NCBI RefSeq assembly: GCF_020165495.1
Contig: NZ_JAIUIE010000010.1
Span: 1-64,000 of the forward strand
Reading direction: 5' to 3'
From: Mesorhizobium sp. BR1-1-16
GTDB lineage: Bacteria > Pseudomonadota > Alphaproteobacteria > Rhizobiales > Kaistiaceae
DNA length: 64,000 nucleotides
Shown: positions 1-64,000 of the stretch, piece after piece
Numbering within the stretch: the first letter of the stretch is position 1
How the letters are laid out: each line of letters opens with the position of its first letter
Position numbers and translations under genes: made by a program
Notes under the pieces: model-generated
Database searches by the model: none
The model's input: the letters and a program-made list of their open reading frames with translations, nothing else
What the model was told of the DNA's origin: nothing

Positions 1-19
1 GCGCCGCGGCGTGCGGCGC
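1..19 (-). terminator. GC-rich hairpin downstream of the first binding-protein gene
   Basis: Seven-base arms GCGCCGC and GCGGCGC around a five-base loop lie 26 bases beyond the stop codon of the minus-strand gene that ends at 45. This fits a terminator stem, but any T-tract would lie outside the window, so it may only be a GC-rich palindrome. Confidence 0.3.
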
Positions 20-44
20 CCCGAAGGTTGAGTGGGTGGCCGCC

Positions 45-1328
45 TTATTTGGCGAGGCTGGCCTTTACCTTGTCGATGTCGGCGGTCGACATCGTGCCGA
101 CGGTGGTCACCTCGCCATTCTGGATCCGCCACAGGCGGAACGGGCCGGTGATGTCGCCGACCTCGTCGAAGGTCACCGGGCCGATGACGCCTTCATACTT
201 GATCGGCTTGCCGTCCTTGATGAGGGCGAGCGCCTTGGCGAACTCGTCCTTGCCAGCATGGATGACCGTACCGTTGGGGTCGAGAACCTTGCGGATAGAG
301 GCGAGGATGCCGGCACTGTCCGCCTTGCCCGTGTCCTTGCTCGCCTCGGCGATCGCAAGGCCGACGATCGCACCCGCGTCATAGGAGCGGTCGGCGGCGG
401 GGCTGGCCGGGTCGAGGCCGGAGAAAGCCTTGTATTCCTTGTTGAAATAGTCGGTCGATGCGGTCGCGTCCGTGCCCGACGAGGTGCCATAGGCATCGTT
501 CAGATATTCCGGGCCGACATTCTTGATGAATTCGGCGCTGTTCATGCCGTCATTCAGCAGGAACTTCTGCGGGCCGCCTTGCGAGATCCAGGCGCGCGCG
601 ATGGTCGCCCCGTCGACCGGCGTTGAGACGAGATAGAGCGCGTCGGGCGAGGAAGCGAGCGCCGCCGTCACTTCCGACTGATAGCTCGACTGCTTCTCGT
701 TGTAGGGCGTCGTCGAGGTGATCTCGCCGCCGAGCGCCTTGTAGGCGGCGCTGAATTCGCCCGCCATGTTGACGCCGAAGTCGTTGTTGACGTTGATGAT
801 CGCGATCTTCTTGATGCCCTGGTCGATCGCGAACTTCGCCGCCGCGATGCCTTGCAGCGCATCGGAGGTGATGGTGCGGAAGAAGACGCCATTGGTTTTG
901 CCCTCGCGGCCGAGCTTGGTCAGCGTCGGCGAGGACGAGGCGGGCGAGACCTGCGGGATCTTGGCCGGTGCGGTCACCGAGGTGAGGATCGGGATCGAGA
1001 CCGACGAGATGATGCCGCCGATGATCACCGGCACTTTCTTGACCTGAACAAGCTGCGTCGCGACGTCGACCGCGACAGTGCCCTGGCTCTGCGAATCGCG
1101 CGTGTCGGTGACGATCTTGCAGCCCGCGACGCCGCCGGCATCGTTGAGGTCGCGCAGCGCCATCTCGACGGACTTGGCGCCGGCCTGGCCATATTCACCG
1201 GCCGGGCCCGTCAGTTCCATGACGAGGCCGACGGTGACGTCGCAATCGGCGGCGCGCGCGGCGCCCGTGGCCGTCAGCGCGATGACGCTGCCGAGAAGGG
1301 CGGCGCGCAACATGCGGTTCGATGTCAT
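45..1328 (-). CDS. Branched-chain amino acid/amide-type ABC transporter substrate-binding protein
   Basis: A 427-residue periplasmic binding protein of the Leu/Ile/Val-binding type (Peripla_BP_6). It should capture an amino acid, amide or small organic ligand and deliver it to a LivHM-type permease. Residues 1-26 form a signal peptide (basic start, hydrophobic core, cleavage after ARA). The mature protein begins with a Cys near residue 29, with a second in GVAGCKIV, a spacing common in LivJ-like proteins. The ATG at 1328 has a GGGAGAG ribosome site six bases upstream. It is the last gene of a minus-strand run starting at 3204; the matching ATPases and permeases are divergent (3347-6751), so one transporter is split over two operons. 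The ligand cannot be read from sequence. Confidence 0.9.
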   Translation of the reverse strand: MTSNRMLRAALLGSVIALTATGAARAADCDVTVGLVMELTGPAGEYGQAGAKSVEMALRDLNDAGGVAGCKIVTDTRDSQSQGTVAVDVATQLVQVKKVPVIIGGIISSVSIPILTSVTAPAKIPQVSPASSSPTLTKLGREGKTNGVFFRTITSDALQGIAAAKFAIDQGIKKIAIINVNNDFGVNMAGEFSAAYKALGGEITSTTPYNEKQSSYQSEVTAALASSPDALYLVSTPVDGATIARAWISQGGPQKFLLNDGMNSAEFIKNVGPEYLNDAYGTSSGTDATASTDYFNKEYKAFSGLDPASPAADRSYDAGAIVGLAIAEASKDTGKADSAGILASIRKVLDPNGTVIHAGKDEFAKALALIKDGKPIKYEGVIGPVTFDEVGDITGPFRLWRIQNGEVTTVGTMSTADIDKVKASLAK

Positions 1329-1379
1329 TGGAAACTCTCCCTGCCGCTTTGTCGCGGGCTTTGCCCCCGGCGTTCGAAA

Positions 1380-1799
1380 TCAGTCCATCTGCAGCCAGGT
1401 TTCCTGCAGATGGCGCCACACGACCCCCCGCGGCGCGCTGTCGTCCTTGAGGAACAGCGCCATCGACTGCCGCCGCGTCGTGCGTCCGTCACGATACTGT
1501 CGCTCCACATAGATGAGCAAGACGGCATCGGCGCTGACATGGACCGCCTCGACATCCTCGATGCCGATCTCGAAGCGCGTCGTCTGCGAGCCCTTCGCGC
1601 CGGCGATCCATGTCGTGATTTCCGGCAGGGCCAGCATCGTGCCGCCGGGCGTCGTCAGCCGAAACTCCGGTGCGGTCGTCCGCTGCCAGAGCGCGAACTC
1701 GTCTTCGCTCGCTGTCCCGAGGAACCAGCGGACGAAGAAATCATGCGAGGCCTCGATCTCGCGGATCGCGGCGGCGACGAGGGGATGCTGCGCTGTCAT
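1380..1799 (-). CDS. NTF2/SnoaL-like small protein (DUF4440-type)
   Basis: A 139-residue protein with the look of the NTF2-like fold: a helical N-terminus with IREIEASHDFFVRWF, then alternating strands ending in a C-terminal sheet with VLLIYVERQYRDG. These proteins are small cone-shaped enzymes or ligand binders. The first codon overlaps the stop of the aldo/keto reductase upstream (ATGA, 1796-1799), so the two are translationally coupled. The neighbours suggest an accessory role in metabolising the ligand taken up by the adjacent transporter. No catalytic residues can be assigned, and the family call rests on fold-like pattern only. Confidence 0.6.
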   Translation of the reverse strand: MTAQHPLVAAAIREIEASHDFFVRWFLGTASEDEFALWQRTTAPEFRLTTPGGTMLALPEITTWIAGAKGSQTTRFEIGIEDVEAVHVSADAVLLIYVERQYRDGRTTRRQSMALFLKDDSAPRGVVWRHLQETWLQMD

Positions 1800-2854
1800 T
1801 GGGCGTTCAGGTTGTATTTCATGATCGAGCCATGGCGGCCGGTCCGGTCGCGCTCCAGCGTGTAGACATCGCCCTCCGGCCCCTGCCGCTTGGCCAGCAC
1901 GGCGTCGATCTCGGCGCGGTCGGCGTCCGTCAGGCGCAGCGCGCCGATAGCGAGATTGCGGGCGAGGTGGGCGCGGTTGCGCGCGCCGACGATCACGGCG
2001 GCGACGCCGGGACGGTCGAGCACATGCCGGCTCGCCACCGTGGCGATATCGACGCCATGCCGGGCCGCGACGCGGGCAAGCGCGGCGAGCAGCTCCTGGA
2101 ACAGCGCCCAGCCGCCGAAATCGTCGATGATCAGCTTGTATTTGGTCAGCGAGCGGTTTTCGAGCGGTTCAGCAGGTTCGGCTGCCCCGAGCCAGCGCTC
2201 GCCGAGGAAGCCGCCGGCGACGGTGCCATAGCAGAGAAGGTCGATGCCGTGGCGGGCCGCGAAGGCGACGAGCCCGTTTTCCGGCCGATGGTCCAGCACC
2301 GAATACTGGACCTGCAGCGTGCGGATCGGCACGCCGGCATCCAGCATTTCCTTGACGCGCGGAACATCGAAATTGGTGCCGCTCACGAAGCGGATCTTGC
2401 CCTCGCGGCGCAGCTCGTCGAGCCAGACGGCCGTCTCGACATAGCGCGGCACATCATAGTCCCACCAATGGAACTGGACGAGGTCGAGCCGCTCCATCTT
2501 CAGCCGTTTCAGCGACTGGTCGATGATCGCGGCGATGTCGGACTTGCGGATGCGGTCGAGGATCGCGAGATCGGGCACGCATTTCGTGTGCACATGAATG
2601 CGGTCCAGCGCGGCCTTGCCATGCGTAGCGGCATAGGCGGCGCGGAAGTCGCCGATCATCGCTTCGACGCCGGTATAGATGTCGGCGCAGTCGAAGGTGA
2701 CGATGCCGGCCTCGGCGAAGGCCTCCATGTCCGCGATCGCGGCGGTGCGGTCGATGGCGCCATGGCCGCCGGCAAGCTGCCAGCCGCCACGGATAACGCG
2801 GGAGATCGTGTAATCGGGGGCGAGGTCGAATTGGTCCATCGTCGTGTCTTTCAT
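1796..2854 (-). CDS. Aldo/keto reductase
   Basis: A 352-residue cytoplasmic NAD(P)H-dependent oxidoreductase with a TIM-barrel fold. The catalytic set can be followed: Asp and Tyr in FDCADIYTGVEAMIGD, Lys in HVHTKCVPDL, His in LVQFHWWDYD. The C-terminal VIVGARNRAHLARN segment is the usual cofactor phosphate-binding part. The start ATG at 2854 overlaps the TGA of the upstream TIGR04076 gene by four bases; an internal ATG at 2839 is an alternative start. Sitting inside the binding-protein operon, it probably reduces or oxidises a carbonyl intermediate of the imported compound. The substrate is unknown. Confidence 0.9.
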   Translation of the reverse strand: MKDTTMDQFDLAPDYTISRVIRGGWQLAGGHGAIDRTAAIADMEAFAEAGIVTFDCADIYTGVEAMIGDFRAAYAATHGKAALDRIHVHTKCVPDLAILDRIRKSDIAAIIDQSLKRLKMERLDLVQFHWWDYDVPRYVETAVWLDELRREGKIRFVSGTNFDVPRVKEMLDAGVPIRTLQVQYSVLDHRPENGLVAFAARHGIDLLCYGTVAGGFLGERWLGAAEPAEPLENRSLTKYKLIIDDFGGWALFQELLAALARVAARHGVDIATVASRHVLDRPGVAAVIVGARNRAHLARNLAIGALRLTDADRAEIDAVLAKRQGPEGDVYTLERDRTGRHGSIMKYNLNAQ

Positions 2855-3204
2855 TCGGCCTTCGGCAGCGGCACGGCCGTGGTCGCGGCATGGGAGAAGC
2901 GGCGAAGGCCCAGGCGCGTGATGCGGAGGCGCGAAGGGCAGTTGGGGTCGGGGCAGGCGATCTCGGCGTCGCTCGTCATCCAGTCATGGGGATGAGTCGG
3001 GCGCTGTTTGGCGGCCAGGAGCGGCAGCACCGAGGCCAGCGAATAGATCGAGATGCCCTGTCCCGGTGGCAGATGCAGCATCTCGCCGCGCAATTCGAAA
3101 TGATCGCCGACGACAGCGCCGCAATAGAGATTGGCGCCGGGCGGCGCGACCACCTCGACGCGAAGGTCGTAAAGTTCGAAATGATCGTCGGTAACGCCGC
3201 TCAT
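2851..3204 (-). CDS. TIGR04076 family protein
   Basis: A 117-residue protein of a small family of unknown function (TIGR04076). It shows a beta-rich N-terminus ending in VGDHFELRGEMLHLPPGQ, a central ISIYSLASVLPLLAAKQR helix and a Cys pair in IACPDPNCPSRLRI. I place the start at ATG 3204; longer upstream readings run through the divergent promoter and lack family features. It is the first gene of the minus-strand operon, coupled by ATGA overlap to the reductase. Members often sit beside aldo/keto reductases, which fits here. The Cys residues may bind metal, but only two are visible. Confidence 0.8.
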   Translation of the reverse strand: MSGVTDDHFELYDLRVEVVAPPGANLYCGAVVGDHFELRGEMLHLPPGQGISIYSLASVLPLLAAKQRPTHPHDWMTSDAEIACPDPNCPSRLRITRLGLRRFSHAATTAVPLPKAE

Positions 3205-3262
3205 CACGCTCCTCGTCGTCTCATTGACTGGGCCGCATCGTGGCGGGTCCATGACTGGCCCC

Positions 3263-3290
3263 TTGAGAGTTGGGCCGAGCCATGTAGAAC
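3263..3290 (+). promoter_or_regulatory. Candidate promoter for the plus-strand transporter operon
   Basis: TTGAGA (3263-3268) and TAGAAC (3285-3290) are separated by 16 bases, a fair match to the -35 and -10 boxes of the housekeeping sigma factor. They lie in the 142-base divergent gap, about 57 bases before the ATPase start at 3347. The assignment rests on sequence resemblance only. Confidence 0.4.
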
Positions 3291-3346
3291 GGACGCGAGG
3301 GCCGGTCCGGCCCGCCACGCTCCCCCGCCTCTGGTCTGGCGCACGC

Positions 3347-4105
3347 ATGCTCGAAGTGCAATCGGTTTCCAAGTCCTTCGACGGCTTCCGCGCGGTCGAC
3401 GACGTCAGTTTCGTCGTCCCCGCCGGGTCGATCGTCGGCTTGATCGGGCCGAACGGCGCCGGCAAGACCACGACCTTCAACCTGATCGCCGGAACCTTGC
3501 AGCCGACCTCGGGCTCGATCCGCCTCGGAGGCCACCCTGTCGAGCATGAGCCGGCGCATCGGCGCATTGCGGCGGGCCTTGCCCGCACCTTTCAAATTCC
3601 GAAGCCATTCGGCGAGATGTCGGTGCTGGAAAACGTGCTCGTCGCGGCGCGGTCGCAGCCCGGCGAGCGCATGCTGGCAAACCTGTTCGCCCGCGCTGAT
3701 GTGCAGCGGCAGGAGAAGGCCAACATCGCCCGGGCCCGCGACATCGTCGCCTTCGTCGACCTCGCTCGCGTCGAGCGCCTGCCGGCCAAGGCGCTGTCGG
3801 GCGGTCAGCGCAAGCTGCTGGAGCTTGCCCGCGTCCTGATGGCCGAGCCGAAGCTGATCCTCCTCGACGAGCCCGCCGCCGGCGTCAATCCGGCGCTGCT
3901 GGAGACGATCATGGCGCGGATCGAAACCATCAATCGCGGCGGCGTCACCTTCCTGATCATCGAACACAATATGGACCTCGTGGCGCGGCTCTGCGGCGAG
4001 GTGATCGTGATGGCGGAGGGCCGCGTGCTTGGCCGGGGTGCGCCGCAGGTGATGGCGCGCGATCCGCGTGTCGTCGAGGCCTATCTTGGCGGAGCTGCCG
4101 CGTGA
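3347..4105 (+). CDS. ABC transporter ATP-binding protein, LivG type
   Basis: A 252-residue ATPase that drives a branched-chain-amino-acid-type importer. Visible motifs are Walker A GPNGAGKTT, the signature LSGGQRKLLELARVL, and Walker B LILLDEPAAG followed by the switch His in LIIEHNMD. The longer insert between Walker A and the signature, with LARTFQIPKPF, is typical of LivG rather than LivF. The start is taken at ATG 3347, which begins the canonical LEVQSVSKSF strand; upstream in-frame codons give a low-complexity extension. It overlaps the next ATPase by four bases (GTGA, 4102-4105). Confidence 0.93.
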   Translation: MLEVQSVSKSFDGFRAVDDVSFVVPAGSIVGLIGPNGAGKTTTFNLIAGTLQPTSGSIRLGGHPVEHEPAHRRIAAGLARTFQIPKPFGEMSVLENVLVAARSQPGERMLANLFARADVQRQEKANIARARDIVAFVDLARVERLPAKALSGGQRKLLELARVLMAEPKLILLDEPAAGVNPALLETIMARIETINRGGVTFLIIEHNMDLVARLCGEVIVMAEGRVLGRGAPQVMARDPRVVEAYLGGAAA

Positions 4106-4860
4106 CCGCGCCTGTGGCTCTTGTCGCCCGCGATATCGAGGCCGGGTATGAACCGGGCCTGCCGATCGTCAAGGGCGCTACCATCACGGTCGGCCACGGC
4201 GAGATCGTTGCGCTGCTTGGCCCCAACGGCGCCGGCAAGTCGACCTTGATGAAGGCAATTGCCGGTCTGGTGCCGATTTCGCGCGGCGCCGTCCTGCTCG
4301 GCGATGTCGATATTACCCGGACGGCCGCTCACAGGATGGTGCGGCGGGGCCTCGCCTTCGTGCCTCAGACCGAAAATGTGTTCACGACCATGAGCGTCGA
4401 GGAAAACCTCGTTCTGGCAGGCCATATCGCGCCGGCAGGAACGCGCGCCGCCCGTGTCGCCGCCATGCTGGCCCTCTTCCCTGACCTCGCGCGGCAACGC
4501 CGCCTCGCGGCCGGTCGTCTTTCCGGTGGGCAGCGCCAGATGCTGGCGGTCGCCCGTGCCCTGATGATCGAGCCATCGGTGCTGATGCTGGACGAGCCCT
4601 CTGCGGGGCTTTCGCCGAAGCTGGTCGGCGAGGTATTCGCCAAACTTTCCGAAATTCGCGCAAGCGGCGTCACCATCCTGCTGGTCGAGCAGAACGCCCG
4701 CGCCGCGCTCGCCATCGCCGACCGCGCCTATATTCTCGCCGACGGCCGCAATCGCCATGAAGGGGCGGCCGCCGCGCTGGCGGCTGATCCCGATATCGCC
4801 GCGCATTATCTCGGTCTCGGCGGCGCGGATGCCGGCGTCGGCGGGAGGATCGCGCCATGA
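4102..4860 (+). CDS. ABC transporter ATP-binding protein, LivF type
   Basis: A 252-residue ATPase, partner of the LivG-type subunit. Motifs are Walker A GPNGAGKST, signature LSGGQRQMLAVARAL, Walker B VLMLDEPSAG and switch His replaced by Gln in LLVEQNARAAL, as is usual in LivF. The start is a GTG that overlaps the stop of the preceding gene; the last codons overlap the ATG of the permease (ATGA at 4857-4860). Such coupling implies equal synthesis of all four membrane and ATPase subunits. Confidence 0.93.
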   Translation: MTAPVALVARDIEAGYEPGLPIVKGATITVGHGEIVALLGPNGAGKSTLMKAIAGLVPISRGAVLLGDVDITRTAAHRMVRRGLAFVPQTENVFTTMSVEENLVLAGHIAPAGTRAARVAAMLALFPDLARQRRLAAGRLSGGQRQMLAVARALMIEPSVLMLDEPSAGLSPKLVGEVFAKLSEIRASGVTILLVEQNARAALAIADRAYILADGRNRHEGAAAALAADPDIAAHYLGLGGADAGVGGRIAP

Positions 4861-5765
4861 GCCTGCAATTTCTCGCTGACGGTCTCTTTGCCGGCGCTTT
4901 GATCGGGCTCGGCGCTGTCGGCCTGACGCTGACCTATTCGATTCTGCGTTTTTCGAATTTCACGCATGGCGACTTCATTTCCTGGGGCGCCTATCTGGCG
5001 CTCGGCGTTGTCAGCGCCTTGACCGGCTGGATCGGGCCCGCCGCCCGCTTCATGCCGTTTTCTTTCGGCTGGCCGCTCATCGTCGGCGGGCTTTTCGCCA
5101 TGGCTTTGACCGGGCTGCTGGCGCTCGCGCTCGATGCGGCCCTGTTCAAGCCGCTGCGCCGCACCGGCCACGGTATCGTCATGGTGATCGCGAGCTTCGG
5201 CGCTTCGCTGGCGCTGAGGGCGATGCTGGAGTTCCTGTTCACCTCCGAGCCGGCCTATTTCAGCCGCGCCATCCAGATCGCGATCCCGATCGGCTTCGGC
5301 ATCCGCGTGACGCCCGATCAGGCGGCGATGATGGGCCTCGCCCTCGTCGTCGTCATTGCGATGCATCTCCTGCTGACACGCACCCATATCGGCCGCTCGA
5401 TGCGGGCGGTGAGCGAAAATCCCGCGCTCGCCCGCGTGGTCGGCATCGATGTTGCTGCCGTCATCCGCGCCACCTGGCTCATCGGCGGGGCGCTTGCCTG
5501 CGTCTCCGGCATCATGCTGGGGCTGACGGTGCAGATCCGGCCGCAAATGGGCTTCGACCTGCTGCTGCCGCTCTTTGCCGCCGCCATTCTCGGCGGCATT
5601 GGCAGTGTGTGGGGCGCGATCATCGGTGGTCTCATCGTCGGCATCGCGGAGGCGGGCGCCGTGCAGGTCATCGGATCCGAATATCGTTCGGCTGTCGCCT
5701 TCGTGTTGCTCATCGCCATGCTGCTCGTCCGGCCGCGCGGCCTCTTCGGAGTGCGCGAGGGATGA
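4857..5765 (+). CDS. Branched-chain amino acid-type ABC permease, LivH type
   Basis: A 302-residue inner-membrane permease with about eight hydrophobic helices. The start has the LivH signature region GLGAVGLTLTYSILRFSNFT, and the cytoplasmic coupling loop is RSMRAVSENPALARVVGID. The C-terminal AAAILGGIGSVWGAIIGGL and the closing LLVRPRGLFG are family hallmarks. It is coupled at both ends by ATGA overlaps (4857-4860 and 5762-5765). It pairs with the LivM-type gene to make the channel. Confidence 0.93.
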   Translation: MSLQFLADGLFAGALIGLGAVGLTLTYSILRFSNFTHGDFISWGAYLALGVVSALTGWIGPAARFMPFSFGWPLIVGGLFAMALTGLLALALDAALFKPLRRTGHGIVMVIASFGASLALRAMLEFLFTSEPAYFSRAIQIAIPIGFGIRVTPDQAAMMGLALVVVIAMHLLLTRTHIGRSMRAVSENPALARVVGIDVAAVIRATWLIGGALACVSGIMLGLTVQIRPQMGFDLLLPLFAAAILGGIGSVWGAIIGGLIVGIAEAGAVQVIGSEYRSAVAFVLLIAMLLVRPRGLFGVREG

Positions 5766-6751
5766 TCGACCTTCTCGGCTACGGCGCCTTCTTCCTCGTC
5801 AACGCGCTGATCTTCGGCGTGCTCTGCCTCGGCCTCAACCTGCAATGGGGCCAGACGGGCCTGTTCAATGTCGGCGTGGCCGGTTTCGCGGCGATCGGCG
5901 CCTATGCCTCGGCCATCCTGACGACGCCTGAGGCGGCCGAGCGCATTGGCGGTTTCGGCTGGCCGATCCTCGCCGGCTGGCTGGCCGCGATGTTGATTGC
6001 CGGCGCCGCAGCCGCGTTGGTCGGTCTCGCGACGCTGCGCCTTCGCGCCGACTATCTCGCGATGACGACCTTCGGCATCGCCGTCACGATCCAGGTGGTC
6101 GCGCTCAACGCGACGGCGCTCACGGGCGGTCCGTTCGGCATCGCCTTCATTCCGCGCCCGTTCGCGAGCCTTGCCGAAACGCCGATCGCCTTCAACGCGG
6201 CCAATCTGGCGCTGACCGCCGCGGTCGTGCTCGGCCTCTTCCTGGTGCTCGAAACACTGACCCGCAGCCCCTGGGGGCGCGTGCTGCGCGCCATTCGCGA
6301 GGACGAGGCCGCCGCCGCCTCGCTTGGCAAGAGCGTCAATTTCTATCGCCTGCAGGCCTTCGCCTTCGGTGGCGCCATCATGGGTCTTGCCGGCGCCATG
6401 CAGGCGCATTTCATTGGCTTCATCGCGCCAGACAACTATCTGTCGATCCTGACCTTTCAGGTCTGGGCGATGCTGATCGTCGGCGGCTCCGGCAATAATC
6501 GCGGCGCGCTTATCGGCGCGGTCGTCGTCTGGGCGCTGTGGAGCCTGTCGAGCCTCGCGGTCGGCACCTTCGTGGCGCCAGCGTTCCAGGCCCGGGCTGC
6601 TGCGCTGCAGATCGTCGCGATTGGCATGGCGCTCGCGGTGATTTTGCTGGTCCGGCCGCGCGGACTTGTCGGCGAGCGTGCCACCGTCTCGCGCGATGTC
6701 GAAGCGTTGCATGACGAGGGCGCGCCCGCGCATGAACCCGTTCGGGATTGA
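5762..6751 (+). CDS. Branched-chain amino acid-type ABC permease, LivM type
   Basis: A 329-residue inner-membrane permease. The N-terminus carries LCLGLNLQWGQTGLFNVG, characteristic of LivM, followed by RADYLAMTTFGIAV and the coupling loop RVLRAIREDEAAAASLG. It ends with ILLVRPRGLVGER and a short charged tail. I place the start at ATG 5762, overlapping the LivH stop; longer upstream readings run through the LivH coding frame. The ATPase and permease set 3347-6751 is complete and its binding protein is most likely the divergent gene ending at 45. Confidence 0.92.
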   Translation: MIDLLGYGAFFLVNALIFGVLCLGLNLQWGQTGLFNVGVAGFAAIGAYASAILTTPEAAERIGGFGWPILAGWLAAMLIAGAAAALVGLATLRLRADYLAMTTFGIAVTIQVVALNATALTGGPFGIAFIPRPFASLAETPIAFNAANLALTAAVVLGLFLVLETLTRSPWGRVLRAIREDEAAAASLGKSVNFYRLQAFAFGGAIMGLAGAMQAHFIGFIAPDNYLSILTFQVWAMLIVGGSGNNRGALIGAVVVWALWSLSSLAVGTFVAPAFQARAAALQIVAIGMALAVILLVRPRGLVGERATVSRDVEALHDEGAPAHEPVRD

Positions 6752-6762
6752 AAGAGAGAGAC

Positions 6763-7812
6763 ATGTCGCTTCTGCCGATCTTCGACGGCCATAATGACGT
6801 TCTGCTCCGCCTCGTGCGGCGCGAGGGCGCGGCGCGCGCCTTTCTGGACGGCACGGAAGACGGGCAGCTTGATTTGCCGCGCGCCCGTGCCGGCGGCCTC
6901 GTTGGCGGCCTTTTCGCGGTCTTCGCCCCGCCAGCCAGCGGCTTTGCCTATGCCGAGCAGATGATGGGCGCCAATTACGACGTGCCGCTGCCCGGCATGC
7001 TGCCGATGAACGAGGCGCGCGAGGCAGCGCTCGCCATGATCGCGTTGCTCCTGCGCATCGAGCGGGAATCGGCTGGCGACGTCGCGATCTGCCGTGATGC
7101 CGGCGAAATCCGTGCCGCGATCGCGCGTGGCGCATTCGCCACCGTCCTGCATATCGAGGGCGCCGAGGCGATCGATCCCGGGCTCGAAATGCTCGACGTG
7201 CTCCATGCCGCCGGCCTTCGCTCGATCGGCCCTGTCTGGAGCCGGCCGACGGTGTTCGGCCATGGCGTGCCGTTCCGCTTTCCGGGCTCGCCCGACACCG
7301 GGCCTGGCCTCACCGAGGCCGGCGAACGTCTCGTTGCCGCCTGCAATGCGCTGCGAATCCTGATCGATCTTTCGCATCTGAACGAGGCCGGCTTCTGGGA
7401 TGTGGCGCGCCTCTCGAAGGCGCCGCTGGTCGCGACCCATTCGAATGCCCATGCGATCACGCCGTCGGCCCGCAACCTGACCGATCGCCAGCTCGATGCG
7501 ATCCGCGACAGCGACGGCATGGTCGGGCTCAATTTCGCGACCTGTTTCCTGCGGCCCGACGGGCGCATGCGCACCGACACCGGCCTCGACACGATGCTGC
7601 GCCATCTCGACTATCTCATGGAACATGTCGGCGAGAATCGCGTCGGGTTTGGGTCGGACTTCGACGGCGCGCTGATTCCGGCCGAGATCGGCAGCGCCGC
7701 CGGCCTGCCGAACCTCGTCGCCGCGATGCGCGCGCATGGCTATGACGAGGCGCTGCTCACCAGGCTGGGCTCGGAAAACTGGCTGAGCCTGCTGGAACGA
7801 ACCATCGGTTGA
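6763..7812 (+). CDS. Membrane (renal) dipeptidase family protein, peptidase M19
   Basis: A 349-residue metallopeptidase with a TIM-barrel amidohydrolase-like fold. Metal-site motifs are visible: DGHNDVLLR near the N-terminus, HIEGAEAI with the bridging Glu, IDLSHLNEAGFWDV and ATHSNAHAI with the two His ligands, and FGSDFDGA near the end. No signal peptide is seen, so it is cytoplasmic. The ATG at 6763 has GAAAGAGAGA just upstream and is preferred to the ATG at 6748 that overlaps the LivM stop. Its place directly after the permease suggests the imported compound is a dipeptide, D-amino-acid peptide or related amide cleaved after uptake. Confidence 0.9.
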   Translation: MSLLPIFDGHNDVLLRLVRREGAARAFLDGTEDGQLDLPRARAGGLVGGLFAVFAPPASGFAYAEQMMGANYDVPLPGMLPMNEAREAALAMIALLLRIERESAGDVAICRDAGEIRAAIARGAFATVLHIEGAEAIDPGLEMLDVLHAAGLRSIGPVWSRPTVFGHGVPFRFPGSPDTGPGLTEAGERLVAACNALRILIDLSHLNEAGFWDVARLSKAPLVATHSNAHAITPSARNLTDRQLDAIRDSDGMVGLNFATCFLRPDGRMRTDTGLDTMLRHLDYLMEHVGENRVGFGSDFDGALIPAEIGSAAGLPNLVAAMRAHGYDEALLTRLGSENWLSLLERTIG

Positions 7813-7858
7813 TGCGATGTCGCGGTGGCGGCCTGACTTTGAGAGGAAGAGCGGGGAT

Positions 7859-9139
7859 ATGACTTTCGTCCGGCGACTGGCAGGCGCTGCCGCAATCCTG
7901 ACCTTTGTCCTCGCTTCTGCGGTGATGGTCGGATCGAGCGAGGCCCAGGAGCCGGCGCCCGCGACGCCGCCGGCAGCGGGCGCAAAGCCGCCGGCCGTCG
8001 AGGCGCAGCCGGTCACGCCGCCGCAACTGACCGTACCCGCGACCGAGCCCGTCGAAGAGGGCATTCCCGAGCCGGCTGTTCCCCCCGACGAGGCGCCCGT
8101 CGGCGCGAATGATGGCGACGCGGTCGTCGTCGGTCCGCAGCGGCCGATCCGGGTCGGCGTTCATGTGAGCGCGCCCTTCGTCATGAAGCGTGGCGGCAAA
8201 TTTACCGGCATGGCGATCGACCTGTGGGAGAACCTCGCCGGTGATCTGCAGCGGACATTCACCTATCAGGAGTTCCCGACCGTCGGCGCCCTGATCAAGG
8301 CTGCCCATGACGACCAGATCGATATTGCGGTTTCCAACATCACCGTGAATGAGAGCCGGGCGCGGCGGATCGACTTCACGCAGCCATGGTTCGATGCCGG
8401 GCTTCGGATCATGATCAATGAGCGCAGTCACGCCAGCGTCCTCGACGTGATCGGCGAACTGCGCGATGCCGGCTTTCTCACCACCTATGCCCGGATCGGG
8501 TTGGCCCTTCTGCTGGCGACCATCATGATGACGTTGTTCGATCGTCATTTCGATAGCGCCTTCCCGAAGCGCTGGCGTGATGGCTTCGCGGACAGTTTCT
8601 ACACGGTGATGCAGATCGCGACGACCGGAAAGCCGGCGACGCGCAAGAACCTGTTCGGTTGGCTCGGCCGCATCTGGCAGGGCGTCTGGCTGATGGCGGG
8701 CGTCGCGGTCATCGCCTATGTCACCTCGTCGGTGACCACCGTGATGGCGACGCTCTCGGCTGCCAACCAGATCCACAATGTCGAGGATCTCGAGGGCCGT
8801 ACGATCGGCGTGATCAAGGACACCGTCTCCAATGATTTCGTCCGTGAGCAGGGCCTGCGCAATATCGCCTTCCTCACATTCGACGAGGCGATCGCAGCGC
8901 TGGAAAGCGGCGATGTCGACGCCATCATCGAGGATGGCCCTGTGCTGCAATATTACATGTACACGCATCCCCGCGCCGATGTGCGGCTGGTCGGTCCGCG
9001 TTTCGAGCCGAGCAAATATGCCTTCGGCACGCCGCAGAACAGCGTCCTGCGCCGTCCCGTGACCATCGAATTGCTCTCGTCCGAGGAGCACGACGAGATC
9101 GACAAGCTGCGCCTCAAATATTTCGGGCAGGAGCAATAG
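7859..9139 (+). CDS. Prokaryotic ionotropic glutamate receptor-like protein (binding domain interrupted by an ion-channel pore)
   Basis: A 426-residue protein with a signal peptide (1-29), a Pro/Ala-rich spacer (30-95), and a two-lobed amino-acid-binding domain split by a membrane module. Lobe 1 is about 97-190 (ITVNESRARRIDFTQPWF), helix M1 209-226, pore loop 243-262, helix M2 272-297, lobe 2 310-390. This is the S1-M1-P-M2-S2 order of bacterial GluR0-type ligand-gated channels. The filter position reads ATTGKPAT, not the potassium TVGYG, so selectivity is unclear. ATG 7859 follows GAGGAAGAGCGGGG. Its last 26 bases overlap the end of the convergent ATPase gene at 9114. Gated-channel function is inferred. 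Confidence 0.8.
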   Translation: MTFVRRLAGAAAILTFVLASAVMVGSSEAQEPAPATPPAAGAKPPAVEAQPVTPPQLTVPATEPVEEGIPEPAVPPDEAPVGANDGDAVVVGPQRPIRVGVHVSAPFVMKRGGKFTGMAIDLWENLAGDLQRTFTYQEFPTVGALIKAAHDDQIDIAVSNITVNESRARRIDFTQPWFDAGLRIMINERSHASVLDVIGELRDAGFLTTYARIGLALLLATIMMTLFDRHFDSAFPKRWRDGFADSFYTVMQIATTGKPATRKNLFGWLGRIWQGVWLMAGVAVIAYVTSSVTTVMATLSAANQIHNVEDLEGRTIGVIKDTVSNDFVREQGLRNIAFLTFDEAIAALESGDVDAIIEDGPVLQYYMYTHPRADVRLVGPRFEPSKYAFGTPQNSVLRRPVTIELLSSEEHDEIDKLRLKYFGQEQ

Positions 9140-9920
9140 CCGGATCGGCCGGCGCCGGCCGCGTGAACCCCTTGCTGGCCGCCAGCATCGCCTGCGTATA
9201 GTCAGCCTTCACCGACCCATCGCGGAGCGCCGCAGCCGTCGTCTCCTCGACCATGCGGCCCTGGCGCAGCACGATCAGCCGCTCGCAAAGATGCGCCACC
9301 ACGGCGAGGTCGTGACTGACCAGGATATAAGCGAGGCCGAAGGCGCGACGCAGCTCTTCCAGGAGGTTGAGGATCTCGGCCTGCACCGAGGCATCGAGCG
9401 CCGAGGTCGGTTCGTCGAGCAGCACGATCCTCGGCCGGAGGATCAGCGCACGGGCGATCGCGATGCGCTGGCGCTGACCGCCGGAAAGCTGATGTGGATA
9501 GCGGAAGCGATAGGACGGCCCGAGCCCGACCTCCTTGAGCGCCGCCACGATCCGCGCCTCGGCATCGGGAATCCGATGGATCGCCAGCGGTTCTGCGAGG
9601 ATCTGGTCGACCGTGTGGCGCGGATGCAGCGAGGCATAGGGATCCTGGAACACCATCTGCACGGCGGTGAAGAAGTCCATCCGGCGCGGCGTCGGAACCG
9701 CGACGCCATCGAGCATCAAATGGCCGCCTGAAAGCGGCGCAAGTCCGGTAATGGCGCGCAGCACCGTCGATTTGCCCGAGCCGCTCTCGCCGACAAGGCC
9801 GAGCGATTCGCCGGGCGCCAGCGTGAATGAGACATCGTCGAGCGCCGCGACCGTGAGCCGCCCGACGCCGAACCGGACGGAAAGATGCGACGCTTCGAGC
9901 AAGGGTGGTGCCGTGGTCAT
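9114..9920 (-). CDS. Dipeptide/oligopeptide ABC transporter ATP-binding protein, DppF type
   Basis: A 268-residue ATPase, the second of a peptide-importer pair. Motifs are Walker A GESGSGKST, signature [16 protein letters not shown], Walker B IVLLDEPTSALD and switch His in LVSHDLAVVAHL. It is shorter than typical DppF (about 325 residues) because the C-terminal peptide-importer tail is reduced to a short Pro/Ala stretch. The first codon overlaps the stop of the DppD-type gene (ATGA at 9917-9920). The 3' end overlaps the convergent receptor-like gene by 26 bases. Confidence 0.9.
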   Translation of the reverse strand: MTTAPPLLEASHLSVRFGVGRLTVAALDDVSFTLAPGESLGLVGESGSGKSTVLRAITGLAPLSGGHLMLDGVAVPTPRRMDFFTAVQMVFQDPYASLHPRHTVDQILAEPLAIHRIPDAEARIVAALKEVGLGPSYRFRYPHQLSGGQRQRIAIARALILRPRIVLLDEPTSALDASVQAEILNLLEELRRAFGLAYILVSHDLAVVAHLCERLIVLRQGRMVEETTAAALRDGSVKADYTQAMLAASKGFTRPAPADPAIAPARNI

Positions 9921-10753
9921 CGGGCCCAGGCCGGATCGCGGGTGAGCACGGGGAGCGGATGGCTGTCGCCCGCGAGCTTCGGCAGGCAGCCGATCAGCCC
10001 GCGCGTATAGGGATGCCGCGCCGCGCCGAGCGCTCCCGAAGCAAGTTCCTCGACGATTTTGCCGGCATACATCACCAGAACGCGGTCGCAGAACGAGGCG
10101 ACCATTTCGAGATCGTGGCTGATCAGGATGAGGCCCATGCCACGCTCGGCGACGAGCTGGTCGAGGATCCGCAGCACCTCGCCGCGCACGGTGACATCGA
10201 GCGCCGAGGTCGGCTCGTCGGCGATGAGCAGTTCCGGCCCGGTGATCAGCATCATCGCGATCATCACGCGCTGGCCCATGCCGCCGGAGAGTTCATGCGG
10301 ATAGAGCGCCATGACGCGGTCGGGCGCGGTGATGCGGACGTCTTCCAGCATGGCCAGCGCCGCCCGCTTCGCCTCGCGATGCGAAACGGGCGCATGGGCG
10401 CGGTAGGATTCGATGATCTGCTGCCCGACGGTCATCACCGGATTGAGCGAATAGCGCGGGTCCTGCATCACCATGGTCATGCGACTGCCGCGAAGGCTCC
10501 GCCGGACCTGCGGCGATGCGGTCATCAGCTCGATGCCGTCGAAGACGAGGCGGCTTGCGGTGACTTCGCCGGGCTTGGCGGTGAGCCCAAGGATGGCGCG
10601 CCCGGTCTGCGATTTGCCGGAGCCGCTTTCCCCGACAATGCCGAGCCGTTCGCGCCCGAGCGTGAACGAAATCCCCCGCACCGCTTCGACCGTGCCCTCG
10701 GCAAGGGGGAAGCGGACGCGGAGATCCTCCACCTCAAGCAGCGGCGCGGTCAT
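9917..10753 (-). CDS. Dipeptide/oligopeptide ABC transporter ATP-binding protein, DppD type
   Basis: A 278-residue ATPase with Walker A GESGSGKSQ, signature LSGGMGQRVMIAMML, Walker B LLIADEPTSALD and switch His in LISHDLEMVASF. The C-terminal HPYTRGLIGCLPKL is the oligopeptide-transporter tail motif (oligo_HPY). The start is set at ATG 10753, four bases inside the preceding permease stop; the upstream in-frame extension runs antisense-like through the permease and has no family match. It forms a heterodimer with the DppF-type ATPase. Confidence 0.92.
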   Translation of the reverse strand: MTAPLLEVEDLRVRFPLAEGTVEAVRGISFTLGRERLGIVGESGSGKSQTGRAILGLTAKPGEVTASRLVFDGIELMTASPQVRRSLRGSRMTMVMQDPRYSLNPVMTVGQQIIESYRAHAPVSHREAKRAALAMLEDVRITAPDRVMALYPHELSGGMGQRVMIAMMLITGPELLIADEPTSALDVTVRGEVLRILDQLVAERGMGLILISHDLEMVASFCDRVLVMYAGKIVEELASGALGAARHPYTRGLIGCLPKLAGDSHPLPVLTRDPAWAR

Positions 10754-11667
10754 CGCGCGGCCTTTGGATCGAGCGCGTCCCGCAACCCGTCGCCGAGCAG
10801 GTTGAAGCCGAGGCTGACGACGAAGATGGCGATGCCCGGCACCGCCGCGACCCACCACTGATCCATGAGGAAGCGTCGGCCCTGCGCGATCATTGTTCCC
10901 CATTCCGGCGTCGGCGGCTGCGCGCCGAGACCGAGAAAGCCAAGCCCTGCGGCGGTCAGGATGATGCCGGCCATGTCGAGCGTGACGCGCACCGTCACCG
11001 ATGAAAGACAGAGCGGCACGATATGCTTCAGGAGGATGCGCAGCGACGAGCCGCCTTGCAGGCGGACCGCGTGGATGAAGTCGCTGTTGCGGATGGTCAG
11101 CGTCTCGGCGCGGGCAAGGCGCGCATAAGGCGGCCATGCCGTGATGGCGATGGCGATGATCGCGTTCTCGATGCCGGGTCCGAGCGCCGCGACGAAGGCG
11201 AGCGCGAGGACGAGGCGCGGGAAGGCGAGGAAAATGTCGGTGATCCGCATGAGGATGCGGTCGATCCAGCCGCCGAAATAGCCGGAGATCGTGCCGATCG
11301 CGAGGCCGATCGGCGTGGCGATCACCGAGACGAGGATGACGACGGCGAGCGTCAGCCGCGAGCCGTAGAGAAGGCGCGAATAGATGTCGCGCGCCTGATC
11401 GTCGGTGCCGAGCCAGAACACCGGTCCCGGCGGCAGCAGTCGCTCGGTCCGAAGATCACCGCTCGCGATCGGCGAATGGGTAGCGAGCAGCGGTGCGAAG
11501 ACAGCGACGAAGATCAGCAGCACCACGATGGCGAGGCCGGCCATGGCGGTCGGATTGCGCGACAGCCGTCGGAAGCCCTGCCAGGCATGGCCAAGCCGCG
11601 CCTGCGCCCGCGATTGCGGCTCGGCGGTGGTGAGCCAGGCGGCGAGCGATGAGGATGTGCCGGCCAT
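10750..11667 (-). CDS. Peptide ABC transporter permease, DppC type
   Basis: A 305-residue inner-membrane permease. It begins with a cytoplasmic N-terminus, a first helix at LAIVVLLIFVAVFAPLLA and the periplasmic LGTDDQARDIYSRLLYGSR typical of DppC/OppC. The coupling loop lies around AVRLQGGSSLRILLKHIVP. Stop and start codons overlap those of its neighbours, giving a tightly coupled operon in the order binding protein, DppB, DppC, DppD, DppF. Confidence 0.92.
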   Translation of the reverse strand: MAGTSSSLAAWLTTAEPQSRAQARLGHAWQGFRRLSRNPTAMAGLAIVVLLIFVAVFAPLLATHSPIASGDLRTERLLPPGPVFWLGTDDQARDIYSRLLYGSRLTLAVVILVSVIATPIGLAIGTISGYFGGWIDRILMRITDIFLAFPRLVLALAFVAALGPGIENAIIAIAITAWPPYARLARAETLTIRNSDFIHAVRLQGGSSLRILLKHIVPLCLSSVTVRVTLDMAGIILTAAGLGFLGLGAQPPTPEWGTMIAQGRRFLMDQWWVAAVPGIAIFVVSLGFNLLGDGLRDALDPKAAR

Positions 11668-12716
11668 CAGCGCGTCCTCGGATCGAGCAGGCGGTAAAGG
11701 AGGTCCGAGACGAGGTTCAGCGTCACGAAGGCGGCGCCGACCACCAGGGTGCCGCCAAGGACTGCGTTCATGTCGGCGTTCTGCAGCGATGACGTGATGT
11801 AGGAGCCGATGCCCGGCCAGGAAAACACCGTTTCGGTCAGCACGGACCCTTCGAGCAGCGTCGCATAGGAGAGCACCACCACGGTCAGAAGCGGCACGGC
11901 GGCGTTGCGCAGCGCGTGGCGCCAGACGACGCGCGCCTCGGAGAGGCCCTTGATCCGCGCCGTCACGACATATTCCTGCGCCAGCTCGTTGAGCACGAGG
12001 GCGCGCGTCATGCGGCTGATATAGGCGAGCGAGAAATAGCCGAGCAGGCAGGCGGGCAGAATGATGTGGCTGACGGCATTCCAGAACACGTCGATCTGGC
12101 CCTGCATCAGGCTGTCGACCAGCAGCAGGCCGGTGACCGGCGTCACCAGATAGTCATAGGCGATATCGATCCGGCCCGGCCCGGCCACCCAGTCGAGCTT
12201 GGCATAGAACAGCAGCAGCGCCATCAGCCCGAGCCAGAAGATCGGTACCGAATAGCCGACGAGGCCGATGATCCGCACGATGTGGTCGAGCACGCTGCCC
12301 GAGCGAACGGCGGCGAAGACGCCTAGCGGCACGCCGATGAGGGTACCGATCAGCGTGCCGAGCGTTGCGAGTTCGATGGTCGCCGGGAAATAGGTGCGGA
12401 TATCCTCGATGACCGGATTGGTCGTCAGCACCGAGCGCCCGAAATCGCCGGTCACTGCCTTCACGAGATAGATGCGGAACTGTTCGACGAGCGGCAGGTC
12501 GAGCCCCATCTCGGTCCTGACCCGCTGATAGGTGGCCGCGGATGCGCGGTCGCCGACCACCGCCAGCACAGGGTCGATCGGCACGATGCGGCCGATGACG
12601 AAGGTGACGACGACGAGCCCGAACAGCGTGATCGCGAGGGTCAGTAGAAAGCCGGCGATGCCGCCGGCAAGGCCAAGAGCGGCGCGTCCGCGCCGCTCCG
12701 GCGTCGTTGCAGCCAT
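11667..12716 (-). CDS. Peptide ABC transporter permease, DppB type
   Basis: A 349-residue inner-membrane permease with the DppB layout: first helix ITLFGLVVVTFVIGRIVP, a large periplasmic loop with MGLDLPLVEQFRIYL, SVPIFWLGLMALLLF, and the coupling region TARIKGLSEARVVWRHALR. It ends in LLYRLLDPRTR. I use ATG 12716; a TTG at 12737 overlapping the upstream stop would add seven residues. It forms the channel with the DppC-type permease. Confidence 0.9.
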   Translation of the reverse strand: MAATTPERRGRAALGLAGGIAGFLLTLAITLFGLVVVTFVIGRIVPIDPVLAVVGDRASAATYQRVRTEMGLDLPLVEQFRIYLVKAVTGDFGRSVLTTNPVIEDIRTYFPATIELATLGTLIGTLIGVPLGVFAAVRSGSVLDHIVRIIGLVGYSVPIFWLGLMALLLFYAKLDWVAGPGRIDIAYDYLVTPVTGLLLVDSLMQGQIDVFWNAVSHIILPACLLGYFSLAYISRMTRALVLNELAQEYVVTARIKGLSEARVVWRHALRNAAVPLLTVVVLSYATLLEGSVLTETVFSWPGIGSYITSSLQNADMNAVLGGTLVVGAAFVTLNLVSDLLYRLLDPRTR

Positions 12717-12733
12717 CAGGCCAGAATCGAGGC

Positions 12734-14332
12734 TCAATCCTTGCTCGTGCTGGTCGCGAGGTTGTTGTCGAAGGACGGACCCATGATGAAGCCCTGGACG
12801 TTGGACCGGAGCGCCGCGCTCTCCGTCTTCTGGAACATGATGACGAACGGCCCGTCGGCCATCACGTCGCGCTGCAGCTTCTCGTAAAGCGCTGCCCGCT
12901 TCGCCGGATCGCGCTCGAGGATTGCTGCCCCGACCTCAGGGCCGAGCACGGGCGTCGGCCAGGCATTGCGCCAGGCGAGTGTTTTCGACGACGCGTCATC
13001 CTTGTTGTCGGGGTTGGAAGCGAAGGTCTGGGCGTTGGAATGCGGGTCCTGATAGTCGGAACCCCAATCGCCGATATAGATGTCATGCGCGCGGGCGCGG
13101 TATTTGGTCAGCGTCTGCTTGCCGTCGCCCGGGATGATCTCGACCTTGACGCCGGCCTTGGCAAAGCTCGACTGGATCGCCTCGGCGACGCCGGTGATCG
13201 GCTGCGTGGAACGCACATCCATGGTGACGGTGAAGCCATCCGGCAGGCCAGCCTTGGCCAAGAGCGCCTTCGCCTTGTCGACATCGAGTGCATAGGGATT
13301 GTCGTTGACCGCGCCGAGGAAGCCCTTCGGCAGGAAGGCCTGATGAACGCTGGCCTGATCCTTCATGATCGTATCGACGATCGCGCTGTAGTCGACGAGA
13401 TATTTGAGCGCCTCGCGTACCTCTGGCTTTGCGAGGTTGGGATTCTTCTGGTTGAGGCCGAGATAATAGAGCGTGCCCTTGGGCGCCCGCTGGATCTTGA
13501 TATCGGGGTTGCCTGAAAGAGCCGTGATCTGCTCAGGCCCGAGATTGCGCGCGATGTCGACATCGCCTTTTTCCAGGAGAATTCGCTGCGTCGCGGTCTC
13601 GGGAATGTGGCGATAGATGACGCGGGAAAGCGGTGTCGGGGTGCCCGAGAAATTCGGGTTGCGTTCCAGCACCACCACCTCATTGGCGCGCCAGTCGCGG
13701 ATCGTGAAAGGACCGGAGCCGGCATAATGCGTTTTCAGCCAGCCATTGCCGAGATCGCCATCGGCCTCGTGTTCGAGCACCAGCTTCTTGTCGACCACCG
13801 AAGCGACGGATGACGTCAGCGCATAGAGCGCGAAGCTCGGCGCATAGGGGCGGTCCATTGTGAAGTCGAGCGTGTAATCGCCGGTCGCCTTGATGGCATC
13901 CTTCACATTGTCCTTGGTGATGCCGAACTGCGTGATGATGAAGGCCGGCGACTTGTCCAGCAGCACGGCCCGCTGCAGCGAGAATTCGACATCGGCTGCG
14001 GTGATCGGATTGCCCGAGGCGAATTTCCGCCCCTCGCGGATCTTGAAGCTGATCGTCTTGCCGTCGTCCGAAACCGTCCAGCTCTCGGCCACCACGCCGA
14101 ACATCTTGGAGACGTCGTCGAGGTCGTAGCCGATCAGTCGCTCATAGGTGTTGCCGGCGATCTCGGTCGTCGAGAATTCGAACAGCTCGGCCGGATCGAG
14201 CGAGATGATGTCGTCGATCTGCCAGGCCTGGACCAGCGTGTCCTTCGGCGTTGCCGCGAACACACTGGAAGAGGCGAGCGCGACGGCGAAGACCGCCGCC
14301 GCGAGACCTCTACTGACGAAAGCCAAACCCAT
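12734..14332 (-). CDS. Peptide/nickel-type ABC transporter substrate-binding protein (SBP_bac_5)
   Basis: A 532-residue periplasmic binding protein of the DppA/OppA class. A signal peptide spans residues 1-26 (cleavage near VFA-AT). The family start region IDDIISLDPAELFEFS and a large C-terminal lobe are present. ATG 14332 has a GGAGGAG ribosome site. It is the promoter-proximal gene of the five-gene operon running to 9114. The 80 bases upstream must hold its promoter unless it is read through from the flavin reductase gene. Ligand class (peptide, glutathione, opine) is not determinable. Confidence 0.92.
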   Translation of the reverse strand: MGLAFVSRGLAAAVFAVALASSSVFAATPKDTLVQAWQIDDIISLDPAELFEFSTTEIAGNTYERLIGYDLDDVSKMFGVVAESWTVSDDGKTISFKIREGRKFASGNPITAADVEFSLQRAVLLDKSPAFIITQFGITKDNVKDAIKATGDYTLDFTMDRPYAPSFALYALTSSVASVVDKKLVLEHEADGDLGNGWLKTHYAGSGPFTIRDWRANEVVVLERNPNFSGTPTPLSRVIYRHIPETATQRILLEKGDVDIARNLGPEQITALSGNPDIKIQRAPKGTLYYLGLNQKNPNLAKPEVREALKYLVDYSAIVDTIMKDQASVHQAFLPKGFLGAVNDNPYALDVDKAKALLAKAGLPDGFTVTMDVRSTQPITGVAEAIQSSFAKAGVKVEIIPGDGKQTLTKYRARAHDIYIGDWGSDYQDPHSNAQTFASNPDNKDDASSKTLAWRNAWPTPVLGPEVGAAILERDPAKRAALYEKLQRDVMADGPFVIMFQKTESAALRSNVQGFIMGPSFDNNLATSTSKD

Positions 14333-14412
14333 GATCGCTCCTCCGGCTGCATGACGCGGATCGGAGAAGTCTGCCTCGCGGCGTCGCCGCCGTCCATGGC
14401 CTTGCCGGGATG

Positions 14413-15324
14413 TCAGGCCGCCAGCGGCTCGAACACCAGCGACTGATGCAGGAAGACGCCGGCCGCGACGCCATCCGCCGATGCCCAGGTCGCGTTATGC
14501 GGCGCGCGGGCGATGTCGCCCGCCGCGAAGATGCCGGCGACCGTCGTGCGCTTGCGCTCGTCGGTGCGGATGATCGGGCCGAGCGGGGTCTCGTCGAGCG
14601 CGCAGCCGAGCCGTTCTGCGAGATCGCTGTTGTGGCGCACCACCGGCCCGACATAGAGCGCATCGATCGGCACGCTGCGGCCGTCAACCAGTTCCACGGC
14701 CGAGAGGTCGCCGCCATCGCCAGTGAGCGTCCGGACCGGGGCCGGCTCCAGCGCGATGCCGCGCGCGCCGAGCTTTGCGGCGGTCTCAGTGTCGGGCACC
14801 GGCCCGCCATTCAGGAACAACGTGGTCGGCCCCCAATCCGCGACCAGCAGCGCCTGATGCGCCGCCATCGGGTGTGACTGCAAAACGCCGAGACGGCGGC
14901 CGGAAAACTCGAAGCCGTGGCAATAGGGGCAATGCAGGACGGTCGCGCCCCAGCGTTCGGCGAGGCCCGGCACATCGGGGAGCGTGTCGGAGACGCCATA
15001 GGCGAGCACCAGCTTCTGGGCCGCGAATGCTTCGCCGCTGGCGGTCGTGACCGAGAAGCTTCCGTCGCTGCCGCTGATATCGATGACTTCGCCGGCGAGC
15101 GTCCGCGCATTCGGATAGCGCTGTATCTGCGCGCGGGCGGTTTCGATCATCGCCAGCGGGTTGCTGCCGTCCTGCGTGAAGAAACCGTGCGAGGCATCGG
15201 CGAAGCGGTTGCGCGGCCGTCCAGCATCGACGACCAGCACGGGGCGGCCCGTGCGGGCGATTTGCAGAGCGGCGGAAAGGCCCGCGAAGCTGCCGCCCAC
15301 GATGACGGCGTCATAGTTTGGCAT
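14413..15324 (-). CDS. NAD(P)/FAD-dependent oxidoreductase, thioredoxin-reductase-like with CPYC
   Basis: A 303-residue flavoprotein. The N-terminus has the FAD-binding [20 protein letters not shown], the middle has the redox-active CPYCHGFE, and the C-terminus has the FAD motif [10 protein letters not shown]. The NAD(P) Rossmann part is compact, as in class II thioredoxin reductase relatives. The start at ATG 15324 lies within the last 14 bases of the Rrf2 gene, so translation is coupled to the regulator. The pair suggests a thiol- or oxidant-responsive reductase controlled by its own regulator. The electron partner is unknown. Confidence 0.88.
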
Positions 15325-15778
15325 GATTGGTCTCCAGATCGACGGAACGGCCGCTGGCGACCATCCGGGCGTGAAAGTCGGCGCTGAGCATGGCGAGGGT
15401 GACGGCGCCGAAGCGGGCGAGCAGCAGCGCTTGCGCCTCCGCGAGGCTGTCGTCGAGCGCGGCATTCACCGCTTGCTCAACAAGGCATCCGGGGCTTTCC
15501 GTGCGGTTGCCGATGGCGAAGAGGTCCGGCTGGCCGAGCGCGTCATAGATGTCGCGCAGTGTGATCGCCGCGAGATCGCGCCCGATGGTCCAGCCGCCGC
15601 CATGGCCCTTTTCCGAGCGGACGAGGCCGGCCTCACGCAACCCCGCCATGATACGGCGCACCACGACGGGATTGGTTTGCATGGCCCGCGCCATCGTTTC
15701 CGACGTCACGGGCCCCTTTATTTCGGCCATGTGCAGCAGGACATGCAGCACGCCCGACAATCGGCTGTCGCGTTTCAT
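15311..15778 (-). CDS. Rrf2 family transcriptional regulator
   Basis: A 155-residue winged-helix regulator. The N-terminal helix-turn-helix includes [20 protein letters not shown] and the wing [10 protein letters not shown]. Unlike IscR or NsrR it lacks the three-Cys cluster-binding set; one Cys remains ([10 protein letters not shown]), so a single-thiol switch is more likely than an Fe-S sensor. I choose ATG 15778. A TTG at 15814 would add 12 residues but coincides with a -35-like TTGACG. The palindrome at 15771-15803 covers the start codon, indicating self-repression. It is followed by the flavin reductase gene with a 14-base overlap. Confidence 0.88.
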
Positions 15779-15803
15779 GTAATTTTGTATGTTACATGAA
15801 ACG
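15771..15803 (-). promoter_or_regulatory. Perfect 12-base-arm palindrome, candidate Rrf2 operator overlapping promoter and start codon
   Basis: CGTTTCATGTAA and TTACATGAAACG flank a nine-base spacer. The ATG of the Rrf2 gene (15776-15778) lies inside one arm. On the minus strand TTGACG (15814-15809) is followed 17 bases later by CATACA (15791-15786), so the operator would cover the -10 region and the transcript could be almost leaderless. Self-regulation is the natural reading. Confidence 0.75.
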
Positions 15804-15837
15804 GCGCGCGTCAAGAGGCAGCCGGCGCAGGTCGCGT

Positions 15838-16356
15838 TCAGGCGGGTTTGTCGGTGTCGATGCGGTAGCGGAAGTCGCAGCGTTTCGCGCCCGACATGAT
15901 GGTCGTCGTGCGGGTCATGGTGATGCGGCTGTCATAGCCCTGGCAAAAGGTGCCGTCGCGCTGGCAGGAGAGAATGTCGCCGATCTCGCCGAGGCCCATG
16001 GCCTGGTACATCTCGGCATAGCGGCAGCGCGTCACGTCATAGTCGAAACGATCCGCACTCTCGGCAATGACCTCGAAGCGGAGCGCGTCGTCCTGGCGCC
16101 ATTTTGGCTGCAGCGCGGCGAAGGTCGCAAGGTCGGTCGGGCCGGGTTCGGCGGCGGCCAGCCGCCGACCGCTCTCGATCGCCGCGTTGGTAATGGCCGC
16201 CTTCAGCGCCGCCCGTGCTGCCTCCTTGCCGAACCGGGCGACCATCTCCTCGTAGATCGGCTTGATGATCTCGGCCTCGATCCGGCGGCGGGCGAGGATG
16301 CCGAGGCCGTTGACGGCGGCCTCGACCGTGGCGGCGGGGTCTTCATCCATCGCCAT
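15838..16356 (-). CDS. L-2-amino-thiazoline-4-carboxylate hydrolase-like protein
   Basis: A 172-residue protein matching the PF14196 family. Its marks are the spaced Cys residues in [28 protein letters not shown] and AKRCDFRYR. The name comes from the Pseudomonas enzyme that opens the thiazoline ring on the way to L-cysteine, but most relatives are uncharacterised. ATG 16356 follows the stop of the E1-like gene by one base, so they are translated together. The pairing with a thiamine-diphosphate enzyme suggests a catabolic step beyond cysteine synthesis. Confidence 0.8.
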
Positions 16357-16357
16357 T

Positions 16358-18802
16358 TCAGGACGCCGGCTTCAGGTGGCGAACCGGATGGAAGGGTGCT
16401 AGAGCGGACGCGGCCCGGGCGATCGCGGCAGCGTCAATGCCGTGATGGCGATAGAGATCGGCGATCGTGCCGGTCTGGCCGAAATGCTCGACGCCGAGCG
16501 AGCGCGTGCGATGCCCGGCGACCGAGCCGAGCCAGCCAAGCGTCGCCGGATGGCCGTCGATGACCGTCACGAGGCCGCAATGCGCCGGCAATTTCTCGAA
16601 CAGCCGCTCGACATGCGAGCGGGCATGGACGAGGCCGCGCTCGCGCGCCCGGGCCGCTGCCGTCCAGCCGGCATTGAGCCGGTCGGCCGAGGTCACGGCG
16701 AGAAGGCCGATATCGCGCCGGTCCTCGGCGAGCAGCCCGGTCGCCGCGATGGCTTCTGGCGCCACCGCGCCCTGATAGGCGATGACCAGCTCCGGATTGG
16801 GACCGGGCTCGCGCAGCCAATAGGCGCCGTCGACGATGGCGCGCGCAAGCTCCGGCGTCAGCGCGCGCTGCGGCTGTTCGAGCGGCCGGGTCGAGAGGCG
16901 GAGATACAGCGAGCCGCCGGTCTCGTCGCGCAGCCAGCTCTCTTCGTCGGGCAGAACAGTGCGCTCGTCCGGCGCGGCGTCGCCCTTGGAGCGCTGGATA
17001 TAGTCGAAGCCGAAGGCGAGGATTGCCGAGAGTTCGTCGACGAAGGCCGGTTCGAAGGCGGCGAGCCCGTCCTGCGCCAGCCCGATCAGCGGCGTGCCGA
17101 TCGATTGATGCGCGCCGCCCTCGGGCGCCAGCGTCACGCCCGAAGGCGTCGCGACCAGAATGAACCGCGCATCCTGATAGCAGGCATAGTTGAGCGCATC
17201 GGCGCCGCGATAGATGAAGGGATCATAGAGGGTGCCGATCGGCAGCAGCCGCTCACTGTTGATGGCGTGTGAAAGGCCAAGCGCCGAAAGCATCAGGAAG
17301 AGGTTCATCTCGGCAATGCCGAGCTCGAGATGCTGCCCGCCCGGCGAGAAGTCCCAGTTGAAGGTCGAGGGAATGCGCTCGGCCTTGAAGAGGTCGGCCA
17401 TGCTTTCGCGCGCGAAGAGCCCGCGGCGGTTGACCCAGGGTCCAAGATTGGTCGAGACAGTGACATCCGGTGCCGTCGTCACGATGCGCCGCGCGAACTC
17501 ATCATCGCCGCGCGCCACCTCGTTGAGGATCTGTCCGAAGCCGGCCTGCGTCGAGAGCAGCTTGCCGGCGGCCGGCGGAACGGGCAGGGCGCCGGGCACC
17601 GCGACGACCGGTGCCGCCGCCTTCTTGCGGCGCTGTGCGAAGGGCGCCGCGGCGATGAAGCGCTCAAGCTCGGCTTCCGGCGTTGCCAGCCCCTCGAAGC
17701 GGTCCCACTCATGGCCCGGTCGCACATGGAGGCTCTCGCGCAGCGTCTCGACCTGCGCCGGCGTCATCAGCCCGGCGTGATTGTCCTTGTGGCCGGCGAG
17801 CGGCAGGCCGAAGCCCTTGATCGTATAGGCGATGAAGCAGGTCGGCCGCTCATGCGTCCGCGCCTTGGCAAAGGCCTCGGTCAGCGTCGGCAGGTCATGG
17901 CCGCCGAGATTGGTCATGAGGCGGGCGAGTCCGGCGTCGTCGCGCCGCTCGATCAGCGCGGTGACGGCGCCCTGGTCGCCGATCTCGTCGAGAAGTCGCT
18001 TCCGCCACGCCGCCCCGCCCTGGAAGCAGAGCGCGGAATAAAGCTGGTTCGGACAGGTGTCGATCCACTGGCGCAGCGCCTCGCCGCCCGGCTCGGCAAA
18101 GGCGGCCTCCAGCAGCACGCCATATTTGAGGATGACGACATCCCAGCCGAAATTGGCGAAGATCGCTTCGAAACGCTGCCAGAGACCCTCCCGCACCACG
18201 GCGTCGAGGCTCTGGCGGTTGTAGTCGACGACCCACCAGCAGTTCCGAAGCCCATGCTTCCAGCCTTCGAGCAGCGCCTCGAAGATGTTGCCCTCGTCCA
18301 TCTCGGCGTCGCCGACCAGCGCCACCATGCGGCCCGCCTTGCCGCCTGAGGTCCAGCCCTTGGCGCGGACGTAATCCTGCACCAGCGCCGAGAACAGCGT
18401 CTGCGCCGCGCCGAGGCCGACCGAGCCGGTCGAGAAATCGACGTCGTCGGTGTCCTTGGTGCGCGAGGGATAGCTCTGCGCGCCGCGAAAGGCGCGGAAA
18501 TCCCGCAGCTTGTCGAGCGTCTGCCGGCCGGAGAGATATTGGATGGCGTGGAAGATCGGGCTCGCATGCGGCTTGACAGCGACGCGGTCCTCCGGTCGCA
18601 AGGCGTCGAAATAGAGCGCCGTCATGATCGTCGCGAGCGAGGCGGACGACGCCTGGTGGCCGCCGACCTTGATGCCCTCGTCATTGTCGCGCAGGTGGTT
18701 GGCGTTGTGGATCATCCACGCCGCCAGCCAGAGCACCTTCCGCTCCAGCTCGGCGAGGATCGCGACGGATGGCTGCTCATCCGCCCAGTTGGCATCCGGC
18801 AT
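16358..18802 (-). CDS. Thiamine-diphosphate enzyme, transketolase / homodimeric PDH-E1 (AceE)-like
   Basis: An 814-residue cytoplasmic enzyme with the three-domain plan of transketolases and AceE-type E1. The cofactor motif is GDAEMDEGN (164-172) closing at VVDYN. Active-site His candidates lie in GIKVGGHQASSASLATIM and PLAGHKDNHAGLM. The pyrimidine domain follows residue 430 and a C-terminal domain begins near 690 (VIAYQGAVAPEAI). Length lies between transketolase (about 660) and AceE (about 890). No E2 or E3 genes are adjacent, so it may act as a stand-alone 2-oxo-acid or ketose enzyme. ATG 18802 has GGAGGACATCG upstream. Confidence 0.82.
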   Translation of the reverse strand: MPDANWADEQPSVAILAELERKVLWLAAWMIHNANHLRDNDEGIKVGGHQASSASLATIMTALYFDALRPEDRVAVKPHASPIFHAIQYLSGRQTLDKLRDFRAFRGAQSYPSRTKDTDDVDFSTGSVGLGAAQTLFSALVQDYVRAKGWTSGGKAGRMVALVGDAEMDEGNIFEALLEGWKHGLRNCWWVVDYNRQSLDAVVREGLWQRFEAIFANFGWDVVILKYGVLLEAAFAEPGGEALRQWIDTCPNQLYSALCFQGGAAWRKRLLDEIGDQGAVTALIERRDDAGLARLMTNLGGHDLPTLTEAFAKARTHERPTCFIAYTIKGFGLPLAGHKDNHAGLMTPAQVETLRESLHVRPGHEWDRFEGLATPEAELERFIAAAPFAQRRKKAAAPVVAVPGALPVPPAAGKLLSTQAGFGQILNEVARGDDEFARRIVTTAPDVTVSTNLGPWVNRRGLFARESMADLFKAERIPSTFNWDFSPGGQHLELGIAEMNLFLMLSALGLSHAINSERLLPIGTLYDPFIYRGADALNYACYQDARFILVATPSGVTLAPEGGAHQSIGTPLIGLAQDGLAAFEPAFVDELSAILAFGFDYIQRSKGDAAPDERTVLPDEESWLRDETGGSLYLRLSTRPLEQPQRALTPELARAIVDGAYWLREPGPNPELVIAYQGAVAPEAIAATGLLAEDRRDIGLLAVTSADRLNAGWTAAARARERGLVHARSHVERLFEKLPAHCGLVTVIDGHPATLGWLGSVAGHRTRSLGVEHFGQTGTIADLYRHHGIDAAAIARAASALAPFHPVRHLKPAS

Positions 18803-18943
18803 CGATGTCCTCCCTCATCCGCCGGCCACGGCCAGCTTCGGAAGACTAGCGCCGATGGCCTTGCGCGTCGACGAGGGATGACGCCTGATCGGCCGGCGTG
18901 ATATGGCCCCTGCCGCCGAGGGGCGGGATGGAGACAAGCCAAA

Positions 18944-20035
18944 ATGACAGTCGATGAAGCGCTTTCAGGCGCCGCGGAGTTCAGGGCGGGTGCCGACGCC
19001 GTGCATGCCTTCATCCTCAACGCCTTGCGCGCGGCCGGGGCCAGCGAGGACGCCGGGCGGTCGGTGGCCGATGCGCTGACGGAAGCCTCGCTGCGCGGTG
19101 TCGACAGCCATGGCGCGCGCTTGCTGCTGCACTATGCCAAGGTCGTGCGCACAGGCCGCATCAATCCAGCGCCGCGTCTCGCCGCCAAGATCACCGGCCC
19201 CGGGACGGTCATCGTCGATGGCGACAATGGCTTCGGCCACCATGCAAGCTTCTTCGCCGTCGACGAAGCGGTGCGTCTCGCGCGGTCGGCCGGCATCGCC
19301 GCGGCAACTGTCGTCAATTCCTCGCATTTCGGCGCCGCAGGCTGCTACGCGATGCGCGCCGCGGCCGCCGGAATGGCTGGTTTCGCCTTCTGCAATTCAG
19401 ACAGTTTCGTGCTGCCGCATGATGGCGTCGCGCCGTTCCACGGCACCAATCCGCTCGCCTTCGCGGCGCCGGTTGCCGGCGGCCGGCCTTATCTGCTCGA
19501 CATGGCGACCAGCATGGTGCCCTGGAACAAGGTCCAGGACATGGCGGTCAAGGGGTTGACGCTGCCGCCGGAGGTCGCGGTCGACGCGGCCGGCCAGCCG
19601 ACGACCGAGCCGCTGCGCTCGGCCGCGCTGCTGCCGCTCGGCGGCCTCGGCTTCGGTCACAAGGGCGCCGGCCTCGCCAGTCTGATGGAGATCCTCTCTG
19701 CCGTGATGACGGGCATGCCACATTGCGCCGATCTGCTCGGCATGGTCGGGCCCGATCAATCGACGCCGCGCCGCCTCGGCCATTTCTTCATCGTCATCGA
19801 TCCCGAGCGCTTCGTGCCGCGCGCAGTCTATGACGCCGGCATGGCGGCCTATCTCGCCAGCATCAGGGCCGCGCCCGCCCGGCCGGGAAAGGCCGTCATG
19901 GCCCCCGGCGACCGCGAATGGAAGGTCGAGGTCGAGCGCAGCCGCGACGGCATCCCACTCGCGCCAGGCCTCCGGCTGGCCTTCGATGCACTCGCGGATG
20001 AGTTGGGCGTCGAACGGTTGCAGCCGGTCGGTTGA
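18944..20035 (+). CDS. Ldh family oxidoreductase (malate/L-lactate/ureidoglycolate dehydrogenase type)
   Basis: A 363-residue NAD(P)-dependent dehydrogenase of the LDH2/MDH2 fold. Family marks are TEASLRGVDSHGARLLLHY with the catalytic His, VDGDNGFGHHASFFAV, ATVVNSSHFGAAGCYAMRA, and GFGHKGAGLASLMEIL. It oxidises a 2-hydroxy acid such as malate, lactate, sulfolactate or ureidoglycolate; the exact substrate is open. It is divergent from the E1-like gene across a 141-base gap, which may hold a shared control region. ATG 18944 follows GGAGACAAGCCAAA. Confidence 0.88.
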   Translation: MTVDEALSGAAEFRAGADAVHAFILNALRAAGASEDAGRSVADALTEASLRGVDSHGARLLLHYAKVVRTGRINPAPRLAAKITGPGTVIVDGDNGFGHHASFFAVDEAVRLARSAGIAAATVVNSSHFGAAGCYAMRAAAAGMAGFAFCNSDSFVLPHDGVAPFHGTNPLAFAAPVAGGRPYLLDMATSMVPWNKVQDMAVKGLTLPPEVAVDAAGQPTTEPLRSAALLPLGGLGFGHKGAGLASLMEILSAVMTGMPHCADLLGMVGPDQSTPRRLGHFFIVIDPERFVPRAVYDAGMAAYLASIRAAPARPGKAVMAPGDREWKVEVERSRDGIPLAPGLRLAFDALADELGVERLQPVG

Positions 20036-20062
20036 AACGCCGCGCGTTGCAAGAAAGCCTGG

Positions 20063-20085
20063 ATTGCCGGGTCGAGCCCGGCAAT
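20063..20085. repeat. Dispersed-type hairpin repeat between convergent genes
   Basis: ATTGCCGGG and CCCGGCAAT form a perfect nine-base stem around TCGAG. The same kind of sequence (a stem around a short variable loop within a GGATTGCCGGG context) is a common dispersed intergenic repeat in Hyphomicrobiales genomes. Between the dehydrogenase (ends 20035) and the autotransporter (ends 20112) it could also stop transcription from both sides. No T-tract follows. Confidence 0.65.
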
Positions 20086-20111
20086 GACAAGAGTGAAGCC
20101 GCAGCTTTGCC

Positions 20112-23009
20112 TCAGAAGCTCCAGGCGACGTTGGCCTGAAGGGCGTTGTCGCTGACATTGTCGGCGAACTGGCCGATATAGGAGAGGCCGACCCGTGCCT
20201 TCGGGTTGATGAGCAGATCGGCGCCGAGTTCCACCAGCGCCGTGTTCTCGGCGATCGGCACGCCGCTCACCGAGAAGGTGGCGCCGGGCGCGCTGAGGAA
20301 GGCGAGATCGGCGCCTGTCTCCGTGTCGCCGAACGCATATTGCCATGCGAGCGCCGCGCGAGGCTGCAGGACCATGCCGCCGGAGAGGGCAAGATTGGTC
20401 GCCGCGCGGATGCCGAGCGTCGAATACCCGATGCCGAGGCTCTCGGCAGAGCCCGCCAATCCGGCAGACGCGCCGCTCTCCGAGAAGTCTTGCGTGTCGA
20501 TATTGACATAGGCGAGGCCAGCGAACGGCTCCAGCGCCAGCTTGCTGACCGCGAAGCCGTAGCCGACTTCGCCGAAGACCTGCGCCGTCCCGCCGTCATA
20601 TTGCGCGTTCGCCTGCTGCAGCGAGCCGGGATAGGCGATCGTACGGTCGGCATCGATCTGGTTGAAGGCATAGCTGGTGCCGAAGCGCAGGTTGAAGGGC
20701 CCCGCCTCGGTGCCGGCATAGAGCGCGACCAGCAGGCTGTCGACATCGAACGAACTGCCGAGCGCCGCGACATCGGCATTCGACCGGGAATAGCCAAGCG
20801 CGGCGCCGACCCGCCAGCGGTCGACATTGACGTCGACGCCCGACACGATGCCGCCGATATTGGCGCTGACGTCGGACGTGTCGCCGTCGCCGTCGAGATT
20901 GGACCAGCCGCCATAGGCCTGGCCCCAGAGCGTGGCGCCGGATGCGGTGACGCTCGGCTTGGCGACGGCGCCGGTGACGGTCGGGCCGCCGTCGGCAAGC
21001 GCTGCCATCGCGCCAAGCGCTTCGGCATAGGTGCCCTGGCGAAGACGGCCGAGCACGGCTTGGCGGCTATAGAGGCTGTCGCCGGCCAGCACCGATTGTT
21101 CGCTGGCATAGGCCTCGCCGGAAAGGGCGGCGAGCGCGACTGGGAGCTGGCTGGCGGAGAGCGCATAAAGCGGTTCCAGGCTGGCAGGTAACGCCGCCAG
21201 CGTATTGTCGCTCGTCCCGTTGATCATGGAGTCGATAGCGCTGCCGACCGAGAGCCGGTTCGGCGCCGTGGCGGGCAGGCTGCCGAGGGCGGAGGAAACG
21301 TCGATGGTGACGGTCGTCGGCGCATACTCGAGCGAGGTGGCGAAGAGAGCCGGCAGGCCGGCGGTCGTGACGGTGTCGAAGGCGCCTGTAACCCCGCCCG
21401 TCGCGCTGACCAGTTCGTAAGACTTCAGGAGGTTGGTCGCCTGAATTGTCGTCGCCAGCGTGCCCGCGAGCCGCACCGTACCCGAGACGTCGAGCGAATC
21501 GTTGCCGCTTTCGGTGATCCGAAGCGCCAGAGTGCCGGCCGCCGTCTGCACGAAGGTGCCGCTGAAGGAATCGGTGACCGGCAGCCCGATGCCCGAGATG
21601 CCGAGCCAGCCGCTGTTCTCGAACCGCTGGTTCGAGCCGGCCATCGCATTGAGACGTCCGTCGATGATGCCGGCGTTGACGATCACCGTGCCGTCGGCAT
21701 CCGCCCCCACCCGCACCGCATCGGCAGCGAAATCCGCCTGCAAAGTGCCGGAATTCAGCAGCGCGCCATAGCGACCATGCATCTCGACGGCCGCTCCCCC
21801 GCTGCCGGAGGCTGTCACCGAGCCGCTATTGGCCACGACGCCATAGGTTTCGCCGCTTAATCCGACGCCGCCAATGCCACTGACCGAGATGGAGCCGCTA
21901 TTGGCGAGGTCGTCGCCCTTGATGCCGGAGAGAACCACGGCATTCTCGGTACCGGACCTCAGTACGCCCTCGTTGCTGATCGGATTGTACATGCCGGGGA
22001 TGGTGGCGAGATAGCCGTTGATGGCGCCGTCGACGACGTAGATGCCGACGACATTCTCGCCATAGGCCGAATTCGACGACACCACGGCGCCAGGAATATC
22101 GATATCATACCAGCTGACCGAGCCGTCGGCGGCAAGATGCATCACCGACGGGTGCGCCACGCCATCGACAGAGGTCCAGTCGACGACCAGATTGTATTCG
22201 TTCGCTCGGCCGGCGCTGGTGATGCCTTCGAAATGCGTCTGTATCGAGCCGGGATGGTCGTAGGTGGTGTAGGTTCCCGTCGTCTGGTCGTAGATATAGC
22301 CGTGCTGCAGCGACAGCCCGCTGCCCGGATCGATGGCGCCATAACCGCCTGCGATCTTGTCGCCATAGATGCCATAGGCGGTCGTGCTAACGGCGCCCGG
22401 TACGTTGTTCGTCGTGTAGCTGCCGGTATCGATATTGTAGATGAAGGCATTGCCGGTCGCGAGATCGGTATCATAGTCGCCGACGGCCTGGTTGCCGAAA
22501 TTGCTGTGCGCGATCGTGAACAGCGTCTTCCCGCCCGGTCCGTCCGGATAGGCTAGATAGGTCAGATTCTGACCGGGCGTGGCCGCGGCGTCATAGAGAT
22601 AGCTGAGATCGTAGGGCGACGAGGCCTCGGTCTGGTAGCTGCCGACCGCGCGCAGGATGCCGTCCGGTGTGCCGAAGCTCGGCCCATAGGGCGAGGATCC
22701 GATCGCGCCCGGAAAATTTGCGCCATTGGCCGTCGTCTCGGGCAACGCTGCCCAGGTCCCGGCAGCGATATTGTAGTAGAGGCCGCCGGTCTCGTCCGTG
22801 CCCGGAATCGTATAGTTGCCGACGATATTGTCGCCGCGAATGCCGGTCAGAAACGTACCGTTCGCGCCATAATTCAGCGGCACATAAGTGAAGTCCAGCA
22901 GCGGTTCCGCTTTGGCCGAAGAGGCAAAGGCGCCGGCGCCAAGGCCGACTGCCAGGATCTTCAATGCGCGCGTGCGAGGAAAACCGGACAAGACTGGCTT
23001 GTTTTTCAT
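20112..23009 (-). CDS. Autotransporter with beta-propeller-like passenger repeats
   Basis: A 965-residue type V secreted surface protein. The signal peptide is residues 1-34 (cleavage SAKA-E). The passenger begins with about six related repeats of 50-60 residues, each with a pattern like YGIYGDKIAGGY followed by an IYN...GTYT strand pair, similar to HAF-type repeats. A Gly/Ser/Asn-rich segment resembling a beta-helix follows to about residue 640. The last 270 residues are the outer-membrane beta-barrel, starting near TLWGQAYGGW and ending in the terminal Phe of NVAWSF. I use ATG 23009 with GGTGA upstream; an in-frame TTG at 23075 has no signal-peptide logic. Adhesion or surface binding is inferred. 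Confidence 0.88.
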   Translation of the reverse strand: MKNKPVLSGFPRTRALKILAVGLGAGAFASSAKAEPLLDFTYVPLNYGANGTFLTGIRGDNIVGNYTIPGTDETGGLYYNIAAGTWAALPETTANGANFPGAIGSSPYGPSFGTPDGILRAVGSYQTEASSPYDLSYLYDAAATPGQNLTYLAYPDGPGGKTLFTIAHSNFGNQAVGDYDTDLATGNAFIYNIDTGSYTTNNVPGAVSTTAYGIYGDKIAGGYGAIDPGSGLSLQHGYIYDQTTGTYTTYDHPGSIQTHFEGITSAGRANEYNLVVDWTSVDGVAHPSVMHLAADGSVSWYDIDIPGAVVSSNSAYGENVVGIYVVDGAINGYLATIPGMYNPISNEGVLRSGTENAVVLSGIKGDDLANSGSISVSGIGGVGLSGETYGVVANSGSVTASGSGGAAVEMHGRYGALLNSGTLQADFAADAVRVGADADGTVIVNAGIIDGRLNAMAGSNQRFENSGWLGISGIGLPVTDSFSGTFVQTAAGTLALRITESGNDSLDVSGTVRLAGTLATTIQATNLLKSYELVSATGGVTGAFDTVTTAGLPALFATSLEYAPTTVTIDVSSALGSLPATAPNRLSVGSAIDSMINGTSDNTLAALPASLEPLYALSASQLPVALAALSGEAYASEQSVLAGDSLYSRQAVLGRLRQGTYAEALGAMAALADGGPTVTGAVAKPSVTASGATLWGQAYGGWSNLDGDGDTSDVSANIGGIVSGVDVNVDRWRVGAALGYSRSNADVAALGSSFDVDSLLVALYAGTEAGPFNLRFGTSYAFNQIDADRTIAYPGSLQQANAQYDGGTAQVFGEVGYGFAVSKLALEPFAGLAYVNIDTQDFSESGASAGLAGSAESLGIGYSTLGIRAATNLALSGGMVLQPRAALAWQYAFGDTETGADLAFLSAPGATFSVSGVPIAENTALVELGADLLINPKARVGLSYIGQFADNVSDNALQANVAWSF

Positions 23010-23148
23010 GAGTGTCACCGTTGGCGCGCGCGATTCGTTTTTGAGTCGCAAGCTTATCTTTCGGATGACACGCAAGCGATGCCGCAGACGGGATTAATTT
23101 CGGCCATATCTCGGCCGCCTGCGCTTGCCGGCTCCGGCGAACCCGAAG

Positions 23149-25245
23149 CTAACCCTTGAAGGCCCAGAGATAGTCGTCGCGGAACGCGTCGAACAGCACC
23201 TTGGTGCCATAGGCATTGAGGTGGTTCGAATCGAAGAAGGCGAGCGTGCCGTCCTTGATCGGCATGCAGATGCGCTCGTCGCAGAAGAGATCGATCGGGT
23301 CGATCATGCGGGCATTGGGATAGGTCGCGACGATCTCCTGCATGATCGCGATGGTCTCGCGCCGCCAATCCTCCTCGACGGCGCGGGGCACGCCGCAGCG
23401 ATCGGTCGAAAGTCCGAGCGCCTTCGAAAGATCGAGGCAGTTGAACGGGTCGGTGCGATAGAAGGATGGCAGCGGCGCCACGATCAGCATGCGCCGGCTG
23501 CCATCGCCGGCGAAGGTCTTCATCAGTTCGGCGAAACCCTCGCGCAGCCGTTTCGCGCTCGCGGCGTGGTCATCGCCGGTCTGGCGGAAGCGCGCGTTCC
23601 AATAGCCGTCGAGGATGACGAAATCGGCGCCGCCGACGCGCGGCATGAAGCGGTCGAGCTTTTCGACGAGCGGCTTGCAGAAGCTGTTGGCGGTCGCGGC
23701 CGGCCGGTCGAGCATGACGTCGATCGGGTCGCAGCCCGGCATGGCGAGCTGCAGGATCGAGATGCCCAGCTGCTCCGCCTCATATTCGATACGCGGCATC
23801 ATCGCGAAGGCATGCGAATCGCCGACGAGCAGGCCGCGCGCGCCGATGCCGTCGAGGCAGCTCGTCTGGACGTCGATGTCTTCCGAAGCGCAGCCGTTGG
23901 CGGGATGGACCGCCGAGACCTCCACGGCTGCGACCATCGGATTGCCGCCGGCATTGCGATAGGCGAGCGCGACGATGCCGCCGGAGACGACCGTGACCGC
24001 AATACAGCCGGCGATGCTGGCGAGGAAGATGCGGATCGGCAGCCGGCGGTCGCTGCCGAGCTTAACGCGGCGGCGCCAGGCGAGGATCGGCAGCTCGATC
24101 GCATAGCGCGTCGCAATGGCGAAGAGCACGGCGATGGTAAGCGCGATCGCATCGACGCTGGCCTGTGGCACCTGCAGCGGCAGGAAGCGGCCGAACACCA
24201 AAAGCGGCCAGTGCCAGAGATAGAGCGCATAGGAGATCTGGCCGAGATAGACGACGGGCGCCAGCGACAGGAGCAGCGCCACGGGTCCGCGCGGTGCGAC
24301 GAGCCCGCTCCAGATGACCAGCATCGCGCCGACGACCGGCATCAGTGCGGCCGCGCCGGGGAAGCCCATGACGCGGCCGAGCTCGGCATGGCGGACGCCC
24401 ATCCATTCGAGGCCGGTGAATGTGATGCTGAGCGCGAGCAGCGCGAGGCCCGCGATGCCGGCGAGCGTGCCCGGCAGGAGGCTTCGCCGGCCAGACGCAA
24501 ACGGTGCCGCCAGTGTAGCGAGGATGCCGCCGGCGACGAACTCCCAAGCGCGCCACCAGGTGAGGAAGAAGGCCGGGTTGCGCTCCGCCGCCCAGGGATT
24601 GGTGTCGAGCGGCGTCGCCAGGATGCAGCCGATCAGGCTGGCGAGCCCGATGGTCGCGGCAGCGATGGCCAGCAGCCGGCCCATCGGCCATTGGCGCCGC
24701 CGGGCGATGAGCGCGAGGCCAATCAGGAGCAGCGGCACGACCAAGTAGAACTGTTCCTCGACGGCGAGCGACCAGGTGTGCAGCAACGGCTTCAGCGCCG
24801 AGCCGGTGTCGAAATAGCCGCTGCGGAACAGGAAATAGACATTGGACAGGAACAGCGGCGCGAGCAGCGCCGAGACCGCGTAGTTGCCGAGCTCCCCGGG
24901 CGAACGCAACACCAGCGCGGCGCCGAGCACCGTGAACAGCAGCATCGCGCCATAGCTCGGCAGGATGCGCAGCGCCCGGCGGGCATAGAAGTCGAAGATC
25001 CCGAAGCGGCCGGCCGCCATCTGGCCGAGGATCTGGTTGATGATCAGATAGCCCGAGATGACGAAGAAGATGTCGACGCCGACAAACCCGCCGGCAAACC
25101 AGGGAACCTCGGCGTGATAGGCGACGGCGGCGACGATCGCTATGGCGCGGAGGCCGTCGACATGCGGCTTGTAGCCGTCTTTGCCGCCGGCCGGTGCTCG
25201 GTCGAGGCCGGGTTTCCCCGCTATGGCTTCGGCGCCGAGGCGCAT
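23149..25245 (-). CDS. Acyltransferase family protein with C-terminal SGNH domain (OafA/YrhL-like)
   Basis: A 698-residue inner-membrane O-acyltransferase. The acyltransferase-3 domain fills roughly residues 20-380 with about ten helices; it starts at HVDGLRAIAIVAAVAYH, holding the catalytic His, and continues FVGVDIFFVISGYLI. The periplasmic SGNH domain follows: LLVGDSHAFAMMPRIEYE with the catalytic Ser, and SNHLNAYGTKVLFDAFR near the end with the His. Such proteins acetylate O-antigen, exopolysaccharide or peptidoglycan sugars. ATG 25245 is chosen because it precedes the first conserved block closely. It stands alone, so the acceptor is unknown. Confidence 0.9.
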   Translation of the reverse strand: MRLGAEAIAGKPGLDRAPAGGKDGYKPHVDGLRAIAIVAAVAYHAEVPWFAGGFVGVDIFFVISGYLIINQILGQMAAGRFGIFDFYARRALRILPSYGAMLLFTVLGAALVLRSPGELGNYAVSALLAPLFLSNVYFLFRSGYFDTGSALKPLLHTWSLAVEEQFYLVVPLLLIGLALIARRRQWPMGRLLAIAAATIGLASLIGCILATPLDTNPWAAERNPAFFLTWWRAWEFVAGGILATLAAPFASGRRSLLPGTLAGIAGLALLALSITFTGLEWMGVRHAELGRVMGFPGAAALMPVVGAMLVIWSGLVAPRGPVALLLSLAPVVYLGQISYALYLWHWPLLVFGRFLPLQVPQASVDAIALTIAVLFAIATRYAIELPILAWRRRVKLGSDRRLPIRIFLASIAGCIAVTVVSGGIVALAYRNAGGNPMVAAVEVSAVHPANGCASEDIDVQTSCLDGIGARGLLVGDSHAFAMMPRIEYEAEQLGISILQLAMPGCDPIDVMLDRPAATANSFCKPLVEKLDRFMPRVGGADFVILDGYWNARFRQTGDDHAASAKRLREGFAELMKTFAGDGSRRMLIVAPLPSFYRTDPFNCLDLSKALGLSTDRCGVPRAVEEDWRRETIAIMQEIVATYPNARMIDPIDLFCDERICMPIKDGTLAFFDSNHLNAYGTKVLFDAFRDDYLWAFKG

Positions 25246-25394
25246 GCGGCAATCCCGCGCTCGCAAATAGGACGCCGCCTTATGCGGCACCGGCCGTGTG
25301 ACGGCAAGGGCGGTTGGCGCTTCCGCCACGATGCGTCGCAGCCTCGCCGCGTCTGCTAGACTTCGGCGAAGTGTTTGTCGTTCGAGGACCGATG

Positions 25395-25817
25395 ATGGCG
25401 CAAGCAAGGGTGAAGACGCGGCAGGCGGGGGCCGAGGCCGCGCTGGCGAGGGCCGGCCGGGTGGCGCTCACGACCGATACCGGCGGGACGCTCGCCGTTA
25501 CCACCCATGCGACCGAGGCCGGGTTCAGCCCGCTCGATCTGCTCCATTCCGCGCTTGCAGCCTGCCTCGCCTTGAGTGCCCGCATCGCGGCGAGCCAGCT
25601 CGGCGTGCTCGACCGGCTGGAACATGTCCGCGTCCATGTCTCGGGCGAAAAGGCCGAAGACGGGCCGGGTCGCATCGCCCGCTTCCTAGTGCGGTTCGAG
25701 ATCGAGGGCGATCTCGATGCGGCGACGCGCGAAGCCATCATCGCGGCCGCGGAGGGCGACATCTGCACTGTCAGCAACACGCTGCGCGGCGCGCCCGAGA
25801 TCATCCTCACGAAATAG
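25395..25817 (+). CDS. OsmC family protein
   Basis: A 140-residue thiol peroxidase-like protein. The two conserved Cys are visible, in SALAACLALSARIAA and in EGDICTVSNTLRG, and the Glu/Arg region lies in GRIARFLVRFEIEGD. OsmC/Ohr proteins reduce organic hydroperoxides with dihydrolipoyl or other thiols. ATG 25395 has GAGGA six bases upstream; ATG 25392 is also possible. It diverges from the acyltransferase gene across about 150 bases. It is followed 130 bases later by an esterase gene in the same direction. Confidence 0.87.
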   Translation: MAQARVKTRQAGAEAALARAGRVALTTDTGGTLAVTTHATEAGFSPLDLLHSALAACLALSARIAASQLGVLDRLEHVRVHVSGEKAEDGPGRIARFLVRFEIEGDLDAATREAIIAAAEGDICTVSNTLRGAPEIILTK

Positions 25818-25947
25818 CGAGGCGGAGGGAGCGAAGACGTGGCGCGCTGGCATCCAGCGTGGACAAGCTCGCGAAATCGCCGATAAATCACGCGAAGTCC
25901 ACGCCGTCGGAGGCTATCCGCGGCGACAATCGTCCAGGAATCGCACT

Positions 25948-26922
25948 GTGTTCGAAGAAATCACCATCCCCACCGGGATTTCCGCCCGCCCTCTGGATGC
26001 TCGCCTGATTGCGCTCGCCGCCGCGCGCGCGAGCCAGCCACAGGTTTATGAGCGGCCGGTGGACGAAGCGCGTCGGCTCTTTGTCGAGGCGCGCCTGCCG
26101 CTGCGCTCCGGCGATGGTCTCCTGACCGAGGATCGGACCATTCCCGGGCCGGCCGGTCCGATCCCGGTGCGGCTCTACCGCCGCTCGGGTGCATCCGGAC
26201 CCCTGCCGATCCTCGTCTATTTCCACGGCGGCGGCTTCGTCCTCGGCAATCTCGATTCGCACGACATCGTCTGCCGCCGCTTTGCGGAGCGCGCGGATTG
26301 GCTGGTGCTTTCAGTGGATTATCGCCTGGCGCCGGAACATCCCTATCCGGCCGCGGTCGAGGATGCCTATGCCGGCCTGCTCTTCGCCGCGAATGAAGGC
26401 GCCTCGATCGGCGGGGATCCGGCGCGGATCGCGCTCGCCGGAGACAGCGCCGGCGGCATGCTCGTGCTCGCGACGGCGCTTCGCGCCCGCGATGACAACG
26501 GCCCGGCCATTGCCGGCATGGTGCCCTTCTATCCGATGGCCGATCTCGTCGATATCGGCGAAGGCGAGAGCTACCGTGCCTTCGGCTCGGGCGATGTCGG
26601 TCTCTCGACACCCGATGTCGCGTGGTTCGTGCATTGCTATGCGCCCGATCCGGCGCGGCGCGGCGAAGCCTGCGCCTCTCCCGTCCGCGCCGAGAGCCTT
26701 GCGGGATTGCCGCCGACGCTCGTCGTTCTTGCCGAACACGACGTGCTGGTGGATGAGGGCAGGGCGGTGGCGCGGCGCATGAGCGAGGCCGGCGTCTCGG
26801 GGTTGCTCGTCCATGTCTCCGGCGTCAACCACGGCTTTATCAGCACGGATATCGGCCTGACCGAGGTTCCGGCTGTTTTGGACATCGCTGTGCCTTGGCT
26901 GGCGCAACGTCTCGGCGCGTGA
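25948..26922 (+). CDS. Alpha/beta hydrolase (hormone-sensitive-lipase type esterase)
   Basis: A 324-residue cytoplasmic esterase. It has the oxyanion motif YFHGGGFVLG, the nucleophile elbow GDSAGG, the acid Asp in LAEHDVLVDEG and the catalytic His in GVNHGF. This is the HSL (family IV) arrangement, acting on short-chain esters. I take the GTG at 25948 with AGGA eight bases upstream; the reading continues upstream in frame through the OsmC region without family similarity. Confidence 0.9.
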   Translation: MFEEITIPTGISARPLDARLIALAAARASQPQVYERPVDEARRLFVEARLPLRSGDGLLTEDRTIPGPAGPIPVRLYRRSGASGPLPILVYFHGGGFVLGNLDSHDIVCRRFAERADWLVLSVDYRLAPEHPYPAAVEDAYAGLLFAANEGASIGGDPARIALAGDSAGGMLVLATALRARDDNGPAIAGMVPFYPMADLVDIGEGESYRAFGSGDVGLSTPDVAWFVHCYAPDPARRGEACASPVRAESLAGLPPTLVVLAEHDVLVDEGRAVARRMSEAGVSGLLVHVSGVNHGFISTDIGLTEVPAVLDIAVPWLAQRLGA

Positions 26923-26925
26923 AGC

Positions 26926-27132
26926 CTATGGCTGGTTCTCGGGCGGGGCGGAGCCGTCCCAACGGATGAGATAGGTCCAGGCGGCATAGGCCAGCATGCC
27001 GCCGACAATAACCATCCACAGCGGATCGCGGATGAACAGCGCCTCATATCCGAACCAAACCGCGATCAGGGCCACCATGGCGACGCGCCGCCAGAGCGGT
27101 CCGAAAAAGACCCGCTCGGTCTCGCTTTTCAT
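26926..27132 (-). CDS. Small two-helix inner-membrane protein
   Basis: A 68-residue protein with two probable helices: VAMVALIAVWFGYEALFI and LWMVIVGGMLAYAAWTYLI. It has a charged start (MKSETERVFF) and a hydrophilic tail. ATG 27132 has GGGAGGA five bases upstream. It resembles the many short hypothetical membrane proteins of this order with no assigned role. It is convergent with the esterase (3-base gap) and divergent from the phosphodiesterase gene. Confidence 0.72.
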   Translation of the reverse strand: MKSETERVFFGPLWRRVAMVALIAVWFGYEALFIRDPLWMVIVGGMLAYAAWTYLIRWDGSAPPENQP

Positions 27133-27323
27133 GGTGTCCTCCCTCGCGCCTGCGTCGCGGCCTGTTGTGTGCGTCGGAAATGCCGAGGTCAAGTGTCTGA
27201 AAGATCCCACGCTTCCAGCGAATCTGGCGCCGATTGAAACCTTCTGTCATCCATTCAAGAGGACAGTGCGATCTCGGGCTGCACTGGCACATCGCGGCTT
27301 TGCATGTATTGTCAAGGAACTGA

Positions 27324-29225
27324 ATGGGGAACCGCACGCGTCTCGGACCGGAATCGGCGTCTCGTGAGGCGAACGAATATGACGGCTTGAAAGTCGAGGT
27401 CGCCATGGGCGAACCGGCCGGATCTGTATTTCAAAGGTTCCAGAACGAGATTCTCGAGGCCATCGCGCTCGGGACCCCTTTCGGGGATGTCGCGCTGCTG
27501 ATCTGCCGCAAGGTGGAGGCGTTGGCCCCACGCGCCAAGTGCACGCTCATCCGCATCAAGGGTGGTCGACTTATTCCCATCGCCGCGCCGAGCTTGCCGG
27601 CCGCCTATTCCGCAAAGCTGCAAGGTTTGCTCATTGGCCCGAATGTCGGATCGTGCGGCACAGCGGCCTGGACAGGCCGTCCGATAGAGGTCCGCGACAT
27701 CGAATCCGATCCGCTCTGGGCGGATTATCGCGATCTCGCGACGCCCTTTGGGCTGAAGGCTTGCTGGTCGACCCCGATCATGGCCACCGATGGCAGTGTT
27801 CTCGCGACATTCGCGCTTTATTTCGACGAGCCGCGTGGCCCGACAGCGCGCGAGCGTCGCCTGGTCGAAGCCTGCGTCCATCTCAGCGCCATCGCGATCG
27901 AGCGCAGCGACGCGGAGGAAGTAGCCTACCGTCTCGCCAGTTTTGATCCATTGACCGGCCTGCCGAACCGCCGTTCGTTCGATGCAGCCATCGGCAGGCT
28001 TTGTGCAACCTCCGGCGCCCTCTTTGGCCTGATTCTCGTCGGCGTAGAGCGTCTCGATATGCTGGATCTCGGCGTCGAGGAGTTGTCCTCGGAAAATGTG
28101 CTCAGGGAACTCTCGCTGAGATTGCAGGGCCTCGGCCCCGAGTCATCGGCGTTCGGCCTGGGCGGTAGTCTCTTTGCCGTCATCGTCTCGCCTTGCGCCG
28201 ATCACGAGCGGCTGCGCCAGGTCGGCCTTGGTGTGCTGTCCGTCTTGCATCAGTCACGAGACTGGCTGTCTGTAGCGGTCGATCGCGGCGTGAGTCTCGG
28301 AGGCGCGCTGTTCGGGCTTGACGGGACCACGCCCGAGGTGTTGCGCCAGAACGCCGAACTCGCCCGCTCCGCCTCGCGGTCGGATCTCCATTCCGGCTAT
28401 GCCGGCTTCAAGCCGCAGTTGAGGACCGCCGCGCTGAAGCGGCGTGCGACCTACTCTGACGTCGAGATCGCGCTCGCTGAGGAACGCATCGTCCCCTATT
28501 ACCAGCCGGTCGTGCACATCGACAGCGGGCGCATCGTCGGGCTCGAGGCGCTGCTGCGCATGCAGAGACGCGATGGAAGCATCGTGGCTGCCGCGGATTT
28601 TCAGGAGGTGTTTTCAGATCCGCGGCTGGCTTACAATCTGACCGACCGCCTGATCGCTGGGGTGGCCACGGATGTTGCCGGCTGGATGGCGGCGGGAATC
28701 GAATGCGGCCATGTCGGCATCAATGTCGCGCCAGCCGATTTCGTAGGCGAGAGTTTCGTCACCAGGCTGGAAGCCGCTCTCGGACTAACCGGCGTGCCAC
28801 TGAGCAAGATCATCGTCGAAATCACCGAGATCATCTTCATGGATGACCCGAAGCACAATGTCGCGGATCTCGTCGATGAGTTGAGACAGCGCGGTATTCG
28901 GGTCGCGCTGGACGATTTCGGTACCGGATTTGCCTCGCTGACACATCTGCTGAGCTTTCCAAGCGACATCATCAAGATCGATCGGTCCTTCATCGACCGT
29001 CTGCTGACGGACAAGCGCAGCGCCGTGATCGTGAAGGCGCTCGTCGACATCGCCCTGAAGCTCGGCAAGCGGGTCGTGGCCGAAGGCATCGAGACGCAAG
29101 AGCAGGCAGACCGGTTACTCGAGTTCGGCTGCAAGCTCGGCCAAGGCTACCTCTTTGCGAGGCCCGCCGATGTCGCGGTGACCACCGAGCGCTTGTCTGG
29201 CCGCCATGCTGTCGTGAACGCCTGA
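27324..29225 (+). CDS. GAF-GGDEF(degenerate)-EAL cyclic-di-GMP phosphodiesterase
   Basis: A 633-residue cytoplasmic signalling protein. A GAF sensor covers about 35-195 (GSCGTAAWTGRPIEVRDI). A GGDEF-like domain covers about 205-365, starting FDPLTGLPNRRSF, but the catalytic loop reads GLGGSLFAV, so no cyclase activity is expected. The EAL domain (about 385-625) keeps EALLR, NVAPADF, IVEITEI, LDDFGTGFASL and AEGIET, all metal or catalytic positions, so it should hydrolyse cyclic-di-GMP. No membrane helix is present. ATG 27324 has AAGGA five bases upstream. The GAF ligand is unknown; it stands as a single gene. Confidence 0.9.
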   Translation: MGNRTRLGPESASREANEYDGLKVEVAMGEPAGSVFQRFQNEILEAIALGTPFGDVALLICRKVEALAPRAKCTLIRIKGGRLIPIAAPSLPAAYSAKLQGLLIGPNVGSCGTAAWTGRPIEVRDIESDPLWADYRDLATPFGLKACWSTPIMATDGSVLATFALYFDEPRGPTARERRLVEACVHLSAIAIERSDAEEVAYRLASFDPLTGLPNRRSFDAAIGRLCATSGALFGLILVGVERLDMLDLGVEELSSENVLRELSLRLQGLGPESSAFGLGGSLFAVIVSPCADHERLRQVGLGVLSVLHQSRDWLSVAVDRGVSLGGALFGLDGTTPEVLRQNAELARSASRSDLHSGYAGFKPQLRTAALKRRATYSDVEIALAEERIVPYYQPVVHIDSGRIVGLEALLRMQRRDGSIVAAADFQEVFSDPRLAYNLTDRLIAGVATDVAGWMAAGIECGHVGINVAPADFVGESFVTRLEAALGLTGVPLSKIIVEITEIIFMDDPKHNVADLVDELRQRGIRVALDDFGTGFASLTHLLSFPSDIIKIDRSFIDRLLTDKRSAVIVKALVDIALKLGKRVVAEGIETQEQADRLLEFGCKLGQGYLFARPADVAVTTERLSGRHAVVNA

Positions 29226-29229
29226 GCGA

Positions 29230-30240
29230 TCAGCCGGGCTTTCCGTGCGTGCGGCCGGCGACAGCCCAGGTCACCAGGCTCATCAGCGCCACGCCGAGAA
29301 TGATCCCCACCAGCCGCTGCACCGGAGGCACGATCGACGTCGGCGGTCCGCTATCGACGAGCGTGACCAGGAAGGCGATGGCGGTCTGCGTGCCGATATA
29401 GGCGTTGGCTGTACCGCCGAGATGGATGCGCGCCGAGAGGTACACGCCGAGCGTCAGGGCGGCCGTCCACCAGACAAAGCCGGTCGCATCGATGCCGATC
29501 ACGGCGAGCCCGGCAGCACCGCCGATGAAACAACCGATGATCCGCTGCAGGCTGCGGTGACGCGTCGCAACGGGATTGGCATCGATGACGATGAGGCTGG
29601 AAACGATGACCTGAGTGAGAGACGGCAGCGAGAACGAGGTCCACGCGAAGAGGATGGCGAGCGTGCCGAGCGCCGCAGCATAAGCGAGCCGGCGCGCATC
29701 CGCCGGTGTGACCGAAGACGGATGCGCCACGATCCGCGTTGTCCCACCCGCGCCCGGTCCGAGCGCCCAGCTCGCCAGTGTCGCGACACTGACGCCCGTC
29801 ACGATCTCGTAGCATCGGTTCTGCGCGAAATCATAGAGCCCACCGGGGTCGCCGATGCTGGCGACGATGACGAGCAGGAACGTTACGCCGCCATAGAACC
29901 AGGCATACGCGAAGGCGCTGCGCTGGCGCCCATAGATCGCGATGCCTGCGGCGAGCATGGCCGCAGCCGCCTGTCCGATCGCAAAGCCTGCGAGAAGCTG
30001 AGCTGCGATATAGCCCGCGAACACGCCGGCAAAGGTGCCGGCGATGCGAAGCAGGCCCTTTGTGAACAGCTCGTCGCGATCGCTGTTGGCGATCACCAGC
30101 GCGCTGAGCCCGGCCCAATAGGGGTTCTCGAAGCCGGCGAGCAAGGCGACAAAGACGGCGCCGACGACCCCGACCGTCGTCGCGACGGCCTTGCGCGTCA
30201 GCGCGTCGTCCGGCCCGGTCCGTGCCGCTACCACAGTCAT
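29230..30240 (-). CDS. FUSC family inner-membrane transporter (aromatic acid exporter type)
   Basis: A 336-residue membrane protein made of two sets of hydrophobic helices separated by a cytoplasmic segment near 160-190, as in the fusaric-acid-resistance/AaeB family. Marks include NPYWAGLSALVIANSDRD near the start and the second repeat from TLAILFAWTSFSLPS. It lies three bases after the HlyD-type gene, forming an efflux pair for aromatic or hydrophobic acids. The stop is five bases from the end of the convergent phosphodiesterase gene. Confidence 0.85.
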   Translation of the reverse strand: MTVVAARTGPDDALTRKAVATTVGVVGAVFVALLAGFENPYWAGLSALVIANSDRDELFTKGLLRIAGTFAGVFAGYIAAQLLAGFAIGQAAAAMLAAGIAIYGRQRSAFAYAWFYGGVTFLLVIVASIGDPGGLYDFAQNRCYEIVTGVSVATLASWALGPGAGGTTRIVAHPSSVTPADARRLAYAAALGTLAILFAWTSFSLPSLTQVIVSSLIVIDANPVATRHRSLQRIIGCFIGGAAGLAVIGIDATGFVWWTAALTLGVYLSARIHLGGTANAYIGTQTAIAFLVTLVDSGPPTSIVPPVQRLVGIILGVALMSLVTWAVAGRTHGKPG

Positions 30241-30243
30241 GGC

Positions 30244-31224
30244 CTAGAACCGGATCAGCACGCGCGCATCGGCGCCGAGCGGCAGCGCTTCGTCGGGCGG
30301 CACATCGTCAAGCGTGATCTCGATCGGGAAGCGGCGTGGCAGGCGGATCCAATCTGTGGTCGGTTCGATATAGGGAATGATCCGCTGGGCATCCGGAGAG
30401 CGCGCGATGCCGGCCGCGATCCCGCTGACATGGCCGCTGAGGATGTGCCAGGGCCGCGAGCCGATCGTGACCAAGGCAGGCTGGCCGACGGCAAGATGCG
30501 AGAGATGCCGCTCGGCCACATTGGCGACGATGCGCGGTCTTTCGGCGGTGACGATCGCCATCACCTCGGTTCCGACCGCCAACGAGTCGCCGCGACGGCG
30601 CGTGAACGGGACGATCCGGCCGGCGATCGGCGCGGCAACCTCGGTCTTGGAGAGGCGATAGCGCGCCTTGGCGAGCGCCGCCTCCGCTGCGGTTTCATCT
30701 GCCGTGGCGACCGTCACGCGCTGGTTGGCGACGCCGAGACTCGCCTGCGCCACCAGGCGGTTGGCATTGGCCGTTGCGGCATCCCGAATCGCCTCGTCGA
30801 GGCTGGCATCGGTCGAGAAGCCTTGCCCCGTCAGGCTGCGGATGCGCGTCAGCGTGGCGTTGGCATTGTCGAGCACGGCCTGCGCCGAGCCGATATCGGC
30901 TTTGGCGGCGCCGACCTGGTCATTTGCCAGCGAGAGCCCGGCCTTGGCCTGCGCCAACATGGCCTCGGCCTCGGTAACCGCGAGTTGGTAAGGCGTCGCC
31001 TCAATCGAGAACAGACCGTCGCCGGCAGCGACGGCCTGATTGTTCTCGACATGGATGGCGTCGATCGGCCCGTCGACCTCTGCCGACAGCACGACGACAT
31101 CGGTCGTGACATAGGCGTCGCCGGTATAGGCGAGAAACTGGACGCTAATCTCGTAGCCGATGAATAGCGCAAGCGCGATTCCGACGATCAGCCGGACGGG
31201 ATGGTCGAGCAGCCGGCGCAGCAT
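30244..31224 (-). CDS. HlyD family periplasmic adaptor (EmrA/AaeA-like)
   Basis: A 326-residue membrane-fusion protein. One N-terminal helix (VRLIVGIALALFIGYEI) anchors it; then DAYVTTDVVVLSAEVDGPI starts the lipoyl half, a coiled-coil hairpin of Ala-rich helices runs about 75-185, and APIAGRIVPFTRRRGD begins the second lipoyl/barrel half. It links the FUSC exporter to the outer membrane. The start is uncertain: ATG 31224 (AGGGA upstream) begins close to the membrane helix, while ATGs at 31290 and 31305 would add 22-27 hydrophilic residues and lie nearer the operator at 31325. Confidence 0.85.
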   Translation of the reverse strand: MLRRLLDHPVRLIVGIALALFIGYEISVQFLAYTGDAYVTTDVVVLSAEVDGPIDAIHVENNQAVAAGDGLFSIEATPYQLAVTEAEAMLAQAKAGLSLANDQVGAAKADIGSAQAVLDNANATLTRIRSLTGQGFSTDASLDEAIRDAATANANRLVAQASLGVANQRVTVATADETAAEAALAKARYRLSKTEVAAPIAGRIVPFTRRRGDSLAVGTEVMAIVTAERPRIVANVAERHLSHLAVGQPALVTIGSRPWHILSGHVSGIAAGIARSPDAQRIIPYIEPTTDWIRLPRRFPIEITLDDVPPDEALPLGADARVLIRF

Positions 31225-31324
31225 CGTCGTTCGGTCCCTGCCTGGCGTGGTGTTCGCGCCATGTTCGCTTGCCGTGATCGCTCTGTCCATTGCCGCCGCG
31301 CGCATTCGCGAAACGGGCCGCTTG

Positions 31325-31351
31325 ATCCATACAATTTCCGAATGTATGGAT
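31325..31351. promoter_or_regulatory. Inverted-repeat operator candidate for the MocR regulator
   Basis: ATCCATACA and TGTATGGAT form a perfect nine-base inverted repeat with a nine-base spacer in the gap between the efflux operon (minus) and the MocR gene (plus). TTGATC at 31322 and TATGGA at 31345 are spaced like weak promoter boxes for the MocR gene, with the repeat between them. It shares CATACAATT and TGTATG(G/C)AT with the site at 32832-32855. Confidence 0.65.
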
Positions 31352-31442
31352 ATCGCGGCGGCGCCGGTGTCGCCGCTATCAGCCGGGTCTGCGGGCGAAA
31401 ACCGGACATCCCGTCTGGCATGGAAAAGGGCGAAATCGGGTC

Positions 31443-32810
31443 ATGTCTGGGTGGAAACCGGTTGTGGATCGTGGGGCCGGGCCTCTGTTCCGCGGGATCG
31501 TCGATGCGCTCGCCGCGGACATCGCCGCCGGACGGCTCGTCCCCGGCGACCGACTGCCGCCGCAGCGCGCTCTTGCCGAGTCGCTCGAGATCGATTTCAC
31601 CACCGTGACGCGCGCTTATGCCGAAGCGCAGCGGCAAGGGTTGGTCGAGGCGCAGGTCGGGCGGGGCACCTTCGTCCGCCGCCCCCACAAAAGGCCGCCG
31701 TCCGGCCGGATCGACCTCGCGATGAACATGCCGCCGCGCCCTGCCGATCCGCGTCTCGCCGCCCGGCTGTGGCAAGGCATTGCGGGTCTTGGCGAGACGC
31801 AGGGGCTCGATCTTTTGATGCGCTACCAGGCGCCTGGCGGCACGGCCGAGGACCGCGCCGCGGGTGCCGCCTTCCTGGCAGCCCGCATGCCGGGAACCGA
31901 TCCAGGCCGGGTCCTGGTCACGCCGGGTGCGCAGGGAGCGCTCGCTGTGGTGACCATGCATCTGGCCACCCGCGGCGACGTCATTTTGGCCGATCGCCTG
32001 ACATATCCCGGGTTTCGCGCGCTTGCCGGCCGGCTCGGCATTTCGCTTGTCGGCGTGCCCGCCGACGAAGGCGGAATGATGCCGGACGCGCTCGAAGACT
32101 GGGCCGCCCGGCATGGTCCGCGGGCGCTCTACCTCAACCCCACGCTCAACAATCCGACCACGATCACCCTCTCGCCCGAGCGCCGGCAGGCCATCGTCGC
32201 GGTGGCGCGGCGGCATGATTTCGCGATCATCGAGGACGATGCCTATGGCGCTCTGCCGGCCAAGCCGCCGGTGAGTTTCGCAGCGCTGGCGCCGGAGCGG
32301 ACCTATCACGTCGCGGGCCTTGCCAAGTGCCTGTCGCCGGCACTGCGCATCGCCTATCTCGCCGTCCCGGACGAGGCGATCGCCGAACGGCTGGCCGGCT
32401 CCATCCGCGCTTTGGCCACCATGGTCTCGCCGCTCACGGCTGCGCTCGCGACCCGCTGGATCGGCGATGGCACCGCCGCCGCGCTGCTGGCCGCCATCCG
32501 GTCCGAGACGGCCGCCCTGCAGGCCATCGCGGCAGCGCAGCTTCCGCCTGACCTGTTCCAATCCGACCCGGCCGCCTTCCACGCCTGGCTGAAGCTTCCC
32601 CCCGGCTGGACCCGCGCCGCCTTCCTCGACCGCCTCGACGCCCCAGGCCTCGGCCTCGTCGCAAGCGATGCATTCGCCCTCGACGCTGCCCCCGAAGCGA
32701 TACGCATCGGCTTTGGCGCGACCCCCGACCGCGAGAATTTCAAGGCGGCAATCTTGCAACTTTCGGCACTGATTTCGCGTTTTCCTGGCGAAGAAATGCT
32801 GGTCATCTAG
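31443..32810 (+). CDS. MocR-type regulator: GntR helix-turn-helix fused to PLP aminotransferase-like domain
   Basis: A 455-residue regulator. Residues about 10-80 form the GntR winged helix (RLPPQRALAESLEIDFTTVT...GRGTFVRR). The rest is a fold-type I PLP domain with NNPTTITLSPERR, IIEDDAYGALP, and the PLP Lys in HVAGLAKCLSPALR. MocR proteins sense PLP, amino compounds or metabolites and activate or repress nearby genes. It is divergent from the FUSC/HlyD efflux operon and is followed by a DUF983 gene; both promoters carry related repeats, so these are its likely targets. Confidence 0.9.
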   Translation: MSGWKPVVDRGAGPLFRGIVDALAADIAAGRLVPGDRLPPQRALAESLEIDFTTVTRAYAEAQRQGLVEAQVGRGTFVRRPHKRPPSGRIDLAMNMPPRPADPRLAARLWQGIAGLGETQGLDLLMRYQAPGGTAEDRAAGAAFLAARMPGTDPGRVLVTPGAQGALAVVTMHLATRGDVILADRLTYPGFRALAGRLGISLVGVPADEGGMMPDALEDWAARHGPRALYLNPTLNNPTTITLSPERRQAIVAVARRHDFAIIEDDAYGALPAKPPVSFAALAPERTYHVAGLAKCLSPALRIAYLAVPDEAIAERLAGSIRALATMVSPLTAALATRWIGDGTAAALLAAIRSETAALQAIAAAQLPPDLFQSDPAAFHAWLKLPPGWTRAAFLDRLDAPGLGLVASDAFALDAAPEAIRIGFGATPDRENFKAAILQLSALISRFPGEEMLVI

Positions 32811-32831
32811 CTGCGACGCCATGTCGTGCTT

Positions 32832-32855
32832 ACAATTGATAATTGTATGCATACA
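32832..32855. promoter_or_regulatory. Second MocR-type operator candidate in front of the DUF983 gene
   Basis: Two overlapping palindromes occur here: ACAATT-GAT-AATTGT (32832-32846) and the perfect TGTATGCATACA (32844-32855). AATTGTATG is the reverse complement of CATACAATT in the site at 31325-31351. The element is 35 bases before the ATG at 32890, in promoter position. Confidence 0.6.
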
Positions 32856-32889
32856 TTACATCACATCGTCGCCGCGAAAGGGACCGATC

Positions 32890-33324
32890 ATGACTGCCGG
32901 CACGGAAAATGTCATCGGGACGCCTCGTCCTGAGGCAGAATGGCCGCCGCTCAGCCCGCTGCGGACGGGCATCCGTTGCCGCTGCCCGCGCTGCGGCGAA
33001 GGGCGATTGTTCAATGGCTTCCTGACGCTGAAGCCTCGCTGCGAGGTTTGCGGCCTCGACTATTCCTTTGCTGATCCGGCCGATGGACCCGCCTTTTTCG
33101 TGATCTGCTTTGGCTGCATCCCGAGCGTCGTGCTCGGCCTGTGGATCGAGACCGCGTTTTCGGCGCCCTATTGGGTGCACCTGTTCACGACCTTGCCCTT
33201 CACGCTCGCAACCTGCATTCCGCCGCTGCGACCGCTGAAGGGCTGGCTGATCGCAAGCCAGTATTACTACAAGGCCGAGGAAGGCCGGATGATAGAGCCG
33301 CCCCGATCCGGGCCCTCGCCCTAG
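32890..33324 (+). CDS. DUF983 family membrane protein with zinc ribbon
   Basis: A 144-residue protein. A zinc-ribbon-like segment CRCPRCGEGRLFNGFL with CEVCGLDYSF is followed by two hydrophobic helices (AFFVICFGCIPSVVLGLWI and VHLFTTLPFTLATCI). The DUF983 family has no settled function. ATG 32890 has AAAGGGA six bases upstream. The operator-like palindromes in its promoter tie it to the MocR regulator and the efflux pair. Confidence 0.87.
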   Translation: MTAGTENVIGTPRPEAEWPPLSPLRTGIRCRCPRCGEGRLFNGFLTLKPRCEVCGLDYSFADPADGPAFFVICFGCIPSVVLGLWIETAFSAPYWVHLFTTLPFTLATCIPPLRPLKGWLIASQYYYKAEEGRMIEPPRSGPSP

Positions 33325-33330
33325 ACGCCG

Positions 33331-34695
33331 TCAATCGCGGGCCAACAACCGGTCGGCCGCCAGCCAGAACGGTGGCAGGCAAAGCGGCGTCGAGGAAAGC
33401 GGAAGGATCGAGGCAGCCGGGGCGACGCCGATTTCCTCGCTCATGAACGCGCGCCTTGCGACGATTCGCTCCCAGACATCCGGATAGAGAGATGCGAGTT
33501 CGGTGCGCAGCTCTTCATCGGCGAAGGTGACCGCGTCCTCGCAATTGAGTGCCCAGCCATCCGGCATCGGGACGGGAATCACGTCGATCTGGAACGGCAT
33601 GCCCGAACCGATCGTCTCGGTGGAACCGGGTCTGACCGGCGAATGCACCCATTCGTCGTAGCCGACGAGATGACCCGGATTGAGCGCCGATTCGAGGCCC
33701 CCTTCGGCGAGTTCGCCGGTGACGCTGTCGAAGAGCGCCCCACCGGTGACGCCGATATCGGCGGTCTCGTACCAGGCGATCAGCCCACGAAAATAGGCTT
33801 TGGAAACGTCCAGGAAGGCGTCGTCGCCGTCATTGGCAAGGCCCGCCCGCGACGAAAGCCCGCCCCAATAGCTGACGGCGGTGGTGACGCCATCGCCCGC
33901 GCGTACAATACGCGCCGTCGGGCTGCGAAGGCCAACGACCGGCTCGCCGGCCCGGGCCGAGGCGAACATCACATGCGCGTTGAGCGCCTCACCGGCATAG
34001 CCCATACGGGCAACCGCCGCATATTCGCTATCGCCGTCGCGAAGTCCTGAGACGATCCGCCAGACGGCAGCCGAGGCGCGCGCCGCGCCCCATTCCCCTG
34101 CTGCGATCTGGTGCGCGTCGACGACCGCGCGGAGCCCTTGCTCCGGATGCATCATCGCCGGCGTTGCATCGGCGACCGCAGCCGGATCGCCGGCGGCGAG
34201 GCGCAGGGCATCGACGACGAGTGCCGAGGCCTGAAAGCTTGGCAACGGGCCGCTCCACTCGTCCGGCTCAAGATACTTCCAGCCGACGAGACCGATGCTG
34301 GCGCCCCGGCTGACGCCCGCATCCCTCAACACGGCAAGCAGATTGGGGCGCCGGCTTCGATCCTGGCCCATAAGGCTCATCGTCTGGCAGAGCATCGTCT
34401 CGATGCCGGGAAGACCGGCGAGCGGCGCATAAGAGAGGCACTCGTTGCCGACGACGAGGATCCGCAGGTCACCAGGACCGAGCAGGAACAGTGCTTCTTC
34501 GAAGCGCGGTTCGAAACCAGTCAGGAAGGCGATGTTGGCATTATGCTCGCGATCGGCATAAACGGCGATCCAGTCGGTCCCCACGCGCGCCTTCAGCGCC
34601 GTGATCCGCTGCTCGTAGATCGCTGCGGGAATCGTTGGCCGCTCCAGCGGGATGCCGAAGTCCGGAATGCGGACGGTTCGGAGCGAGATAGCCAT
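33331..34695 (-). CDS. M24 family (Xaa-Pro peptidase-like) protein with degenerate metal site
   Basis: A 454-residue protein with the two-domain plan of Xaa-Pro dipeptidases: a creatinase-like N-terminal domain (VYADREHNANIAFLTGFEPR) and a pita-bread C-terminal domain. The metal site is eroded. The stretch GDGVTTAVSYWGGLSSRAG stands where the two Asp ligands normally lie (DxG...SD); His of GHLVG and Glu of NCEDAV remain; the other Glu position reads FQIDV. Peptidase activity is doubtful. ATG 34695 has GAGGAAA upstream. It follows the LacI regulator gene by 58 bases and is probably co-transcribed with it. Confidence 0.82.
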   Translation of the reverse strand: MAISLRTVRIPDFGIPLERPTIPAAIYEQRITALKARVGTDWIAVYADREHNANIAFLTGFEPRFEEALFLLGPGDLRILVVGNECLSYAPLAGLPGIETMLCQTMSLMGQDRSRRPNLLAVLRDAGVSRGASIGLVGWKYLEPDEWSGPLPSFQASALVVDALRLAAGDPAAVADATPAMMHPEQGLRAVVDAHQIAAGEWGAARASAAVWRIVSGLRDGDSEYAAVARMGYAGEALNAHVMFASARAGEPVVGLRSPTARIVRAGDGVTTAVSYWGGLSSRAGLANDGDDAFLDVSKAYFRGLIAWYETADIGVTGGALFDSVTGELAEGGLESALNPGHLVGYDEWVHSPVRPGSTETIGSGMPFQIDVIPVPMPDGWALNCEDAVTFADEELRTELASLYPDVWERIVARRAFMSEEIGVAPAASILPLSSTPLCLPPFWLAADRLLARD

Positions 34696-34753
34696 GGCGT
34701 TTCCTCGATTATCATTTGTTCGAGAAGCCTAGACGCTTCGCGCCCTGCGGTCA

Positions 34754-35794
34754 TCAAATTGCCAGCGGGTCCCGAAGAGGTTCTTCGATGGAAACGGCTG
34801 CACTCGAGCCGCGAATGATCAACTCGGGCGCAAAGAGCGTGCGCTTGCCCGCCGGCGGGCGCTTGCTGTCGATCTCGTCGAGCAGGGCGCCGATTGCGAA
34901 CTCCGCCATCGCCACGGCCGGTGTCGCGACGACCGTCATCTGCGGGCTCATGATCTCGGGCCAGTCGAAATCGCCGATGCCGACAAGTGACAGATCGCGC
35001 GGACAGGTTTTTCCGGCGGCCAGGAGGGCCCGCATAGCGCCGATCAGCATCAGGTTGCTGAGCGCGAAGATCGCTGTCGGCGGATCAGCGCGGGCCAGCA
35101 GCTTTTGCCCGGCCTCGAAGGCAAGCTGCTGAACGAAATCGGCGGCGATGATCAGGTCTTCGTCGAGGACGATGCCGTGCCGCTGCAGCGCTTCGATGCA
35201 GGCGGCGAGCCGCTCGTCATGGGTCGAGACACCCGGGCGGCCAGCGATGATGGCGATGCGCCGATGGCCGAGCTCGACCAGGTGATCGATGGCAAGGGCG
35301 CCCGCCTTGCGGTCGTCGAGCGTGATGACGTCGTAGGGTGTGCCTTCGACATTGGAGCCGAACAGGACCGTCGGCACATTGATCGCGGCCATCAGCCGTC
35401 GCCCATGCGCGGCGTCCGAGCGGGTCGATATCAGGATCATGCCGGCCACGCGCTGCATGCGCATCATCTGGAGGATCCGCATTTCGTGCTCGGGATCCTC
35501 GTCGGTATTGTAGACGAAGGTCATGTAGCCGGCCTTCATGCAGACCGTCTCGATGACCCTCGCCACCATCGAGAAGAACGGGTTGGTGATGTCGGGCAGG
35601 ATCACCCCGATCAGCCGCGAATTGCCGCTTCGCAATGCCTTTGCGGCCCCGTGCGGCAGGTAGCCGATGGTGGCGATCGCCGCCTCGACGCGCGCGATGA
35701 CATCCTCGCTCACCGGCGCCGACCGGTTGATAACCGCCGATACCGTGGAGATGGCGACTCCGGCCTTGATGGCGACGTCTTTGATGGTGGCCAC
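34754..35794 (-). CDS. LacI family transcriptional regulator
   Basis: A 346-residue repressor. Residues 1-60 hold the LacI helix-turn-helix (TIKDVAIKAGVAISTVSAV) and hinge helix (KALRSGNSRLIGVILPDI); the rest is the sugar-binding type core with IFALSNLMLIGAMRAL. The start is a GTG at 35794 with GAGGA upstream. Its own promoter boxes TTGCAC (35850-35845) and TACACT (35828-35823) enclose an operator, so it should repress itself as well as the divergent sugar operon. The inducer is likely an oligosaccharide or glycoside handled by the GH116-like enzyme. Confidence 0.92.
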   Translation of the reverse strand: MATIKDVAIKAGVAISTVSAVINRSAPVSEDVIARVEAAIATIGYLPHGAAKALRSGNSRLIGVILPDITNPFFSMVARVIETVCMKAGYMTFVYNTDEDPEHEMRILQMMRMQRVAGMILISTRSDAAHGRRLMAAINVPTVLFGSNVEGTPYDVITLDDRKAGALAIDHLVELGHRRIAIIAGRPGVSTHDERLAACIEALQRHGIVLDEDLIIAADFVQQLAFEAGQKLLARADPPTAIFALSNLMLIGAMRALLAAGKTCPRDLSLVGIGDFDWPEIMSPQMTVVATPAVAMAEFAIGALLDEIDSKRPPAGKRTLFAPELIIRGSSAAVSIEEPLRDPLAI

Positions 35795-35822
35795 GATTCC
35801 TCACTTGCCTTCCGCGCCTCGC

Positions 35823-35850
35823 AGTGTATGACTCGAAACGTTTCGTGCAA
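35823..35850 (-). promoter_or_regulatory. LacI gene promoter with operator in the spacer
   Basis: On the minus strand TTGCAC (35850-35845) and TACACT (35828-35823) are 16 bases apart. The palindrome CGAAACGTTTCG (35834-35845) fills the spacer, so bound repressor would block polymerase directly. Confidence 0.55.
35834..35845. promoter_or_regulatory. LacI-type operator O1
   Basis: CGAAACGTTTCG is a perfect 12-base palindrome with the central CG of LacI/GalR-family operators. An identical copy lies 79 bases away. It sits over the regulator's own promoter. Confidence 0.82.
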
Positions 35851-35912
35851 GCGCCATGACGCTGCCGGTTCGGCGAGGAGGCTGGACCGCGGCCTCTCTG
35901 TTCAGTTGTGCG

Positions 35913-35924
35913 CGAAACGTTTCG
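35913..35924. promoter_or_regulatory. LacI-type operator O2
   Basis: A second identical CGAAACGTTTCG, 63 bases before the GTG start of the binding-protein gene, in position to control the sugar operon. The 79-base spacing (about 7.5 turns) would allow looping between operators. Confidence 0.82.
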
Positions 35925-35986
35925 ACCCACGATGGAACAGCCATCGGAGCCGGCCATGACGCCGGCGGCGGAGGGAGGAGAGGAAC

Positions 35987-37255
35987 GTGCTGAAGAAACT
36001 TGCGAAACTCGCACTATCGGCTGCGATCGGCTTGGCCGCGATGTCCGCTGCCCATGCCCAGTCCGACGAGACGGCAACGCTGAAGCTGATGTCGTTCGGC
36101 GGCGAGGCACAGACGGCGGCGATCAAAAACGCCATTGCCCGCTTCAATCAAAAATATCCGAAGGTTTCAGTCGAACTGACGATGGATCCGATCTCGACCG
36201 GCTGGGGCGACTATGTCACCCGCGTCCTCAGCCAGTACAACGCCCGCAATGCCGCCGACGTCTACGGTACGGCGATCGAGACGTTCCGCACTTTCGAGAC
36301 CAAGAAGCTCTTTATCCCGCTCGATGATTATATCGCCAAGAATCCGGGATATTCCGACTTCGCACCCAGCCTGTTCGAGCAGTCTTCCTATGAAGGCAAG
36401 ACTTACTTCATTCCGATCGGCTGGAACAACATCATGATCAACTACAACCGCGCCTTGTTCAAGGAAGCGGGGGTTGATTATCCGAAGCCGGAATGGACCT
36501 GGGATCAGTTCCGCGAGACGGCCAAGAAGCTGACGAAGCGCGATACCGCCGGCAATGCGACGCAATTCGGGTATGAGGTGCCCAACCAGTTCTTCTTCGT
36601 CCAGCCTTGGTTCTTCTCGAATGGCACGTCGATCCTGACCAAGGATTGGTCGGGCTCGAACATGTTGGACCCGAAGGTCGCGGAATCGCTGCAGTTCCTG
36701 CATGACCTCATTCACGTCGACAAGGTTTCGCCGATCCCCGGCAAGGATACGATGGACAACCAGTTCAATGCCGGGCAGGTCGCCATGATCTCGCGCGGGC
36801 ACTGGATTGTCGAAAACGCCAAGCGCGCCAAGCTCGACATGGACGTGACCTTCCCGCCGCAGAAGGAAACCGGCATTACCGTAATCGGCTTCGGCGGCTA
36901 TGCGGTGTCGCGCACATCGAAGAACCCGGAACTCGCCAAGGCTCTCGTCACGGAACTGACCAGCTTCGAGACGCAGAAGGAAGAAGGCGAGGGCGGTGGC
37001 GGCGTCCCCGGACGCAAATCAGCAGCGGACACCGAGGCATTCCTCGCCTTCCCGCCGAGCGCAGCGCTCTACTATAAATCGCTGCCGAACACGTTGCCCG
37101 TGCCCTCACCGGCGAACTTCCAGGAAGTCGAGAAGATCTTCATCCGCAACTACCAGGCCATGATGGCGGACGAGATCTCGATCCCGGAAGGCGTGAAGAA
37201 GACGCATGAGGAACTCGAAGCCTCGTTCAAGCGCCTCTCCGCCAAAGGCGGCTGA
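35987..37255 (+). CDS. Sugar ABC transporter substrate-binding protein (SBP_bac_1)
   Basis: A 422-residue periplasmic sugar-binding protein of the MalE/UgpB type. Signal peptide 1-25 (cleavage SAAHA-Q). Features include ATLKLMSFGGEAQ, NIMINYNRALFKEAGVDYP and GEGGGGVPGRKSA. The start is a GTG at 35987 preceded by GGAGGAGAGGAAC. It is the first gene of the LacI-controlled operon ending at 43029. A hairpin repeat separates it from the permease genes, which would let it be made in excess over the membrane subunits. Confidence 0.92.
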   Translation: MLKKLAKLALSAAIGLAAMSAAHAQSDETATLKLMSFGGEAQTAAIKNAIARFNQKYPKVSVELTMDPISTGWGDYVTRVLSQYNARNAADVYGTAIETFRTFETKKLFIPLDDYIAKNPGYSDFAPSLFEQSSYEGKTYFIPIGWNNIMINYNRALFKEAGVDYPKPEWTWDQFRETAKKLTKRDTAGNATQFGYEVPNQFFFVQPWFFSNGTSILTKDWSGSNMLDPKVAESLQFLHDLIHVDKVSPIPGKDTMDNQFNAGQVAMISRGHWIVENAKRAKLDMDVTFPPQKETGITVIGFGGYAVSRTSKNPELAKALVTELTSFETQKEEGEGGGGVPGRKSAADTEAFLAFPPSAALYYKSLPNTLPVPSPANFQEVEKIFIRNYQAMMADEISIPEGVKKTHEELEASFKRLSAKGG

Positions 37256-37276
37256 GGACGCCGGCCGAGCCAATCT

Positions 37277-37390
37277 TCCCCCTCTCCCGCTTGCGGGAGA
37301 GGGCTTGGGCGAGGGCGCTCGCTAGCGGCGCCGTCGCCGGAAGCCAAATAAAACCCTGACCCTACGCTCCCGCGGGCGGGCGAGGGCTCT
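37277..37390. repeat. REP-like palindromic repeat between binding-protein and permease genes
   Basis: CCCTCTCCCGC (37280-37290) and GCGGGAGAGGG (37293-37303) form a perfect 11-base stem with a TT loop. It is followed by GGGCGAGGGC and, about 50 bases on, by a CCCTGACCC and CCCGCGGGCGGGCGAGGG half. This layout is a common dispersed intergenic element in high-GC proteobacteria. Inside an operon it can protect the upstream mRNA and lower downstream expression. Confidence 0.7.
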
Positions 37391-37443
37391 CGCCAGTGCG
37401 ACGACAAAGACCGAGCACAATCGCCATCGATCAGGAACGGGAC

Positions 37444-38349
37444 ATGACCGCCATTGCCGCAAATCGACGGTCCGAACTCAAGCGGGCGCAGGCGCGGGCC
37501 GGCTATCTCTTCATTTTGCCGTCTTTCGCGCTCTATCTCACATTCGTGCTGGCCCCGGTTATCGTCACCTTTCTGCTCGCCTTCACCTATTATGATGCGA
37601 TCGACGGCGCGAGCTTCGTCGGGCTCGACAATTTCAAGCGCTTCTTCACCGATGGCCGTTCGCTTGAAATCTTCTGGAATACGCTGCGGTTTGCCTTCTT
37701 CGCCGTGACCTTCAATGTTGGCGTCGGCCTGGCGCTGGCGCTCGCGCTCAACCGGGCCATGCCGGCCTTCCTGCTCTATTTCTTCCGCTTGGCCTTCTTC
37801 CTGCCCGTGATCATCGCCGCCGCTTTCGTGTCGATCGTCTGGGGCTACTTCTATGGCGATGATCTCGGCATCATCAATTACTACCTGATCCGCCTCGGGA
37901 TCACGCCGGTTCGCTGGTTGACCTCGTCCTCGACCGCGATGATGTCGATCATCATCATGGATGTCTGGAAGAACACCGGGTTCTTCATGATCATCTTCAT
38001 CGCCGCGCTGCAGGGCGTGCCGAAGACCATCATGGATGCGGCGATCATGGATGGCGCCTCCTATTGGCGGCGCTTCTCGCGGATCATCCTGCCGTGGATC
38101 TCGCCGGTCATCTTCTTCAACATCGTCTATGCCTCAATCGGCGCGATGCAGGTCTATGAATCCATCGTCATCCTGACCTCCGGTGGCCCCGGCGACTCGA
38201 CGCGATCGATGTCGATCTACATCGTCGAGGAAGCGTTCGGCTCCTTCGAGATCGGCTACGCGGCCTCGGTCTCCGTCATCCTCACCGTCGTCATTCTCAT
38301 TTTGACCTCGCTGCAGCTCATCGCGTCGCGGCGTTGGGTCAGTTACTAG
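37444..38349 (+). CDS. Sugar ABC transporter permease, MalF/UgpA type
   Basis: A 301-residue permease with six helices, the first LFILPSFALYLTFVLAPVIV. The ATPase coupling loop reads KTIMDAAIMDGASYWRRF before IILPWI. I place the start at ATG 37444 (CAGGAACGGGAC upstream) rather than a GTG at 37396 that lies in the repeat-flanking sequence. It pairs with the next gene, 10 bases downstream. Confidence 0.92.
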   Translation: MTAIAANRRSELKRAQARAGYLFILPSFALYLTFVLAPVIVTFLLAFTYYDAIDGASFVGLDNFKRFFTDGRSLEIFWNTLRFAFFAVTFNVGVGLALALALNRAMPAFLLYFFRLAFFLPVIIAAAFVSIVWGYFYGDDLGIINYYLIRLGITPVRWLTSSSTAMMSIIIMDVWKNTGFFMIIFIAALQGVPKTIMDAAIMDGASYWRRFSRIILPWISPVIFFNIVYASIGAMQVYESIVILTSGGPGDSTRSMSIYIVEEAFGSFEIGYAASVSVILTVVILILTSLQLIASRRWVSY

Positions 38350-38359
38350 GGGGCCGCCG

Positions 38360-39199
38360 ATGCAGACCCGCTCGCGTCAGCAATGGACCGATCGCGCCAT
38401 CATCGCCATCATGGCCGTGCTCGGCGTGTTCATGCTGCTGCCCTTCATGTGGCTGTTCTCGATGTCGTTCCGCCCGGTGGCGGACGCCTACAAGATGCCG
38501 CCGAGTTTCCTGCCGCCGACCTTTGACCTGACCAATTATCGGGCCGTGCTTGCCTCGGAAATCCCGTTCCTCCAGATCTATTGGAACTCGATCCAGATCG
38601 CGGTGCTGGTCACGGTCGGACAGCTCATTACCTGTACGCTCGCCGCCTTCGCCTTCGCGCGGCTTGAGTTTCCGGGGCGCGACAGCCTGTTCTTCATCAT
38701 GCTGGTCGGGCTGATGTTCCCGGCGCAGGTGACGATCATCCCGATCTATCTCGGCTATGCCGAGGCGGGGCTGCTCAACCGGCCGATCGGGCTGGCGCTC
38801 ATGTATCTGACCTCGAGCTTCGGCGTCTTTTTGGTCCGGCAGTTCATGCGTTCGCAGCCAAAGGCGCTGGAAGAGGCAGCGCTCATGGATGGCGCCGGCT
38901 ATTTCAAGATCTTCTTCCGTATTTCTCTGCCGCAGTTGCGGCCGGCTCTGTCGGCGCTCGGCATCATCACCTTCACGCAGACCTGGAATTACTATTTCCA
39001 GGCGCGCGTCCTGCTTGAACCACAGGAATCGATGACCCTGCCGGTCGCCATGGACATGCTCCGCGGCTTCATGGGGCAGGGCAACCTCTCGATGGTCATG
39101 GCCGCGATGAGCATGGCCGTCCTGCCGGTGATCCTCATCTTCCTTCTTGCCCAGAAGCTGGTGATCGAGGGCGTGACGATGAGCGGCATCAAGAACTGA
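38360..39199 (+). CDS. Sugar ABC transporter permease, MalG/UgpE type
   Basis: A 279-residue permease with six helices (first: IIAIMAVLGVFMLLPFMWLF). The coupling loop is PKALEEAALMDGAGYFKIFF, then ISLPQLRP. The C-terminus QKLVIEGVTMSGIKN is typical of this subunit. It forms the channel with the preceding gene and should be powered by the MalK-type ATPase at 41893. Confidence 0.93.
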   Translation: MQTRSRQQWTDRAIIAIMAVLGVFMLLPFMWLFSMSFRPVADAYKMPPSFLPPTFDLTNYRAVLASEIPFLQIYWNSIQIAVLVTVGQLITCTLAAFAFARLEFPGRDSLFFIMLVGLMFPAQVTIIPIYLGYAEAGLLNRPIGLALMYLTSSFGVFLVRQFMRSQPKALEEAALMDGAGYFKIFFRISLPQLRPALSALGIITFTQTWNYYFQARVLLEPQESMTLPVAMDMLRGFMGQGNLSMVMAAMSMAVLPVILIFLLAQKLVIEGVTMSGIKN

Positions 39200-39245
39200 C
39201 GCGGATAGCACCGCGCGATCTCTTCAAGGAACAGGAACCCAGGGA

Positions 39246-41882
39246 ATGCTGAACGATCTCGCTTCGATCGACCCCCGCTTCGTCTATCGCGATGCGCGCC
39301 GCCGCTATGCCATCTTTCCGCTTGGCGGCATCGGCGCCGGCGGGTTTTCGATCACCGGCGCCGGCCGCATGGTGGATTGGTCGATTCGCAATCGCCCCGA
39401 GCTGCATCAGTTCAACGGCTACAGTCATTTCGCCATCAAGGCCGAACAGGACGGCAAGCTGCTGAAGGCGCTGGTGCTGAACGGGCCCTATGAGGGTACG
39501 CCGACCGGCTCGCCCTCGGTCCGCAAGTTCGACGGCTTCGGCTTCGGCGCCAACCGCGATTCCATGGCCGGCGTGCCGCATTTTGCCGACGTCACCATGG
39601 TCGGCCGTTTCCCGGTCGCCGAATTCGCGTTTCATGACGAGCGCTTCCCCGGCGACGTGCGCATGCAGGCGCTGTCGCCCTTCATTCCGCACAATGACAG
39701 GGATTCATCGCTTCCCGTCGCGATGTTCGCCTTCGAAGTCGAGAACACGACGGCCGCGCCGATCGACTACACGATTGCGGGAACGCTGGGGAATTTCGGC
39801 TGCGACAGCGGTATTCATCGCTTCGTGCAGGCGGGCGGCACTTCGGCGTTGCATCTCACCTCGGCCGACGAGGATCGCGCCGCCGACCAGCGCGGCGATC
39901 TCGCCATCATGACCGACGCCGAGGATGTCGAGCATGTCGACTATCATTTCCGCGGCCAGTGGTTCGACAGCCTCAGCCTTTACTGGCGCGAATTCGCGCG
40001 CGCGGGACGGATGCCGGAGCGGCACTATGACAAGCCGCGCGAGGTGAAGAACATGTTCGCGCAGCCCGAGCACGGCACGCTCGCGGCGCGGATCACCGTG
40101 GCGCCAGGCGAGAAGCGCACCATCCGCTTCGCCATCGCCTGGAACTATCCCCTCGGCAGCATCTACTGGTATCGCCGCGACAAGCCCGACAGCCGCGCGA
40201 CCGAGGGCTCCAAGCCGACCTGGAAGAACTTCTACGCCACGCAATGGGCGGATTCACTTGAAAGCGCTGGCGACGCCTTCGCGCGCTGGGACGAGCTGGC
40301 AGGCGCGACGCTGGCCTTTCGGGACGCGATCTTCGGCGCGGCGCTGCCATCCGAGATCATCGATGCGGCGACCGGGACGATGGGCCTGCTGCGCACCGCC
40401 ACGGTCATCCGGCTTGAAGGCGGCGAACTCTGGGGCTGGGAGGGGCAGCACGAGCGCGAAGGCTCATGCGAAGGCTCCTGCACCCATGTCTGGAACTACC
40501 AGCAGGCGCTCGCCTCTCTCTTCCCGGCGCTGGAGCGCAGCCTCCGCGATACCGAGTGGCAATACAATCAGCTGCCGAATGGCGGCCTGACCTTCCGCCA
40601 GCGCCTGCCGCTCGGCTCGGGCTTCGATATCATCGGCCCCTGCGCCGACGGGCATTTCGGCGCGATCATCAAGACGTTCCGCGAATGGCGGCAGTCGGGC
40701 GACGATGCCTGGCTGGCGCAATGGTGGCCCAACATCCGCCGCGCGCTCGACTATGCCTGGTCGCCTGACAATCCCGATCTTTGGGACCCTGAAAAGACCG
40801 GCATTCTCTGGGGGCGCCAGCACCATACGCTCGACATGGAGCTGTTCGGGCCGAATTCGTGGCTGTCGTCGATCTATGTCGCGGCGCTGAAAGCGGCATC
40901 CGAAATGGCCACCGCCATGGGCGAGGCGGCGTTCGCGACCGAGCTTGGCGACATGGCGGCGAAGGGCGGCGCCTATATTGACCAGCATCTCTTCAACGGG
41001 CGCTGGTTCGCGCAGGGCCTCGATCTCTCCGACAGGGCCTTCATCCAGCGCTTCGACACCGGCCGGGCTGCCGGCGTGCTGGCCGACAGCTTCATGGACG
41101 CCTATTGGTCGGACGAATATTCCGAGATCAAATATCAGATCGGCCAAGGCTGCCTGACTGACCAGATCCTCGGCCAGTGGCATGCCGATATCGCCGGCAT
41201 CGGCGACATCCTGGCGCCCGAGAAGGTCACCGCCGCGCTGAAATCGATCTTCGCCGAGAACAATCGCGCCTCGCTCGTCGATCACTTCAACCCCTGCCGC
41301 GTCTATGCCTATGAGAACGAGGGCGGCACGCTGCTCTGCTCCTATCCTGAAGGCACGCATGAGCCGGCCGTTCCCGCTCCCTATGCCGAGGAGGTGTGGA
41401 CCGGCCTCGAATATACGGTGGCCTCGCACATGATCATGCGCGGGCTCGTCGAGGAGGGGCTGACCATCGTCCGCGCGGCGCGCGACCGTCACGACGGCTC
41501 CAATCGCAGCCCGTGGAATGAGATCGAATGCGGCAGCTATTATGCGCGCTCGCTGTCGAGCTATGCGCTGGTCAATGCCTGGAGCGGGCTGACCTTCGAC
41601 CAGCGCAGCGGCACGATCGGCTTCGCGCCGAAGGGCGAAGCGCGCGGCACGCATTTCTGGTCGGCCGGGAAGGGCTGGGGCAAACTCGCCGTCGAAGGCG
41701 ATAAGGCCACCCTCAGGGTTCTCGGCGGAGAACTCTCCGTTGGCCGCGTTGTGTTGCCTTTCCTTGCGGGTTCGGTGACCGTGAATGGCAAGGTCGCCAT
41801 TCGCGAGGGCGAAGTGGTCGTGCTGCCGACCCCGGCCAGCCTCAAGGCCGGCGAGGCGCTCGTCATTCAGGCAGAAGGCTGA
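39246..41882 (+). CDS. GH116-like glycoside hydrolase (GBA2-type / DUF608)
   Basis: An 878-residue protein related to non-lysosomal glucosylceramidases. The N-terminal beta-sandwich starts PLGGIGAGGFSI and the (alpha/alpha)6 domain follows from about residue 375. Recognisable blocks are EREGSCEGSCTHVWNYQQ, GPCADGHFGAIIKTF (Asp of the acid/base region) and GRQHHTLDMELFGPNSW. GH116 enzymes cleave beta-glucosides or beta-xylosides. No signal peptide is present, so it acts in the cytoplasm on glycosides imported by the surrounding transporter. ATG 39246 has AGGAACCCAGGGA upstream. I am sure of the superfamily, less of the substrate. Confidence 0.85.
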   Translation: MLNDLASIDPRFVYRDARRRYAIFPLGGIGAGGFSITGAGRMVDWSIRNRPELHQFNGYSHFAIKAEQDGKLLKALVLNGPYEGTPTGSPSVRKFDGFGFGANRDSMAGVPHFADVTMVGRFPVAEFAFHDERFPGDVRMQALSPFIPHNDRDSSLPVAMFAFEVENTTAAPIDYTIAGTLGNFGCDSGIHRFVQAGGTSALHLTSADEDRAADQRGDLAIMTDAEDVEHVDYHFRGQWFDSLSLYWREFARAGRMPERHYDKPREVKNMFAQPEHGTLAARITVAPGEKRTIRFAIAWNYPLGSIYWYRRDKPDSRATEGSKPTWKNFYATQWADSLESAGDAFARWDELAGATLAFRDAIFGAALPSEIIDAATGTMGLLRTATVIRLEGGELWGWEGQHEREGSCEGSCTHVWNYQQALASLFPALERSLRDTEWQYNQLPNGGLTFRQRLPLGSGFDIIGPCADGHFGAIIKTFREWRQSGDDAWLAQWWPNIRRALDYAWSPDNPDLWDPEKTGILWGRQHHTLDMELFGPNSWLSSIYVAALKAASEMATAMGEAAFATELGDMAAKGGAYIDQHLFNGRWFAQGLDLSDRAFIQRFDTGRAAGVLADSFMDAYWSDEYSEIKYQIGQGCLTDQILGQWHADIAGIGDILAPEKVTAALKSIFAENNRASLVDHFNPCRVYAYENEGGTLLCSYPEGTHEPAVPAPYAEEVWTGLEYTVASHMIMRGLVEEGLTIVRAARDRHDGSNRSPWNEIECGSYYARSLSSYALVNAWSGLTFDQRSGTIGFAPKGEARGTHFWSAGKGWGKLAVEGDKATLRVLGGELSVGRVVLPFLAGSVTVNGKVAIREGEVVVLPTPASLKAGEALVIQAEG

Positions 41883-41892
41883 GAGGGCGGAG

Positions 41893-43029
41893 ATGGCAAG
41901 GCTCGAACTCCAATCCGTCCGCAAGAGCTACCAGTCGGTCGAGGTGATCCACGGCATCGATCTAGCGGTCGAGGATGCATCCTTCACCGTCTTTGTCGGC
42001 CCCTCGGGCTGCGGAAAGTCGACGCTGCTGCGGATGATCGCCGGGCTCGAAGAGGTCACGTCGGGCGAGGTTCATCTCGCCGGCAGGCGGTGCGATCATC
42101 TGCTGCCTTCGGCGCGCGGCATGGCGATGGTGTTCCAGTCCTATGCGCTCTATCCGCATATGAGCGTCTACGAGAATCTCCGCTTCGGCCTCGTGAACCA
42201 GAAAACCCCGAAGCCGGAAATCGAGCGCCGCATCAATGAGGCGGCGGAAATCCTGCAGATCGGCCATCTGCTGCAGCGCCGCCCCTCTCAGCTTTCAGGC
42301 GGCCAGAGCCAGCGCGTTGCCATCGGCCGCGCCATCGTCAAGGAGCCGCAGGCGTTCCTGTTTGACGAGCCGCTCTCCAATCTCGATGCCGAGCTGCGCG
42401 TGAAGATGCGCAGCGAGATCGTGGCGCTTCACCGCCGGCTGAAATCGACCATGGTCTATGTGACGCACGATCAGGTCGAGGCCATGACCATGGCGGACAG
42501 GATCGTCGTGCTGCGCGACGGTATCGTCGAGCAGACCGGCGCGCCGATCGAACTCTACGCCCGGCCACGGAACCGCTTCGTCGCTGGCTTTCTCGGCGCC
42601 CCGCAAATGAATTTCCTCGCGGCCCGCGTCGATGCCGTGTCGGAGAACGGGCTCCGTCTCTCCGTCGATGAGGGCCGCGCAACGCTCCGCGCCGCAGTCG
42701 CAGGCCCGGGCGATCTCGTCGGCAAGACCGTGACAATCGGCGTTCGCCCTGAGCATCTGATCCATGCTGCTGATGGACCGCTGAAGTGTCAGCTGACGGC
42801 GCGCGAACTGCTAGGCGCCGAAACGATCCTCTTTTCTGCGCTGGGGTCCGGCGAGCGCGTCATCGCCTCGCTGCGCGGCATCCATGACATCGCCGAAGGT
42901 GCGGTCGTCGCCTATGACGCGGCGCCCGGCTATGTCCATGTCTTCGACGCGGACGGCACGGCGCTCGCGCCGCTGCGCTCCTGGCGCGAGGACTATGGAA
43001 CCGCCGCCGGCCGAGCCTCGGCGGCGTAG
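41893..43029 (+). CDS. Sugar ABC transporter ATP-binding protein, MalK/UgpC type
   Basis: A 378-residue ATPase: Walker [10 protein letters not shown], signature [15 protein letters not shown], Walker [12 protein letters not shown], switch His in [10 protein letters not shown], and a C-terminal regulatory TOBE-type domain from about residue 245. ATG 41893 follows GAGAGGGCGGAG; the frame stays open upstream through the hydrolase end but lacks family sequence. It completes the operon of binding protein, two permeases, hydrolase and ATPase. Confidence 0.93.
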   Translation: MARLELQSVRKSYQSVEVIHGIDLAVEDASFTVFVGPSGCGKSTLLRMIAGLEEVTSGEVHLAGRRCDHLLPSARGMAMVFQSYALYPHMSVYENLRFGLVNQKTPKPEIERRINEAAEILQIGHLLQRRPSQLSGGQSQRVAIGRAIVKEPQAFLFDEPLSNLDAELRVKMRSEIVALHRRLKSTMVYVTHDQVEAMTMADRIVVLRDGIVEQTGAPIELYARPRNRFVAGFLGAPQMNFLAARVDAVSENGLRLSVDEGRATLRAAVAGPGDLVGKTVTIGVRPEHLIHAADGPLKCQLTARELLGAETILFSALGSGERVIASLRGIHDIAEGAVVAYDAAPGYVHVFDADGTALAPLRSWREDYGTAAGRASAA

Positions 43030-43048
43030 CGATCGGCTTCCGGCGCGC

Positions 43049-43930
43049 TCACCGCGCCCAGATATCTGATTGCAGCAGGTAGTCGCGGGTCGAGCGGTCG
43101 AGCGGGTAGACCATCACGCCGTCGCGCCCGAACCACTTGTCGTGGATGTCCATGTAGCGGCCGCGGTAATCGGCGAGCCCATCTTCGAGATCGATGATGG
43201 TGTGATTGACGAAATCGCGCCAGGCGCTGTCGTTCTGCGGCAGCATGCAGGACATGGTTTCGTTGCCATACGGTGCCGAGCGCGGCAGCAGGACGACGCT
43301 GCGGTTCGGCTCGAACTTGCGGGAGAGGCCGAGCAGGACCACGCCGATATTGGCGACGCCCTGAACGTCGCCCTTGCCGAGCGCGATGAAGGCAGCATCC
43401 ATCGACGGGAAGTTCTTGATGCGGACGCCCGGCAGCGCTTCCTGGAGGATCGTTGCCGTCGTGGTTCCCTCGGCGACGCCGATCAGCATGTCCTTCGGGT
43501 TGGGGACGGTGCGCAGCGTGTCGCGGAAGGTCAGGATGCGGGTGCCGTCGCGGAAGATCGGGATCGAAAAATCGACCTGTTTTTCGCGCGCCCAGGTCGG
43601 CGTCGTGATCTCGCAGACGATATCCAGCTTGCCATCGGCAACGAGTTGCACCCGATTGGCCGGCGTCACCACGGAAAGATCGACTTTGATCGGCTTTCCG
43701 ATGGCTTTCTCGGCCGCAGCCCGGATTTCCTCGATGAGATCGACTGAGAAGCCGACCGGCGTGCCGCTGCCATTGTCGAAGGCGAAGGGTATGGCGTCGG
43801 CGCGGGTGCCCGCGCGGATGACGCCCGTCTCCGCGATGCGATCCAGCGTTCCGCCGCTCGCGGGAGTAAGGCCCACAAGGCTCATCATCAGCGCGAGTGC
43901 CAACGCGATCGTCGATTGCTTCGAGGCCAC
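43049..43930 (-). CDS. Amino-acid-type extracellular substrate-binding protein (SBP_bac_3)
   Basis: A 293-residue periplasmic binding protein. Signal peptide about 1-25; then IAETGVIRAGTRADAIPFAF, VGFSVDLIEEI and GKLDIVCEITTPTWAREKQVDFSIP, the ligand-contact pattern of polar-amino-acid binders. It starts at GTG 43930 with AGGGAGC upstream, divergent by 102 bases from the gene fusing a related binding domain to a permease. It may feed ligand to that unusual transporter/sensor. No matching ATPase gene is adjacent. Confidence 0.87.
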   Translation of the reverse strand: MASKQSTIALALALMMSLVGLTPASGGTLDRIAETGVIRAGTRADAIPFAFDNGSGTPVGFSVDLIEEIRAAAEKAIGKPIKVDLSVVTPANRVQLVADGKLDIVCEITTPTWAREKQVDFSIPIFRDGTRILTFRDTLRTVPNPKDMLIGVAEGTTTATILQEALPGVRIKNFPSMDAAFIALGKGDVQGVANIGVVLLGLSRKFEPNRSVVLLPRSAPYGNETMSCMLPQNDSAWRDFVNHTIIDLEDGLADYRGRYMDIHDKWFGRDGVMVYPLDRSTRDYLLQSDIWAR

Positions 43931-44032
43931 GCCGCAATGCTCCCTGTCGCTCTGGAGAAGGCTTTGGTGACGGGATAGCGTTTATCGTCGCTGCCGACAA
44001 TCGGACGGTGCGTTGGGAAGGGCGGAAGTTCA

Positions 44033-45622
44033 ATGGCGGATCGTGCTGCAGTGCGACGGGCAAGGCTATTGGGAGCTCTTGTCAGGATCCTGTTTGCAAC
44101 GATCGTGGTCGTCGGCTTCGCCATGGCGGCACGTGCTGACAAGCTCGACGATATCGAGGCGCGCGGCAGTCTCATCGTCGGCGTCAAGACGGACTACGAA
44201 CCGTTCGGCTTCCGCGACGCAGCGGGCGACACCGTCGGTTATGATGTCGACGTCGCTGCGGGCCTCGCCGAATCGCTTGGCGTCAAGCTCGTCCTGGTTC
44301 CGGTGACGAGCGCGAACCGGCTGCAGAAGCTCGTCGCGGGCGAGATCGACGCCGTCGTCGCGACGCTCGGCGATACGGTCGATCGTCGCCGCCTCGTGCG
44401 CATGATCGAGCCTGGCTATTATGGCGGCGGCGCCAGCGTGCTGTTGCCGGAGCAGAGCCCGATCAGGGCCTGGACCGATCTGCGAAACCGCTCGCTCTGC
44501 GCCGTGCAGGGCGCGTTGTGGAATCGCCTCGTCGCAACGCGGCTGAATGCGGGTATCGAAGCCTTTGGCAGCATTCGCGATGCCGAGCTCGCGCTCCGCG
44601 ACGGGGCTTGCGATGGCTGGCTTTATGACGAAGCTGCGCTGCAGCGCCAGATCTCCAGCGGAGATTGGCCTGGCTACCGTCTGTTGCCACCCGATTTCGT
44701 GTCGCCCTGGGCCGTGGCAGTGGCGAGCGAGGGCCGCCTCGCGATCCGGCTCGACGACACGATCGCGACATGGCTGCGCGATGGCCACCTCGCCGCGCTC
44801 GAGGCCAAGTGGAAGCTGCCGCCCTCGGCCTATCTTCGCGACGCGGGCGCGCTTTGGTCGGCCCACGATGCCGATGGTCGTTTGACCTGCCGGCGGCAGG
44901 AGGATGGCAGCTGGACGCTTGCCTGCCGTAAGCTCGATCTGATCGAGGCGCAGGAGGTCGTGGGCCTCGCCGGCTTTACTCTCATGCTGCGCGATCGCTT
45001 CGGCATCGACGTGACACCATTTTACGACCGCTATCACCGCGCCGGACTGATCGAGGGGCTGCAGGTGACGCTCGCATTGGCCATTGCGGTGCTGGTCGGC
45101 AGCATCGGCATCGGGGCCGGCGGCGCGATCGTGCTGCGCCGGCGGGTTCCGCTGCTGACGCCGCTCCTGCATCTGATGCTGACATTGATGCGGATGACGC
45201 CGCCGCTACTGCAGCTCTACCTGGTCTTTTTCGGCATCGGCGGGCTGGTCGCGATCCACGGGCTGACGCTCTCGGCCTTCTGGAGTGCGGTTGCCGTCCT
45301 CTCCTTCTATGCCGGTGCCGCCAATGCTGCGGCCCTCGCCGAGGCCGCCGCAACGATCGGCGCCGCGCCACAACACCGGTTGAAACGAACCCTGCGGCTC
45401 GCGCACCCCGCCATCATGGGCAGCTCGATCAATGTGGTGAAGGCAACGGCCATGGCGAGCGCCATCGCGGTGCCCGAACTGGTCCATGCCAGCACGGCGA
45501 TCGCCGCCGACTACGGCAACGGCCCCGTAATGATGAACATCCTGCTCGTCGTCTACGTCGTCATCGTCCTCGCCGTGGCGCATCTCTTCACGGTGTTCGA
45601 GCGCCGGGTGCTTGCGAAATGA
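44033..45622 (+). CDS. Fusion of amino-acid-binding domain and ABC permease domain
   Basis: A 529-residue membrane protein. Residues 1-35 form a signal/anchor; 37-255 are a binding domain (IVGVKTDYEPFGF, GEIDAVVATLGDTVDRRR); a spacer with a Cys pair (RLTCRRQEDGSWTLACRK) follows; the HisM/GlnP-type permease starts at LIEGLQVTLALAIAVLVG. The ATPase-coupling loop is a weakened EAA motif (EAAATIGAAPQHRLKRTLRL). Such fusions are known for some GlnP transporters, but here no GlnQ-type ATPase is encoded nearby. The stop overlaps the next permease gene by four bases (ATGA at 45619-45622). Confidence 0.85.
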   Translation: MADRAAVRRARLLGALVRILFATIVVVGFAMAARADKLDDIEARGSLIVGVKTDYEPFGFRDAAGDTVGYDVDVAAGLAESLGVKLVLVPVTSANRLQKLVAGEIDAVVATLGDTVDRRRLVRMIEPGYYGGGASVLLPEQSPIRAWTDLRNRSLCAVQGALWNRLVATRLNAGIEAFGSIRDAELALRDGACDGWLYDEAALQRQISSGDWPGYRLLPPDFVSPWAVAVASEGRLAIRLDDTIATWLRDGHLAALEAKWKLPPSAYLRDAGALWSAHDADGRLTCRRQEDGSWTLACRKLDLIEAQEVVGLAGFTLMLRDRFGIDVTPFYDRYHRAGLIEGLQVTLALAIAVLVGSIGIGAGGAIVLRRRVPLLTPLLHLMLTLMRMTPPLLQLYLVFFGIGGLVAIHGLTLSAFWSAVAVLSFYAGAANAAALAEAAATIGAAPQHRLKRTLRLAHPAIMGSSINVVKATAMASAIAVPELVHASTAIAADYGNGPVMMNILLVVYVVIVLAVAHLFTVFERRVLAK

Positions 45623-46773
45623 ACGCGCGAGAGATCCTGCCGATGCTGCTGACCTGGACGCCCTATCTCGGCGTCGGGTTCCTGATCAATATCGGCATTT
45701 CCCTGCTGACCATGGTGATCGGCACGGCGCTCGGCTTCCTGCTCGCCCGCGGGCGCCAGCGTAGTTCCGGCGTCGCGGCGTTCCTGACCGCGGCGGCGCG
45801 CGTGCCGCCGACTTTCGTGCTGATCTATTATCTCGCTTATGTCGTCCCGCCCGAGATTCCGCTCGGTGCCTTTTCGGTGCCGCTGCCGGACTGGCTCAAG
45901 GCGTCGCTGGCCCTTGCCGTCGCCGTCACCGGCTTCGTTTCCGACAATGCGCTCTCCGCGCTTCGACATCTCGAACGCGGCGAACGCGTGGAGGCGCTCT
46001 ACTTCATCCCCGCCTGGACCACCTATCTTCTGATCATCATCATGGCATCGTCGACCGCATCGGTGATCGGCGTTCCGGAGATCGTGCAGCGGGCCAATAC
46101 GGTGATCGCCGCCGTCGGCGATCCGCGCGCGATCCTCTGGATCTATCTTTATACGATGCTGTGGTTCCTCGTGCTGTGCTGGCCGTTGGCCCGGCTCATG
46201 GGCTATGCCAAGCTACGGCTCAGCCAGCGGGCCGGGACCGCAGCCGGAGCGCGGGTCGACCTCGGCGAACGGAGCGCGCTGGCCGAGGACAGCTTGCAGG
46301 CCCTGCCTGAAGGAGACGTATTCGTGAGCGGCCAATCGGTGCTGGATCTCACCTTCGACCTGCCGGTCTCGAACGATTCGATCGCGACGATCCAGTCGGG
46401 CGTCGAGGAGGCGGGTGAGGGCGTGCTCGATTCGGCGGCCGTGTTCCGCCTGTCGCTCGCTGTCGAGGAGCTGGTGACCAATGTCGTCAAATATGGCGGC
46501 GCTTCGGACGGGCGCCTGGCAGTCGCGATCTACCGCCGGCCGGACGAGGTGACCGTCGAACTCGGCTATGGCGGCGACGCCTTCGATCCATTTCGTGACG
46601 CACCCGAGCCCGATCTCGACGCCCCGCTGGAAACGCGGCCAGTCGGTGGCCTTGGCGTCCATCTCATCAGCAACATGATCGACCGGGCCTATTATCGCCG
46701 CCAGGGCGACCGCAACACGCTGCGTCTCGTCATGATGCGAAGCGGTACGACCGATGGCGGTATCGTGCCGTGA
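45619..46773 (+). CDS. Fusion of ABC permease domain and RsbW-like GHKL anti-sigma/serine-kinase domain
   Basis: A 384-residue protein joining a five-helix HisM/GlnP-type permease (1-205) to an RsbW/SpoIIAB-like ATPase domain (about 236-380). In the GHKL part the N-box is LAVEELVTNVVKYGG (E284, N288). The G1 box reads ELGYGGDAFDPF, with Tyr317 where the ATP-adenine Asp normally stands. The G2 box is PVGGLGVHLISNMID. The permease coupling loop (HLERGERVEALYFIPAW) is far from a normal EAA motif. A GTG at 46324 with AGGAG eight bases upstream could also make the GHKL domain alone. The end overlaps the PP2C gene (GTGA). Confidence 0.85.
   Translation: MNAREILPMLLTWTPYLGVGFLINIGISLLTMVIGTALGFLLARGRQRSSGVAAFLTAAARVPPTFVLIYYLAYVVPPEIPLGAFSVPLPDWLKASLALAVAVTGFVSDNALSALRHLERGERVEALYFIPAWTTYLLIIIMASSTASVIGVPEIVQRANTVIAAVGDPRAILWIYLYTMLWFLVLCWPLARLMGYAKLRLSQRAGTAAGARVDLGERSALAEDSLQALPEGDVFVSGQSVLDLTFDLPVSNDSIATIQSGVEEAGEGVLDSAAVFRLSLAVEELVTNVVKYGGASDGRLAVAIYRRPDEVTVELGYGGDAFDPFRDAPEPDLDAPLETRPVGGLGVHLISNMIDRAYYRRQGDRNTLRLVMMRSGTTDGGIVP
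46324..46773 (+). other. Possible internal translation start for a free RsbW-like domain
   Basis: AGGAG at 46311-46315 lies eight bases before an in-frame GTG at 46324, exactly at the junction between linker and GHKL domain. Translation from here would give a soluble 149-residue anti-sigma-like protein in addition to the fusion. Confidence 0.4.
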
Positions 46774-48692
46774 CGTTGACCCGCCGTCTTATCATTCTCG
46801 TGGCGAGCTGCATCGCTTTCGCCATTCTCGTCGTGTCGCTCGTCTTCGGCATGCTCGGCCGCAATGCCCTCATCGAGCAGGCCGAGGGCCAGGCCCAGGT
46901 GGTGGCGCGCATCATTGCCGAGAGCGCGCGTCTCTCCGAGGTGGCGCTCGAGGAGGCGCAGGAGATCGTCACCGACGTCCTGACGACGCTGGCGCTGACG
47001 GCGGATCACGTCGGGCAGGTTTCGATCCCCGATGTCAGCGACCGCTTCGCCGAAATCGTCGCGCGCGGCAATCTCGATTCGATCTGGCTGGTCGACAGCG
47101 ATCTGCACATCCTCGCAAGTTCGGTCGGCGATTACGGCTCGGTCATCAACGGCCAGACGCTGCCGGAGACGCTGTCGCGCGATGCGTTGCGCGGGCTGGT
47201 TTCAGGGCGCCGATACAGCGTGGATTTCGGCCCCGCCGTCGATGGCGTCCGTTATGTCGGCGTCCGCGCCGGGCCGGGCAGGGCGTTGATTGTCGGTCAG
47301 TCCGTTCGCGCGCTCGATGGCGTCCGTGCCGCCAATTCGGTGCCCGTGCTGATGCAGGCCATGCTCAATCGCAACGACATCATCTCGATCGAGGTGCTCG
47401 ACGACCAGCAGAAATCGCTGGCACAGGTCGGCGCGGAGAAGACGCCGAAGGACCTCGTCGATCTGCCCGCCGAGACGATCTCGACCGGGGCGGCGACATC
47501 CGAGCTGAAGGGTCACCATCTCTGGGTTTCGGCGCCGATCAGGGACACGGCGGGCATCGTCATCGGAGCGGTGATGATCCAGATGTCGAACCAGCGCCTT
47601 GACGCGCTGCTCTCCGATCTTCTCATCTACGGCGTCGGTTCGGCTGCCCTCGTCTTCGCCGCCGGCGCCACCATCGCGTCGGTCTCGGCGCGGCGCATCG
47701 CTCGTCCCGTGCTCGCGATGACGACGGCGGCTCGCGAAATCGAGGCGCGGAGCTTCCACCCCGACAGCCTTGATCGGATGACCGGCCGGCAGGACGAGAT
47801 CGGCACGCTCGCCCGCGTCTTCCAGGATATGGCCGTAAAGGTGCAGCGGCGCGAGGAAGATCTCGAGGCGGAGGTCAGGGCGAGAACACTGGAGCTCGAG
47901 CAGAAGAATGCGCTGCTCGAAGATTCGGCCCGCCGCGTCGAGGCGGAGCTGCAGGCCGCAAAGACCCTGCAGGCCGCGATGCTGCCCGAATCACTGCCGG
48001 TGAGCCAGGCCTATGCCGGCAAGGCGTCGATGGTGCCGGCGCGCGAGATGGGCGGCGATTTCTATGATTTCTTCCCGCTCGACGAACGGCGCCTCGGTCT
48101 CGTCATCGCCGACGTCTCGGGCAAGGGCGTGCCGGCGGCCTTCTTCATGGCGATCTCCCGCACCGTTCTCCAGGCGAGCGCCATGGATGGCGGCTCGCCC
48201 GGCGATTGTCTCGTACGGGCCAATGAGGTGCTGTGTGCCCGAAACCCGATGGAAATGTTCGTCACGGCCTTTTACGCCATCCTCGATATCGAGACCGGTG
48301 AGCTTGCCTATGCCAATGGCGGCCATAACCCGCCGCTTATCATTCGCCGTGCCGATGGCAGCGTTGCCGGGCTGCCGGGGACGGGCGGCATGGCGCTCGG
48401 CGTGATGCCGGACATGCCCTACGGCGACAAGCTCGCGCGTCTTGCCGCCGGTGACACGCTGTTCCTCTATACCGACGGCATCTCCGAGGCGATGGATAGC
48501 GCCGGGCGCGAATTCGGCGAAGCCCGCATCGAGGCGACGCTGCGCGATGCCGCCATGCGGCCCGTCGAAGCGGTGCTGTCGGCCGTCACGGGCGCGGTCT
48601 CGGCCTTCGTCGCCGGCGCCCCGCAATCGGATGACATCACCTGTCTCGTGGTGCGTTATCTCGGCCCACCCGTCGAGACGATCCTCTCTTAG
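46770..48692 (+). CDS. Membrane PP2C-type serine phosphatase (RsbU/SpoIIE-like) with HAMP
   Basis: A 640-residue sensor phosphatase. Helix 1 (LIILVASCIAFAILVVSLVF) and helix 2 (near 285-305) flank a periplasmic sensor region of Cache type. A HAMP (ARPVLAMTTAAREIEA) and a coiled coil (about 350-395) lead to a SpoIIE domain from about 400, with metal Asp residues in REMGGDFYDFF, IADVSGKGVPAAFF, FLYTDGISEAMD and SDDITCLVVR. All key positions are intact. It should dephosphorylate an RsbV-like STAS protein. The GTG start overlaps the stop of the permease-RsbW fusion. Confidence 0.9.
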   Translation: MTLTRRLIILVASCIAFAILVVSLVFGMLGRNALIEQAEGQAQVVARIIAESARLSEVALEEAQEIVTDVLTTLALTADHVGQVSIPDVSDRFAEIVARGNLDSIWLVDSDLHILASSVGDYGSVINGQTLPETLSRDALRGLVSGRRYSVDFGPAVDGVRYVGVRAGPGRALIVGQSVRALDGVRAANSVPVLMQAMLNRNDIISIEVLDDQQKSLAQVGAEKTPKDLVDLPAETISTGAATSELKGHHLWVSAPIRDTAGIVIGAVMIQMSNQRLDALLSDLLIYGVGSAALVFAAGATIASVSARRIARPVLAMTTAAREIEARSFHPDSLDRMTGRQDEIGTLARVFQDMAVKVQRREEDLEAEVRARTLELEQKNALLEDSARRVEAELQAAKTLQAAMLPESLPVSQAYAGKASMVPAREMGGDFYDFFPLDERRLGLVIADVSGKGVPAAFFMAISRTVLQASAMDGGSPGDCLVRANEVLCARNPMEMFVTAFYAILDIETGELAYANGGHNPPLIIRRADGSVAGLPGTGGMALGVMPDMPYGDKLARLAAGDTLFLYTDGISEAMDSAGREFGEARIEATLRDAAMRPVEAVLSAVTGAVSAFVAGAPQSDDITCLVVRYLGPPVETILS

Positions 48693-48712
48693 TCGAGCGA
48701 AGGAGATCCGAC

Positions 48713-49225
48713 ATGGCCGATCAACCTGGCGATGGCCGCCTCACCGGAGGGTGCCAGTGCGGCGCGGTGCGTTTCGCCTGCGACACGCCGCCGAGCAATG
48801 TGCATGTCTGCCATTGCCGCATGTGCCAGAAGGCGGTCGGCGGTCCATTCGCGGTGATCTGCCCGGTACAGAAGTCGGACTTTCGCGTGACGCGCGGCGC
48901 GTTCTCCTGGTTTCGAAGCTCGGCGCTCGCTCGTCGCGGCTTCTGCAGCGCATGCGGCACGCCGATGATCTTCGACTATCCGGACTTCCCGGATATCGGC
49001 GTGATGGCCGGGGCCTTCGACCAACCTTCGCGCGTCCCGCCGGTCGTCCAGTATGGCAACGAAAGCCGCGTCGAATGGTTCTCCGAGCTCGTATCTCTGC
49101 CGGGCGATCGGCCGACCTATTCGCATGATCCCATGGGCTATCTCCCGCGGATCAAGGCGAGCAACCGTCAGCACCCCGATCATGACACGACGGATTGGCC
49201 GCCCAGCGGCCGCGACGAATCCTAA
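48713..49225 (+). CDS. GFA (glutathione-dependent formaldehyde-activating-like) family protein
   Basis: A 170-residue zinc-fold protein with the CENP-V/GFA Cys pattern: GGCQCGAVRF, CHCRMCQKAVGG and FCSACGTPMIF. The family name comes from Paracoccus Gfa; most members have no proven enzymatic role. ATG 48713 has AAGGAG seven bases upstream. It follows the phosphatase gene by 20 bases, so may be co-transcribed, although no functional link is evident. Confidence 0.88.
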   Translation: MADQPGDGRLTGGCQCGAVRFACDTPPSNVHVCHCRMCQKAVGGPFAVICPVQKSDFRVTRGAFSWFRSSALARRGFCSACGTPMIFDYPDFPDIGVMAGAFDQPSRVPPVVQYGNESRVEWFSELVSLPGDRPTYSHDPMGYLPRIKASNRQHPDHDTTDWPPSGRDES

Positions 49226-49228
49226 GTT

Positions 49229-49567
49229 TCAGCCCTCGGTCCGCTTCACGGCTTCCGCGCGCGAGGGCGCGACGTCGAGGATATTGAGGAAGCCGCTGAT
49301 TTCGAACACGTCCTTGATGTTCGACTGGAAGCCGGTGAGCACGAGCTTGCGGCCGGCCTGCTTCATGCGCTTGGCGACGACCAGCACGATCCTGAGACCG
49401 GCGCTGGAAATATAGTCGAGCCGCTGGAAATCGATCACGACGCCGCCGCTGCCTTCCGAGAGATAGGAAAGAAGCTCGGCTTCGACCGTTGCCGCATTGG
49501 CGCTGTCGAGGCGGCCGAGGAGGTCGATGACCGAGGCAGTGCCAACGCTCTCGAACGTAACGTTCAT
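49229..49567 (-). CDS. STAS domain anti-sigma factor antagonist (RsbV/SpoIIAA-like)
   Basis: A 112-residue single-domain protein. The phosphorylatable Ser lies in DYISSAGLRIVLVVAKRM, with the strand VVIDFQRL before it, matching RsbV/SpoIIAA. Unphosphorylated, such proteins bind the RsbW-type partner. ATG 49567 has TGGAG upstream. It is convergent with the GFA gene and divergent from the nucleobase-symporter fusion. Its expected partners are the GHKL domain in 45619-46773 and the phosphatase in 46770-48692. Confidence 0.9.
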   Translation of the reverse strand: MNVTFESVGTASVIDLLGRLDSANAATVEAELLSYLSEGSGGVVIDFQRLDYISSAGLRIVLVVAKRMKQAGRKLVLTGFQSNIKDVFEISGFLNILDVAPSRAEAVKRTEG

Positions 49568-49756
49568 CTCAACTCCAGTTTCTTGGTCGGGTTGCGCGCA
49601 ATCCGTGATCAGGATGGCGCCCGGGGCAAAAATGACTTTGCAGGCCACCAGCGACCGGGCAATGTAGCGCGGGGCCGAGGCCGAGGCGAGGAACAGCATG
49701 CATCGATCGGATTGTCGCGGCAATGACCGCTGCGCAAGAGGCGGACAAGCCGAACG

Positions 49757-51514
49757 ATGATTGCGTTGAAAATGCCACCGTCGCGGCCGCGACGGCGCCC
49801 GCATGAGCTTTCTTTCTCCGCCGACGAGAAGCCGCCGATTGCGACGGCGATCACGCTCGGGTTCCAGCATGCCGTGATGGCGCTCGGCTTGCTCGCCTAC
49901 ACGCTGGCGCTCGCCCGCTACGCCAATCTCTCTGTCGACCAGACGCGCAATCTTCTTGCCGTCACCATTATCGCCATGGCGATCGGCACGGCACTGCAGG
50001 CCTGGGGCGGTCGCCTCGGCTCAGGGTCGCTGATGATCCACATGCCCTCTGTGTTCATGGTGCCGCTGGCAGGACCGATCCTCGCCGTGACCGGCCCCGG
50101 CGGCATGGTGACGATGACCGTGGTCTCGGCAGTGGCAACACTGGCGATCGCGCCGCTCTTGCCGCGCCTTCGCGGCCTGTTCCCCCCGATCGTCGCTGGT
50201 CTCGTCGTGCTGATCGGCGGCATGTCGCTCGTGGGCGAGGCGGTCGAACACTCCTGGAGTCTCGGCCACGACTTCGTCATCGATATTCCGAGCCTCATCA
50301 TGTCGTCGATCACGCTGGCGCTGATCGTCGGGCTCTCGGTATGGGGTAACCGGCGACTGAAGCTGCTGGCGCTTCTCATCGGCGTCGTCGCGGGCGTTGC
50401 CGCGGCCTTCTTCATGGGACGCCTTGAAGGCGGCGCGGTCTTGATGTCCGCAGCGCCGGTCGCGATGCCCGAGCTCGTGACACCGGTCGTCGACATTCCG
50501 GTCGGCCTGCTGCTTGGCCTCGCTTTCATCGCTATCCTGACCCAGATCGACACCGTCGGCAGCCTGATCCTGCTCGACAGGATGGACGATGCCGACTGGC
50601 GCCGTCCGGACATGAAACAGGCGAGCCGCGGCGTGCTCGGCGCCGGTATCGCCGATCTGATCGGCGGCGTGCTCGGGTCGATGCCGACCGCCACCTCCTC
50701 GGCCAATATCGGCCTTTGCCATGCGAGTGCCGTCACCAGCCGCACAGTCGGGCTCGCCACGGCGGCGATCCTGATGCTGGTCGCGTTCCTGCCGCAGGCG
50801 ACCCTGGCGCTGACGCTGATCCCGACGCCGGTGATCGGCGCGATCGAGCTCTATGCGGCGGCCTTCCTGATGGCGGCGGGCATCGACCTCATTGCTTCGC
50901 GCGAACTCGATACGCGCGGCATCTTCATCGTCGGCATCTCGCTGCTTGGCGGTGTCACGGTGCTCCTGATGCCGGGCCTTGCCGAGCGGGCGCATCCGGC
51001 GCTGCGCCATCTCGTCGGTTCAGGCTTCATCGTCACTGGCGTCATCGCGATCGTGCTCAACCTCGTCTTCCGGCTCGGCATCCGACGCCAACTGGCGATC
51101 AAGCTCGCCGCCGACGGCCCGCCGGTGTCGATCCAGATTACCGATTTCATCGAGGAGGCCGGTGGTTCCTGGGCGGCACGGCGCGATGTCGTCCGCCGCG
51201 CCGCGCTCGCCGCTGTCGAAGCTGCTGAGGCGATCGACCAGGCCGGGGGCGACCGCCACGTTATCGGCATCGGCGGCAGCTTCGACGAGCTCAACCTCGA
51301 TATCGAACTGGTCCATTCCGGCGCTCCGATGCCCGTTGGCGACGTCGCGGTGGCGGATCTGGAAAGCCTCCTCGATGGCGATGACGACTCGGCCATTGAT
51401 GCGGCGATGTCGAGCATTTCGGGCACGCTGCTGCGCCGCCTCGCCGACCGTCTGTCGAGCCGGGCCGGGCCAGAGCCGGGGACCTCGATCCTCAGGCTGC
51501 ATTTCGAACATTGA
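49757..51514 (+). CDS. Nucleobase:cation symporter-2 (uracil/xanthine permease) fused to an RsbW-like degenerate GHKL domain
   Basis: A 585-residue inner-membrane protein. Residues about 25-445 are an NCS2/SLC23-type permease (12-14 helices) with IAILTQIDTVGSL, GSMPTATSSANIG and IPTPVIGAIELYAA. Residues 455-585 are an added soluble domain whose order resembles an RsbW fold: helix RRDVVRRAALAAVEAAEAI in place of the N-box, strand plus LVHSGAPMP in place of the G1 box, helix TLLRRLADRLSS and last strand GTSILRLHFEH. The ATP-binding Asn and Asp are missing, so it is probably a binding-only domain. The domain call is mine by pattern and needs a profile search. Confidence 0.75.
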   Translation: MIALKMPPSRPRRRPHELSFSADEKPPIATAITLGFQHAVMALGLLAYTLALARYANLSVDQTRNLLAVTIIAMAIGTALQAWGGRLGSGSLMIHMPSVFMVPLAGPILAVTGPGGMVTMTVVSAVATLAIAPLLPRLRGLFPPIVAGLVVLIGGMSLVGEAVEHSWSLGHDFVIDIPSLIMSSITLALIVGLSVWGNRRLKLLALLIGVVAGVAAAFFMGRLEGGAVLMSAAPVAMPELVTPVVDIPVGLLLGLAFIAILTQIDTVGSLILLDRMDDADWRRPDMKQASRGVLGAGIADLIGGVLGSMPTATSSANIGLCHASAVTSRTVGLATAAILMLVAFLPQATLALTLIPTPVIGAIELYAAAFLMAAGIDLIASRELDTRGIFIVGISLLGGVTVLLMPGLAERAHPALRHLVGSGFIVTGVIAIVLNLVFRLGIRRQLAIKLAADGPPVSIQITDFIEEAGGSWAARRDVVRRAALAAVEAAEAIDQAGGDRHVIGIGGSFDELNLDIELVHSGAPMPVGDVAVADLESLLDGDDDSAIDAAMSSISGTLLRRLADRLSSRAGPEPGTSILRLHFEH

Positions 51515-51556
51515 CGTGACGTTTTGAGCCCGAAGCCCGGCGGACACCGGAAAGCC

Positions 51557-52366
51557 ATGCCCGTGACTGTTTGCCCACCGGATGGCGCGCTCCCGCTCCC
51601 CGACATGGCGGAGAGCTACGACGCCTATTTCTCGTCGGGCCTTTACCAGAGGCGCTATCCGCGCCCGAACCGCCGCACGATGCGCTTCCTGCGCGCGGCG
51701 CTGCCGATCGGCGGGCGTCTGCTCGACTATGGCGCCGGCGAAGGGCGCTATTGTCTCGCGCTGGCGCGCGAGCGCGAGGCCGAGGTTGTCGCTGTCGATA
51801 TCAGCCCGGTGGCGCGCAACCATTTGACCGCGACCGTGGCCGAAGCGGGCCTCGCTGGTCGGATCGCGGTCGTCGATGCCAGCGGCACCGAATATCGGCG
51901 TCTCGTCAACGGGTCGGGCCGGTTCGATGCGGTTCTGCTGGGCTTCGGCGTTCTCGGCCATGTCGCGGGTCGCGCAAACCGGCTGGCCCTTCTGAAGGAC
52001 CTGCGCGGCAATCTCGCGCCAGGTGGCCGGCTCGTCCTCGGACTGCCGAATGTGCGGCGAAGGTTTCGTGCGGCACAGGCGGAAGCAGCCGTCTTTCCAG
52101 GCCTCGAACCCGGCGATATCCGCTATAATCGCGATGCGGGCAATGACACCATCGCGCTATTCTATCATCTCTATCGCCGCGAGGAGATCGTCGCCGAGCT
52201 TGCCGTGGCCGGCTTCGCGATCGAGCATCTGACCAGCGAGAGCGTGCTGCCCGAATATGCCGTGACGCATCGCGCGATCATCGGCTGGATCGACGACCGT
52301 CTCTCGGGCATTCTTCCGGTGGATTGGGGTTATGGATATCTCGTCGTGGCCGTTCCGCGGCGCTGA
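51557..52366 (+). CDS. Class I SAM-dependent methyltransferase
   Basis: A 269-residue methyltransferase. SAM-binding motif I is RLLDYGAGEGRYCLALA; motif II area VVAVDISPVARNHL; later RLVLGLPNVRRRF. ATG 51557 is chosen; a TTG at 51524 would add 11 residues. It follows the symporter fusion by 42 bases and overlaps no neighbour. The methyl acceptor cannot be told from the sequence. Confidence 0.85.
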   Translation: MPVTVCPPDGALPLPDMAESYDAYFSSGLYQRRYPRPNRRTMRFLRAALPIGGRLLDYGAGEGRYCLALAREREAEVVAVDISPVARNHLTATVAEAGLAGRIAVVDASGTEYRRLVNGSGRFDAVLLGFGVLGHVAGRANRLALLKDLRGNLAPGGRLVLGLPNVRRRFRAAQAEAAVFPGLEPGDIRYNRDAGNDTIALFYHLYRREEIVAELAVAGFAIEHLTSESVLPEYAVTHRAIIGWIDDRLSGILPVDWGYGYLVVAVPRR

Positions 52367-52394
52367 GCGCCGCCGGCCCCTGGAGGAAATGACC

Positions 52395-53168
52395 ATGACG
52401 AAGTTGCCGAGTTTCGACCTGACGGGCCGCGTCGCGCTGGTGACGGGGGCAGGCAGAGGTCTCGGCCGCGCCTCGGCCCTGGCGCTGGCGGCTGCGGGCG
52501 CCGATGTCGCGCTCGGCCTCCGCGATGCTGCCGACGATCATGGTCTCGTCGCGGAAATCGCGGATTTTGGTCGCCGCGCGGTCGCTTTGCAGCTCGATGT
52601 GCGCGATCTTGGCCAGGCTCGGCTCGCTGTCGACAAGGCGCTCGCCGCCTTCGGGCAGATCGACATTCTCGTCAACAATGCCGGCGGGGGCATCCCGATG
52701 GCGCCGATCGAGAGCGTCAGTGAGGCGGATTTCGCGGCCGTCATGGACGTCAACGTCCGCTCGACCTTCTTCATGTCGCAATATGTCGGGCGCCACATGA
52801 TCGCGCGCCGACACGGCGCGATCATCAATATCGGCTCGCAGGCCGGCGCCGTGGCATTGCCGGGCGAGGGCGTCTACTGCCTTTCGAAAGCCGCCGTGGC
52901 CCATATGACGAAGTGCTTCGCGGTTGAATGGGGAATCTACGACGTACGCGTCAATTGTATCGCGCCGACCTTCATCCGAACCGATGGGACCGCGGACATG
53001 CTGGCCGACGAAGCCTTCCGTGCCGACGTCATCGACAGGATCGCGGCGCTGCATCGGATCGGTGAGCCGCATGAAGTCTCGGGCGTCGTCGCCTTCCTGG
53101 CTTCGGACGCTGCCGCCATGATCACCGGCCAGACCATCCTCGTCGATGGCGGCTGGACGGCGCGCTGA
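52395..53168 (+). CDS. SDR family oxidoreductase
   Basis: A 257-residue short-chain dehydrogenase/reductase. Cofactor motif VTGAGRGLGRASALAL, NNAGGG, catalytic Ser in INIGSQAGAV, Tyr and Lys in VYCLSKAAV, and the C-terminal ITGQTILVDGGWTAR. The start at ATG 52395 has GGAGG eight bases upstream; ATG 52389 lies too close to that site. It probably oxidises a polyol or sugar, but may simply be co-transcribed with the methyltransferase gene. Confidence 0.9.
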   Translation: MTKLPSFDLTGRVALVTGAGRGLGRASALALAAAGADVALGLRDAADDHGLVAEIADFGRRAVALQLDVRDLGQARLAVDKALAAFGQIDILVNNAGGGIPMAPIESVSEADFAAVMDVNVRSTFFMSQYVGRHMIARRHGAIINIGSQAGAVALPGEGVYCLSKAAVAHMTKCFAVEWGIYDVRVNCIAPTFIRTDGTADMLADEAFRADVIDRIAALHRIGEPHEVSGVVAFLASDAAAMITGQTILVDGGWTAR

Positions 53169-53180
53169 GCGCCTGTTCAC

Positions 53181-54536
53181 TCAACGGCGGCCTTCGAGCC
53201 GCCTGCCACGCCGGGGAAGCGCCGTCACGACTCCGTCGACGTACACGGTTTCCCCGCGGCTGATGGTCTGGCGGATCGCGCCCGTGAAATGCGCGCCGAC
53301 ATAGGCGCTGTGGCGGTTGCGGTAGAAGAGGTCCTCCTCCGCCAGCGTGAACGCCGCATCGGGATCAACGAGAACGAGATCGGCATCGGCGCCGACCGTG
53401 ATCGCGCCCTTCTGCGGATCGAGCCCGAATAGCCGGGCCGGGTTGGTTGCGGTCATTCTCGCGATCGCGGCGAGTGAAAGGCCGCGTCTCGGTCCCTCCG
53501 TTAGAAGCACCGGCAGGGTCGATTGCAGCCCGGAGATGCCGCCCCAGGCCTTGAAGATGTCGGCATCGCCGGCGGTCTTCTCCTCGATCAGGCAAGGGGA
53601 ATGATCCGACGCGATGACGTCGACGGCACCAGCGAGCACGCGTTCCCAGAGCGCTTCCCGCTCGGCAGGCGCGCGCAGCGGCGGTGCGCATTTGGCGAGC
53701 GGCCCGATCCGTTCGAGATCGGTCTCGTCGAAGAACAGATAATGCGGACAGGTCTCGGCGGTGACCCTTATACCGCGCGCCTTGGCGGCGCTGATGCGGT
53801 CGATTCCGGCGGACGATGAGACATGCACGATATGCAGTCGCGCTCCCGTCTCGGCTGCGATAATGATCGCCTGGTCAATGGCGGCAAGTTCGGCCGCAAT
53901 CGGCCGCGCTTCGCCCCAGGCAGCACGATCGGTGCGGCCGGCGGAGCGCAGCGTCGCGGTCAGCCCGTCCGTCATCGCCTCGTCCTCGGCATGAACGGCG
54001 AGGAAGGAGCCGAAGCCGGCAATCGCGGCCATTCCGGCCCGCATCAGCCTGGCATCGACACGCGGGAAATCCGACGCGGTGCACATGAAGGCCTTGAATC
54101 CGACGACGCCGCCGGCCTGCAGGCCGGGGAGATCGGCGAGATTGTCCTCCACGAGCCCGCCCCAGAGCGCATAGTCGACAACGCTCTTCTCGGCCGCCTG
54201 TTGCTTCAACGCCAGCGCCGCCGCATCGACGGTGGGCGGATGCGCGTTGAGTGGCATCTCGACGAATGTGGTGATCCCGCCCGCCGCCGCAGCACGGCTG
54301 CCGGTCTCGAAGCCCTCCCAATGACCACGGCCGGGTTCGGAGAAATGCACGTGACCATCGACGAGACCCGGCATCAGTACGAGGCCGGCCGCATCGATCA
54401 CGTCGGTCGCCGGTAAATCGCTTTCGCCTTCGAAGATGGCCGTGATCTGCCCGTCGCTGACCGCAACGCCGCCTCGGAAGTCGCGATCCCGGGCGACGAC
54501 GCGGGCGTTGCGGATGACGAGATCGGCTGGCGCCAT
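53181..54536 (-). CDS. allB: Allantoinase / dihydroorotase-type amidohydrolase
   Basis: A 451-residue cyclic amidohydrolase. Metal ligands can be followed: His pair in DGHVHFSEPG, the carboxylated Lys in VGFKAFMC, His in LAVHAEDEAM and HIVHVSSSAG, and Asp in ASDHSPC. The KAFMC motif and overall order fit allantoinase (opening the hydantoin ring of allantoin to allantoate) better than hydantoinase. ATG 54536 is preferred over ATG 54560. A nucleobase symporter lies nearby at 49757, in line with purine use, though it is not in the same operon. Confidence 0.8.
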   Translation of the reverse strand: MAPADLVIRNARVVARDRDFRGGVAVSDGQITAIFEGESDLPATDVIDAAGLVLMPGLVDGHVHFSEPGRGHWEGFETGSRAAAAGGITTFVEMPLNAHPPTVDAAALALKQQAAEKSVVDYALWGGLVEDNLADLPGLQAGGVVGFKAFMCTASDFPRVDARLMRAGMAAIAGFGSFLAVHAEDEAMTDGLTATLRSAGRTDRAAWGEARPIAAELAAIDQAIIIAAETGARLHIVHVSSSAGIDRISAAKARGIRVTAETCPHYLFFDETDLERIGPLAKCAPPLRAPAEREALWERVLAGAVDVIASDHSPCLIEEKTAGDADIFKAWGGISGLQSTLPVLLTEGPRRGLSLAAIARMTATNPARLFGLDPQKGAITVGADADLVLVDPDAAFTLAEEDLFYRNRHSAYVGAHFTGAIRQTISRGETVYVDGVVTALPRRGRRLEGRR

Positions 54537-54801
54537 GGCTGGACTGCTCCGGGGCTGCATGGCCGGGTCGAGGGCGCGCCTCGATCATCTGTGCCCGGCA
54601 GGGACATGACGAGGGCTGCTCCATGCAACCCGCATCCTTCGCGACGGCAATATCCGAGGCCGTGCGACGATGCGAGCCTGATTTGCGAGCAGTGGGTCAT
54701 TCGGAAAATCGGCAACCATCATTCCCGTTGACCCCAGCGCTAGCGGCCGGCAAAGAGCGGAGGTCGCCGCCCTTTTGACCGCCTCGCTCAGGACCCCTTT
54801 G

Positions 54802-55464
54802 ATGACCGAACTCGACTGTCGCCGGGACATCATCGCCCATTGCCTCAAGATGAACGCCAACGGTCTCAATCAGGGCGTATCCGGCAATATCTCGGTTCGC
54901 TTCGGGGATCGCATGCTGATCACGCCGACCTCGATCCCCTATGATCGCATGCTGCCCGAGGAGATCGTCTCGATGTCGCTCGGCGCGGATGACGGCGCCT
55001 TCGAGGGACCGAGGCCGCCCTCGACCGAATGGCGCTTTCATCGCGACATCATGCGCGCCCGGCCCGAAGTCGGCGCGATCGTCCACGCGCATCCGATGTA
55101 TTGCACCAGCCTCGCGATGACACGGCGCGCGATCCCCGCCTGCCACTACATGATCGCCGTGTTCGGCGGCGACGATGTGCGCTGTGCCGATTACGCGACC
55201 TATGGAACCGAGCAGCTTTCTCTGAACGTCCTGAAGGCGATGGAGGGGCGCTCGGCGGTGCTCTTGGCCAATCACGGTGCGATCGCGACAGGCTATGACC
55301 TGCCGAACGCGATGTGGCGTGCTGTCGAACTCGAGACCATCGCGCAGCAATATTTCAACGCGCTGTTGATCGGCGGCCCGATCCTGCTGTCCGAGGGCGA
55401 AATGCGCGAGACCTTCGAAAAGGGCCTTGCCGCGAACTACGGCGGCGTCGCGCGCCCGGCCTGA
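54802..55464 (+). CDS. Class II aldolase/adducin family protein (fuculose-phosphate-aldolase-like)
   Basis: A 220-residue zinc aldolase. Features are NQGVSGNISVRFGDRMLITP, the catalytic Glu region STEWRFHRDIM, the Zn ligands in AIVHAHPMYC and the third His in LLANHGAIATG. It would cleave a phosphorylated sugar into dihydroxyacetone phosphate and an aldehyde. ATG 54802 has AGGA eight bases upstream. It is divergent from the allantoinase gene and its final 28 bases overlap the end of the convergent HAD gene. Confidence 0.88.
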   Translation: MTELDCRRDIIAHCLKMNANGLNQGVSGNISVRFGDRMLITPTSIPYDRMLPEEIVSMSLGADDGAFEGPRPPSTEWRFHRDIMRARPEVGAIVHAHPMYCTSLAMTRRAIPACHYMIAVFGGDDVRCADYATYGTEQLSLNVLKAMEGRSAVLLANHGAIATGYDLPNAMWRAVELETIAQQYFNALLIGGPILLSEGEMRETFEKGLAANYGGVARPA

Positions 55465-56150
55465 TGGACGGCGGCGCGGATCGCGTCGAAACGGGCCAGA
55501 ACGGCCGGCAATTCACTCATATGCTCGAACACGATGTTCGGTTCGAGCGCCAGCGCCACCGGCCGCAGCTTTCCAGGCGCGATATGCGAGCCGCCAAGAA
55601 AGGCCGCGACGACCATCCCGGCCGCCTTGCCGGCTTCGATACCGGCAGGGCTATCCTCGATGACGAGGCAGTCGGCAGGCGCAAAGCCCATCGCATTGGC
55701 CGCATGAAGAAAGAGATCAGGCGCGGGCTTGCCGCGCTTGACGAGCGACGCGCTGAAGACATGCGGCATGAAACGCTCACGAAGCCCCGCCTTGCCGAGC
55801 GAAACGTCGAGGCGCTCCGGCGTGCTCGACGATGCGATGCAGACCGGGTGCCGCAGCGCCGCGACGGCAGTGGCGATGCCAGGCATCGGCTCGACTCGCG
55901 CGCGAATGCGATCGAACAGCAGTTCCTTGTAGGCCTCGATCTCTTCACTCGAGAGGCGGATGGCGAAGTCGCGGGCGAGCAGCGCTGTGACGGTCGCCCA
56001 GCTCCGCCCGAGGAAATTGCGATAGACATAATCCGCCGCGACCGGCAGGCCGATGCCTTGCAGGAATTCGGCCAAAGCAGCGATCGCCACGGGTTCGCTA
56101 TCGACGACGACGCCGTCGCAGTCGAAGATCACCAGCCCGAAATCGCGCAC
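55437..56150 (-). CDS. HAD-IA family phosphatase (sugar-phosphatase/phosphoglycolate type)
   Basis: A 237-residue haloacid-dehalogenase superfamily hydrolase. Motif I is FDCDGVVVDSE with the nucleophile Asp; motif II CIASSST; motif III KRGKPAPDLF; motif IV VIEDSPAGIEAGKAAGM. The start is a GTG at 56150, preceded by AGGGCGAGC, 14 bases after the dehydrogenase stop. As last gene of the polyol operon it may dephosphorylate a polyol or sugar phosphate. Confidence 0.87.
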   Translation of the reverse strand: MRDFGLVIFDCDGVVVDSEPVAIAALAEFLQGIGLPVAADYVYRNFLGRSWATVTALLARDFAIRLSSEEIEAYKELLFDRIRARVEPMPGIATAVAALRHPVCIASSSTPERLDVSLGKAGLRERFMPHVFSASLVKRGKPAPDLFLHAANAMGFAPADCLVIEDSPAGIEAGKAAGMVVAAFLGGSHIAPGKLRPVALALEPNIVFEHMSELPAVLARFDAIRAAVHQAGRATPP

Positions 56151-56164
56151 GCGCTCGCCCTGCG

Positions 56165-57637
56165 TCAGGCGGCGAGATAGCGCGTCAGGGTCGCAGCCGT
56201 CCCGTCGCGCCAGAGCGCGGTGAGGGCCTCCGAGAACGCCTTGCGGAACACGTCGTTCTGTCCGACCGCGCCATAGAGGTCCTCCATCGCCAGCCAGGCG
56301 AGAGGGTCGTCCTTGGCAAGCGCCGCCGTCGCCGTCAGGCGCTCCCAATTGGGATCGTTCGGCGCGATCGTCGCCCCGCTGTCGGTCGTGCCGAAGCAAT
56401 AGCGGCACCAGAGCGCCGATTCGAGCGCGAGGCCCGTGATCGGCAGGCCGCCCGACAGGCGGTCGGCGATCGTCGGGATGATGAATTTCGGCTGCCGGTT
56501 GGAGCCGTCGAGGCAGAGGCGGCGGACGGTGTCGCCAATCTTCGGATTGGCGAAGCGATGCTTGATGAGCTCGAAATAGGCGGAGATGTCGGTATCGGGG
56601 ACCGGCGGCACCACGGGGACGATTTCCTCGGTCTCGACCTTCTCGAGGAAGCCGGCAACCAGCGGATGCTCCATGGCTTCATGGACGAAATGGATGTCGA
56701 GCAATCCGCCTGCATAGGCGATCACGGCGTGGCCGCCATTGAGGATGCGGATCTTCATCATCTCGAAGGGCGTCACGTCTGGCACGAACTGCACGCCGAC
56801 ATCTTCGAGATGCGGCCGGCCGGCCGGGAAGTTGTCCTCAAGCACCCATTGCCGGAAGTCTTCGCAGAAGACCGGCCAGGCATCCTCGATACCGAACTGG
56901 TCGGCGAGCAACTGCTTTTCGCGGTCTCCCGTCGCGGGTGTGATCCGGTCGACCATGCCGTTCGGGAAAGCGACATTGTCCTTGATCCAGGCCGCGAAGG
57001 CGGGGTCGGACAGAGCGGCAAGGCCGACGACGGCGTTGCGTGCTACGGTGCCATTATGGGGCAGGTTGTCGCAGGACATCACTGTGAACGGGATGATGCC
57101 CGCATCGCGGCGGCGCCTGAGGCCGGCGATGATCAGGCCGAACACCGTCTTTGCATGCTCCGGATCGGCAGCGTCGGCAACAATCTGCGGATTCTGGGGG
57201 TCGAAGGCTGCGGTGGCGGCATTGATGAAATAGCCGCCCTCGGTGACGGTCAGGGAGACGATGCGGATCGAAGGGTCCGCGAGAGTATCGAGAATCTTCT
57301 CGCGATCACCCGGCGCGATGGTGGCGATCATCGATCCGGTGACGCGGGCGAGCGAACTCGTCGCCTCCTGCTCGACCAGAGTCGTCAGCAGGTCCTGGTC
57401 CGCGAGCAGGGCGGCGATGCGGCCATCATGCCCGGTGACGCCGGTGCCGATGATCGCGAAATCGAAATCGCGCCCGGTGGAGAACAGATCGTCGAGATAA
57501 GCAGCCTGATGCGCGCGATGAAAATTGCCGATGCCGAAATGCAGGATGCCGGCACTGAGCGCCGCGCGGTCATAATGCGGCACGCGCGCCGTGGCGGCGA
57601 TCGCGGGCAGGGTGGTGGTCGACAGCTTGATCGCCAT
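56165..57637 (-). CDS. Mannitol dehydrogenase family protein (polyol 2-dehydrogenase)
   Basis: A 490-residue NAD-dependent long-chain polyol dehydrogenase. Marks are HFGIGNFHRAHQAAYLDD, the catalytic Lys/Asn region IKDNVAFPNGMVDRITP and MKIRILNGGHAVIAYAG. It turns mannitol or arabinitol into the ketose. ATG 57637 begins the conserved N-terminus; upstream in-frame codons encode unrelated low-complexity sequence. It is downstream of an ABC polyol importer, as in the smo operon of Rhodobacter. Confidence 0.9.
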   Translation of the reverse strand: MAIKLSTTTLPAIAATARVPHYDRAALSAGILHFGIGNFHRAHQAAYLDDLFSTGRDFDFAIIGTGVTGHDGRIAALLADQDLLTTLVEQEATSSLARVTGSMIATIAPGDREKILDTLADPSIRIVSLTVTEGGYFINAATAAFDPQNPQIVADAADPEHAKTVFGLIIAGLRRRRDAGIIPFTVMSCDNLPHNGTVARNAVVGLAALSDPAFAAWIKDNVAFPNGMVDRITPATGDREKQLLADQFGIEDAWPVFCEDFRQWVLEDNFPAGRPHLEDVGVQFVPDVTPFEMMKIRILNGGHAVIAYAGGLLDIHFVHEAMEHPLVAGFLEKVETEEIVPVVPPVPDTDISAYFELIKHRFANPKIGDTVRRLCLDGSNRQPKFIIPTIADRLSGGLPITGLALESALWCRYCFGTTDSGATIAPNDPNWERLTATAALAKDDPLAWLAMEDLYGAVGQNDVFRKAFSEALTALWRDGTAATLTRYLAA

Positions 57638-57751
57638 TTCGGGGTTCTTCTCGCTACTCGATGCGTTGCCGCTCGATTCTCCGCCGGCGGCGGGCCGGAT
57701 CATCCATGGCCGCGCGCCGACATTCAACCATGGCCGTGACGGCGTCGGCGC

Positions 57752-58756
57752 TCAGTTGCGGATCGCCAGGCCGCTCTTGTCGAAACGGTGCAGCCGTGCC
57801 GGGTCTGGATGCAGCATCACGCGTTCGCCTGCATGGAACGCCACCTCGCCCTGCGTTCGCGCCGTGAGGAGGCCGACACCAGGCACCTCGACATAGAGGA
57901 ACGTGTCGCTGCCGAGATGTTCGGCGACGCTGATCGTGCCCGCCCAGCCATCGCCGTCACCCGCGACAGCAAGGTGTTCGGGACGGATTCCGATCGTCGC
58001 GGCGCCGTAGGGTTCGGCCGTTGCTCCGGTGATCAGGTTCATCTTTGGCGAACCGATGAAGCCGGCGACGAAGAGGTTGTCGGGCCGTTCATAAAGCTCT
58101 AGCGGCGAACCGACCTGCTCGACCGAACCGGCATTCAACACGACGATCTTGTCGGCCATCGTCATGGCTTCGACCTGGTCATGCGTCACATAGATCGCGG
58201 TGGTGGCGAGGCTCTTCTGCAGCCGCGCGATCTCGATGCGCATGTTGACCCTGAGCGCCGCGTCGAGATTGCTGAGCGGTTCGTCGAACAGGAAGCCTTT
58301 CGGCTCGCGGACGATGGCGCGTCCGATCGCGACGCGCTGGCGCTGGCCGCCGGAAAGCATGCGCGGCTTGCGCTCGAGATAGGGTGTCAGGTTCAGCGTT
58401 GCCGCAGCCGCGTCGACCCTCGTCCTGATCTCCTCCTTCGGCATGCCGGCCATCTTCAGGCCGAAGCCGATGTTCCCGCGCACGCTCATATGCGGATAGA
58501 GCGCATAGGACTGGAACACCATCGAGAGGCCGCGCTTGGCCGGTGGCAAGTCGACGACATTCACGCCGTCGATATAGATCTTGCCGGAGGTCACGTCCTC
58601 GAGCCCGGCGATCAGCCTGAGCAGCGTGGACTTGCCGCAGCCCGATGGGCCGACAAAGACGACGAACGCGCCGTCTTCGACCGTGAGGCTGACATTCGAA
58701 ATCACCTTCACGTTGCCGAAGTGCTTCTCGACGCCTTCAAGGACGATCTTGCCCAT
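57752..58756 (-). CDS. Polyol/sugar ABC transporter ATP-binding protein, SmoK/MalK type
   Basis: A 334-residue ATPase: Walker [10 protein letters not shown], signature [16 protein letters not shown], Walker [12 protein letters not shown], switch His in [10 protein letters not shown], then a C-terminal TOBE-like domain from about 240. ATG 58756 has GGGGAGAGAAAAA upstream. It powers the two permeases encoded just before it. A 20-base tandem duplication lies in the 38-base gap between it and the permease stop. Confidence 0.92.
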
Positions 58757-58776
58757 TTTTTCTCTCCCCGTCGTCT

Positions 58777-58816
58777 ATTTCACTGCGCCGAAAGTCATTT
58801 CACTGCGCCGAAAGTC
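58777..58816. repeat. 20-base tandem duplication at the permease stop codon
   Basis: The 20-base unit ATTTCACTGCGCCGAAAGTC occurs twice in a row (58777-58796 and 58797-58816). On the minus strand each copy encodes MTFGAVK followed by a stop (TGA in the used frame, TAG in the shifted copy), so duplication left the protein end unchanged. Confidence 0.9.
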
Positions 58817-59625
58817 ATGCCACGCACCAACTGCTTCTGGCTGAACCAGCCGAGGATCAGGATGGGCGCGATGGCGAGCGTCGAGGCTGCGGACAATTTC
58901 GCCCAGAACAGGCCCTCGGGGCTTGAATAGGAGGCGATGAAGGCCGTGAGCGGTGCCGCATTCGCCGCCGACAGGTTCAGCGTCCAGAACGCCTCGTTCC
59001 AGGCGAGAATGACGTTGAGCAGCAGCGTCGAGGCGATACCCGGGATCGCCATCGGAAGGAGGATGTAGACGATCTCCTTCCAGAGCACCGCCCCATCCAT
59101 CCGCGAGGCCTCGAGGATGTCGATCGGGATCTCGCGGAAATAGGTGTAGAGCATCCAGACCATGATTGGCAGGTTGATCAGCATCAGGATGCCGGTCAGG
59201 CCGCCGAGCGTATCGAGCAGGCCGAGATTCTTGAAGATGAGAAAGATCGGCACGAGCACACCGACGGCCGGCATCATCTTCGTGGAGAGCATCCACATCA
59301 GGATATCCTTGGTCCGCTTGGTCGGCGCGAAGGCCATCGACCAGGCGGCGGGCACCGCGATGACAAGGCCGATCAGCGTCGAGCCGACCGAGATGACAAC
59401 CGAATTGAAGAAGTGCTTGAAGTAATTCGATCGCGTCTGGACCTCGAAGAAGTTCTCCAGCGTCCAGTGCGGCGGCAGGAAGGCCGGCGGAAAGAGAATG
59501 GCGTCGCCTTCGGTCTTGAAGGCGGTCAGGAATGTCCAGAGGATTGGGAAGAAGATGATGAGCGCCACGATCCAGGCCAGGATCGTGAAGGTCCATTTCT
59601 TCTGCGGGCTGATTGCGCGGGCCAT
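58795..59625 (-). CDS. Polyol/sugar ABC transporter permease, SmoG type
   Basis: A 276-residue permease with six helices, the first ILAWIVALIIFFPILWTFLT. The coupling loop is DILEASRMDGAVLWKEIVYI before LLPMAIP. ATG 59625 has GAGGAGAG just upstream. The last residues MTFGAVK are encoded within the tandem duplication, which keeps the normal end. It forms the channel with the gene at 59636, ten bases upstream. Confidence 0.92.
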   Translation of the reverse strand: MARAISPQKKWTFTILAWIVALIIFFPILWTFLTAFKTEGDAILFPPAFLPPHWTLENFFEVQTRSNYFKHFFNSVVISVGSTLIGLVIAVPAAWSMAFAPTKRTKDILMWMLSTKMMPAVGVLVPIFLIFKNLGLLDTLGGLTGILMLINLPIMVWMLYTYFREIPIDILEASRMDGAVLWKEIVYILLPMAIPGIASTLLLNVILAWNEAFWTLNLSAANAAPLTAFIASYSSPEGLFWAKLSAASTLAIAPILILGWFSQKQLVRGMTFGAVK

Positions 59626-59635
59626 GGTTCTCTCC

Positions 59636-60511
59636 TCACGCGTCGAGGTTCTTGCCGACAAGGCGGACGAGGAAGATCGCGACGATGTTGGCGAGGATGA
59701 CCGCCACGACACCGCCCGCAGAGGCGCCGCCGACGTCATAGTCGAGCAAGGCCTGATGATAGATCAGATAGGCGATATTGGTGGAGGCATAGCCCGGCCC
59801 GCCGCTGGTCGTGACCAGGATCTCGGCGAATACCGAAAGCAGGAAGATCGTCTCGATGAGGATGACGACCGTGATCGCACGGGCAAGATGCGGCAGCGTG
59901 ATGTAGACGAACAGGCTGGCGAAATTGGCGCCGTCCATGCCGGCCGCTTCCTTCTGCTCTTCGTCGAGCGACTGCAGCGCCGTCAGGAGAATGAGCGTTG
60001 CGAAGGGCAGCCACTGCCAGGCGACGATCAGGATGATCGACAGCAGGGGAAAGGTCTCGAGCCACGCAACAGGGGCAAATCCGAGCCGGGTCGCGATCCA
60101 GGCGAAGATGCCGTAGTTCGGGTTCATCAGCATGTTCTTCCAGACCAGCGCTGCGACGGTTGGCATGATGAAGAACGGCGAGATCACGAGAATGCGGACG
60201 ATGCCCTGGCCATAGATGAACTGGTCAAGCAGCAGGCCGAGCAGGATGCCGCCGATCACGGTGATCGCCAGCACCGAAAGGGTCAGGATCAGCGTGTTGG
60301 CGAAGGCCTGGAAGAAGGCCGGGTCGGTCAGGAAGTATTTGTAGTTCGACCAGCCGGCAAAGCCGGCATTGACGGGATTGATAAGATTGTAATTCTGGAA
60401 AGAGTACCAGATTGTCAATAGCAGCGGCACGATCATCCAGATGAAGAGAATGATCACTGCCGGCATCAGCATGGTCCGCGCCAGCTTGCGCGTATTGACG
60501 GTCGCCGCCAT
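59636..60511 (-). CDS. Polyol/sugar ABC transporter permease, SmoF type
   Basis: A 291-residue permease with six helices (first: VIILFIWMIVPLLLTIWYSF). The periplasmic and coupling regions include LLSIILIVAWQWLPFATLIL and EEQKEAAGMDGANFASLFVY before ITLPHLA. ATG 60511 has GGGAGGCAGGA upstream. It is separated from the binding-protein gene by 150 bases that hold a strong hairpin. Confidence 0.92.
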   Translation of the reverse strand: MAATVNTRKLARTMLMPAVIILFIWMIVPLLLTIWYSFQNYNLINPVNAGFAGWSNYKYFLTDPAFFQAFANTLILTLSVLAITVIGGILLGLLLDQFIYGQGIVRILVISPFFIMPTVAALVWKNMLMNPNYGIFAWIATRLGFAPVAWLETFPLLSIILIVAWQWLPFATLILLTALQSLDEEQKEAAGMDGANFASLFVYITLPHLARAITVVILIETIFLLSVFAEILVTTSGGPGYASTNIAYLIYHQALLDYDVGGASAGGVVAVILANIVAIFLVRLVGKNLDA

Positions 60512-60620
60512 TCCTGCCTCCCACCAGCCCTGTCTTCTTGGATAAGGCGCCCGCCCGCGCTCCGTACCTGTTCAGGCCGGAATTGGCGCGCGGGCTCCTC
60601 ATCGAAGATCCCGTTCAAGA

Positions 60621-60652
60621 CGAGTGCCCGGAGCCGAAGCCTCGGGCACTCG
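60621..60652. repeat. Hairpin directly after the polyol-binding-protein gene
   Basis: CGAGTGCCCG (60621-60630) and CGGGCACTCG (60643-60652) form a perfect ten-base stem around 12 bases. It begins nine bases past the stop codon. No T-run follows on the minus strand, so it is more likely an mRNA-stabilising or partial termination element than a full terminator. Confidence 0.65.
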
Positions 60653-60661
60653 ATACTTGCG

Positions 60662-61981
60662 CTACTTGATGTAGCCGGCCTTGGTCATGGTGCGCGTCGA
60701 GACGTCCTGCGCCTGCTTCAGCGCATCATCGACGCTGGTCTGTCCGGCGAGGGCCGCCGAGAAGATCTGGCCCACGGTGTCGCCGAGCCCCTGGAACTCG
60801 GGGATGGCGACGAACTGCACGCCGGTATAGGGCACCGGCTTGACCGTCGGCTTCGTCGGGTCTGCCGAATTGATCGAGTCGATCGTCATCTGGGCGAAGG
60901 GCGCCGCCTTCAGATAGTCGGCGTTCTTGTAGAGCGAGGTGCGCGTGCCCGGAGGAACGTTGGCCCAGCCTTCCTTGGCCGCAACGAGCTCGGTGTAGTG
61001 CTTCGAAGTCGCCCAGCCGACGAACTTCTCGGCAGCTTCAACCTTGGCAGAGCCGGCCGGGATCGCCAGCGACCACGCCCAGAGCCAGTTGCCGCGCTTG
61101 CCGAGACCGGTATCCGGCGCGAGCGCGAAGCCGACCTTGTCGGCGACGGTCGAGGCCTTCGGGTCGGTCACGAACGAGCCAGCGACCGTGGCATCGATCC
61201 ACATGCCGCACTTGCCCTGCTGGAACAGAGTGAGGTTTTCGTTGAAGCCATTCGACGAAGCGCCGGCAGGGCCATCGGCCTTCATGAGGTCGACATAGAA
61301 CTGCAGCGTGTTCTTCCATTCCGGCTGGTCGAACTGCGGCTGCCACTTCTCGTCGAACCAGCGCGCGCCGAACGAGTTCGACATCGCGGTGAGGAACGCC
61401 ATGTTCTCGCCCCAGCCGGCCTTGCCGCGGAGGCAGACGCCGTTGATGCCATTGGCGCGGTCGGTCATCTTGTCGGCCGCCTGGCGAATGAAGTCCCAAG
61501 TCGGCGCGTCGGGCATCGTCAGCCCGGCCTTCTCCATCAGGTCCTTGCGATACATGACATAGCTCGACTCGCCGTAGAACGGCGCTGCGTAGAGCTTGCC
61601 ATCGGTCGAGAGGCCCGATCGGATGGCCGGGAGCAGGTCGTCGACGTCATAGTCGGCGCCGAGATTGTCGAGCGGCACCAGCCAGCCGTTCTTCGACCAG
61701 ATCGGGACCTCATAGGTGCCGATGGTGAGCACGTCGTATTGCCCGCCCTTGGTGGCGATGTCGGTCGTCACCTTCTGGCGCAGCTGGTTTTCCTCGAGGG
61801 TGACCCACTGCAGCTTGATGTCGGGATTGGCCTTGGTGAAATCGTCCGTCATGGTCTGCATGCGGACCATGTCGCCATTATTGACGGTTGCGATGGTGAG
61901 CGTGGTCTCGGCCAGAGCCGGTCCAGCCGCTGCGATCGCGACCAGCGAGGCAAAGCCCGCAAGGTGTCGGTTGAGTTTCAT
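60662..61981 (-). CDS. Polyol/sugar ABC transporter substrate-binding protein, SmoE type
   Basis: A 439-residue periplasmic binding protein (SBP_bac_1). Signal peptide 1-24 (cleavage ALA-E). Features include DVLTIGTYEVPIWSKNGWL, YAAPFYGESSYVMYRKDLM and GINGVCLRGKAGWGENMAF, seen in sorbitol/mannitol binders. ATG 61981 has GGGAGGATGTA upstream. It is the first gene of the polyol operon, downstream of the SorC-type regulator gene. Confidence 0.92.
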   Translation of the reverse strand: MKLNRHLAGFASLVAIAAAGPALAETTLTIATVNNGDMVRMQTMTDDFTKANPDIKLQWVTLEENQLRQKVTTDIATKGGQYDVLTIGTYEVPIWSKNGWLVPLDNLGADYDVDDLLPAIRSGLSTDGKLYAAPFYGESSYVMYRKDLMEKAGLTMPDAPTWDFIRQAADKMTDRANGINGVCLRGKAGWGENMAFLTAMSNSFGARWFDEKWQPQFDQPEWKNTLQFYVDLMKADGPAGASSNGFNENLTLFQQGKCGMWIDATVAGSFVTDPKASTVADKVGFALAPDTGLGKRGNWLWAWSLAIPAGSAKVEAAEKFVGWATSKHYTELVAAKEGWANVPPGTRTSLYKNADYLKAAPFAQMTIDSINSADPTKPTVKPVPYTGVQFVAIPEFQGLGDTVGQIFSAALAGQTSVDDALKQAQDVSTRTMTKAGYIK

Positions 61982-61996
61982 TACATCCTCCCTGTA

Positions 61997-62012
61997 TCGG
62001 GCATTTGCCCGA
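61997..62012. promoter_or_regulatory. Palindrome in the polyol operon leader
   Basis: TCGGGCA-TT-TGCCCGA is a perfect inverted repeat 15 bases before the binding-protein start codon. It falls near the transcription start expected from the boxes at 62022-62051, so it could be an operator or a leader hairpin. Confidence 0.45.
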
Positions 62013-62021
62013 CGAGCGGGA

Positions 62022-62082
62022 AAATACTCACAAGAGGGCAGGGGCGGTCAACGAAATTCGATCTTGCGTTGCACAATGCGAG
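62022..62082 (-). promoter_or_regulatory. Candidate promoter and SorC-type binding site for the polyol operon
   Basis: On the minus strand TTGACC (62051-62046) and GTATTT (62027-62022) are 18 bases apart. Eleven bases upstream of the -35 box lies the imperfect palindrome CTTGCGTTGCACAATGCGAG (62063-62082), placed as expected for a SorC-family activator site. Both assignments rest on pattern only. Confidence 0.4.
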
Positions 62083-62103
62083 AGAGTTGAAGCGGTGCGG
62101 CCG

Positions 62104-63045
62104 TCAGTCCGCGAGCAGCATCGCCGCCATGACTTCGTCCGTGACGAGGCCATTGACGAGGCGTCCGGTCAAGGCCGCGCCGATCGCCTGGCGCTTGCGT
62201 GCGCCGGCGGCGATGCCGATCACCAGCCCGAGATCCCGGTCTGGCACCGGCGCCGAAGCGATCCGGTCATTGGTCCCGATATCGAGGATGCGGCCTTCGG
62301 CATCAAATGCCCAACCGATGATTTCGCCGACGGCGCCGGACCGCTCCAGCAGTACCTGCTCGCCGCCGCTGAGGAAGCCATCGAGAACCATGGCTGAGTC
62401 GCTCGCCATGTCGCCGATGCCGATGAAGGTGACCTCGGCGCGTTCGGCCAGGGCCAGGGTCGGCTTGATCATCGCCTGGGCATGCAGCGTTTCCCGCTCA
62501 TGGCTCGACGAGGCGACGACGGGGAAGGGGAGCGGGAAGGTGGCGCCGCTGATCCGTCCGGCCAGCGAATAGATCACGCTGTGATGCGAGGTGCTGCCAT
62601 CCGGCAGGATGCTGCCGGTCAGCGAGACGACGCGATGCTGCGGGCAGTCGATATGCAGCATCTGGTCAACCGAAGCCTGCAGCGAGCGCCCCGTTCCGAT
62701 GGCCATCACGAGCGGGTCGGTTCGCGACAGCCAGCGCTCCATTTCCGCCGCCGCCGCGCGTGCGATGCCGCCGAGCGCTCCGGGCGCCGCCGGGTCGGCC
62801 GGCACGATCTCGCAATGGCGAAGCTGGAAACGGTCGGTGAGGCGGCGCGCGAGTTCGAGGCAGGCGGCGATCGGGTGGTCGATGCGCACCTTGACGAGGC
62901 CTTCGGCAACGGCAAGCGAGACGAGACGCTGCGCGGCCTGGCGGGAGACACCGAGCTTCTGGGCGATCTGATCCTGTGTGTTCTCGGCGACGTAGTAGAG
63001 CCACGCGGCCCGTGACGCGTCCTCGAGCCTCTCGGACGAAACCAT
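62104..63045 (-). CDS. SorC/DeoR-type sugar-binding transcriptional regulator
   Basis: A 313-residue regulator. Residues about 15-55 hold the helix-turn-helix (NTQDQIAQKLGVSRQAAQRL). The sugar-phosphate-isomerase-like effector domain follows from about 60, with MAIGTGRSLQASVDQML and IGIGDMASDSAM. ATG 63045 begins the conserved start. It is read in the same direction as the polyol operon, 122 bases ahead of the binding-protein gene, and is its likely controller, responding to a polyol or polyol phosphate. Confidence 0.92.
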   Translation of the reverse strand: MVSSERLEDASRAAWLYYVAENTQDQIAQKLGVSRQAAQRLVSLAVAEGLVKVRIDHPIAACLELARRLTDRFQLRHCEIVPADPAAPGALGGIARAAAAEMERWLSRTDPLVMAIGTGRSLQASVDQMLHIDCPQHRVVSLTGSILPDGSTSHHSVIYSLAGRISGATFPLPFPVVASSSHERETLHAQAMIKPTLALAERAEVTFIGIGDMASDSAMVLDGFLSGGEQVLLERSGAVGEIIGWAFDAEGRILDIGTNDRIASAPVPDRDLGLVIGIAAGARKRQAIGAALTGRLVNGLVTDEVMAAMLLAD

Positions 63046-63169
63046 GGTCGATCGACCCCTGCTCAATTGGCTCGGCGCCAATGCCATGCCTTCCGCTGCC
63101 GGCCCCTGCGGAAAGCCGCGGCAGGCTAGCGGTGCGGACCGGCGAAATCCATGGTCGATTGAAAGTCGT

Positions 63170-64000
63170 TCAATACCAGCCGGGCTTCAGCCCGCTGCCG
63201 AGCATCTCGTCATAGACGTCGCGTCGGCGGTCGCGCATGACCTGGTTGAAATCGTTCCAGTTCCGCTTCCGCCGCGCATCGGCGAGATTGACGGTTGCGA
63301 CCAGGATTTCCTCGCCGTCAGGGCTTGCAGGTCCGGCGACCGGCCATCCCGTCTGGCCGACGATGAGGCTCTGCCCGATGAAGGGCTGGCCGCGCTCCGT
63401 TCCGACCCGGTCGGCGCAGACAACAAAGACCGAGTTCGAATGCGCCGCGCCCATGACGATGATGTTGGCCATCGCCTCGCGTTTCGGGTCCTGACCGGGG
63501 ATCGGCACCCAGTTGGTCGGCACGCAGACGATTTCAGCGCCCTGGAGTGCCGCGAGGCGGAAGCTCTCCGGGAACCAGCAATCATAGCAGATGTGGCAGC
63601 CGATCCGGCCGAAAGGCGTATCGAAGACCGGAAAGCCGAGATTGCCCGGCGCGAAATACAGCGCCTCGTCGCCCCACAGATGCACCTTGCGATAGCGCCC
63701 GATCAGCCCGTCCGGTCCGACGATGACGGCTGAATTGTAGAGGAGAGCGCCGTCGCGTTCCGTGATGCCGGCGACGATGACGAGGCCGAGCCGGCGGGCG
63801 ACATCCAGCCAGGCGCGGGTCGAGGGTCCGTCCGGAATGGTCTCGGCCAGCCCCTGCGCCTCGGTCCGGTTCTCGAACACATAGCCGGTGTTGCACAGTT
63901 CCGGCAGAACGACGAGACGCGCCCCTTTGGCAGCCGCTTCCTCGATCAACGCCACCGAGCGCGCAACATTGCGCTCGACCGCTCCGATCAGCGGCTCCAT
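63170..64000 (-). CDS. Carbon-nitrogen hydrolase (nitrilase superfamily), N-terminus cut by window edge
   Basis: At least 276 residues of a nitrilase/amidase-type enzyme. The catalytic triad is visible: Glu in LVVLPELCNTGY, Lys in GRYRKVHLWGD and Cys in HICYDCWFPES. The first readable Met at 64000 corresponds to an internal position: family members have about ten residues before the segment resembling QMEPLIGAVERN, so the true start lies beyond the window. It probably hydrolyses a linear amide or nitrile. It is upstream of the SorC regulator gene in the same direction. Confidence 0.88.
   Translation of the reverse strand: MEPLIGAVERNVARSVALIEEAAAKGARLVVLPELCNTGYVFENRTEAQGLAETIPDGPSTRAWLDVARRLGLVIVAGITERDGALLYNSAVIVGPDGLIGRYRKVHLWGDEALYFAPGNLGFPVFDTPFGRIGCHICYDCWFPESFRLAALQGAEIVCVPTNWVPIPGQDPKREAMANIIVMGAAHSNSVFVVCADRVGTERGQPFIGQSLIVGQTGWPVAGPASPDGEEILVATVNLADARRKRNWNDFNQVMRDRRRDVYDEMLGSGLKPGWY

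Follow-up and report, generated by a model that had tools for sequence, protein, structure and literature searches.

The window analysed here, a stretch of 64,000 nucleotides from a genome of the genus Kaistia, contains a gene cluster in which a partner-switching set is physically joined to transporter bodies (Table 1). ORF calling combined with Pfam and NCBIfam scans placed all domains named in an earlier sequence-only reading of this DNA where that reading had put them, except for the tail of the NCS2 symporter, for which more sensitive methods were needed. The perm1 part of the first fusion matches the polar-amino-acid permease model TIGR01726 (NCBIfam) at 41.3 bits, slightly below the cutoff of 42.2, and the SpoIIE match within the RsbU gene spans 48081-48659. 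Overlaps of 4 bp each (ATGA, GTGA) connect the genes for the binding protein/permease fusion, the permease::GHKL fusion and RsbU, which thus form a tightly coupled operon. The STAS gene is located between the RsbU gene and that of the NCS2 symporter, which is read divergently; the STAS protein most likely starts at 49567, a start kept in relatives, and not at the start of the long ORF. Since the GFA-family gene is present in just two of the 20 loci of the family (the window and K. soli), it is a probable passenger of the cluster. An anti-phage role was also considered and set aside, as PADLOC returned 0 matches for five cluster proteins.

Table 1. Features of the cluster, with positions in the window.
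Feature	Position	Strand	Evidence or remark
Stand-alone periplasmic binding protein, SBP_bac_3	43049..43930	-	Pfam 4.9e-22; divergent from operon
Binding protein::ABC permease 1 (perm1)	44033..45622	+	SBP_bac_3 2.4e-24; coupling loop shortened
ABC permease 2 (perm2)::RsbW-type GHKL	45619..46773	+	Weak permease matches and HATPase_c_2 3.3e-15
Site of lost ATPase-docking (EAA) loop, perm2	45955..46008	+	18 residues remain of 38
GHKL domain of perm2 fusion	46369..46731	+	N-box Glu/Asn and GGLG kept; G1 Asp -> Tyr
RsbU-type membrane phosphatase: TM/sensor part, HAMP, PP2C	46770..48692	+	Pfam SpoIIE 4.4e-50
GFA-family protein	48713..49225	+	Pfam; between RsbU and STAS genes
RsbV-type STAS protein, conserved YISSAGLR	49229..49567	-	TIGR00377 above cutoff (NCBIfam)
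NCS2 nucleobase symporter, divergent from STAS	49757..51514	+	Xan_ur_permease 2.7e-45 (Pfam)
Degenerate RsbW-fold tail of NCS2 symporter	51074..51511	+	
SAM methyltransferase (MT)	51524..52366	+	Pfam Methyltransf_23 1.9e-14; conserved cluster partner

The permease::GHKL fusion is genuine. GHKL similarity is present in the C-terminal region of perm2 (the HATPase_c_2 match of 3.3e-15), and assembly error as the source of the fusion is ruled out by several independent assemblies together with the codon pattern. The same in-frame fusion occurs in Kaistia soli, K. hirudinis, a MAG labelled Bosea, the one-contig genome G225 and two Zavarzinia assemblies. Relative to K. soli, differences at the three codon positions number 14/5/70 in the permease part (215 codons) and 5/5/53 in the GHKL part (154 codons), a pattern which, judged from these counts, is that of coding DNA under purifying selection.

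The core cluster was found at 20 loci, mostly in Alphaproteobacteria (the window, L034 and L045-L062, L059 being a 4.5-kb contig only), with conserved gene order. Among 297 genomes of the order, full-length matches occur in the same genus only (the window genome, G099, G130 and G225), two other genomes of that genus, G244 and G278, giving no match in this search; in G010, from another family, the permease (70%) and the GHKL protein (44%) are encoded by separate neighbouring genes. When named genomes were scanned with the permease alignment, 18 loci were obtained, from Kaistia soli, K. hirudinis, the Bosea-labelled MAG, Zavarzinia (two), Oryzicola, Corticibacterium, Aquamicrobium, Defluviicoccus and other alphaproteobacterial MAGs, as well as from two MAGs, possibly misbinned, that carry the labels Anaerolineae and Gammaproteobacteria. 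The class-wide sample of 385 genomes contained five family members (226 bits or more), the next match being G611 at 157 bits. RsbU is encoded downstream of perm2 at all 20 family loci, and GHKL (17/20), STAS (16/20) and the methyltransferase (18/20, and 2/3 loci of the sister lineage described below) accompany it; at L048 the STAS/NCS2/MT part is on another contig, from a genome taken to be the same. The stand-alone binding protein was matched in 19 of the 20, the remaining locus being the 4.5-kb contig. Nearly every family locus retains two binding-protein domains along with two permeases.

EAA docking loops are the known contact of a permease with its ABC ATPase. The cluster has the binding protein and the two HisQ/M-fold permeases of a type I importer; full-length EAA coupling loops and a HisP-type ATPase gene beside the permeases are absent. 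The perm2 loop measures 18 aa in 21/21 family loci (20 distinct genomes) versus 38 aa in ordinary relatives (9 of 13 measured by pattern and the other 4 by alignment), and the anchored loop segment of perm1 measures 56-65 aa in 20/20 family loci, 58 aa in the window, versus 74 aa in 12/12 ordinary relatives. The perm1 counts come from the anchored alignment because in many family loci the loop pattern either failed to find the perm1 loop or gave it a wrong length; the ordinary locus L020, with no usable perm1 match, was left out of the segment comparison and is of ordinary length by pattern, and a contig-end fragment (G582, L173/L174) was excluded from the loop-length counts. A HisP-type ATPase gene adjoins the permeases in none of the 20 family loci versus all 13 ordinary loci; it also adjoins them in 9 of 10 further loci, the exception being L185. 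One ABC ATPase encoded in the window, at 41785-43029, was considered as the missing engine and rejected: it is just 31% identical to the HisP query and stands at the end of what appears from the ORFs to be a sugar ABC/glycosidase operon, and its close relatives adjoin the cluster in L045, L046 and G225 only.

Because most of both docking loops has been lost and no HisP-type ATPase gene is found in the neighbourhood, transport by the permease pair seems unlikely, and the two permeases look like parts of a receptor. The earlier reading had proposed that ligand binding or transport could directly set the phosphorylation state of the STAS protein; the loops and the missing ATPase speak against the second of these triggers, and receptor-like permeases are in keeping with the first.

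A divergent group limits how far short loops can be equated with a switch. Two loci of genus g188, L185 (G574) and L213 (G651), encode a binding protein/permease pair whose perm2 loop matches that of the family in its short length, and about 19.5 kb around each holds no match to HisP, nor to RsbU, STAS or GHKL; a relative of L185, L214 (G362), likewise has no match to any of the four. Short loops are therefore not always paired with a neighbouring switch. When the g188 rows are added to the tree, they are placed within the short-loop clade, at the end of a very long branch (4.5) and without support for the exact position; this tree carries one false row, L214, read in the wrong frame (a different protein). 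The group may be a derived form from which the switch was moved or lost, or may put a permease pair without loops to another use. Short loops and partner switching are thereby less firmly linked in general, although not in the 20 family loci.

The permeases of the cluster might still transport with the help of a HisP-type ATPase encoded elsewhere, GHKL and RsbU merely regulating uptake. Amino-acid ABC ATPases are sometimes common to several systems, and the binding proteins and permease folds have been kept; moreover, genus g256 combines an ATPase, full loops and partner-switch genes, and the short-loop permeases of g188, with no switch gene nearby, must serve something else. Set against this are the shortening of both docking loops in all family loci measured and the lack of any family locus with an adjoining HisP-type ATPase, and we regard continued transport as improbable.

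Relatives of the permeases suggest how a receptor could have arisen. In a permease tree from which L185 was left out (it was included in the later tree), the 20 loop-less rows form one clade (100/100) whose sister is g256, represented by three genomes; the branch leading to the loop-less family is long (1.77) and the program warned of long branches that meet. The docking loops of g256 are full length, and in two of its three loci the ATPase occurs together with RsbU, methyltransferase, STAS and GHKL: G611 has these genes in one run on one strand and G530 has them as two facing operons, while the stretch fetched from G430 contains the transporter genes and a GHKL gene only, with no close HisP match. 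Within the loop-less family, GHKL is fused in frame to perm2 in Kaistia and Zavarzinia and is the next gene after perm2 in L034, L049, L050 and L051. In three Defluviicoccus contigs it is RsbU, the phosphatase, that is fused in frame to perm2, in a frame of 853 codons, and GHKL is encoded on the other strand; these RsbU fusions group as a clade of their own (100/99). The kinase is thus not the sole arm joined to the permease. These relationships fit a putative path from an intact importer accompanied by a switch, through loss of the ATPase and loops, to fusion.

The partner-switching set itself, a PP2C (SpoIIE) phosphatase, a STAS antagonist and a GHKL partner, is encoded together. Ser54/Ser55 of the STAS protein (YISSAGLR) are invariant in six aligned proteins. 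The fused GHKL domain is the sole RsbW-type match in the genome, the other 6 of 7 HATPase_c_2 matches reading as histidine kinases; RsbU is the only SpoIIE match (E <= 0.001), and besides the STAS protein of the cluster there are two STAS matches, which look like transporter proteins of the SulP and Mla types. The predicted structure of the fused protein is of modest confidence (pTM 0.47). The G1 Asp has been lost from the fused GHKL of Kaistia (4/4 loci, and also G225) and is kept in all 12 distinct matched family loci outside the genus (both Zavarzinia and 10 others); the Kaistia domain retains the N-box Glu, the Asn and GGLG. Kinase activity of the Kaistia domain is uncertain because of the lost Asp, which may mean that ATP binding is abolished; the domain would either work with a changed site or be a pseudokinase.

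If it is a pseudokinase, the Kaistia receptor might merely capture STAS, with a switch that operates without phosphorylation by that domain. Both the distribution of the G1 Asp and the degenerate NCS2 tail, a precedent for losing all nucleotide motifs, are consistent with this idea. Retention of the remaining GHKL motifs argues the other way, as does the fact that the genome has no other RsbW-type kinase and yet its phosphatase matches the whole SpoIIE model, and we consider the capture-only alternative somewhat unlikely.

A second RsbW-like part had been suggested on the NCS2 symporter. Pfam and NCBIfam report no GHKL domain in its tail; profile-profile comparison (93%, E 3.5e-7) and the predicted structure both identify an RsbW/SpoIIAB fold, so that the suggestion was correct as to fold. 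Alignments show the N-box Asn, the G1 Asp and GGLG to be missing; for this reason the tail is unlikely to be a second active kinase and could instead be a target, and hence a possible output, of the STAS protein. Outside the family clusters, a tailed NCS2 gene stands beside a STAS gene in 4 of 24 loci, one of which is a contiguous RsbU-GHKL-STAS-NCS2 run; for one of the four, in G464, the ABC receptor is on another contig. Compared with 0 of 22 untailed loci this is not significant alone (Fisher p = 0.11), and the control loci are about 4 kb versus 9.5-20 kb for the tailed loci, the four STAS matches lying 53-259 bp from the NCS2 match. Two of 24 control loci had been dropped, L208 (the window itself) and L209 (a tail, no STAS), and two of the 24 tailed loci, L125 and L129, were found by profile and have no match to the tail queries.

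These data bear on whether the cluster is an ordinary partner switch whose target, a sigma factor or other cytosolic protein, lies elsewhere, the permease being an anchor and the NCS2 gene a coincidental neighbour. RsbW families usually act on sigma factors, and NCS2 is absent from several clusters. A partner switch for which no sigma partner was found also has an alphaproteobacterial parallel in Rhodobacter RbaVW, as described in the available text (PMC3999984). No sigma-factor gene occurs among the identified neighbours of the cluster. Coincidence sits poorly with a tailed NCS2 gene next to STAS in four loci lacking an adjoining ABC receptor (with the qualification for G464 given above) and with the RsbW fold of the tail; an anchor role, moreover, leaves unexplained the kept binding-protein domains, the presence of two permeases and the purifying selection on perm2. 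We judge this explanation unlikely.

Taken together, the architecture suggests that a former amino-acid-type ABC importer has probably become a receptor controlling the phosphorylation of STAS, and that the NCS2 tail is a candidate output. A binding protein loaded with its presumed ligand would dock on the permease pair, and the resulting conformational change would be passed to the partner-switching module rather than to an ABC ATPase. The arms of that module would be the RsbW-type GHKL domain (on perm2 in Kaistia and Zavarzinia) and the HAMP-PP2C RsbU (on perm2 in Defluviicoccus), whose balance would set phosphorylation on Ser54/55 of STAS. Unphosphorylated STAS would then bind its target, the best candidate for which in Kaistia is the RsbW-fold tail of the divergent NCS2 symporter. 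A transceptor role of this kind, including the direction of signalling and any effect on transport, is read from architecture.

A more specific version, which we hold only tentatively, is that a receptor class arose from complete amino-acid ABC importers and that its output is NCS2, set by dephosphorylated STAS on the pseudokinase tail. The switch would first have joined the operon, the loops and ATPase would then have been lost, and the serine kinase or the phosphatase would have been fused in their place. STAS bound to the NCS2 tail would set symporter activity, as a non-covalent counterpart of the SLC26-STAS arrangement.

Each element has relatives in known systems. RsbU/RsbV/RsbW, SpoIIE/SpoIIAA/SpoIIAB and SiaA/SiaC/SiaB comprise the same three families and the same STAS Ser motif, but here the kinase or phosphatase is fused to a permease and a second, degenerate RsbW fold is carried by a symporter. 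NCS2 and SLC26 proteins have a common membrane fold. STAS domains likewise act on transporters in SulP/SLC26 and MlaFEDB, in the latter as MlaB, the STAS protein of an ABC transporter in the available text (PMC7367683); here STAS is a separate protein, presumably phosphorylated, for which the RsbW-fold tail is proposed as the dock. The available part of an account of STAS-only proteins (PMC8256260) describes no transporter output of the present kind.

Coupling of transporters to kinases is also known. As far as the accessible portions of the sources go, CbrA is an SLC5 transporter-histidine kinase reported to bind and transport histidine (PMC13022988), and it and other SLC5/STAC histidine kinases, in which transporter and kinase are likewise covalently joined, are termed transceptors (PMC13022988, PMC7096432). 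The CbrA type pairs a single SLC5 symporter with a histidine kinase, whereas the present proteins pair an SBP-dependent ABC permease pair lacking an ATPase with Ser/STAS partner switching. The 5TMR receptors of S-component fold, some with a SpoIIE phosphatase domain, have this fold in common with a part of ABC-type (ECF) transporters, according to the text available (PMC11109136); the common part there is the substrate-binding S-component, whereas here it is the ATP-coupled type I TM pair, which has lost its coupling loops and is accompanied by GHKL and STAS partners. ABC transporters likewise inform a kinase in PstSCAB-PhoR (PMC5775613) and BceAB-BceS (PMC11109136), which in these partly available accounts are complete transporters with ATPase and use histidine kinases. 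Our search of the open-access literature found no ABC-permease/partner-switch receptor, in agreement with the supposition that no such arrangement had been described; subscription papers were mostly outside its scope, and absence is not proven. The component families are all known, and the novelty lies in the construction of a receptor from ABC permeases and in how it is wired.

It is usual to class transporters and receptors separately, and the relatives described here, with a sister lineage in a fuller state and two different fusions, seem to record steps from an ABC importer to a receptor. If the proposal is correct, it supplies a partner-switching system with a defined chemical input, something that is often an open question for systems of this type, and it provides an example of a STAS switch acting on a symporter by way of a pseudokinase tail.

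The NCS2 output is not universal in the family. No tail match was obtained in genome G010 or in the stretches around L052, L053 and L055-L062, and for the UraA-like transporters of L056/L061, hhalign (1.3%) did not support a pseudo-GHKL tail. The methyltransferase occurs beside the cluster more often than NCS2 does, and the true output could be this enzyme.

At L061, one of the family loci, the ammonium transporter, STAS gene and type III glutamine synthetase adjoining the receptor cluster (permease pair and binding proteins with an RsbU/STAS/GHKL switch) suggest nitrogen control. Homologues of this ammonium transporter/STAS/glutamine synthetase stretch occur at L057 and L062, and the hosts of this neighbourhood are Rhodospirillales-type MAGs. 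The methyltransferase is conserved alongside the receptor across almost every lineage, among them genus g256, the sister group. The apparent sugar operon includes, from ORF reading, a putative glycosidase of 878 aa and a MalK/UgpC-like ATPase.

Two MAG labels disagree with their clusters: L053 is labelled Anaerolineae and L059 Gammaproteobacteria, yet their clusters are close to those of alphaproteobacterial L052 and L057, respectively, which may reflect misbinning or transfer.

Neither a HisP-type ATPase (the ordinary amino-acid type) nor switch genes were found near the divergent permease pairs (about 19.5 kb). No ABC receptor match adjoins the L115 run, in which a partner switch lies next to a symporter.

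Coordinates of features in the window and in loci from other genomes
Feature	Locus	Position	Remark
Class I SAM methyltransferase	window	51524-52366	
Apparent sugar ABC operon	window	35987-43029	ORF reading; immediately before cluster
Second, divergent short-loop (ATPase-docking loop) ABC permease pair	L185	7534-9896	g188 group
Second, divergent short-loop ABC permease pair	L213	7945-10043	g188 group
Ammonium transporter, STAS gene, type III glutamine synthetase	L061	2480-6440	adjoining receptor cluster
RsbU-GHKL-STAS-NCS2 (with RsbW-like tail)	L115	8506-11902	consecutive, single strand; alphaproteobacterium
Two tailed NCS2 symporter genes	L114	6326-9841	tail-to-tail orientation
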